Source of the DNA: a virus
IMG/VR virus record: IMGVR_UViG_3300043411_002930
Coordinates: 1 to 28,933 of that record
DNA length: 28,933 bases
Direction: 5' to 3' (one strand)
The translations under genes were made by a program, and so were the position numbers. Below, piece after piece: positions 1 through 28,933 of this stretch. Numbering within the stretch: position 1 is the stretch's first letter; every line of letters starts with the position of its first letter. The notes beneath the pieces are model-generated. The model had not been told where the DNA came from. It saw nothing but the letters and a program-made list of their open reading frames with translations, and ran no database searches.

Positions 1-9
1 GATAATAAA

Positions 10-429
10 ATGGCAAATGATGCTTTTAATTGTTTTGAAAAATCAGAGGATGTTTCAGTAAATAGAAAAGCTCGTTCGGAAATTAATTTTAGTCAATTTA
101 TAAAATCTGGAGAAGAAGAAGTAGCTTTTGAGAGTTCCATACCAGATGATGGAGGTTTACATAGCAATTCATTTTCAAATTATGATTTGGTTGATTTTGA
201 AACATCACTTAAAAAGTTATCATCCAAGCTTGATCCCAAGACAAGGAAAATCATTAAACTTGTTTATTTTGATGATTATTCTATTAAAGATGCAGCAGAG
301 CAGGTGGGCTTGACAGGTTGGGCAGCAAGCATGAGGTTAAAAAAATTGGCTTTACGTGGACCATTTAAAGCTATATTTGAGCAAGATTTATTACAATCAT
401 TATCGGATGAAATATCTGGCCTAGATTAA
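10..429 (+). CDS. Small sigma-70 region 4-like HTH protein (start uncertain, possibly 5' partial)
   Basis: A 139-residue reading frame stays open to the window edge, so the true start may lie upstream; the ATG used here has no ribosome site visible in the nine bases before it. The C-terminal part (about residues 70-125) reads LSSKLDPKTRKIIKLVYFDD, then a helix-turn-helix-like AAEQVGLTGWAASMRLKKLA. This is the layout of sigma-70 region 4, in which helices recognise promoter -35 DNA. The N-terminal 65 residues are acidic and serine-rich and I recognise nothing there. Family membership is inferred from the HTH pattern; there is no region 2, so it cannot be a complete sigma factor. It could be a transcription co-activator, an anti-sigma-like or DNA-binding accessory protein. 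The next gene starts at the base after its stop, so the two are probably co-translated. Confidence 0.6.
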   Translation: MANDAFNCFEKSEDVSVNRKARSEINFSQFIKSGEEEVAFESSIPDDGGLHSNSFSNYDLVDFETSLKKLSSKLDPKTRKIIKLVYFDDYSIKDAAEQVGLTGWAASMRLKKLALRGPFKAIFEQDLLQSLSDEISGLD

Positions 430-1836
430 ATGAAAAACTTAAAGGAAAATATTTTAAAATATATTGATAACGAAAAAGAAATTTCTCGTTATCAAATTTC
501 TATTTTGGAAAAAATTCAAGACATATCTGTCTCTAAAAAAAGAATACTGAATTTGGAAAAGGAATTTATTAGACTTCCCCTTGAGAGTATGGAGTTTTTA
601 GATGTAGCAGATGTTGCTGCAGCCATTTCAATATATAAAACTTCAAGAAGCATGTTCTATCAACTTTATAAGTTGGCTCATCCTGATGAAATCAACATTA
701 ATAAATCTAAATATTTAGACTATCTAAATAAGAAAATCTCTTATTTAAAAGAGGTTGGTAATGAGTATATTTCAAACAGAGTTCAAGAACTAAACTTGGT
801 TCAAAATTCTGATTTCTATTATGATTTAGCACAAAGGCAAGCTTTTAAAAATAACAATTCAATAGAATTAGAAAAAAGGAAATTGGATACGCTTGATTTA
901 CAAGATTTATTAAAAATAGAGCCGCTAACTATAGCAAAAAAAAGAGCTAGGGCACAAGCAGTTACTTATTCTATTGGCAAGTATATTCTTGAATCAGTAA
1001 CTGATGTTCAGTTGAATGAATGCCTTAGCATAGAATCTTTAAATGATTTAAATAGAATTTTAGATGATATAATTAAAAATTTAAGAGCGAATATATTTAA
1101 ATATTATAATTTTGCTTTAAACACATTGCCTGCTCAAGTTAAAGATACCATGGGTGATAATCTTTATTTATCTAAGATCCATCCATTGCAAAATATTCTT
1201 GATTTCTCAAGTCTTAAAAAGTTTGGTATTCATCCAATTCCAATCTCGAATCCTGGGGGTTTTAATAAACACTCACCCATGTTAGGAAATATTTTATTTG
1301 GAACAAAAAAAACTATTTCAACATCAATTATGAAAGACGCAGAGAGAAATATTCAAAATAAAGTTTTTGGAATATTATTACCAATACCTAGAAAGGGTAA
1401 TGAGAAAATGACTTTGCTTTATAAGCAAATTTTTATTGATCAACTAGAGGTTAGTCATTTATTTGCAGATACAATCTCAAACACAAAAGCATTACGTGGT
1501 AATAAAGAAATATATTATAAATCTGTTTTAATGGAACCATTATGGAAAATTATTAATTTATCAATAACAGATAGTACAGCAAGGAATGTTTTGCGTTTAA
1601 TAACAGGTAAAAGTAATACACACTTAAGTGATTTAGCCCTTAGTGATGAAAGTATAATTTCGGATTTAAATAATTTACATTTGGGCTTCTTTAACATTTC
1701 AGAAAATTCAATAATTTATGCAGCTAAGACGCGCTCCGAAGAAGAGGGTTTGGTGGAAATTTTTCCAATAATTAATTCAAAAATTTCAGAAATCACAAAA
1801 GATTATAATAGATTAATTACTAATGAATTATTGTAG
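430..1836 (+). CDS. Hypothetical protein, 468 aa
   Basis: I do not recognise this protein. The ATG directly follows the TAA of the HTH gene with no spacer and no own Shine-Dalgarno, suggesting translational re-initiation. The N-terminal third is strongly helical and charged (Lys/Glu/Ile-rich, probably partly coiled coil). Around residues 275-290 there is a Gly/Pro/Asn-rich stretch (HPIPISNPGGFNKHSPMLGN), and a more globular alpha/beta-looking C-terminal half follows. There are no Cys clusters, signal peptide or membrane segment. It lies between a sigma-4-like protein and a very large protein, in a run that could encode virion components or virion-associated transcription factors, but nothing in the sequence settles that. 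Base and codon use match the neighbours. Confidence 0.75.
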   Translation: MKNLKENILKYIDNEKEISRYQISILEKIQDISVSKKRILNLEKEFIRLPLESMEFLDVADVAAAISIYKTSRSMFYQLYKLAHPDEININKSKYLDYLNKKISYLKEVGNEYISNRVQELNLVQNSDFYYDLAQRQAFKNNNSIELEKRKLDTLDLQDLLKIEPLTIAKKRARAQAVTYSIGKYILESVTDVQLNECLSIESLNDLNRILDDIIKNLRANIFKYYNFALNTLPAQVKDTMGDNLYLSKIHPLQNILDFSSLKKFGIHPIPISNPGGFNKHSPMLGNILFGTKKTISTSIMKDAERNIQNKVFGILLPIPRKGNEKMTLLYKQIFIDQLEVSHLFADTISNTKALRGNKEIYYKSVLMEPLWKIINLSITDSTARNVLRLITGKSNTHLSDLALSDESIISDLNNLHLGFFNISENSIIYAAKTRSEEEGLVEIFPIINSKISEITKDYNRLITNELL

Positions 1837-1861
1837 AATATAGAAGAAAGGATGGATGTTT

Positions 1862-4800
1862 ATGTACAGTTTTTATAGAAAAGCCAGTTCAATATTTTTT
1901 GCAAATGAAAATTCTTTGAAAGGAAAAATCACAGCAATGCGTGATAGAGAATTTTCAGCATATCTATCAGTCCTTTCCCAAGTTCATGATAGCTTAAAAC
2001 AAGGTGTTGATTTTGAACAGGCTATATCTGATGCTGCGGGAGCTGCATATGTATCTAAGATCAAATCGATTATTGATGACATAGGAATGGAAACATTTTC
2101 ATCAAAATCTTTTGATGAAATTACAAAATCATTAGAAGATTTTAGGGCCCCACCAGAAGAAGAAGTAAAAATTCCAGGTGTTGAACCTACAACTTCTTAT
2201 ACAAATCCTTCACCAAAATTAGATGTTAATGAATTGTTAGGCATGCTTCCAGAGGAAAGATATGAATATTTTTTGAAATTAAATTATCCAGATTCAGAAA
2301 AGCAAAAAGCAAAGCATGTTTTAGAAAATTTAAGATTAATAAATCTCTTTTATTCTGATGAAGCAACCCCAGAAAGTTCAAAAGAAACTATTCTAAGAGA
2401 TTTAATTGATGCAATGGCAACTTTACAAACCATGGCTGATAAGCAAATTTCTGGCGAAATAAGTGAAGAAAACGAAGAACCTCTAGACGATGAAGATGAG
2501 GGGCCCGGAAGTGCTGGTAAAGGTCGAGATTTAAATAAAAAAATAAGTCCAAATTCAAAGAAAGAAAATTCAAAGAAAAAATATGTTTCAAACGCATCAT
2601 CTTCAGCGGACATAAGTCAAGATGATGTTTTAGAACAAGAAACTTTTATTAAAAATGAAAGTTTTAAGATTTTTCAGCAAAAAAGTAACAACCCTTATGT
2701 TGACTTTTCTGTAACGCCACCTAAAGTTAATGATGATTTAGAATTAGTTTTTGGTAAGTTCTTTTCTGATTTGGAAAAGATTTTCCAAGAAGCATGGAGT
2801 TCTTTGGATTCATCGAAGCCTGTATTAAAACAAAAGCTAAACACCTTGCTTTATTCAATTAAAGTTGCTGATGTTATGACATATAATGAATTACAAAATG
2901 CATTAAAAGATTATCCAAAAGAGTATGAGCGTGAGTATAAAAATTTAGAGCATCGACTTTCAAACGAGTTACCAACGCAAGTCATCTTGAAAGATGAATA
3001 TTTTGATACGTTGTTTTATGCAGCGATTTTTCTTTCAGCACCAAAGTTGGGAGAACTATTGATGTCAGAAGATCATAAGTTATTAGAAAATGAGGCTTTA
3101 AAGAATACTCATATTCAGGAATCAGATTTCGATTTAATTAAATCGAAAATGGAATCCTTTGCTAAGGTTAACTTTAAGAGTAAGGCTGTTGATTATTTTA
3201 AATTAAACTCTAGATACAAGGAAAAGAATTTCTTAGACAGGTGTGGTTTGAGATGGGACACGGTCTTCAAAAGAAGTCTTGAAAAAGTATATCCCAGTGG
3301 TCCAAAATTTACATTAAAGCCATGTCCAACATGTTATAAATGGGTGCCATGGTCATATACTGGTATGGCAAAGAAGAAACAAGAAGAATTTCAAGGCTTT
3401 TATGTTAGATTAATTTCTTACTTCACAAATAATATTGAGCATCCAAAAATTACTCTAGAAGATCTTCAGGCAAGAAAATGGCCAGCATTACCAAGCTCAT
3501 TGTATTCAAATGAAAGAGAGCAGCAACTTGCAAACAAGTACATGAGAGAGGGTGATAAAAGTTGGGATGAAATTCAAGATTTATTGAATAGTAATGATTC
3601 TAAAAAACATGAGGAGGGATGGCACCGTCGTTCTGGGGCTTTATATGCTGCAGGAGGTCAGTTTTTATCAAGTAAAGATACTTTGATTAATTCTGTAATG
3701 ACAGAATGTCCATTCAATTCTGCTGGAAAGTCAGGATGTGGAATTTCTTTTACTCCAACAAAGGCAGGTGGTGTAATTTCAGGAAAAACTGCTTTACAAC
3801 CACAATGGAATGGCATACCTGATTCGACTAGAAATAGATCTTATCAAACTAATACTTTGGCGGAAGAGTTATGGGATGATAAAGAATTATTTCAACAAGC
3901 AAAAAGTCTTCAACGTGGCGGGTATAAATTCTCAAGAATTAATTTTGCATGCACATGCCGTATAGCACAACCAGATAGTCTATCTTCATATAAACATAGT
4001 AACATTGCGATTTCCAAAGCTGGTTTGGCAGGCTCTCGTGATTTCGTTTATCCAACCCAACCAAATGGAACAGTAGATGATACAATCGAAGATGGGACTT
4101 TAACATACATGGTTTGTGGGGCACCAACATCTTTATCTTCTTTTGATAGAAATTCAAATAGTGTTGGCTTTATTCTAAAGTATTTAAAAGAAACCAGGGA
4201 ATCTTCATTCGAAGATTATCGTGGTCTGATGTCCTACTTAATTAAGGAAGGTGTTGATATCCAAAGTATTATGGATTTGGATCAGGACCTTGATCGATAT
4301 GTTCAAGAGACAGTAGAAAAACAGGCGGACAGCATTCAAGTTAGAATGAAAAAGATATCTTCATTATTAAAAGAAGCTGTGATAAGCCTTCCTAACGAGG
4401 GCTTTGGTAGTGACAAAAGAAAATATTTTGGTGGGCTAACATTAGTTTGTCCATTCGGCCATAAATTTACAGTCGAACATAGTTTAAGGTTTGCGGAAGC
4501 AAACGCCGGCATCTTCCAAAAAGAAGGCTTGTTGAAAAATTATGCATCATTAGTAACAACAAATGGTGAAAGTAATCTAAAAACATTAATTAAAGAAAAA
4601 TATATTGTTCCAGCTGATGACAAAGAAATGTCTGGTTACCCTAACAAGATGCCATATGAAAAATGGAAATTACAACCAAATGGTGTAGTTTTCCCTGACT
4701 TTAAAAACCCAGAACTTCCTCTTTTAACATTTTCAATACCTGTTAATCTTAATGGTGATATGGTTGATTATGTTTTCTATAAAAAAGGGCATGGATGGAA

Positions 4801-7618
4801 AGACTCTATCTGGTTACCAAATCATTCATATGAATCATCAAGACATGAAGTTAATTCTTTAGAATTAGATGAGTCAGAGCGGGCCGCACTAACATCAAAA
4901 TCTGGCGATGACGAAGATTCTTTTGATGTCATGGATATTGCAGGATATCAAGAATGGAATATTAAAGAGAATAATTCTGTTGTAGACTTTGAATTTAATC
5001 AAATGCCATCCAAACCTATTCCAGGTGCAGGAAAATTAGAAAATGATGTTGGAATAGACCCTCAAGAGCTCAATAATAGGATCGAGTCTTTTTCAAGGGC
5101 TTTAAAATCGACATTGAGAATTATAATAACTTGGACAAAAGGTTTGGTTAGCGATCAAATGATGTCAACGATGTTAACAGATTATAAGGTGGATTTGTCT
5201 CCTTATATTGAAGAATTAAGTGCGCCACTTATACCTCATTTGATTTTAGAAGACTTGTCTGGAGAAAGATTATCTATAAATGATAAATCTCCCGAAGTAC
5301 AATCGTTAATATCAGATGCCAAGAAATATATTCTAAACAAGGTTAATGAAAAATCAAATATAACTTACGATTGGATTCGGAGCAATATTCACGAACTTCC
5401 TGAAGATAAAACTTTCGATGAACAAATCGCAGTTACAATTATTGCTAATGCCATCAGAGAATTCAATAGTCCGGATTTAGATACAGCTTTTTTCTCTGAA
5501 TATGGAGAAGCGACTCTTGATATGGATAACTTAGATACGGTATCTAAAATTATTGCTAAAAAAATTGTTGATTCGAATCAACAAATTACAAAAGAGATCT
5601 TACTTAGAAGTGTTAGCCATAAAGAGTATGAAAAAAGAAAAGTTCAATACAATAGTAGAGTATTTATGGTGGGATACTCACAATATTTAGCTAATGCATT
5701 ATCTTTAATATATAAAAAATATTGTTTAGATAAAAATTCATATTTATACATTGGTTATGATATAGGTATTAATCTTTCAGATCCTACCAAAATTTTAGGT
5801 TACATGAAAGAAGGGGCCTGGGTCGGTGGAATTTCAGAAGACCAGGTTGATAACATCATTTCATCATTGTCTGAAGCAATTAAAAACTCGGGTCCTTTTG
5901 CTAAAGTTAAGCCTCAAACTTTACATTATGGATATCGAATCGATAGAGCTTGGGAAGAATTAGAGTCGTATTTAACTAGGGCTAAAAAATATTCTGTATC
6001 AGCAAGAGCAACAGAGTTATCTAGAGAATATATAGTATCTAGATTATCTTTCATTTCCGGGCAAAAGATAGCTGATGTTAAAGAAAAAATATCAGGAGTT
6101 TATCCTTCACGTTCAATATTATTTAACGGTACAACAGAAAAACCTGAGACAGCCACATATTTAGTAACAAAAAGAAGAATACCACACATTAGTAAAGAAC
6201 ATAACTTTGTTAAGTTGCCAGGCACACAAATTGTTCACGAGTGGGTTGTTAGAAACAAAATCACAAACGAAATTTTTGTGTATTCAGATGAAGCTGAGGC
6301 GAATGGAAAATTATCAACAATATTAGCTAACACACAAGAACTCGACAAAAAGAATTGGGTTCTAGAGCCTGATCCTTATTGGGTAAACGAAAATTATAAT
6401 TTTGATAGTAGCAAAATGCAGGTAGGAATTTTAACGCCTAAAGTTAGGGTGGATTTTGAATGGCCTCCTCAGCCAGGCACAATGGATTTCGTAGGAATAA
6501 ATCTTCCCTTCGAAATTACGGATAAGAAGGTAGATGCAAGTGTTAATAAGGCCAAAGATGTACCAATTTTAGGACTTCGAATGATTGTTGATTTTGATGG
6601 TTATCCATTAGATATTTCACCTTTAATTAGAAAAGGTGATGGCTCCGATTTAACTATTGCAAAAATAAACAAAGCAGAGCAATATATTATTGAAGCAAAC
6701 AAATCAACTCAAAGAGCAATTGAATTATATCGACAAGAAATGTCTAATGATATTAATAAAAATCCAAAAATATTGGCTGATTTTATAGCTTCAGAAGAGG
6801 CAAAATTAATGATTGCAATAGAGCCATATTTAGAAATCATAAATTCTCAAAATACATATCTCACAACAAAACAGTCTTATCAGGACCCAGCAGAGTTGGG
6901 TTTTGGAAGACCTATGATGAGAATTGCAATTGAGGATCCAATTAGGGCTTATAAAATTATAATGAACCCTCAAATTAGAGGAGTTAATCTTACATCAGAA
7001 CAACAGGATATGCTAATTGAATTTATAATTAGAATTTATAACTTAGATATGATTAGAGATTATGCAAGAACAATTTATCCTGATCTGCAGACAAAAGATC
7101 TTTTTGAAAAAATAGATGTTTTAAACTTTAAGAAGATTAATTCGAAAATGAAATCTGGAGTTTCGTATACTTCAGAAGGAAAAGAGCAACTTGGTTGGGC
7201 TCATTTGCCTGGTGAATATTTCAATTTAATTCCAGGAGAGCAAGGAACTGATTCAGGTAGTTATTTGCAATATGTATATAACACTAATCAAAACGTAGCA
7301 TCAACTTTGGCTCAGGGAAAGCATCCAAATATGAAAACTTTAGTTAATGCATCTCATACCGTCAAGGAACATGGATTATCAGAAAAAGAAGCAGATAACA
7401 ATATGTTTGTAAGTAAAATGGAAAAAGATATGTTGTCCTATATCAGATCTAGAACATCTGGTGAACGTCAAAATGCGGCCAAAGATCACAAAAAGAAGAA
7501 GGCCTCTAAAGAAAGTAATAAAGTCACATTGACAGAATATAAGCTATCGCGTATCCTAGATACAGCAGAACTTTCCTTAGGGCTGCCGTTTGATGATGTA
7601 GAAATTCCAAACTTTTAA
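1862..7618 (+). CDS. Very large hypothetical protein (about 1918 aa) with several Cys clusters
   Basis: This is the largest gene in the window and I do not recognise it. Two in-frame ATGs exist, at 1856 and 1862; the AAAGGA at 1847-1852 is only 3 nt from the first but 9 nt from the second, so I chose 1862. Numbering from the first ATG, residues 1-195 are helical. Residues about 198-222 are an acidic, Gly-rich linker (EENEEPLDDEDEGPGSAGKG) followed by a basic KK/Ser stretch. Cys-rich motifs follow: CPTC near 490-493, C-x9-C near 618-628, CTC near 699-701 and CPFGH near 865, suggestive of zinc-binding sites. The rest is a mixed alpha/beta sequence with a Lys-rich tail (KDHKKKKASKES). No transmembrane segment or enzyme signature is evident. 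A protein this size in a phage suggests a virion or injected internal protein, which is inference only. Confidence 0.8.
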   Translation: MYSFYRKASSIFFANENSLKGKITAMRDREFSAYLSVLSQVHDSLKQGVDFEQAISDAAGAAYVSKIKSIIDDIGMETFSSKSFDEITKSLEDFRAPPEEEVKIPGVEPTTSYTNPSPKLDVNELLGMLPEERYEYFLKLNYPDSEKQKAKHVLENLRLINLFYSDEATPESSKETILRDLIDAMATLQTMADKQISGEISEENEEPLDDEDEGPGSAGKGRDLNKKISPNSKKENSKKKYVSNASSSADISQDDVLEQETFIKNESFKIFQQKSNNPYVDFSVTPPKVNDDLELVFGKFFSDLEKIFQEAWSSLDSSKPVLKQKLNTLLYSIKVADVMTYNELQNALKDYPKEYEREYKNLEHRLSNELPTQVILKDEYFDTLFYAAIFLSAPKLGELLMSEDHKLLENEALKNTHIQESDFDLIKSKMESFAKVNFKSKAVDYFKLNSRYKEKNFLDRCGLRWDTVFKRSLEKVYPSGPKFTLKPCPTCYKWVPWSYTGMAKKKQEEFQGFYVRLISYFTNNIEHPKITLEDLQARKWPALPSSLYSNEREQQLANKYMREGDKSWDEIQDLLNSNDSKKHEEGWHRRSGALYAAGGQFLSSKDTLINSVMTECPFNSAGKSGCGISFTPTKAGGVISGKTALQPQWNGIPDSTRNRSYQTNTLAEELWDDKELFQQAKSLQRGGYKFSRINFACTCRIAQPDSLSSYKHSNIAISKAGLAGSRDFVYPTQPNGTVDDTIEDGTLTYMVCGAPTSLSSFDRNSNSVGFILKYLKETRESSFEDYRGLMSYLIKEGVDIQSIMDLDQDLDRYVQETVEKQADSIQVRMKKISSLLKEAVISLPNEGFGSDKRKYFGGLTLVCPFGHKFTVEHSLRFAEANAGIFQKEGLLKNYASLVTTNGESNLKTLIKEKYIVPADDKEMSGYPNKMPYEKWKLQPNGVVFPDFKNPELPLLTFSIPVNLNGDMVDYVFYKKGHGWKDSIWLPNHSYESSRHEVNSLELDESERAALTSKSGDDEDSFDVMDIAGYQEWNIKENNSVVDFEFNQMPSKPIPGAGKLENDVGIDPQELNNRIESFSRALKSTLRIIITWTKGLVSDQMMSTMLTDYKVDLSPYIEELSAPLIPHLILEDLSGERLSINDKSPEVQSLISDAKKYILNKVNEKSNITYDWIRSNIHELPEDKTFDEQIAVTIIANAIREFNSPDLDTAFFSEYGEATLDMDNLDTVSKIIAKKIVDSNQQITKEILLRSVSHKEYEKRKVQYNSRVFMVGYSQYLANALSLIYKKYCLDKNSYLYIGYDIGINLSDPTKILGYMKEGAWVGGISEDQVDNIISSLSEAIKNSGPFAKVKPQTLHYGYRIDRAWEELESYLTRAKKYSVSARATELSREYIVSRLSFISGQKIADVKEKISGVYPSRSILFNGTTEKPETATYLVTKRRIPHISKEHNFVKLPGTQIVHEWVVRNKITNEIFVYSDEAEANGKLSTILANTQELDKKNWVLEPDPYWVNENYNFDSSKMQVGILTPKVRVDFEWPPQPGTMDFVGINLPFEITDKKVDASVNKAKDVPILGLRMIVDFDGYPLDISPLIRKGDGSDLTIAKINKAEQYIIEANKSTQRAIELYRQEMSNDINKNPKILADFIASEEAKLMIAIEPYLEIINSQNTYLTTKQSYQDPAELGFGRPMMRIAIEDPIRAYKIIMNPQIRGVNLTSEQQDMLIEFIIRIYNLDMIRDYARTIYPDLQTKDLFEKIDVLNFKKINSKMKSGVSYTSEGKEQLGWAHLPGEYFNLIPGEQGTDSGSYLQYVYNTNQNVASTLAQGKHPNMKTLVNASHTVKEHGLSEKEADNNMFVSKMEKDMLSYIRSRTSGERQNAAKDHKKKKASKESNKVTLTEYKLSRILDTAELSLGLPFDDVEIPNF

Positions 7619-7641
7619 TTAATGCGAATAGGAGAAATATA

Positions 7642-8061
7642 ATGACTGATTTAGTTGGAGCCATTAATCCATTTTCTGCAGTAACAACAGAAAAAGTTGC
7701 TGATAAAGATGCGATTAGAAAATTCGTTAAAGATATGATTGAGATGACAGAAAAAGTAAAAGATGCTCAGGGTGACTTAAAAGAAGTTATTGATTCAAAT
7801 GAAGAAATAATTGATATTGATGAAGAAATTAAATCTTTAAAAGAAAGGAGAAAGCAAATTATTGCGGAGAGTGCTGTTATTCAAGGTTATCTTCAAGTCT
7901 TAAACGAGGTTTTGGAAGAGAAACAACAAGTTATTTCTGATGCTAAACAAGATAATGTTCCTAAAAGTGAGATCGATTTAGCAATCAAAGCTCTTAAGAA
8001 AAATATCGATATGAAACTCTCAACAGAGGTGTATTCGAATATTGCAGATCTTATTGATTAA
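7642..8061 (+). CDS. Small coiled-coil protein, 139 aa
   Basis: A good Shine-Dalgarno (AGGAG) sits just upstream of the ATG. After a short uncharged N-terminus (TDLVGAINPFSAVT), residues from about 30 to 120 are almost entirely heptad-like Lys/Glu/Leu/Ile sequence, for example EEIKSLKERRKQIIAES and LQVLNEVLEEKQQVIS. This predicts a long alpha-helical coiled coil, probably a dimer or trimer. I do not recognise a family. The stop codon overlaps the next ATG (TAATG), so the P-loop-like protein behind it is translationally coupled. It could be a structural spacer, a chaperone or a regulatory partner of that NTPase-like protein. The gene is real on grounds of codon use, ribosome site and overlap; its function is open. 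Confidence 0.75.
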   Translation: MTDLVGAINPFSAVTTEKVADKDAIRKFVKDMIEMTEKVKDAQGDLKEVIDSNEEIIDIDEEIKSLKERRKQIIAESAVIQGYLQVLNEVLEEKQQVISDAKQDNVPKSEIDLAIKALKKNIDMKLSTEVYSNIADLID

Positions 8062-8552
8062 TGATTAAAGAAGATTTGTATTTAAAACTAAATCTTCTTC
8101 CTCCAGAAGAGTATGCTGAATTAGATAGGCAAAGTAGGGTTTCTAGTTCGTTTAAAATTCTAAAAAAATATGCAAACATTAATGGTCTAAATTCATTAGC
8201 ATCTTTAAATATGGAAATGGAACAAAAAATTCTGTATCGAAGAACTGGAAAAACTACCAATTCTATAATAGAGATGTTATTTAGATTCTACCAAGGTTGG
8301 CATGTGGCTGTGCTGTGTACTAACACAAACATGGTTAGATACACTACAGCGGTAACTCAAGACTTTAGAAAAGTCTTGGATCCTGAATACTTTTATCCAC
8401 CTATGTGTGGGAATTATGAAGTTATTAGAAAAACTATTTTTGAATATAATCTTAGAAATACTTTTTCTAAGACTCATATTTTAGATCAATATGATTTTAA
8501 CCCACATATGCTTGGGAAGAAATTTGATCTTATAATTGATGATAGTGATTAA
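8061..8552 (+). CDS. Short P-loop NTPase-like protein, 163 aa
   Basis: The sequence has a Walker-A-like segment at residues 60-66 (RRTGKTT) followed by a helix and a strand (WHVAVLCTNT). It ends exactly at a Walker-B-like strand, FDLIIDDSD (residues 155-163). That order resembles the first half of a RecA-fold or superfamily-2 type NTPase, but the Walker A lacks the usual full GxxxxGKT spacing. Everything normally C-terminal to Walker B (sensor, arginine finger) is missing. It may be an intact minimal phage NTP-binding protein or the surviving front end of a larger NTPase. It overlaps the upstream coiled-coil gene by TAATG and lies 12 nt before dnaE, which hints at a replication or packaging role. 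No frame continues the fold after the stop; dnaE begins instead. Confidence 0.65.
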   Translation: MIKEDLYLKLNLLPPEEYAELDRQSRVSSSFKILKKYANINGLNSLASLNMEMEQKILYRRTGKTTNSIIEMLFRFYQGWHVAVLCTNTNMVRYTTAVTQDFRKVLDPEYFYPPMCGNYEVIRKTIFEYNLRNTFSKTHILDQYDFNPHMLGKKFDLIIDDSD

Positions 8553-8564
8553 TGTTGTTAATTC

Positions 8565-10049
8565 ATGTTGAACATTGGAGATGTTTTGAAAAAAAAATTT
8601 GTATCTTTGCACAATCACTCTCACATAGGGAGCCCTTTAGACGGCTTTAATTCAATTAAAGATTTAATTGAAGGAAGTCAAGAGGCCAACCATCCAGGAT
8701 TTGCTTTAACAGATCATGGAAGTATGTCTGCTTTATATGACGCATGGAAAGAAACTAAAAAAACGGGAACAAAATTTATTCCTGGTAACGAAATGTATTT
8801 CACAGAGGATCTAAATCCAGAAAATAAAAAAAATTATCATATAGTGTTATTAGCTCAAAATGAAATAGGTTATAAAAATTTATTAAAGCTTAATTTAGAA
8901 GCGTTTAAGCATCAATCTATAGGTTATATGGGTAAAGGTACGCCCAGAGTTAGCTGGGAACAAATACAGAGATATAACGAAGGTTTGTTTGCTTTGACAG
9001 CTTGCTCAAATGGAATTATTGCAAAAACATTAGTTTCAGATCAAGATGTTGAGAAAGCCGAAGAGATAATTAAGAAGTTACATTCAATATATAAAGATAA
9101 TCTCTTCTTGGAGTTACAGCCACATTCTTTACTTCATATCAATCAAAAAACTGGAAAAGAAGTTAATCAAATTAAATTGAATGAATCTTTACTTAAGTAC
9201 TCAAGAGATTTTAAGATTCCATACGTCATAACATGTGATGCTCATTATAGAAACAAAGAAATGAGTGTATCTCACGATATTATGTTAGCTATAAAAGACA
9301 AGAAACCTGTTGATGATCCAAATAGATTTAGATATGGAATTCAGGATATGTATTTTAAGACAGAAGATGAAATTACAGATTTCTTTGGAAAAGATATCGC
9401 TGAGATAGGCATGGCAAATACTATAAAAATTTTCGATGCTTGCGAAATGCCAACTTATTTAGAAAGTCGCGGTCCAATTTTACCAAAGTTTCCGGTTCAA
9501 GAAGAACAGGATTACAAAAAATTTAGAGAATGGTTTGAAAAGAATGAAGATAGCATAGATGAAGATAAAGCATATTTAAGGTATAAATGTATTCAAGGCT
9601 TTAAAGAAAAATGTCAAGACTTTTCACCAGAAAAGAAAAAAGAATATTGGAGTCGAGTTAAGAAAGAATTAGAAGTTTTAGAAATGCGAAACTTCTCATC
9701 TTATCTTTTAATCGTTGCTGATTATTTTAATTGGGCGAAAGAGCAGAAGATACCTACCGGAACCGGCCGCGGCTGTTTTGTTCCTGAAAGTTTAGTTGGA
9801 TTAATTGATGGAAATTTTAAAGCAATAAAAAATGTAATAATTGGTGATGTTGTAATTTCTCACGATAACACGGCAAATAAAGTTATTGATGTTTTATCAT
9901 ATGAAGTTAAAGAAGAAATTTTAGATCTTGAATTTGAGAATGGGAAAATAATTTCTTGTACGAAAGAACACGAATTTTTTACAAATAATCGCGGATGGGT
10001 TCAGGCGCAACATCTTAATGATGAAGATGATGTTGCGTATGTCTGCTAA
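8565..10049 (+). CDS. dnaE: DNA polymerase III alpha subunit, N-terminal half fused to split-intein N-fragment
   Basis: Residues 1-403 are the N-terminal part of a bacterial-type replicative polymerase. The PHP domain starts with VSLHNHSHIG (about 13-22), TDHG at 49-52 and a CDAHYRNKE segment near 225. Residues about 355-403 enter the palm domain and end with IPTGTGRG, the start of the Pol III active-site motif GRGSxxGSLVxY. At Cys404 the sequence switches to an intein N-fragment and stops at residue 494. The missing polymerase half is at 12669-14756. Protein trans-splicing would give an alpha subunit of about 1099 residues, close to bacterial DnaE length. Start choice: ATG 8565 has no Shine-Dalgarno, whereas an in-frame TTG at 8586 has TTGGAG five bases upstream and would give LKKKFVSLHNH, the usual distance to the PHP motif. 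The true start may therefore be 8586. Confidence 0.93.
   Translation: MLNIGDVLKKKFVSLHNHSHIGSPLDGFNSIKDLIEGSQEANHPGFALTDHGSMSALYDAWKETKKTGTKFIPGNEMYFTEDLNPENKKNYHIVLLAQNEIGYKNLLKLNLEAFKHQSIGYMGKGTPRVSWEQIQRYNEGLFALTACSNGIIAKTLVSDQDVEKAEEIIKKLHSIYKDNLFLELQPHSLLHINQKTGKEVNQIKLNESLLKYSRDFKIPYVITCDAHYRNKEMSVSHDIMLAIKDKKPVDDPNRFRYGIQDMYFKTEDEITDFFGKDIAEIGMANTIKIFDACEMPTYLESRGPILPKFPVQEEQDYKKFREWFEKNEDSIDEDKAYLRYKCIQGFKEKCQDFSPEKKKEYWSRVKKELEVLEMRNFSSYLLIVADYFNWAKEQKIPTGTGRGCFVPESLVGLIDGNFKAIKNVIIGDVVISHDNTANKVIDVLSYEVKEEILDLEFENGKIISCTKEHEFFTNNRGWVQAQHLNDEDDVAYVC
9774..10046 (+). other. Split intein N-fragment (91 aa)
   Basis: The fragment begins with the nucleophile Cys1 right after GTGRG (CFVPESLVGL, block A). 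It continues with I-GDVVISHDN and ends with block B, SCTKEHEFFT (the TxxH motif), followed by RGWVQAQHLNDEDDVAY, the usual end of an intein N-domain. A TAA follows at 10047-10049. The length is typical of split-intein N-pieces. The matching C-fragment lies 2.5 kb downstream, so the two must associate and splice in trans to rebuild DnaE. The key residues of the N-part are all present, so I expect it to be active; that is inference from intein chemistry. Confidence 0.93.
10006..10037. repeat. Perfect 9-bp inverted repeat at the end of intein-N
   Basis: CGCAACATC at 10006-10014 and its reverse complement GATGTTGCG at 10029-10037 flank a 14-nt loop. The hairpin lies inside the coding sequence, ending 9 nt before the stop of the intein N-fragment. 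There is no T-run behind it, so it is not a standard terminator. It could be an RNA structure affecting termination, RNA processing or re-initiation, or a scar of the event that split the intein. It could also be a by-product of the local Asp/Asn-rich coding sequence. Confidence 0.5.
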
Positions 10050-10097
10050 TATTTTACTCGCAAACTTTCTTAATTCTTCTTTCATTTTTATCACTAA

Positions 10098-10591
10098 TGG
10101 GAACCGACCGCGGCTCTCTACTGGTATAAAAGAAGAATTAAAAACTGCCCTGAAGAAATATTGGAGTTTCTTTATAAAAAAGAAGATATTCTATTTATGT
10201 TATGGATGAAATTAAATAAACCGGTTAGATCGGTTAAGATTTATTGTGAAATTAATTGCGAGATTTGTAAAGAAAAATCTCGGCAACGAAAAGATATTAT
10301 CCGGATTATTTATTATTATGTAATTCTAAAAAAATATTGATTGAAATAAAATCCACAAAAAGTTATCTTTATAATGAAAAGAAAATTCAAGCAAAGATAG
10401 AGGTGACAAATAAATATTTAGAATCGGGAAATATAGATGAATATTTTCTTGATGAAAATATGGCCCAAAATATTGGACTTGTATTCAAAAGAACTGGCGG
10501 AATAAAACATATTTGTAAAAAATTATATGCGGAAGATAAATTAAAATTATATTCCGATAAAAAGCATAAAGATTATATCGTCGAAAAATAA
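10098..10591 (+). pseudogene. Frame-broken remnant resembling a PD-(D/E)xK (Vsr-like) homing endonuclease
   Basis: Two overlapping open stretches in different frames read as one protein. From 10098 one frame gives WEPTAALYWYKRRIKNCPEE and later KPVRSVKIYCEINCEICKEK, ending in KSRQRK near 10292. The second frame then continues as RYYPDYLLL, KKILIEIKSTKS and YNEKKIQAKIEVTNKYLES to the stop at 10591. The join needs a one-base slip at the AAAA run 10289-10292. PD-x(n)-(E)xK, here YPDYLL...ILIEIKS, is the core of the restriction-fold nuclease domain seen in phage homing endonucleases, and CEINCEIC may be a zinc site. The second frame has only a TTG (10337) as a start, without a Shine-Dalgarno, and the first has no start near its beginning. 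I infer the decayed original endonuclease of this split intein. A programmed -1 frameshift or a translated 84-residue remnant is less likely. Bases 10050-10097 hold nothing I recognise. Confidence 0.6.
10100..10117 (+). repeat. Copy of the uninterrupted dnaE insertion site (17/18 match)
   Basis: GGAACCGACCGCGGCTCT matches the joined extein sequence formed by 9759-9773 plus 12669-12671 (GGAACCGGCCGCGGC|TCT) with one mismatch, G to A at 10107. It spans the junction, so it cannot be copied from the present interrupted dnaE alone. In the matching frame it reads GTDRGS versus GTGRGS in the polymerase. The flanks do not align clearly. A GC-rich 17/18 match in such AT-rich DNA is very unlikely by chance. 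It is probably a relic of an empty target site or a retained cleavage or recombination site. Confidence 0.8.
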
Positions 10592-10600
10592 GGAGATATT

Positions 10601-11581
10601 ATGGATTATATAGGCTCAAAAGAAAAATTAAATGAATGGATTTTTTCCATCATACTTAAAGAAAATAAAGCAGATGAACTTATTTTCTTAGATGCGTGTG
10701 CCGGATCTGGTTCCGTCAGTAAATATGCTGCAAAAATGGGATTTAAAAAAATTATTTCCAATGATCTTTTATCTTTTTCACAGCACTTGGTTATTGGCGC
10801 AATAGGATTAAGTACTTTACAATATCAGACTGTTGATAATTTAATTAAAAAGTTGAATGAAGCGCCTCTACTTGAGGGATTTTTTTATCAAAATTATTCA
10901 GAGCATACTGGTAAATTATACTTTACTGATTATAATGCAAAAAAAATAGATGGCGTTCGCGCCCTGATAGAGAAAATAGAAGAACCAGCAATCAAAAGTT
11001 ATGCACTTTATTGCTTGTTAGAGGCGATGAGTTCCGTTTCTAATACTGCTGGTGTTCAAGCGGCATTTTTAAAGAAAATAAAAAGTCGGGCATTACAAGA
11101 AATCCATCTTAAAAAAATGCCGTGTGCTTGTTTACCGGATAAAATCATAACATACAATATGGATATAAGTAAATTAATGAAAGATTCAAGTTTTAGATCT
11201 CTATATAGTGAAAATATCTTATATATTGATCCTCCTTACAACCAAAGACAATATGCGCCAAATTATCATCTTTATGATACATTATCGAAAAATGATTCTC
11301 CGGCGATTTATGGAAAAACAGGACTGAGGGATTGGGGTGTGGAAAAAAGTTCCTTCTGTTCAAAAAAAACATGTGTTTCTTTTTTAGAAGATATTGTTAA
11401 AAACTCTAAAGCGGAGCGAGTGTATATTAGTTACAGCTCTGATGGTATTTTAGAGTTAGAAGATTTTCCGTTTAAAGAAAAAGTTGTATATTCTAAGCCG
11501 CAAAAAAGATATAAATCTGATTCGAAAAGAAATAATGATGAAACTGAACTATTTGAATATTTAATTGAAATAAAAAAGTAA
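10601..11581 (+). CDS. Type II N6-adenine DNA methyltransferase (D12 class, M.NlaIII-like)
   Basis: This 326-residue protein transfers a methyl group from S-adenosylmethionine to adenine N6 in a specific DNA site. It opens with MDYIGSKEKLNEWI (motif X of the alpha/D12 class). FLDACAGSGS (about 29-38) is AdoMet motif I, IISNDLL (51-57) is motif II, and IDPPYNQRQYAPNYHLYDTL (DPPY at 210-213) is catalytic motif IV with the long signature I associate with M.NlaIII-type enzymes. SNTAGVQAAFLK and KTGLRDWG also fit that group. Its length is normal and no motif is lost, so it should be active. A strong AAGGAG lies five bases before the ATG. The HNH nuclease gene follows 8 nt later, making a modification-then-restriction pair. 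Site specificity (CATG by family resemblance) is only a guess. Confidence 0.9.
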   Translation: MDYIGSKEKLNEWIFSIILKENKADELIFLDACAGSGSVSKYAAKMGFKKIISNDLLSFSQHLVIGAIGLSTLQYQTVDNLIKKLNEAPLLEGFFYQNYSEHTGKLYFTDYNAKKIDGVRALIEKIEEPAIKSYALYCLLEAMSSVSNTAGVQAAFLKKIKSRALQEIHLKKMPCACLPDKIITYNMDISKLMKDSSFRSLYSENILYIDPPYNQRQYAPNYHLYDTLSKNDSPAIYGKTGLRDWGVEKSSFCSKKTCVSFLEDIVKNSKAERVYISYSSDGILELEDFPFKEKVVYSKPQKRYKSDSKRNNDETELFEYLIEIKK

Positions 11582-11589
11582 AGGAATGT

Positions 11590-12567
11590 ATGAGTAAAAT
11601 TATAATTGAAGCATGTAGAAAAAAAGATTTAGAGGATCCCAAGCATTGGGAAAAAAAGGAAAAGTGGAAAAAGGCAATTAAATTAGCTAATTTAAATGAT
11701 GATGGATATGGATTTTTAAAAGCTGAAGATTTGCCGCCAGATATGCAATCAAATAATGGAAAAACTTGGGCACGAACTGCGGAAAAATATTTTAAAATTA
11801 CAGAAATACGTAAAAATAATGGTGATAAAGGCGCTGTATCTGCTTATGAGTTTAGTGGATTTCACAAAAAAGAAAAAGATGAACATGCAATTCCTTCTAA
11901 TGTTAGAAAATATTTTAAAACCAAAGAAAAAAACTGTTTAGTTTTAGGTACCTCCCACGGTGTTGAGATTGATCATAAATATCCCTATTACCTTTATAAG
12001 GATTATAATTTTAAAAATGATGTTTCAAATTATCAATACATATCTCCTTCTGTAAATACTAAAAAAAGAGAGGAGTGCAAAAAAACCGAACAAAGCGGAG
12101 TTAAATATGATAATAGAAAGAATTGTTGTTTTTTCAGAACCGCTCACGGTAAAGGCAAATATGAAAAAGAAAAAATAACGTTAAACTCTCCATATGATGG
12201 ACAGTATTTTACTGATGTAGCTGAGACTTGTTTAAGGGATAACGAGTTATATTTCAAATATTTTCAAAAACTTAAGCCACTTTCCCATGATGATTTTAGG
12301 AAGATATATATTCCGTTAATAAATCAAGTCATTGAAGATGATTTTAATGTTGAAGATTATGATAATGTTTGTTGTTTTGTTTTGGAAAAAATAGAAAATA
12401 AATCATCAACAGAACAATTAAAAAATGCTTCAGATCTGCCACTAAAACCTGACGACGAGTCCCCAGGTGTCGATCGTGAAAACCATGGAGTCGAAAACAA
12501 AACAATGGCGAAATCTCAAAAATTAGATTATAAGTTAAGCATAAATCCTTTTAAGGAAACTAAATGA
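11590..12567 (+). CDS. HNH (beta-beta-alpha-Me) restriction endonuclease candidate, 325 aa
   Basis: The nuclease core lies at residues about 115-185: NCLVLGTSHGVEIDHKYPYY, then ISPSVNTKKREECKKTEQSG, then VKYDNRKNCC. The EIDHK followed by an Asn-containing helix (N156) matches the HNH/beta-beta-alpha-metal layout of restriction enzymes such as NlaIII, as I recall that family. Residues 50-110 (NGKTWAR..KYFKI..., SGF, NVRKYF) would be the DNA-contacting N-terminal region. The C-terminal 60 residues are acidic and low complexity. It follows the methyltransferase by 8 nt with AAGGA upstream of its ATG. Its stop overlaps the ATG of the intein-C/DnaE-C gene (ATGA). As the partner of a specific methyltransferase it is most likely a restriction enzyme; an HNH homing endonuclease is the alternative, but the adjacent methylase argues against that. 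Confidence 0.82.
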   Translation: MSKIIIEACRKKDLEDPKHWEKKEKWKKAIKLANLNDDGYGFLKAEDLPPDMQSNNGKTWARTAEKYFKITEIRKNNGDKGAVSAYEFSGFHKKEKDEHAIPSNVRKYFKTKEKNCLVLGTSHGVEIDHKYPYYLYKDYNFKNDVSNYQYISPSVNTKKREECKKTEQSGVKYDNRKNCCFFRTAHGKGKYEKEKITLNSPYDGQYFTDVAETCLRDNELYFKYFQKLKPLSHDDFRKIYIPLINQVIEDDFNVEDYDNVCCFVLEKIENKSSTEQLKNASDLPLKPDDESPGVDRENHGVENKTMAKSQKLDYKLSINPFKETK

Positions 12568-12668
12568 AATTAATTAAAAAAACATCAAGAAATTACAGCG
12601 GAACGGTTTATGATTTAACTGTAGAAAACACTCATTCTTATAACGTCGAAGGTTGTGCCGTTCATAAT
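12564..12668 (+). other. Split intein C-fragment (35 aa)
   Basis: MKLIKKTSRNYSGTVYDLTV followed by ENTHSYNV is intein block F, and EGCAVHN is block G with the penultimate His and terminal Asn. The +1 residue is Ser (TCT 12669-12671), a valid splicing nucleophile for the C-extein. The length, about 35 residues, is that of natural split-intein C-pieces. Together with the N-piece at 9774-10046 it forms a complete mini-intein of 126 residues with no endonuclease domain. All chemically required residues are visible. Confidence 0.94.
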
Positions 12669-14759
12669 TCTGTTGTTGGCAGTTTAGTTGCCTATTTAAC
12701 CGGAATTACTAAGGTAGATCCTATTAAACATGATTTACTCTTTGAAAGATTTCACAATCGAGAGAAGAAAGCGTATCCGGATATTGATTTAGATTTTTCA
12801 AAGTCGAAAAGAGATTTAGTTAAAAAATATTTAAAAACAAAATATGGAGAGGATCGTGTTGCTGGTATTAGTAATTGGAGCACTTTATCTCCAAAGGTAG
12901 TTATTAAAGATGTAGCACGTAGTTTAAATATAGAAGGTGATAAAAAAGCTACTTTTGAAGTTGCCAATTATATAACTTCAATTATGCTAGAAGAAAAAAC
13001 TATTGAAGAGATTGAAAGTAAAAGTAAAAAATTCCAATCTTACATGGTAAGTTATCCAAAGCTTAGAAAACATGCCATAGAATTACAAGGTTTGGTTAGA
13101 AATTGGGGTGTTCATGCGGCTGGTGTGGTCATTTCAGACAAGCCTTTAGTAGAACTAACTCCATTAAGAGTTGATGAAGACGGTGATATGATTTTACAGT
13201 GGGAAAAAACTAGAACCGAAGAATTTGGTTTAGTTAAAATGGATTTGCTTGGTTTAGATACTTTAGATGTAATTGCTGAAACAATTCAGTTAATTGAAAA
13301 GCACAAAGGAATTAAAATCGATATTGATAAAATTCCAACAGATGATCGAGAGACTTTCGAAATGATTGGTCGAGGGCAAACTATGGGAGTCTTTCAGTTA
13401 GAATCATCTTTAGCTCCACTTTGTATGAAAATTAAACCAAAATCAATTGATGATATTTCTGACATTAATGCGTTGGGAAGACCATCTTGTTCTGCTGAGC
13501 AGAGACAAAGTTATATTGAAAGAAAAATGGGGGCGGAACCGATTACATATCTTCATCCAAATCTAGAAAATGCGTTAAAGAAAACCTTTGGCATTTCTCT
13601 TTATGAAGAAGCCATGATGACTGTCGCAAAAGATTGTGCGGGCTGGGACTTAAATCAATCTGATGCTTTAAGAAAGATTACTAAACTTAAAGGAAAGGAT
13701 CCCGAGTTAGTGGAAAAAACTAGAAATACCTTTATTAATGACTCAGTAAAGTTTTCTGGGATGTCAAGTAAAGAAGCAGCTCGGATTTGGGAACATGAAA
13801 TAGAACCTTATGGTTCTTATGGTTTTAACAAGGCTCATAGTGTTGCTTATTCATATATTTCTTATCAAACCGCTTGGTTAAAGTGTCATTATCCAACTGA
13901 ATATATGTGTGCGTTGCTAAATAGTGAGGATCCAAATAGTGATAAATTGTTGGAGTATATTCAAGAATGTTCTAAAATGGCAATTAAAATTACTCCACCT
14001 AATTTAAATACGAGTCGATATAATTATATGGTGACTGGCTCAAAATCTATTGCGACTGGTTTATCGGCCATTAAAGGAATTGGACCAAAGGCGTTAGAAG
14101 AAATTTTATCATTACAACCATTTCAAAACTTAGAAGATTTCTTTTTAAGAACAAATGCTAGAGTCATTAACAAAGGAGTTATACAAGCTTTGGCTAAAGC
14201 AGGAGTTTTTGAAACTTTCAATAGAACTCGAAAAGATATTTTTGAAAATTACGAACAATATCGTGATTTGGTGAGGGCAGAAATAAAAAAGGGAAAAACT
14301 ATTGATTTAATTAAATTGCCGTCGTACCAAGAAGAATGGGACCGCAAGCAATTTTTATTATCTGAAAGAGAGGTTTATGGTCGAACTATTAGCGGCTCTC
14401 TTCATGAAATTTTCAAAGGATTTTTTAGAGCAAACTCTTCTGTGACACCTCTTCGAAAGATTAAAGATATGCAGCCGGGTGATCGAGTTAAAATTGAAGT
14501 TATTATTAACTCAAAAATAAAAGAATTTACAGTTAAAAAACCAGGCAAAAACTTTGGAAAGAAATTCGCGAAATATTTAGTTGAAGATGCTACCGGAACT
14601 ACTGCTGAATTTACGGTTTGGATGGATGATTATCAAAAATATAATCATATTCTTCAAGATGGTTTACCATTAAAAGCCGTTTGTAAAATAGATGAATATA
14701 TGGAACAACGTAGTTTGTCACTTTCTACATTAGAGGGTGTTCTTGGAAAAGAAATTTAA
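12564..14759 (+). CDS. dnaE: Split-intein C-fragment fused to DNA polymerase III alpha subunit, C-terminal half
   Basis: Residues 1-35 are the intein C-fragment; residues 36-731 complete the polymerase. SVVGSLVAYLTGIT (36-49) resumes the active-site motif. YPDIDLDF (71-78) carries the catalytic aspartates and D227 in KMDLLGLDTL is the third one. SYGFNKAHSVAYSYISYQTA is a conserved Pol III segment. Next come a helix-hairpin-helix (GLSAIKGIGPKALEEIL) and, at the C-terminus, an OB-fold (VKIEVIINSK ... GTTAEFTVWMDDY). The finger motif usually written RPGP here reads GRPSCSAEQ, an unusual variant. The ATG overlaps the restriction gene stop (ATGA) with AAGGAA seven bases upstream. On its own this half lacks the PHP domain and the GRG of the active site, so function requires trans-splicing with the product of the gene at 8565. 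Confidence 0.95.
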   Translation: MKLIKKTSRNYSGTVYDLTVENTHSYNVEGCAVHNSVVGSLVAYLTGITKVDPIKHDLLFERFHNREKKAYPDIDLDFSKSKRDLVKKYLKTKYGEDRVAGISNWSTLSPKVVIKDVARSLNIEGDKKATFEVANYITSIMLEEKTIEEIESKSKKFQSYMVSYPKLRKHAIELQGLVRNWGVHAAGVVISDKPLVELTPLRVDEDGDMILQWEKTRTEEFGLVKMDLLGLDTLDVIAETIQLIEKHKGIKIDIDKIPTDDRETFEMIGRGQTMGVFQLESSLAPLCMKIKPKSIDDISDINALGRPSCSAEQRQSYIERKMGAEPITYLHPNLENALKKTFGISLYEEAMMTVAKDCAGWDLNQSDALRKITKLKGKDPELVEKTRNTFINDSVKFSGMSSKEAARIWEHEIEPYGSYGFNKAHSVAYSYISYQTAWLKCHYPTEYMCALLNSEDPNSDKLLEYIQECSKMAIKITPPNLNTSRYNYMVTGSKSIATGLSAIKGIGPKALEEILSLQPFQNLEDFFLRTNARVINKGVIQALAKAGVFETFNRTRKDIFENYEQYRDLVRAEIKKGKTIDLIKLPSYQEEWDRKQFLLSEREVYGRTISGSLHEIFKGFFRANSSVTPLRKIKDMQPGDRVKIEVIINSKIKEFTVKKPGKNFGKKFAKYLVEDATGTTAEFTVWMDDYQKYNHILQDGLPLKAVCKIDEYMEQRSLSLSTLEGVLGKEI

Positions 14760-14775
14760 ATTAAAGAGGTTTCAA

Positions 14776-15351
14776 ATGATAAGTTGTCTAAAATGTCATT
14801 TCTCAGTTAATGAGCTAATGAAATTTGCAATAATGCAAAATAAATGCCCTTCTTGTGGCGGAAATTTGTTTACTAAGGATGATATGAATTTGATTTCATT
14901 AATTCAATCTAAAGTTGCTCAGCAAAGATTTTCATCAAAATTGACATCTGATGTTGCACAAGATTTATCTTTGTTCATTTTTAATGAATTAAAATCAGGC
15001 GAATTGGTAAAGCATATAGTGATTCAGAAGCCATTAGAGAAAACAGATGTATCTTCAAAAATCAGTGATATTGATAATATTAGAAAAGAAGTTGAGGCTG
15101 AATTTCAAGATCACATTAGCATCCTCAAAGATAACGATGAGCAAGATGAATATGAAGAATATAGTGAAAATGATGAGGATGGCGGCGATGAAGAAATTGA
15201 TGATGACATATCAAGTAAATCTAATCAATTAAAGAAAATTTTAGAACAAAAAAATATTCAAAATCCTAAATTTGGTCGAAAAGTTCAACAACCTGGTTCA
15301 TCAATTTCAGAACGAACTAAGTCTGGTCCTAAAGTTAATAGGATAACTTAA
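14776..15351 (+). CDS. Small zinc-ribbon protein with acidic C-terminal region, 191 aa
   Basis: The frame is open from an ATG inside the end of dnaE (14737), but AAAGAGG at 14763-14769 lies six bases before ATG 14776, just after the dnaE stop, so I chose 14776. The N-terminus reads MISCLKCHFSVNELMKF and CPSCGG at about residues 33-38, a CxxC...CxxC zinc ribbon. A helical middle follows, then a long acidic run (about 120-150: DNDEQDEYEEYSENDEDGGD) and a basic tail. The family is not recognised. Such phage proteins often bind nucleic acid or a polymerase partner. Its position directly behind the DnaE C-half suggests a replication accessory, but that is inference. The stop overlaps the next ATG (TAATG). 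Confidence 0.75.
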   Translation: MISCLKCHFSVNELMKFAIMQNKCPSCGGNLFTKDDMNLISLIQSKVAQQRFSSKLTSDVAQDLSLFIFNELKSGELVKHIVIQKPLEKTDVSSKISDIDNIRKEVEAEFQDHISILKDNDEQDEYEEYSENDEDGGDEEIDDDISSKSNQLKKILEQKNIQNPKFGRKVQQPGSSISERTKSGPKVNRIT

Positions 15352-15731
15352 TGCAACTAGTCATATTAGAAACACCTTATGCCTCAGAAACAGAGGCAGG
15401 ATGTCAACTTAATGTTGAATTTGCAAGACTATGTATGAGAGATTGCTTCTTGAAAGGAGAAGCTCCATTTGCAAGTCATTTACTTTACACTCAGCCAGGA
15501 ATTTTGGACGATAAAGAGCCTGCAGAAAGATTACTTGGTATAAATTCTGGATTATTATGGGGAAAGGCAGCGTCAAAAACTGTAGTTTACTTAGATAAAG
15601 GTGTAAGTAAAGGGATGATTTACGGTATTCAAAATGCTAAAGAAAATAATCGTAATATCGAATATCGTTTTTTAAATAAACTTTTGGATGATTCCTTGAA
15701 GGAAAGTTTAAATGCTAAAAGCAATAGCTAA
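15351..15731 (+). CDS. DUF7768-like protein, 126 aa
   Basis: The sequence VILETPYASE followed by EFARLCMRDCFLKGEAPFAS, HLLYTQPGILDD, GINSGLLWG and KGVSKGMIYGI matches a small conserved family of phage and bacterial proteins (DUF7768) that I recognise by these motifs. The fold resembles nucleoside 2-deoxyribosyltransferase-like Rossmann proteins (DUF4406-type), and a role in nucleotide or NAD-related metabolism is sometimes suspected. No biochemical function is established to my knowledge. The length is normal for the family and no motif is missing. It starts in a TAATG overlap with the zinc-ribbon gene, and the next gene begins within its last 20 bases, so this is a tightly coupled set. Confidence 0.75.
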   Translation: MQLVILETPYASETEAGCQLNVEFARLCMRDCFLKGEAPFASHLLYTQPGILDDKEPAERLLGINSGLLWGKAASKTVVYLDKGVSKGMIYGIQNAKENNRNIEYRFLNKLLDDSLKESLNAKSNS

Positions 15732-16008
15732 TCAAAAAATAGAAATTAGTAAAGAAGAATATTCTTATTATCTTGAGCTTGAAAAAATCTTTGGAAAAGA
15801 AGCATTTATTGGTCTATTCAAAACAGATGATAATGGATATGTTACTTCTGTTTTGCCTAAAACATCTAATCCGATGGCAATGATTGTTGTGTTTTTTTTG
15901 TTAAATGTAATGTTTAATCAAAAATTACGTCAATTAGATGGTTGGATGACCACAACAAATATAAGAATATCAGATTTAGAAGATAAAATAAACAAATTGG
16001 AAAAATAG
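15712..16008 (+). CDS. Small protein with one hydrophobic segment, 98 aa
   Basis: The ATG lies inside the end of the preceding gene, with AAGGAAAG about six bases upstream. Residues 15-45 contain an aromatic YSYYLELEKIFGKEAFIGLF and a DDNGYVTSVLP motif. Residues about 55-68 (MAMIVVFFLLNVMF) form a hydrophobic segment, and the C-terminal 35 residues look like a coiled coil (ISDLEDKINKLEK). Proteins of this shape occur in other large phages near replication genes; their role is unknown to me. The hydrophobic stretch is short for a membrane helix and could be a buried core helix. The gene is well supported by its ribosome site and by its position in the operon. Confidence 0.7.
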   Translation: MLKAIANQKIEISKEEYSYYLELEKIFGKEAFIGLFKTDDNGYVTSVLPKTSNPMAMIVVFFLLNVMFNQKLRQLDGWMTTTNIRISDLEDKINKLEK

Positions 16009-16016
16009 GAAAAGCT

Positions 16017-16589
16017 ATGGGTAAATTTGGTGAAAAAATAATGATTGATAATTTTTCAGTAGAAGATATAGATATATCTGATATAAACAACTTATCTGAT
16101 TGGTTACCTACAAATGGAGTGATGGATTTAAATATTGCTGAGCAAGGATTGGTTCATACATTACATGGACAGAATTACTGTCAAGAATTAATTGCAAAAC
16201 TTGATAGATGGATAAGTATAAAGGAAAATCAGAAAAACAAAGCATGGACAAAAGCTGCTTTAGATAAGGCATCTGCTGCTGGCCACAAACCAGTTAAAAA
16301 TCGAGAATGGTTTGCTCAAGCAGATGATGACTTTATCCAAGCAAGCAATGATGTTGCTGTAGCTAAAGCTGCAAAAAAATGGTTTGAGAACAAAGCCGCT
16401 TATTTTTCAGGATGGCATTATGCATTTAAAACATTCTTAAAACGAGATTATTCTTTAGAAACTTTAGGTAATTTTCAAGCTGCTCACTCAACTATAGATA
16501 TGAAAAGACCATCCATTTCATTGAATAAAAACGATTGGGGTGCAGAAGAAATAGCTTGGAATGATGATGATGGTGAAGATGATAAGTAA
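16017..16589 (+). CDS. Hypothetical protein, possible UvsY-like recombination mediator, 190 aa
   Basis: TAGGAAAA gives a ribosome site six bases before the ATG, overlapping the stop of the previous gene. The protein is helical: LHGQNYCQELIAKLDRWISI, a Lys/Ala-rich middle (KAWTKAALDKASAAG), ADDDFIQASNDVAVAKAAKKW and YFSGWHYAFKTFLKRDYSLE. It ends in an acidic tail (WNDDDGEDDK). The pattern of a basic helical core, a terminal YxxGWxxAxK-type segment and an acidic end is reminiscent of T4 UvsY-type recombination mediators, which load UvsX on SSB-coated DNA. It sits near ssb and recA, which fits. I did not see a decisive motif, so the call is tentative; an unrelated ssDNA-binding or structural helper is possible. 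Confidence 0.5.
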   Translation: MGKFGEKIMIDNFSVEDIDISDINNLSDWLPTNGVMDLNIAEQGLVHTLHGQNYCQELIAKLDRWISIKENQKNKAWTKAALDKASAAGHKPVKNREWFAQADDDFIQASNDVAVAKAAKKWFENKAAYFSGWHYAFKTFLKRDYSLETLGNFQAAHSTIDMKRPSISLNKNDWGAEEIAWNDDDGEDDK

Positions 16590-17951
16590 ATGGGAAAACA
16601 CAATCGATTTACAAAAGAACAACTTTATCAGCTCTATATAATAGAGGACAAAAACCAACGTGAGGTTGCCTTAGAATTAAATTCCAGTTTGGATTTAATA
16701 CAAAAAACCTTGTCAAAGTTCAATATTAAAAAATCAAAGAAATGTATTGCTAATAATAGGGCAAAAACTAATTTGAAAAAATATGGAGTATTAAATCAAT
16801 TTCAGAATCCAAGTATTAAGGAAAAAATAAAAAAAACATCTTTAATGAAATATGGTGTTGAAAACCCTATTCAAAATAAAGATGTCAAAACAAAAGCTGT
16901 AAAAACTATGATTGAAAAATACGGAACTGAAGTTCCATTAAGAAATGGTGAAATTCAAAATAAGTTTAAAGAAACTAACTTAGAACGTTATGGGGTATCA
17001 AACCCTTCTCAATCAGAAGAATCTAAAAACAAAGTTAGATTTAAAATGCTGGAAGCTAACAGGTCTTGTCTAATCTTAGGAAAGACACCAAAAGAATGGG
17101 CGCGAAAATATAACGTGCCTGCAACTAGCTTATATAATTGGATTGGGGAAAATTCACAACTTTGTGATCAAACATTCTTTGAATATTTAACAAGCTATAA
17201 AAGGACATTGACTGATATTGAGAATATTGTTGTTAAGGAATTTAATGTTGATTTTTGGAATAAAAATTGTCATGGATTACATTATAAACCAGATTTTAAA
17301 ATTAATGAATTTACGTACTTGAATGTTGATGGATTATATTTTCACTCTAATATTTATAGAGATAAGTTTTATCATTTCAAATTAAGAGAGGATTTCGAAA
17401 AACAAGGTTTAAAAATTTTTCAATTCAGGTCTAATGAAATTTATGAAAAGCTACCAATAATTAAATCTATTTTGGGATTGACTAATAAAAAACATGATAT
17501 AAGTCTCAAGAATATGATTATCAAAGCAGTTTGTGATCAAGATGCTAAAAAATTTTTAGAAGCTAATCATATTAAGGGTTCTATTGTTGCAAAACATGTT
17601 GGTTTGTATTTAGAAAACGAACTGATGTTTTTGATATCATATAAAATATGTAAAGACAATAATAAAAAAAATATTAAAATAGAGAGAATTTGTTTTAAAT
17701 TAAATTTGATGGTGTTTGGCGCGTGTGGTACTATATTAGAGTACATTAGAGCAATCAATGATGTTGATGATATGTCATACTTTGCTGACCTGAGATATGA
17801 ATCGGGTCAAGAGTTAATGGACTATGGATTTAAGATTAAATCAGAGTTTTTAAGGTATGAATGGACGGATTTTAAAAGTGTTTACAAAACAAAAACCAGT
17901 CGGTGTGAAACAAAAATATATGATGCTGGACAAAGATTATTGATTAGATAA
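16590..17951 (+). CDS. Free-standing homing endonuclease-like protein (Vsr/EDxHD-type), 453 aa
   Basis: Domains in order: an N-terminal HTH (about 8-45, KEQLYQLYIIEDKNQREVAL), and four NUMOD-like repeats of the type NLKKYGVLNQFQNPSIKEK (about 60-150), which bind DNA along the groove. A second HTH follows (PKEWARKYNVPATSLYNWI, 167-185). Next is a Vsr/restriction-fold nuclease (LTDIENIV, YKPDFKI with D235, YLNVDGLYFHS with D247, then LKIFQFRSNEIYEK to about 287). A C-terminal domain (about 310-453) ends EWTDFKSVYKT...YDAGQRLLIR. Proteins with this repeat plus nuclease layout are known in phages as homing endonucleases that spread by cutting related genomes. It begins at the base after the previous stop and interrupts the run to ssb without damaging a gene. 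It is paralogous to the 599-residue protein at 24865. All domains look intact. Confidence 0.82.
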   Translation: MGKHNRFTKEQLYQLYIIEDKNQREVALELNSSLDLIQKTLSKFNIKKSKKCIANNRAKTNLKKYGVLNQFQNPSIKEKIKKTSLMKYGVENPIQNKDVKTKAVKTMIEKYGTEVPLRNGEIQNKFKETNLERYGVSNPSQSEESKNKVRFKMLEANRSCLILGKTPKEWARKYNVPATSLYNWIGENSQLCDQTFFEYLTSYKRTLTDIENIVVKEFNVDFWNKNCHGLHYKPDFKINEFTYLNVDGLYFHSNIYRDKFYHFKLREDFEKQGLKIFQFRSNEIYEKLPIIKSILGLTNKKHDISLKNMIIKAVCDQDAKKFLEANHIKGSIVAKHVGLYLENELMFLISYKICKDNNKKNIKIERICFKLNLMVFGACGTILEYIRAINDVDDMSYFADLRYESGQELMDYGFKIKSEFLRYEWTDFKSVYKTKTSRCETKIYDAGQRLLIR

Positions 17952-18058
17952 AGCAGTTTTTATATTCTGTTTAAAAATATAAAATTAAAATTAAAAACCA
18001 TAAGATAATAAAGCAATTCAGCAAAAATATCAAAAAAGGTTTAACAACAAAGGAAAAA
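17952..18058 (+). promoter_or_regulatory. AT-rich leader before ssb, likely promoter region
   Basis: This 107-base gap is one of the few real intergenic spaces. It contains an A/T-only hairpin (TTTTATATT 17958-17966 with AATATAAAA 17976-17984). A TAAGATAATAAAG segment near 18001-18013 holds a -10-like GATAAT, but I see no convincing -35 box at the right distance. A separate promoter is plausible, because SSB is needed in large amounts and the gene ahead is a mobile endonuclease. The exact promoter cannot be fixed by eye. Confidence 0.35.
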
Positions 18059-18061
18059 ATG

Positions 18062-18712
18062 ATGTCAAAAACAGTTTTCGGTGAAGTAGATTGGAATGAG
18101 GGTGACGTGGGTGGTGGTGGAGGCAATAGAGCTTCTGATTTTATGAAATTAAAAGAAGGTAAAAGCAGAGTAAGAGTTTTAGGAAATCCTGTACAATTTT
18201 ATGTGCATTGGATTGAGACGCCAGATGGACAGAAAAGAAAAATAAATAGTCCAATCAGTGATCCTAAACTTGTCAAGCAATTAGTTGATAATGGCTTTAA
18301 AAGACAAGCTCGTTGGATCGTAAAAGTATTAGACCGCTCAGATGGTGGAGTTAAACTCTTAGAGGTAAGTAGCCAAATTTTTAATGGGATCAAAACTTTA
18401 GTTCAAGATGAAGAATGGGGCCCAGTAACATCGTACGATGTTATTATCAAAAGAGGGAGCCCTGGCCAACAACCATTATATCAAGTGACTCCATGTCCAA
18501 AATCACCATTAGATGTAGAAGCCAAGTCAGCTTTACAAGCTTTCAATGATCGTGTTGATTTAACAAAATTGACACAACCAGCCGAACCCGAAAAGGTTCG
18601 AGAAGAGTTGGGTTGGTCAACACCCACTCCAGCTGCCAAATCAAAGCCTGTAGCTGCATCAGATGATGATGATGATAATTACTTTGAGTTTGATACAGGT
18701 AGTGATGATTAA
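18062..18712 (+). CDS. ssb: Single-stranded DNA-binding protein (phage gp32-like OB-fold type)
   Basis: Two adjacent ATGs exist at 18059 and 18062; AAAGGA at 18049-18054 is seven bases from the second, which I chose. The protein binds ssDNA during replication and recombination. The N-terminus has a Gly-rich GGGGGNRASDFMKLKEGKSR then VRVLGNPVQFYVHWIE. The core RWIVKVLDRSDG, VKLLEVSSQIFNGI and YDVIIKRGSPGQQPLYQVTP is the OB-fold pattern of phage gp32-like SSBs (the YDVxIxRxGxG...YxVxP signature). After a Pro/Ala linker comes an acidic tail (DDDDDNYFEFDTGSDD), the usual SSB partner-binding tip. No zinc ligands of T4 gp32 are seen. A strong terminator follows 21 nt after the stop, so ssb ends a transcription unit. 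Confidence 0.82.
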   Translation: MSKTVFGEVDWNEGDVGGGGGNRASDFMKLKEGKSRVRVLGNPVQFYVHWIETPDGQKRKINSPISDPKLVKQLVDNGFKRQARWIVKVLDRSDGGVKLLEVSSQIFNGIKTLVQDEEWGPVTSYDVIIKRGSPGQQPLYQVTPCPKSPLDVEAKSALQAFNDRVDLTKLTQPAEPEKVREELGWSTPTPAAKSKPVAASDDDDDNYFEFDTGSDD

Positions 18713-18733
18713 TATTTAAGATAAAAAACACAT

Positions 18734-18774
18734 AAATACCCGACCTATTGCATAAGTATGTCGGGTATTTCTTT
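18734..18774 (+). terminator. Rho-independent terminator after ssb
   Basis: A perfect 11-bp stem, AAATACCCGAC (18734-18744) with GTCGGGTATTT (18760-18770), flanks a 15-nt loop and is followed by CTTT. The A-run on the 5' side and T-run on the 3' side make it likely to work in both directions. It is the only clear terminator in the window and separates ssb from the ruvC-groEL unit. Confidence 0.9.
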
Positions 18775-18810
18775 ATTGAGATAATCCTTGAAATTAAGTA
18801 CCAAGGATAA

Positions 18811-19374
18811 ATGAAAAAATTATTAACGTTAGATATTAGCTCAAGTACAATTGGTTATTCATATTTTGAATATGATGAACATTCAGCAAACTTAATTGAC
18901 TATGGACACATTAAACCACCAAGTAAGGCTAAAGCGAAAGGAGTATTGCCATATCGTCTAGATAAAGCTCTTGAGGCTTACAATTCAATACTAACGAAGT
19001 ACAAGCCAGATGATGTTGCTATAGAAGATTATGCCAAAAGATTTTCCAAGGGAAAGAGCACGGCCCAGACAATAATTATCTTGTCAGTTTTCAATGAAAT
19101 GATATCTTGGGCAACTTACAAATTCTTGGGAAAAGAAGCTATTCGATACCCAGTTTTAACAATTAGAAGTGTTTTAAGTAAACATTTTAATGAAAAAATA
19201 ATATCCAAAGAGCAGGTTTATCCTGCCATAAAAGAACATTGTAAATTATTTACACCATTAAAAAACAAAAATGGAAATGAAGCTAAAGAATCATATGACC
19301 AAGCTGACGCTATCGCTTTAGGTATTACTACAATAATAAAGCAAGTTGGAACTATCAAAAAATGGAATATTTAG
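18811..19374 (+). CDS. ruvC: RuvC-like Holliday junction resolvase
   Basis: This 187-residue protein shows the four acidic residues of RuvC in order and spacing: D8 in LTLDISSSTIGYSYFE, E72 in VAIEDYAKRF, and D163 and D166 in YDQADAIALG. RuvC-family enzymes of this RNase H-like fold cut four-way DNA junctions; phage members resolve branched replication and recombination intermediates before packaging. The length matches the family. AAGGA lies three bases before the ATG, directly behind the ssb terminator, so it probably starts a new transcript that runs on to groEL. The neighbours RecA and SSB support a role in recombination-dependent replication. No RuvA or RuvB is seen in the window, as is usual for phages. 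Confidence 0.85.
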   Translation: MKKLLTLDISSSTIGYSYFEYDEHSANLIDYGHIKPPSKAKAKGVLPYRLDKALEAYNSILTKYKPDDVAIEDYAKRFSKGKSTAQTIIILSVFNEMISWATYKFLGKEAIRYPVLTIRSVLSKHFNEKIISKEQVYPAIKEHCKLFTPLKNKNGNEAKESYDQADAIALGITTIIKQVGTIKKWNI

Positions 19375-19413
19375 TTATTCATAAATATAAAATTATGTAA
19401 TGGAGAGTTATCT

Positions 19414-21069
19414 ATGGGGAAAATTCTAAAATTTGGAAGTGATGCCAGAAATAAGATTTTATCTGGTGTAGAAAAATTAGCTATGGCAGTCCAGGTTACA
19501 ATGGGTCCTGCCGGCAAATGTGTTATCGTTGGAAGGCACATTGGAGCTCCTTCAATTACGAAAGATGGAGTCTCTGTAGCAAGAGAGGTCGTTTTAGATG
19601 ATCCCATTGAGGAATTAGGTTGTCAATTAGTAAAAGAGGCTGCTGGTAGAAGTGCAGCGATTGCAGGTGATGGGACAACTACTGCAACTGTATTGACCTA
19701 TTCGATTTTAAAAGAGGGATTGGATTTAATTGATTCTGGATTTAGTCCACTCTATTTTAGAGACGGTGTTGAATGGACTAAAGATATTATTCTAGAAGAA
19801 CTTGACAAATTAAAAAAACCAATAACCAGTGAAAACGAATTGATCAATATCGCTACAATATCAGTTAATAATGATAAAAGGTTAGGCAAAGTTATTGGTG
19901 AGGCTCAAATAATGGCTGGCAAGGATGGTCTTGTAATTGCTGAGGCTATTCCTGGTGTTAAAGATAGCTATCGTCTGGTTGATGGTTTGGAATTAAATAA
20001 TGGATACTTAGCACAGATCTTCTTAGATAAGGAATCTTCGGTTAGAGAAATGAATGATGTGTCAATTTTAATTTGTAATTGGGAAATAACATCATTATCA
20101 AATGACGTTGCTTTTAGAGATTTGGTTCAAAAATTAATTAATTCAAGAAGATCCGTTCTCTTATTATGCAAAGACTTAAAACAAGAGGCATACTCAAACA
20201 TAGTATATAATTATCAACAAGGAACTTTGAATATATGTCCCGTTAAAATTCCAAAGCTAGGAAGAAACCAGGAACAGTGGTTAGACGATTTTTCTGCATT
20301 AACTGGGGCAACAATTATAGGCGGAGATACAGGGGTGCCAGTAAAAGATTTTGAAATTGCACACCTTGGTTTTGCTACTAGAGCAGTAATTGATAGCTTC
20401 AAAACAAAGATATTTGAGCCAAGAAAAAATGAAAGACTTGTAGCCGAAAAAATTAAATTATATCATGAGGCATCTAAACATTTGTTAGGAGACTTAGATT
20501 TAAAAGATTTAAGAGAGCGCATTGCCTTTTTAAGTAATAAGACAGCCATTATATCAGTTGGTTATTCTACAGAATTAGAGCTTCGAGAAAAGGGAGATCG
20601 TGTTGAAGACGCATTGTTTGCAGTAAAAGCTGCATTAGAAGAAGGGTATGTGATTGGGGGTGGGTTTGCCCTTTGGCGGGCCGCAGAGGCTGTTGATTCA
20701 TTCAGAATTTCCGAAGCCCCACCACAATGGCATCCTGCTATCAAAATTGTTTTAGAGGCATGTAGAGCCCCGGCAAAACAAATTATTAGAAATGCACATC
20801 AAGATCCTGATATTGTATTAGGGCAGCTTACGTCAGATTTGGATGTAGGATACAATATAATGGATTGTAAATTTGAAAATCTAATTAATAAAGGAATAAT
20901 TGATCCTAAAAAAGTTACCAGGGTAGCGTTTGAAAACGCTTTAAGTATAGCTTTATTGTTAATAACAACAGAGGCTGTTATTGCTGACAATCCTAACATG
21001 CCATCGTCTTGGCAACCTCCAGCAGGGTATAGACTACCAGAGAGCAACAAGTTAAGTCACAAGCATTAA
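19414..21069 (+). CDS. groEL: Phage-encoded GroEL-type chaperonin
   Basis: At 551 residues it has full chaperonin length. Equatorial-domain motifs are present: VTMGPAGKCV (28-37), ITKDGVSVAREV, AGDGTTTATVL (ATP-site GDGTTT 85-90), and RVEDALFAVKAALEEGYVIG with D399, the position of the ATP-hydrolysing aspartate. The apical domain (DGLELNNGYLAQIF onward) is divergent from bacterial GroEL. The C-terminus is LSHKH, not the GGM repeat tail of host GroEL. Phage chaperonins of this kind fold phage proteins and may work without a GroES-type lid; no groES is seen here. A GGAGAG ribosome site precedes the ATG. The A/T-rich 39-base gap before it may hold a promoter. The key catalytic residues are intact, so I expect an active ATPase. 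Confidence 0.93.
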   Translation: MGKILKFGSDARNKILSGVEKLAMAVQVTMGPAGKCVIVGRHIGAPSITKDGVSVAREVVLDDPIEELGCQLVKEAAGRSAAIAGDGTTTATVLTYSILKEGLDLIDSGFSPLYFRDGVEWTKDIILEELDKLKKPITSENELINIATISVNNDKRLGKVIGEAQIMAGKDGLVIAEAIPGVKDSYRLVDGLELNNGYLAQIFLDKESSVREMNDVSILICNWEITSLSNDVAFRDLVQKLINSRRSVLLLCKDLKQEAYSNIVYNYQQGTLNICPVKIPKLGRNQEQWLDDFSALTGATIIGGDTGVPVKDFEIAHLGFATRAVIDSFKTKIFEPRKNERLVAEKIKLYHEASKHLLGDLDLKDLRERIAFLSNKTAIISVGYSTELELREKGDRVEDALFAVKAALEEGYVIGGGFALWRAAEAVDSFRISEAPPQWHPAIKIVLEACRAPAKQIIRNAHQDPDIVLGQLTSDLDVGYNIMDCKFENLINKGIIDPKKVTRVAFENALSIALLLITTEAVIADNPNMPSSWQPPAGYRLPESNKLSHKH

Positions 21070-21071
21070 AG

Positions 21072-21980
21072 ATGAAATCAAGGACAACTGAACAATTTAT
21101 ATACGAAGCTAAAGTTATTCATGGTGACAAATATAGTTATTCAAAAGTTGATTATAAAAATTCATCAACAAAGATTATTATAATCTGTGTTTCACATGGA
21201 GAATTTATGCAGAGGCCAAGCAATCATTTGTTTGGTTATGGTTGTTCTAAGTGTGCTACCCAAATAAAAGCAAAGGAACGTGCAAAAAGTCAAGAAAATT
21301 TTCTTAAAGAAGCAAATATAATTCATGATAATAAATATGATTATTCCAATGTTATATATGAAAATGATCGTAAAAAGATAATTATAAAATGTCATACTCA
21401 TGGTTTTTTTGAACAAAGACCAGGCGATCATTTGCGTGGAAAGGGTTGCGCAAAATGCAGTAACAATATCAAGAAAACAACAAATCTCTTTATAAAAGAT
21501 GCTATAAATATTCATGGTAAAAAATATAATTATTCAAAAGTTAAATATATTAATTCTTCGGAAAAAATAATTATTAATTGCACTGAGCACGGTAATTTTT
21601 GGCAGCGACCTTATCATCATTTATCTGGTGGAGGGTGTCCCAAGTGTAAAGAAAGTAAAGGCGAAAAGAAAATATCTCATTTTTTGAAAAAAAATGGTCT
21701 CGAATTTATTAGTCAGTTTAAATTTGATAATTGTAAAAGCATAGATTTTTTAAAATTTGATTTTTATTTGCCAGAGTATAAATTATGTATAGAATATGAT
21801 GGTGAACAACATTTTAAGCCGATCGAACATTTCGGTGGCGAATCTAAATTTCTAGAACTTAGAAAACGAGATGATATCAAAACAAAATTTTGTAAAGATG
21901 AAGGCATTAGTTTGATTAGAATATCATATTTAGATTTTAAAAATATAGAAGAGATATTGCTTAGTTACTTTTCTAAGTAA
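21072..21980 (+). CDS. Homing endonuclease-like protein with three DUF723-type zinc repeats, 302 aa
   Basis: Three tandem repeats of about 65 residues start at about 9, 75 and 140. Each has the plan FxxxAxxIHGxKYxYSxVxYxN, KIIIxCxxHGxFxQRPxxHL, GxGCxKC, for example KIIIICVSHGEFMQRPSNHL. The conserved C, H and CxxC suggest one zinc site per repeat (DUF723-like). Residues about 200-302 form a restriction-fold nuclease: FDFYLPEYKLCIEYDGEQH with the ExDG core, then a KRDDIKTKFCKDEGISLIRI segment. This arrangement is known in phages as a free-standing endonuclease, and I infer homing. It starts two bases after the groEL stop and lies between groEL and recA without disrupting either. It has no clear Shine-Dalgarno of its own. 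Two small hairpins overlap its stop. Confidence 0.78.
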   Translation: MKSRTTEQFIYEAKVIHGDKYSYSKVDYKNSSTKIIIICVSHGEFMQRPSNHLFGYGCSKCATQIKAKERAKSQENFLKEANIIHDNKYDYSNVIYENDRKKIIIKCHTHGFFEQRPGDHLRGKGCAKCSNNIKKTTNLFIKDAINIHGKKYNYSKVKYINSSEKIIINCTEHGNFWQRPYHHLSGGGCPKCKESKGEKKISHFLKKNGLEFISQFKFDNCKSIDFLKFDFYLPEYKLCIEYDGEQHFKPIEHFGGESKFLELRKRDDIKTKFCKDEGISLIRISYLDFKNIEEILLSYFSK

Positions 21981-21997
21981 CTGACTATAAAAATAGT
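21963..21997 (+). repeat. Two adjacent small hairpins between the endonuclease gene and recA
   Basis: AGTTACTT (21963-21970) pairs perfectly with AAGTAACT (21975-21982) across a 4-nt loop and covers the stop of the endonuclease gene. Immediately after, ACTAT (21984-21988) pairs with ATAGT (21993-21997) across AAAA. No T-run follows, so neither is a classic terminator. Such structures at endonuclease borders may reduce read-through, stabilise mRNA or mark the insertion edge. Confidence 0.5.
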
Positions 21998-22047
21998 TAA
22001 CCAAAAAAATAGTGAGCTGTTTGTTTATTTTTAACACAGGAGAAATA

Positions 22048-23274
22048 ATGAAAAAGACTAGAGAAAAGGATTCGAGCTCAGAGGCAGAAGGTTTAATGGG
22101 AGAATCACAAGCTTGGAATTATATAAATGATTTATTTGGAGATGATACTGTATTCCACCCTGATGAAGTGGAAAGAGTCGAGGCATTTACAACAAGAAGT
22201 CCAGCCCTAGATAGAGCGCTTCAAGTTGGTGGTTGGGGCCGAGGTAGAATTTATCAGATGGCAGGTAAGCCATCCTCTGGGAAAACATTTATGGCATTGG
22301 TAAGTATAGCTGAATGGCAATCAAAAGATCCTCAAAATTGTGCCTGTTTTATTGACGCGGAATATACGTATGATCCTGATTGGGCTGCATCATTAGGAGT
22401 TGACAACGACAGAGTTTTATTGATAAAGACTAATGATGGACAAAAGATTTTTAATGGTTTGTTGGGAAAGCCAAAGAAAAATAAAAATACTGGAGAGATA
22501 ACACCAGGTTCCGGTTTATTAGATATGATCAAGAAAAAACAAGCAATGACTCATACTGTTAAAAACAAAAAAATCAGATTGGAGCTTGGAAAGTTGGGTG
22601 TTATCGTTTTGGATTCTATTGCCGTAATTCAACCACCGCAAGAGGCTGAGTCTGCGGCTGGAAAGGTCAATGTTGCCCCTTTACCAAGATTTTTAGGTCC
22701 AGAGTTGAGAAAATTGACTCCTGCTGTGGCGAAAGCCAATGTTTGTTTTATTGCAATAAATCACGTTAAAGAAAAAATTGGTGAAATGTATGGAAATCCA
22801 GAAACGACGCCTGGTGGGGCGGCTTGGAAACATGCTTGTTCAGTAATGTTAATGGTGGCGCCATTAGGCGGTCCTGATAATGTTTTAATGGATAGTAATA
22901 GTGAAAAATATGGACATAAAATAAAAATTAAAGTTGAAAAAAATAAATTAGGCAAACCTTATAAAACTGCTGAATTTTTCATTGATTTTACATCAGGCGT
23001 CGCTCAAAGAGAAGATCAATTGTTAGAATTAAGTTGTTTGTATGATATAATTAAAAGGCCAAATAATTTGTCATACATCATCGACAACGAAAAAATCAAT
23101 TCTAGGGCATCTGTCTTAAAATACATTAAAGAAAATGAGCACAAAATAGAAGAATTAGTTCGAGCACAGTATCTTAATGGAGAGGGAAGAACTTTACCAG
23201 GTGAGGGCTCCCCTGAAGAATTTACAAACCCTTTTGAAGCAGAAAGTGAAGCAGAAGGTGTTGATAACGAATAA
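22048..23274 (+). CDS. recA: RecA/UvsX-type recombinase
   Basis: The frame is open further upstream (from a GTG at 22012), but AGGAG at 22038-22042 is five bases before ATG 22048, which I take as the start of a 408-residue protein. It forms filaments on ssDNA and drives ATP-dependent strand exchange. Walker A is GKPSSGKT (73-80), the catalytic Glu is in FIDAEYTYDP (101-110), and Walker B is LGVIVLDSIAVI (183-194). Loop L2 is KEKIGEMYGNPETTPGGAAW (241-260), nearly the bacterial RecA sequence. Between the Glu and Walker B there are about 40 extra residues, Lys-rich (about 140-180), compared with E. coli RecA. The C-terminal tail is acidic, as in RecA. The neighbours SSB, RuvC and a UvsY-like candidate support recombination-dependent replication. 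Confidence 0.92.
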   Translation: MKKTREKDSSSEAEGLMGESQAWNYINDLFGDDTVFHPDEVERVEAFTTRSPALDRALQVGGWGRGRIYQMAGKPSSGKTFMALVSIAEWQSKDPQNCACFIDAEYTYDPDWAASLGVDNDRVLLIKTNDGQKIFNGLLGKPKKNKNTGEITPGSGLLDMIKKKQAMTHTVKNKKIRLELGKLGVIVLDSIAVIQPPQEAESAAGKVNVAPLPRFLGPELRKLTPAVAKANVCFIAINHVKEKIGEMYGNPETTPGGAAWKHACSVMLMVAPLGGPDNVLMDSNSEKYGHKIKIKVEKNKLGKPYKTAEFFIDFTSGVAQREDQLLELSCLYDIIKRPNNLSYIIDNEKINSRASVLKYIKENEHKIEELVRAQYLNGEGRTLPGEGSPEEFTNPFEAESEAEGVDNE

Positions 23275-23308
23275 TATTATGCTGAATATTTAGATTTAGG
23301 GGGTAGGA

Positions 23309-23671
23309 ATGTTACTTAGTTGTAAGTTGGGTTGCTCTGGAAAAAAAGGAACGACAACAGCGTCTCTTGATCTTGAAAGTAATAAAGTATATTGTGATTT
23401 TTGCAAAGAGGAAATCGAAGTGTCTTCCTTTTTTAAAAATGCAATGAAACAACAAGGACATGTATTAAAACCAACCCCAAAAGCTTTTCAATTTAAATGC
23501 GATTTCTGCAAAAGAACTGTTGCCACGGAGATAGATCAAAATGATGCTCTCCGTGGCATTGGTTGTGAAAAAAGCTGTAAATTTACTGTTTCAAAATTCA
23601 TAATCTTAGGAATGAAAAATACTTCAATACTTAATAAGGACAAAGATATCGAGAATGACAGTGATGAATAA
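23309..23671 (+). CDS. Small protein with two Cys4 zinc-ribbon candidates, 120 aa
   Basis: A strong GGGGGTAGGA ribosome site precedes the ATG. There are two four-cysteine sets. The first has SCKLGC near residues 5-9 and CDFC near 29-32. The second has KCDFCKRT near 64-71 and GCEKSC near 83-88. Each could bind one zinc ion. The rest is short and the family is not recognised. Its end overlaps the start of the primase core gene by 17 nt. Because that primase lacks its own zinc domain, this protein could supply the template-recognising zinc module in trans; this is a hypothesis from context only. It could equally be a transcription or RecA accessory factor. Confidence 0.65.
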   Translation: MLLSCKLGCSGKKGTTTASLDLESNKVYCDFCKEEIEVSSFFKNAMKQQGHVLKPTPKAFQFKCDFCKRTVATEIDQNDALRGIGCEKSCKFTVSKFIILGMKNTSILNKDKDIENDSDE

Positions 23672-24422
23672 TTCAGAAATTGAAATTGAATTAAATAAAT
23701 TATTTGACATATGTCATATTAATTTGCTGAAAACTAAGATGTGTAAAGAATATCTAATGGATGAAAGAGGTCTGAGTTTAGATACAATAAGTTCTTTTAA
23801 AATTGGATACTTCCCACAAAATTTATCAACGCTAACAAAGCATGTATCCGTTGGTGTATTACAGAAATTAAAGATCATTGATTATTCAGAGAGAAGTTTG
23901 TTCTCCGAATATTTTTATTTAATATTTCCATATTATTCAGAGTACAATTTGCCGATTGGGCTTGGAGGTAGAACTTTACTTTCTGAAATAGAACGTGAAG
24001 TTTTTAATTTGCCTAAGTATAAGAACAGTAGTTTCATAAAAGGCAATTATTTATATGGGCTTAATAAAGCGAGATCTTCTATTTTTCATAAACAAAATGC
24101 TTTTATAGTTGAAGGTTATTTTGATCAAATCTCATTAAATTATAATAATATACATAATTCTGTTGCTATATGTGGAACTGCTTTTTCTAAAAATCAATTT
24201 TTAAAACTTGCGCGATATACGGATACTTTAACCTTTATTTTAGACCAAGATAGTAGCGGGGAAAATGCTATGAATTCTATTTATCAGAAATATTCCAATT
24301 ATGGTTTAAAGCTAAGGTTTTGTCATTTACCAAATAAATGTAAAGACGTAGACGAATATTTTCGACTTGGTGGAAAAAATAATGATTTTGTAACAGATTT
24401 GAAGTATTTTCATCCGGAGTAG
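23655..24422 (+). CDS. dnaG: DnaG-type primase catalytic core (no zinc domain)
   Basis: The protein makes RNA primers for DNA synthesis by analogy with DnaG. Residues 33-52 (YLMDERGLSLDTISSFKIGY) match the start of the DnaG RNA-polymerase domain, and IGLGGRTL and YLYGLNKARSSI continue it. The TOPRIM fold has E153 in IVEGYFDQI, CGTAFSKNQ at 173-181 and the metal-binding DQD at 197-199 in ILDQDSSGENA. At 255 residues it is short: the N-terminal CHC2 zinc domain and the C-terminal helicase-binding domain of DnaG are both absent. Candidate starts are ATG 23655, GTG 23661 and ATG 23664, and none has a strong ribosome site, since the gene overlaps the zinc-ribbon gene. Partners in the window are DnaE and SSB; a replicative helicase is not seen. 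Confidence 0.85.
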   Translation: MTVMNNSEIEIELNKLFDICHINLLKTKMCKEYLMDERGLSLDTISSFKIGYFPQNLSTLTKHVSVGVLQKLKIIDYSERSLFSEYFYLIFPYYSEYNLPIGLGGRTLLSEIEREVFNLPKYKNSSFIKGNYLYGLNKARSSIFHKQNAFIVEGYFDQISLNYNNIHNSVAICGTAFSKNQFLKLARYTDTLTFILDQDSSGENAMNSIYQKYSNYGLKLRFCHLPNKCKDVDEYFRLGGKNNDFVTDLKYFHPE

Positions 24423-24430
24423 GAGATTTA

Positions 24431-24868
24431 ATGAGTAATAAAAGTAAGATCTATCAGCATAAGATAGTTGAAATATCTTTTGATCAAAGCAAATTAAGTA
24501 ATTTTTCAACAGAACGTGGAATTAATTATATTTTAACAGAAAATGAAATGAGTGATAAAATATTGGAGCTTAGAACTGCGCTTATCGAACAGCTATACGA
24601 TGTTATCAATGGAGAGATGTTAACAGAACATCAAAAAAAAATTCTATTCATGAGATTAATGGGTAAAACGCAAAATGAAATATCTAGTCATTTAGGTATA
24701 ACGCAAAGTGCAGTTCATAAATCTCTCCATGGCAATATAGATTATAGAAACAATAAAAAGAGATATGGCGGAATAATAAAAAAATTAAAAAAAATTTGCA
24801 ACGGAAGTCATGAAATTCAAAATTTATTAAAGCAAATTAGTGATGTAAAATGTGAAAGCGAAGAATGA
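24431..24868 (+). CDS. Small sigma-70 region 4-like protein, 145 aa
   Basis: AGGAG stands seven bases before the ATG. Residues about 64-100 read LTEHQKKILFMRLMGKTQNE and ISSHLGITQSAVHKSLHG, a typical sigma region 4 helix-turn-helix (L-T-x-xx-x-I-L-xx-R-xx-G-x-T-Q-xE-IA-xx-LG-I-S-Q-xx-V). Region 2 is absent, so it is not a complete sigma factor. The N-terminal 60 residues are unrecognised. It could guide host or phage RNA polymerase to phage promoters like small late sigma proteins, or act as a simple DNA-binding regulator. The last codons overlap the start of the downstream endonuclease gene (ATGA). A second protein of the same general type lies at position 10. Confidence 0.72.
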   Translation: MSNKSKIYQHKIVEISFDQSKLSNFSTERGINYILTENEMSDKILELRTALIEQLYDVINGEMLTEHQKKILFMRLMGKTQNEISSHLGITQSAVHKSLHGNIDYRNNKKRYGGIIKKLKKICNGSHEIQNLLKQISDVKCESEE

Positions 24869-26664
24869 TTGATGAGTTAGTTCTTAGAAAATTATATTTA
24901 GATGATGGAAAAAGTCAGAGTTTTTTAGCAAAACATTTTAATTGTTCCAGATCAAACATTCAATATTTTTTAAAAAAATTTTCAATTAAAAAAGATAGTT
25001 GCTTAATAAAAAAAGATTGGTTAATAGAACAATACATTATATTAAACAAAAGTCAATTAGAAATATCTAAAATGTTAAGGTGTTCTAGAAAAAATATTTC
25101 TTATTATCTGAAAAAATATAAAATTATTAAGGATAAACATTTAATTGCTGAAAATATAAAAATTAAAAATTTTGAGCGGTATGGTGTTGAGCATCATGTT
25201 CAAGATTCATTGGTAAAAGAAAAGATTAAAAAAACTAATTTGGAAAGATATGGTGGATCAATCTCCAATAACGAATTAATTCGTAAAAAGAAGGCACTAA
25301 CTAATTTAAGTAAATATGGTTTTGTTTGCCCATTAATGAATAAGGAAGTAAAACAAAAAACTATTGCAACCAATTTGAAAAAATATGGATTCAAGCATCA
25401 CTTTTCAAATCCTAATATAAAAAGAAAAATTATAAGAACCCTCATTAAAAAATATGGTGTAAGCTCCCCAATTCATAATCAAGAAATTAAGAAAAGGATG
25501 ATTGACACTAACCTTGAGAGGTATCTAGAAACAAATCCGTTAAAAAATTCATTAGTTAGGGCTAAAGCAAAAAATACAAATTTGAATGTTTATGGATATG
25601 AAAACCCAATTAAAAATGATTTAATAAAAATAAAAATAAAAAACACGAACCTAACTAAGTTCGGAAGTAAATTTTATTTCAAATCATTGACGTTTAAGAA
25701 TAAAATGATTTTAAAAGGGAGAATTAAAATTGTTTTCGGAAAAACATTGGCTGAATGGGCTAGGGAATATCATTTGCCAGTATGTAGTATATATCAATGG
25801 TTTTATCAAAATGAAGAAAAAACGTTGGAAGAGTTTCTCGCCCACCTCGTTAGTTATAAACATAAATTGACTGATATTGAAAATATAATTTCTCAAAAAT
25901 TTGGATTAAAACATTTTAATAAATATCCAAATAAAATGTTACGTTATAAACCTGACTTTAAGATATCAAGTCATTGCTTTTTAAATGTTGACGGATTATA
26001 TTATCATTCATCAATAAATCAGAAGATGAAATTATATCATTATAATATGAGAAAAACATATGAATCTTTTGGGTTTAGGATATTTCAATTTAGGGCTGAT
26101 GAAGTATATAAAAAACAGAATATAATAAAACTCATAATAGAGCAAGCAATGAATCCGTGTGAGGATATATTAAATTTGCACAAAGCTATTGCTGTAAAAA
26201 TAAGCAATCGCGAGGCGAGAACATTTTTAGAATCTAATCACATAAAAGGCTACAAGCCAGCGAAACATATCGGATTATTTCAAGGAAATAGTTTATTGTC
26301 AGTATTATCGTATAAAGTTAAAAAAAAGAGTTTAAGTATAGAAAGATTTTGTTGTAAAAAGGATGTTAATTTTAATCAAGCGTTTAAAATTCTAATTAAT
26401 CAACCAGAACTTAATTATTTAAATTTGCCAATATATTACTTAATAGATTTAAGATATGAAAATGGAGATTATCTCCAATACAATGGTTTTAAGCCAGGGC
26501 TTGAATTTTTAAATTGGGAATGGACGGATTTTAAAAAAGTTTATAAAAAAACAAAGTGTATGTCTAGAATGGATGAGAGAATGCTAAGTGAAAATGAATA
26601 TGCAAAAGAATTAAAGCTATATAAAATATATGGAGCAGGTCAGAGATTCTTTGTAAAAGGTTAA
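24865..26664 (+). CDS. Free-standing homing endonuclease-like protein (Vsr/EDxHD-type), 599 aa
   Basis: This is a larger paralogue of the 453-residue protein at 16590. It starts with two HTH units (LRKLYLDDGKSQSFLAKHFN and IEQYIILNKSQLEISKMLRC). About eight NUMOD-like repeats follow (NLERYGGSISNNELIRKKK, IKKYGVSSPIHNQEIKKRM and so on, about residues 100-270). Next are an HTH (LAEWAREYHLPVCSIYQWF) and a Vsr-like nuclease (YKPDFKI, FLNVDGLYYHS, FRIFQFRADEVYKK). A C-terminal domain has ISNREARTFLESNHIKGYKP and WEWTDFKKVYKK and ends GAGQRFFVKG. The differences from its paralogue are an extra HTH and more repeats. It begins in an ATGA overlap with the sigma-4-like gene, so it depends on that gene for translation. 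No frame damage is visible. I infer homing activity from the architecture. Confidence 0.82.
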   Translation: MIDELVLRKLYLDDGKSQSFLAKHFNCSRSNIQYFLKKFSIKKDSCLIKKDWLIEQYIILNKSQLEISKMLRCSRKNISYYLKKYKIIKDKHLIAENIKIKNFERYGVEHHVQDSLVKEKIKKTNLERYGGSISNNELIRKKKALTNLSKYGFVCPLMNKEVKQKTIATNLKKYGFKHHFSNPNIKRKIIRTLIKKYGVSSPIHNQEIKKRMIDTNLERYLETNPLKNSLVRAKAKNTNLNVYGYENPIKNDLIKIKIKNTNLTKFGSKFYFKSLTFKNKMILKGRIKIVFGKTLAEWAREYHLPVCSIYQWFYQNEEKTLEEFLAHLVSYKHKLTDIENIISQKFGLKHFNKYPNKMLRYKPDFKISSHCFLNVDGLYYHSSINQKMKLYHYNMRKTYESFGFRIFQFRADEVYKKQNIIKLIIEQAMNPCEDILNLHKAIAVKISNREARTFLESNHIKGYKPAKHIGLFQGNSLLSVLSYKVKKKSLSIERFCCKKDVNFNQAFKILINQPELNYLNLPIYYLIDLRYENGDYLQYNGFKPGLEFLNWEWTDFKKVYKKTKCMSRMDERMLSENEYAKELKLYKIYGAGQRFFVKG

Positions 26665-26705
26665 TTTCTATTAATAACATTGAAAAAATACATAGAGGGC
26701 TAATT

Positions 26706-27218
26706 ATGTTAAGAGAAAAGTATTTGGCTAATATTGATCGTTTATTAGAAAGTGTCGTTCGAAAAGAATCTGACAATATTAAGGATAAAAACAAAATTCC
26801 TTATACAGAAGATATGGAAAAAAAGGGTTCTGTGAAAAAAATAGCATTTGACATTTATCATGTGGAAAACGACCCCTATAATAGTCTATGGATGGTAGAA
26901 GATATTGATGGGAAAAACTTCTTGGTAAGAACAGCAGATCCTAAATATGATACAATTGAGAATGGGTCTTGGACAGCAACAAGTAATTATGACAAAAATA
27001 ATATAACTTTGGCTTATAAAAGTTATCCAATATCAAGCTTTTCTTCTGAAACTTATGGATTTAATTCTGAAGATATAATAGCTTTTAAGAAGGCCCTACT
27101 AGAAAGCGTTAATAACGATCAATCGTTTGTCAGAGACGTTTTAATGGAACAACCAGAAGCAAAGCGACAAGCTTTGTCAAGTTCTTTTCCTGAATTAAAT
27201 AAAATTATAAGAGGATAA
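26706..27218 (+). CDS. Hypothetical protein, 170 aa
   Basis: GAGGG about nine bases upstream supports the ATG. The protein begins with a charged helix (LREKYLANIDRLLESVVRKE), followed by a small beta-rich centre (VKKIAFDIYHVENDPYNSLW, VEDIDGKNFLVRTADP, GSWTATSNYDKNN) and a helical end (EQPEAKRQALSSSFPELNKI). I do not recognise a family. No Cys, membrane segment or signal peptide is present. The next gene starts three bases after its stop, so the two form a pair with the 528-residue protein. Return to long unrecognised genes here, after the replication cluster, resembles the region at 1.8-7.6 kb and may be another structural stretch. Confidence 0.7.
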   Translation: MLREKYLANIDRLLESVVRKESDNIKDKNKIPYTEDMEKKGSVKKIAFDIYHVENDPYNSLWMVEDIDGKNFLVRTADPKYDTIENGSWTATSNYDKNNITLAYKSYPISSFSSETYGFNSEDIIAFKKALLESVNNDQSFVRDVLMEQPEAKRQALSSSFPELNKIIRG

Positions 27219-27220
27219 TA

Positions 27221-28807
27221 ATGTCTAATAAATCGAAACAAGAATTGGTCGATATACTAATTGCAGCAGAATCAGCACTAAGCCAATTAGATAAAGGAAA
27301 AACATATTCATCAAGTTATATAGTTGGCCGTTTTTTAAAAGCAGCTGAACTACATTCTACGGATCAACTCATAGGTAATATGAGGGATGTCTTGATTAAG
27401 AAAGCATCAAAAAATGATTTTATTAATCAAAATGAAATAGGAAGTTTATACAATGAAATGTATGGGTTATCTGGTGGGCAAACAGCATTTCGAGATGTGT
27501 TAGGTGACTTGCTCCCGGATAGTTTGCAACTTAAAAAGGTTGCTTATCCTGGGTCTAAAACCCGTGCATTAGAAGAAAATAAATTAGAACCAATCTATAA
27601 AGATTCGGAATTATCTGATGCATTTTCAGTCTTATTTTCATTAGGCGGTGATTCTTTTGGTACATATAAACCCAATCAAAATAAAGATATTGAAAAAGTT
27701 GTTATTTCAAAATTATCAAGTTTGGGTCACACACCAATAGGCGTTGACATTGTTGAAACTAACGAGCATTATGCTTTATGCGCAACAACACATCAAACTG
27801 GAAAATTAAATAAAGTTTCAGTTTACATACCTGTTCAAATTACAGATGGTGTTGTTAAGTCACCAGAATTTGTAGTGTCAGGTGAAAATGTATTGGAACT
27901 AACTGCAAGAAATTTATTTACAACAATAAAAGAACAATCTAGGAACCAAACTGTTGACTCTAACAGAAGATTTGCTTCCGAAAGAGGAGATGGTTCAAAG
28001 GGTATTGAAGTAAGCAAGTCAGTGGTACCAACCAGTTTAGAATATTTTGCTGATTTAGAAAACACATTAGTTGCCGCAGCATCTAATTTTGATAGTAATA
28101 AAGTTAAAATGGCAATAGCAATGCTTGATGGAGAGCTAGCATCCCTTGGAGTAAAAAATTCTCAAATAAAGATCGCTGGTTCTGACAACAAATCTATTTT
28201 ATTTGATGTATTTATTCCAACCAAGCTTGGCTCATCACTTGTTAAAATTCCAGTTGAAATTGTAAACAACGTTCCACTCCTACCAACTAAGTTTTCTTCA
28301 CACGAGACTCAGAAAGATTTGCGTATTTTTAAATTTAATTCATCCGGATTTCAGGAATATTTTGATAACCTAAACTCCAAATCAGAGTCGATCAAAATAG
28401 CGAGAATTACAGGTGAATTATCAACAATGTCATATCATCAATTAATGGATCAAATTATAGAAGGAATAACTTCTAATGATTTTAAAAAGGCTGAAGATTC
28501 ATTGCAGACTATCGAAAATAGATTTGGTAGTGATAAATTTATGGTAGCATTTGATAAATATTCACAATTATTAAGGCACGTTTCTAGTGGCGGTAAAAGA
28601 AAGGAACAGATTAAAGCAGCATATGAACGTGGAGATTTGATAAAGGTCTCTAACTCAATACATCTTTATTGTCCAAAGCTAGGTCTACCAGTAACGAAGG
28701 TTTCTTTTGATGAAAAAGGTAGAGTAATCCCTATGAGTAGATCTAAGAAATCTGAAAATCAAATTCAAGAAACACTTATATCTAATAGTAAAATAGTATT
28801 AACCTAA
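27221..28807 (+). CDS. Hypothetical protein, 528 aa
   Basis: The AGAGGA ribosome site lies inside the end of the previous gene and the ATG follows that stop closely. The sequence starts with a helical region (SNKSKQELVDILIAAESALS). It then has two similar-looking beta-rich segments in which a polar VxIPVxI pattern recurs: VSVYIPVQITDGVVKSPEFV near residues 205-224 and LVKIPVEIVNNVPLLPTKF near 340-360. This suggests an internal domain duplication. The C-terminal part is helical with a basic end. The N-terminal helix plus repeated beta domains would suit a virion component, but I do not recognise a family. Codon use matches the neighbours and the frame is intact. Confidence 0.72.
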   Translation: MSNKSKQELVDILIAAESALSQLDKGKTYSSSYIVGRFLKAAELHSTDQLIGNMRDVLIKKASKNDFINQNEIGSLYNEMYGLSGGQTAFRDVLGDLLPDSLQLKKVAYPGSKTRALEENKLEPIYKDSELSDAFSVLFSLGGDSFGTYKPNQNKDIEKVVISKLSSLGHTPIGVDIVETNEHYALCATTHQTGKLNKVSVYIPVQITDGVVKSPEFVVSGENVLELTARNLFTTIKEQSRNQTVDSNRRFASERGDGSKGIEVSKSVVPTSLEYFADLENTLVAAASNFDSNKVKMAIAMLDGELASLGVKNSQIKIAGSDNKSILFDVFIPTKLGSSLVKIPVEIVNNVPLLPTKFSSHETQKDLRIFKFNSSGFQEYFDNLNSKSESIKIARITGELSTMSYHQLMDQIIEGITSNDFKKAEDSLQTIENRFGSDKFMVAFDKYSQLLRHVSSGGKRKEQIKAAYERGDLIKVSNSIHLYCPKLGLPVTKVSFDEKGRVIPMSRSKKSENQIQETLISNSKIVLT

Positions 28808-28817
28808 GGATTTTTTC

Positions 28818-28933
28818 ATGAAACACAATAAAGTTGAAGTTATTTTAAAAAAAGCAAAAAGCTTGAATGATAAATCTTTATCAAGAGATTTGCGTAAAGC
28901 TGCTCTTAATTCAATAACTAAGACGGCGGAAGG
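28818..28933 (+). CDS. Start of a hypothetical protein, cut by the window end
   Basis: TAAGGA at 28805-28810 lies seven bases before this ATG. The 38 visible codons read MKHNKVEVILKKAKSLNDKS then LSRDLRKAALNSITKTAE, a basic, helical N-terminus. Nothing more can be said. It follows the 528-residue gene in the same direction with a 10-base gap, so it probably belongs to the same operon. Confidence 0.6.
   Translation, partial: MKHNKVEVILKKAKSLNDKSLSRDLRKAALNSITKTAE

What the first reader, a model, noticed from the sequence alone, without database searches (positions are those of the whole stretch)
9774..12668. A restriction-modification system nested inside a split intein in an essential DNA polymerase gene
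Seen: dnaE is cut at GTGRG|S, with an intein N-piece ending in a stop and an intein C-piece starting 2.5 kb later; between them are a D12-class adenine methyltransferase and an HNH nuclease in tandem. Known: phage split-intein loci can carry a free-standing homing endonuclease between the gene halves. Inference: here a restriction-modification pair has taken that place. The pair could kill DNA lacking the element (competing phages or unmodified recombinants), protect the phage's own DNA and make loss of the locus costly, while trans-splicing keeps DnaE functional. I know of no described system that combines all three.
Basis: partly seen in the sequence, partly recalled or inferred. Interest (0 to 1): 0.95.

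Follow-up and report, generated by a model that had tools for sequence, protein, structure and literature searches.

The report
Restriction-modification pair inside split dnaE gene
In a phage DNA-polymerase gene that is cut in two and rejoined as protein by a split intein, the gap that in related phages holds a homing endonuclease gene holds only the wreck of that gene, followed by a DNA methyltransferase and a restriction-enzyme-like nuclease. This is a new cargo for a known kind of selfish locus, and its function is untested.

Summary
dnaE is split at GTGRG|S by an intein with all canonical splicing residues (9774-10049 and 12564-12668). I found the same split at the same site in 36 other IMG/VR phage loci. 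In 27 of them the gap holds a free-standing PD-(D/E)xK homing endonuclease gene (HEG).

In the window that HEG is a wreck. Against the syntenic relative L189 it lacks codons 74-223 and is frameshifted. A two-gene cassette (10601-12567) lies exactly between the HEG's 3' end and the intein C-half. None of the 36 relatives carries it.

Gene 1 is a Type II D12 adenine methyltransferase with intact motifs. Gene 2 is a divergent homologue of the IceA/NlaIII HNH restriction enzymes (leave-one-out profile E 2e-12). That family recurrently sits beside methyltransferases. In gene 2 the catalytic D-H and N remain, but three of four zinc cysteines are lost.

So a Type II R-M-like module sits in the HEG slot of a fractured gene. 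That the module replaces homing, kills rivals or addicts the phage is inference; the nuclease may be inactive and the specificity is unknown. I call it a new variant of a known kind, seen in one contig.

The parts
8565..9773 (+). dnaE N-extein half (PHP domain and start of the polymerase catalytic core), ending GTGRG
   Evidence: PF02811 E 5.5e-34, PF07733 E 7e-13, DnaE families E down to 1e-80
9774..10049 (+). Split intein N-fragment (91 aa plus stop): Cys1 and block B TxxH present
   Evidence: Alignment A3, 49-57% identical to intein N-fragments at the same dnaE site in L029, L034, L036 and L040; PF14890 E 8e-8
10098..10591 (+). Remnant of the free-standing PD-(D/E)xK homing endonuclease gene: 10128-10283 = codons 23-73, 10295-10579 = codons 224-319 of the L189 HEG; codons 74-223 deleted, frame shifted
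   Evidence: tblastn with the L189 HEG, E 2e-12 and 5e-27, 42% and 46% identity
10100..10117 (+). GGAACCGACCGCGGCTCT, a 17 of 18 copy of the reconstituted empty dnaE insertion site (GGAACCGGCCGCGGC|TCT) at the 5' end of the HEG remnant; role unknown
   Evidence: 0 of 2000 shuffled queries reach 17 (best 14);
10601..11581 (+). D12-class (alpha) N6-adenine DNA methyltransferase, 326 aa; motifs YIGSK, DACAGSGSV and DPPY intact; Shine-Dalgarno AAGGAG at 10590-10595
   Evidence: PF02086 E 2.5e-29; PADLOC MTase_II E 1.8e-63; alignment A1
11590..12567 (+). HNH-type putative restriction endonuclease, 325 aa; divergent homologue of the ICEA/NlaIII family; D128-H129, N156 and K159-R160 conserved; zinc cysteines other than C163 replaced
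   Evidence: phmmer E 2e-11 to L047 (PF05315 E 1e-71); profile without it E 1.9e-12; alignments A2 and A5
12564..12668 (+). Split intein C-fragment (35 aa, ends HN), start codon overlapping the HNH stop (ATGA); Shine-Dalgarno AAGGA at 12553-12557
   Evidence: TIGR01443 E 1.4e-4, above its cut-off; alignment A4, 56-64% identical to siblings
12669..14759 (+). dnaE C-extein half, starting with Ser+1 (SVVGSLV)
   Evidence: PF07733 E 2.8e-55, PF17657 E 2e-42, PF14579 E 2.8e-19

Best explanation
This is a 'fractured gene' locus. A split intein interrupts phage dnaE at the conserved GRG|S site, the two halves are made as separate proteins, and trans-splicing would restore DnaE. Related phages carry a free-standing PD-(D/E)xK homing endonuclease gene in the gap. 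In this phage that gene has been destroyed by an internal deletion and a frameshift. A compact Type II restriction-modification-like module (D12 adenine methyltransferase followed by an IceA/NlaIII-related HNH protein) lies between the ruined gene and the intein C-half. The gap tolerates insertions because splicing happens at the protein level, so the cassette rides at an essential replication gene and is read in the same direction. Most likely mode of action, inferred: the methyltransferase marks phage DNA at a short site during replication; the HNH enzyme, if active, cuts unmarked DNA of the host or of competing phages. The mobility once given by homing is lost or supplied from outside. Shown: split, intein residues, HEG relic, position of the insert, homology of both enzymes. 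Inferred: splicing, enzyme activity, shared specificity, biological benefit.
For: Same-site split intein in 36 other phage loci, 27 with an HEG, 6 with a short gap and no HEG, 3 with other genes. HEG relic aligned piecewise to the syntenic L189 HEG, E 5e-27 and 2e-12. Collinearity with L189 resumes at 12558, so the cassette is a clean insert at the HEG/intein-C junction. No cassette homologue in any of the 36 gaps. MTase assigned to Type II, motifs intact. HNH homologous to the ICEA family. Members lie directly upstream of related D12 MTases in bacteria (L046, L061, L117, L120) and beside ORFs with MTase motifs of several classes in viruses (L265, L271, L272, L273, L276, L289). The nearest MTase relative, viral L121 (44% identity), also has an HNH-like ORF 9 bp upstream.
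Against: Only one contig shows the arrangement. Three of four zinc-ribbon cysteines found in the other homologues are replaced in the HNH protein, so it may be inactive. P0004 gives no direct hit to the Pfam ICEA model at E<=1. Recognition site unknown; CATG occurs 64 times and is only mildly low (obs/exp 0.77). Trans-splicing is assumed from motifs.
Confidence: 0.62

Rival explanations
1. Only the methyltransferase is functional. It modifies phage DNA to escape host restriction, and the HNH partner is a decaying or repurposed remnant of an R-M module.
For: MTase catalytic motifs intact while the HNH zinc cysteines are eroded. In this family MTases outnumber detectable ICEA neighbours: most viral MTase relatives lack an ICEA neighbour.
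Against: The HNH reading frame is intact over 325 codons, has its own ribosome-binding site, is overlapped by the intein-C start, and keeps its catalytic residues.
Confidence: 0.22
2. The R-M pair has functionally replaced the homing endonuclease as the selfish engine of the locus: it destroys unmodified competitor genomes lacking the element and penalises its loss.
For: HEG dead and R-M adjacent in the same slot; R-M modules are known selfish, addictive elements (general knowledge).
Against: No functional data. HEG loss without replacement is also seen (L191, L193, L200 relic, L203, L204, L211), so loss needs no replacement. A short-site enzyme cannot direct repair to the dnaE site as a homing enzyme does. 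A lytic phage gives little scope for post-segregational killing.
Confidence: 0.17
3. Neutral or generic cargo: the gap of a split-intein gene is simply a tolerant landing place, and the R-M cassette has no functional link with the intein.
For: Other loci hold unrelated genes in the gap: L228/L229 seven ORFs including an HD-domain protein, L230 a ResIII-type helicase and N6-MTase fragment plus HEG, L231 radical-SAM and other genes.
Against: The cassette sits exactly at the HEG/intein-C junction with coupled start and stop; this is weak evidence either way.
Confidence: 0.4
4. The HNH protein is a new homing endonuclease that took over from the PD-(D/E)xK enzyme, with the methyltransferase as a protective partner.
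For: It occupies the HEG slot and is an HNH protein.
Against: Its homologues are MTase-linked IceA/NlaIII restriction-enzyme relatives (PMC2749054 for iceA1 and NlaIII), not homing enzymes, and it lacks NUMOD-type DNA-binding repeats.
Confidence: 0.05
5. Assembly chimera joining an R-M fragment into dnaE.
For: Single contig; reads were not available.
Against: Both flanks are one phage's dnaE, collinear with L189. The HEG relic lies inside the gap, base composition and GC3 match the phage, and the HNH stop overlaps the intein-C start as the HEG stop does in L189.
Confidence: 0.03

Closest known systems
Fractured genes: split inteins with a free-standing homing endonuclease between the gene halves (Dassa et al. 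2009, NAR 37:2560; paper not held here, cited from memory and from reference lists seen)
   Same: Essential phage replication gene split by an intein at a conserved site; PD-(D/E)xK HEG in the gap in sibling loci; halves in one orientation
   Different: The HEG is ruined and a methyltransferase plus HNH restriction-like gene occupies the gap
IceA1-HpyIM / NlaIII-type Type II R-M systems (HNH restriction enzyme with D12 adenine MTase, CATG)
   Same: Homologous HNH fold family (PF05315 relatives) next to a D12 adenine MTase
   Different: Gene order M then R; HNH highly divergent (19-29% identity), C-terminally extended, zinc cysteines lost; MTase forms a separate deep branch with viral L121; specificity unknown
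Virus-encoded R-M systems, e.g. CviAII (CATG) of chlorovirus PBCV-1 (PMC7248222)
   Same: A lytic virus carrying both a methyltransferase and a restriction enzyme
   Different: Not inside a split-intein gene; eukaryotic virus
Bacillus phage G gp329 and Lactococcus phage 949 DnaE inteins
   Same: Intein at the same DnaE GRG|S position
   Different: Continuous (cis-splicing) inteins, no R-M cargo

Membership tests
Fractured gene with split intein | Host gene interrupted at a conserved site, both intein halves with splicing residues (Cys1, TxxH, HN, Ser+1) | tested here: met
   same site in 36 loci
Fractured gene with split intein | Free-standing PD-(D/E)xK homing endonuclease gene between the halves, intact | tested here: not met
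   Only a truncated, frameshifted remnant remains
Fractured gene with split intein | Trans-splicing restores the protein | not testable with these tools
   needs expression of both halves
Type II D12 (alpha) N6-adenine methyltransferase | PF02086 above threshold with AdoMet and DPPY motifs | tested here: met
   103 bits against cut-off 22; motifs
ICEA/NlaIII-type restriction endonuclease | Direct match to Pfam PF05315 | tested here: not met
   No hit at E<=1
ICEA/NlaIII-type restriction endonuclease | Significant homology to proteins that match PF05315 | tested here: met
   phmmer E 2.3e-11; leave-one-out profile E 1.9e-12, shuffles E>=40
ICEA/NlaIII-type restriction endonuclease | HNH catalytic D-H ... 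N residues | tested here: met
   D128, H129, N156 invariant
ICEA/NlaIII-type restriction endonuclease | CxxC...CxxC zinc ribbon | tested here: not met
   Only the first Cys kept (C163); the others are replaced, with C166 now Thr
ICEA/NlaIII-type restriction endonuclease | Known HNH (beta-beta-alpha metal) fold | tested here: inconclusive
   Core model pLDDT 69; no significant Foldseek match; weak VIA matches to HNH Cap5 and GVE2 HNH, Z about 4
ICEA/NlaIII-type restriction endonuclease | Adjacent cognate methyltransferase | tested here: met
   MTase ends 9 bp upstream; family recurrently MTase-linked. That the pair is cognate is not shown
ICEA/NlaIII-type restriction endonuclease | Cleaves CATG | not testable with these tools
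   needs enzyme or methylome

The most novel reading that the evidence does not exclude
A Type II R-M module has taken over from the dead homing endonuclease as the selfish engine of a split-intein locus in an essential polymerase gene, so that restriction pressure rather than homing keeps the element in the phage population.
Probability: 0.17. Interest if true: 0.85.

Novelty: new variant of a known kind. Interest (0 to 1): 0.6.

Why it matters
Split-intein loci were explained as homing platforms. A locus with a dead homing gene and an R-M module in its place makes it possible to ask directly whether such slots are passed between kinds of selfish nucleases, and whether a phage can use an essential, protein-spliced gene as a shelter for restriction genes. 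The survey also gives a dated series (HEG intact, HEG decayed, HEG gone, other cargo) at one insertion site.

Tried and rejected
Direct searches for the HNH protein in PDB, Pfam, NCBIfam, PHROGs, PADLOC, phage and plasmid records, viral contigs and genome contigs gave nothing; it was placed only through neighbours of methyltransferase relatives. Comparison with the nuclease neighbours of the first phage and plasmid MTase relatives gave nothing. CATG depletion as a hint of specificity: weak, not used. MTase tree to transfer specificity: P0003 sits in a deep branch with viral L121 only, so CATG was not transferred. Full-length model of the HNH protein: pLDDT 48, discarded; core model pLDDT 69, fold search without significant match. 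Promoter scan of the region was no richer than shuffles; terminator-like sites were more frequent than in shuffles (5 against 1.5) but lie partly inside genes and were not interpreted. Assembly chimera considered and judged unlikely. Reading the 2009 fractured-gene paper failed: not held.
Full report
What is there. The window is a 28.9 kb IMG/VR virus contig. dnaE is in two reading frames. The N-half (8565-10049) ends in GTGRG followed by a 91-residue intein N-fragment and a stop; the C-half (12564-14759) starts with a 35-residue intein C-fragment ending HN, then Ser+1. DnaE domains are scored strongly on both sides of the cut. Cys1, the TxxH of block B, the terminal His-Asn and Ser+1 are all present, as in sibling inteins. 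Splicing itself was not tested.

The site is a recurrent split-intein site. Two distant relatives have an uninterrupted dnaE there (L002, L004). Bacillus phage G and Lactococcus phage 949 carry cis inteins at the same point. A pattern scan and a profile scan of viral contigs found 36 loci with both halves separated. By homology search of the gaps, 27 have a PD-(D/E)xK homing endonuclease gene; for L206-L209 and L212-L213 this was tested on one copy each, and L205 has no single full-length ORF, only a full-length profile match. Six have a short gap without an HEG (L191, L193, L200 with a relic, L203, L204, L211). Three have other genes without a detected HEG (L228, L229, L231). Several of the 36 are near-copies of each other, so these are counts of loci, not of independent events.

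The homing gene in the window is dead. L189 (IMGVR_UViG_3300025141_016717) is collinear with the window across the dnaE region and much of the first 20 kb. Its 323-residue HEG matches the window in two pieces: codons 23-73 at 10128-10283 (42% identity, E 2e-12) and codons 224-319 at 10295-10579 (46%, E 5e-27), in different frames, with codons 74-223 missing. The collinearity with L189 then breaks at 10579 and resumes at 12558. The cassette therefore lies between the HEG's 3' end and the start of the intein C-fragment. No homologue of either cassette gene was found in the other 36 gaps or in the loci around them.

The methyltransferase. It is a D12-class adenine methyltransferase (PF02086 E 2.5e-29; PADLOC Type II E 1.8e-63) with intact catalytic motifs. 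In a tree of 76 relatives it pairs only with the viral L121 protein, 44% identical, so no specificity can be transferred. L121 also has an HNH-like ORF ending 9 bp upstream of its methyltransferase; that ORF is not significantly matched by the ICEA profile.

The nuclease. Direct searches failed. Among neighbours of methyltransferase relatives, 14 full-length proteins matched it at E 2e-11 to 6e-6, and those scanned match Pfam ICEA (PF05315) at E down to 1e-116. A profile built without the window protein scores it at E 1.9e-12, while 20 shuffled versions and the reversed sequence gave nothing better than E 40. IceA1 of Helicobacter pylori is 52% identical to the restriction enzyme NlaIII (PMC2749054). 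In bacteria the ICEA gene lies directly upstream of the MTase in L046, L061 and L120; in Clostridia it often lies about 1 kb downstream on the other strand. In viruses ICEA homologues sit beside ORFs with methyltransferase motifs of several classes (L265, L271, L272, L273, L276, L289; recognised by motif, not by a domain search). The window protein keeps D128, H129, N156 and K159-R160, but of the CxxC...CxxC zinc ribbon only C163 remains. A core model shows a strand-strand-helix at the HNH position, with confidence too low for a fold assignment.

Mechanism. Shown by sequence: split gene, intein residues, dead HEG, position and content of the cassette, homology. Inferred: trans-splicing, enzyme activity, common recognition site, benefit. 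The most economical account is that the gap tolerates insertions because the break is repaired at protein level, that homing was lost, and that an R-M-like module landed in the slot. Whether it works as a pair, and whether it replaced the homing gene in function, is open. The lost zinc cysteines argue for caution; the intact frame, ribosome-binding sites and overlapping ATGA argue that the gene is still translated. Virus-encoded pairs of this type exist: PBCV-1 carries the CATG system CviAII (PMC7248222).

Novelty. The fractured-gene architecture and the enzyme families are known. The combination of a dead HEG and an R-M-like pair in a split-intein gap was not found in the 36 siblings or in the papers searched. 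The library lacks many papers, including the central one. I rate it a new variant of a known kind, interest 0.6.

Side observation. An 18-base stretch at 10100-10117 matches the reconstituted empty dnaE site at 17 positions; 0 of 2000 shuffled queries reach that. In L189, L196, L197 and L202 the first 90 bases after the intein-N stop also hold their own target site, inverted, above shuffled expectation (per-locus p about 0.003 to 0.03, not corrected for some 30 loci tested); most other loci do not. It could be an operator through which the homing enzyme controls its own gene, as recalled for I-TevI, but this is a lead only.

Noticed in passing
window 10100-10117: Near-perfect copy (17 of 18) of the empty dnaE insertion site at the 5' end of the dead HEG; inverted copies of the local target stand near the HEG start in L189, L196, L197 and L202. 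Possible operator or decoy for the homing enzyme.
   Followed up: partly
L189 10128-11520: The C-half of dnaE in the syntenic relative carries a second insert with intein-like ends and a nuclease-like ORF at the FNK|SHS position, recalled as the site of the cyanobacterial DnaE split intein.
   Followed up: partly
L033 (= L230) 2637-9040: Gap of another split dnaE holds a ResIII-type helicase, a 145-residue N6-methyltransferase fragment and an HEG, so modification-related genes occur in a second such gap.
   Followed up: partly
window 24865-26664: Homing-endonuclease-like protein (PHROG 3339, E 4e-37), a second selfish nuclease in this phage.
   Followed up: no
window 16590-17951: DUF7487 protein; the same Pfam family matches the HEGs of the split-dnaE gaps, so it may be a further free-standing HEG.
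   Followed up: no
window 19414-21069: Phage-encoded cpn60/GroEL-like chaperonin (PF00118 E 2e-50).
   Followed up: no
window 10575-10582 and 10604-10611: GATTATAT occurs at the end of the HEG relic and at the start of the methyltransferase gene; possible microhomology at the insertion joint, or chance.
   Followed up: no
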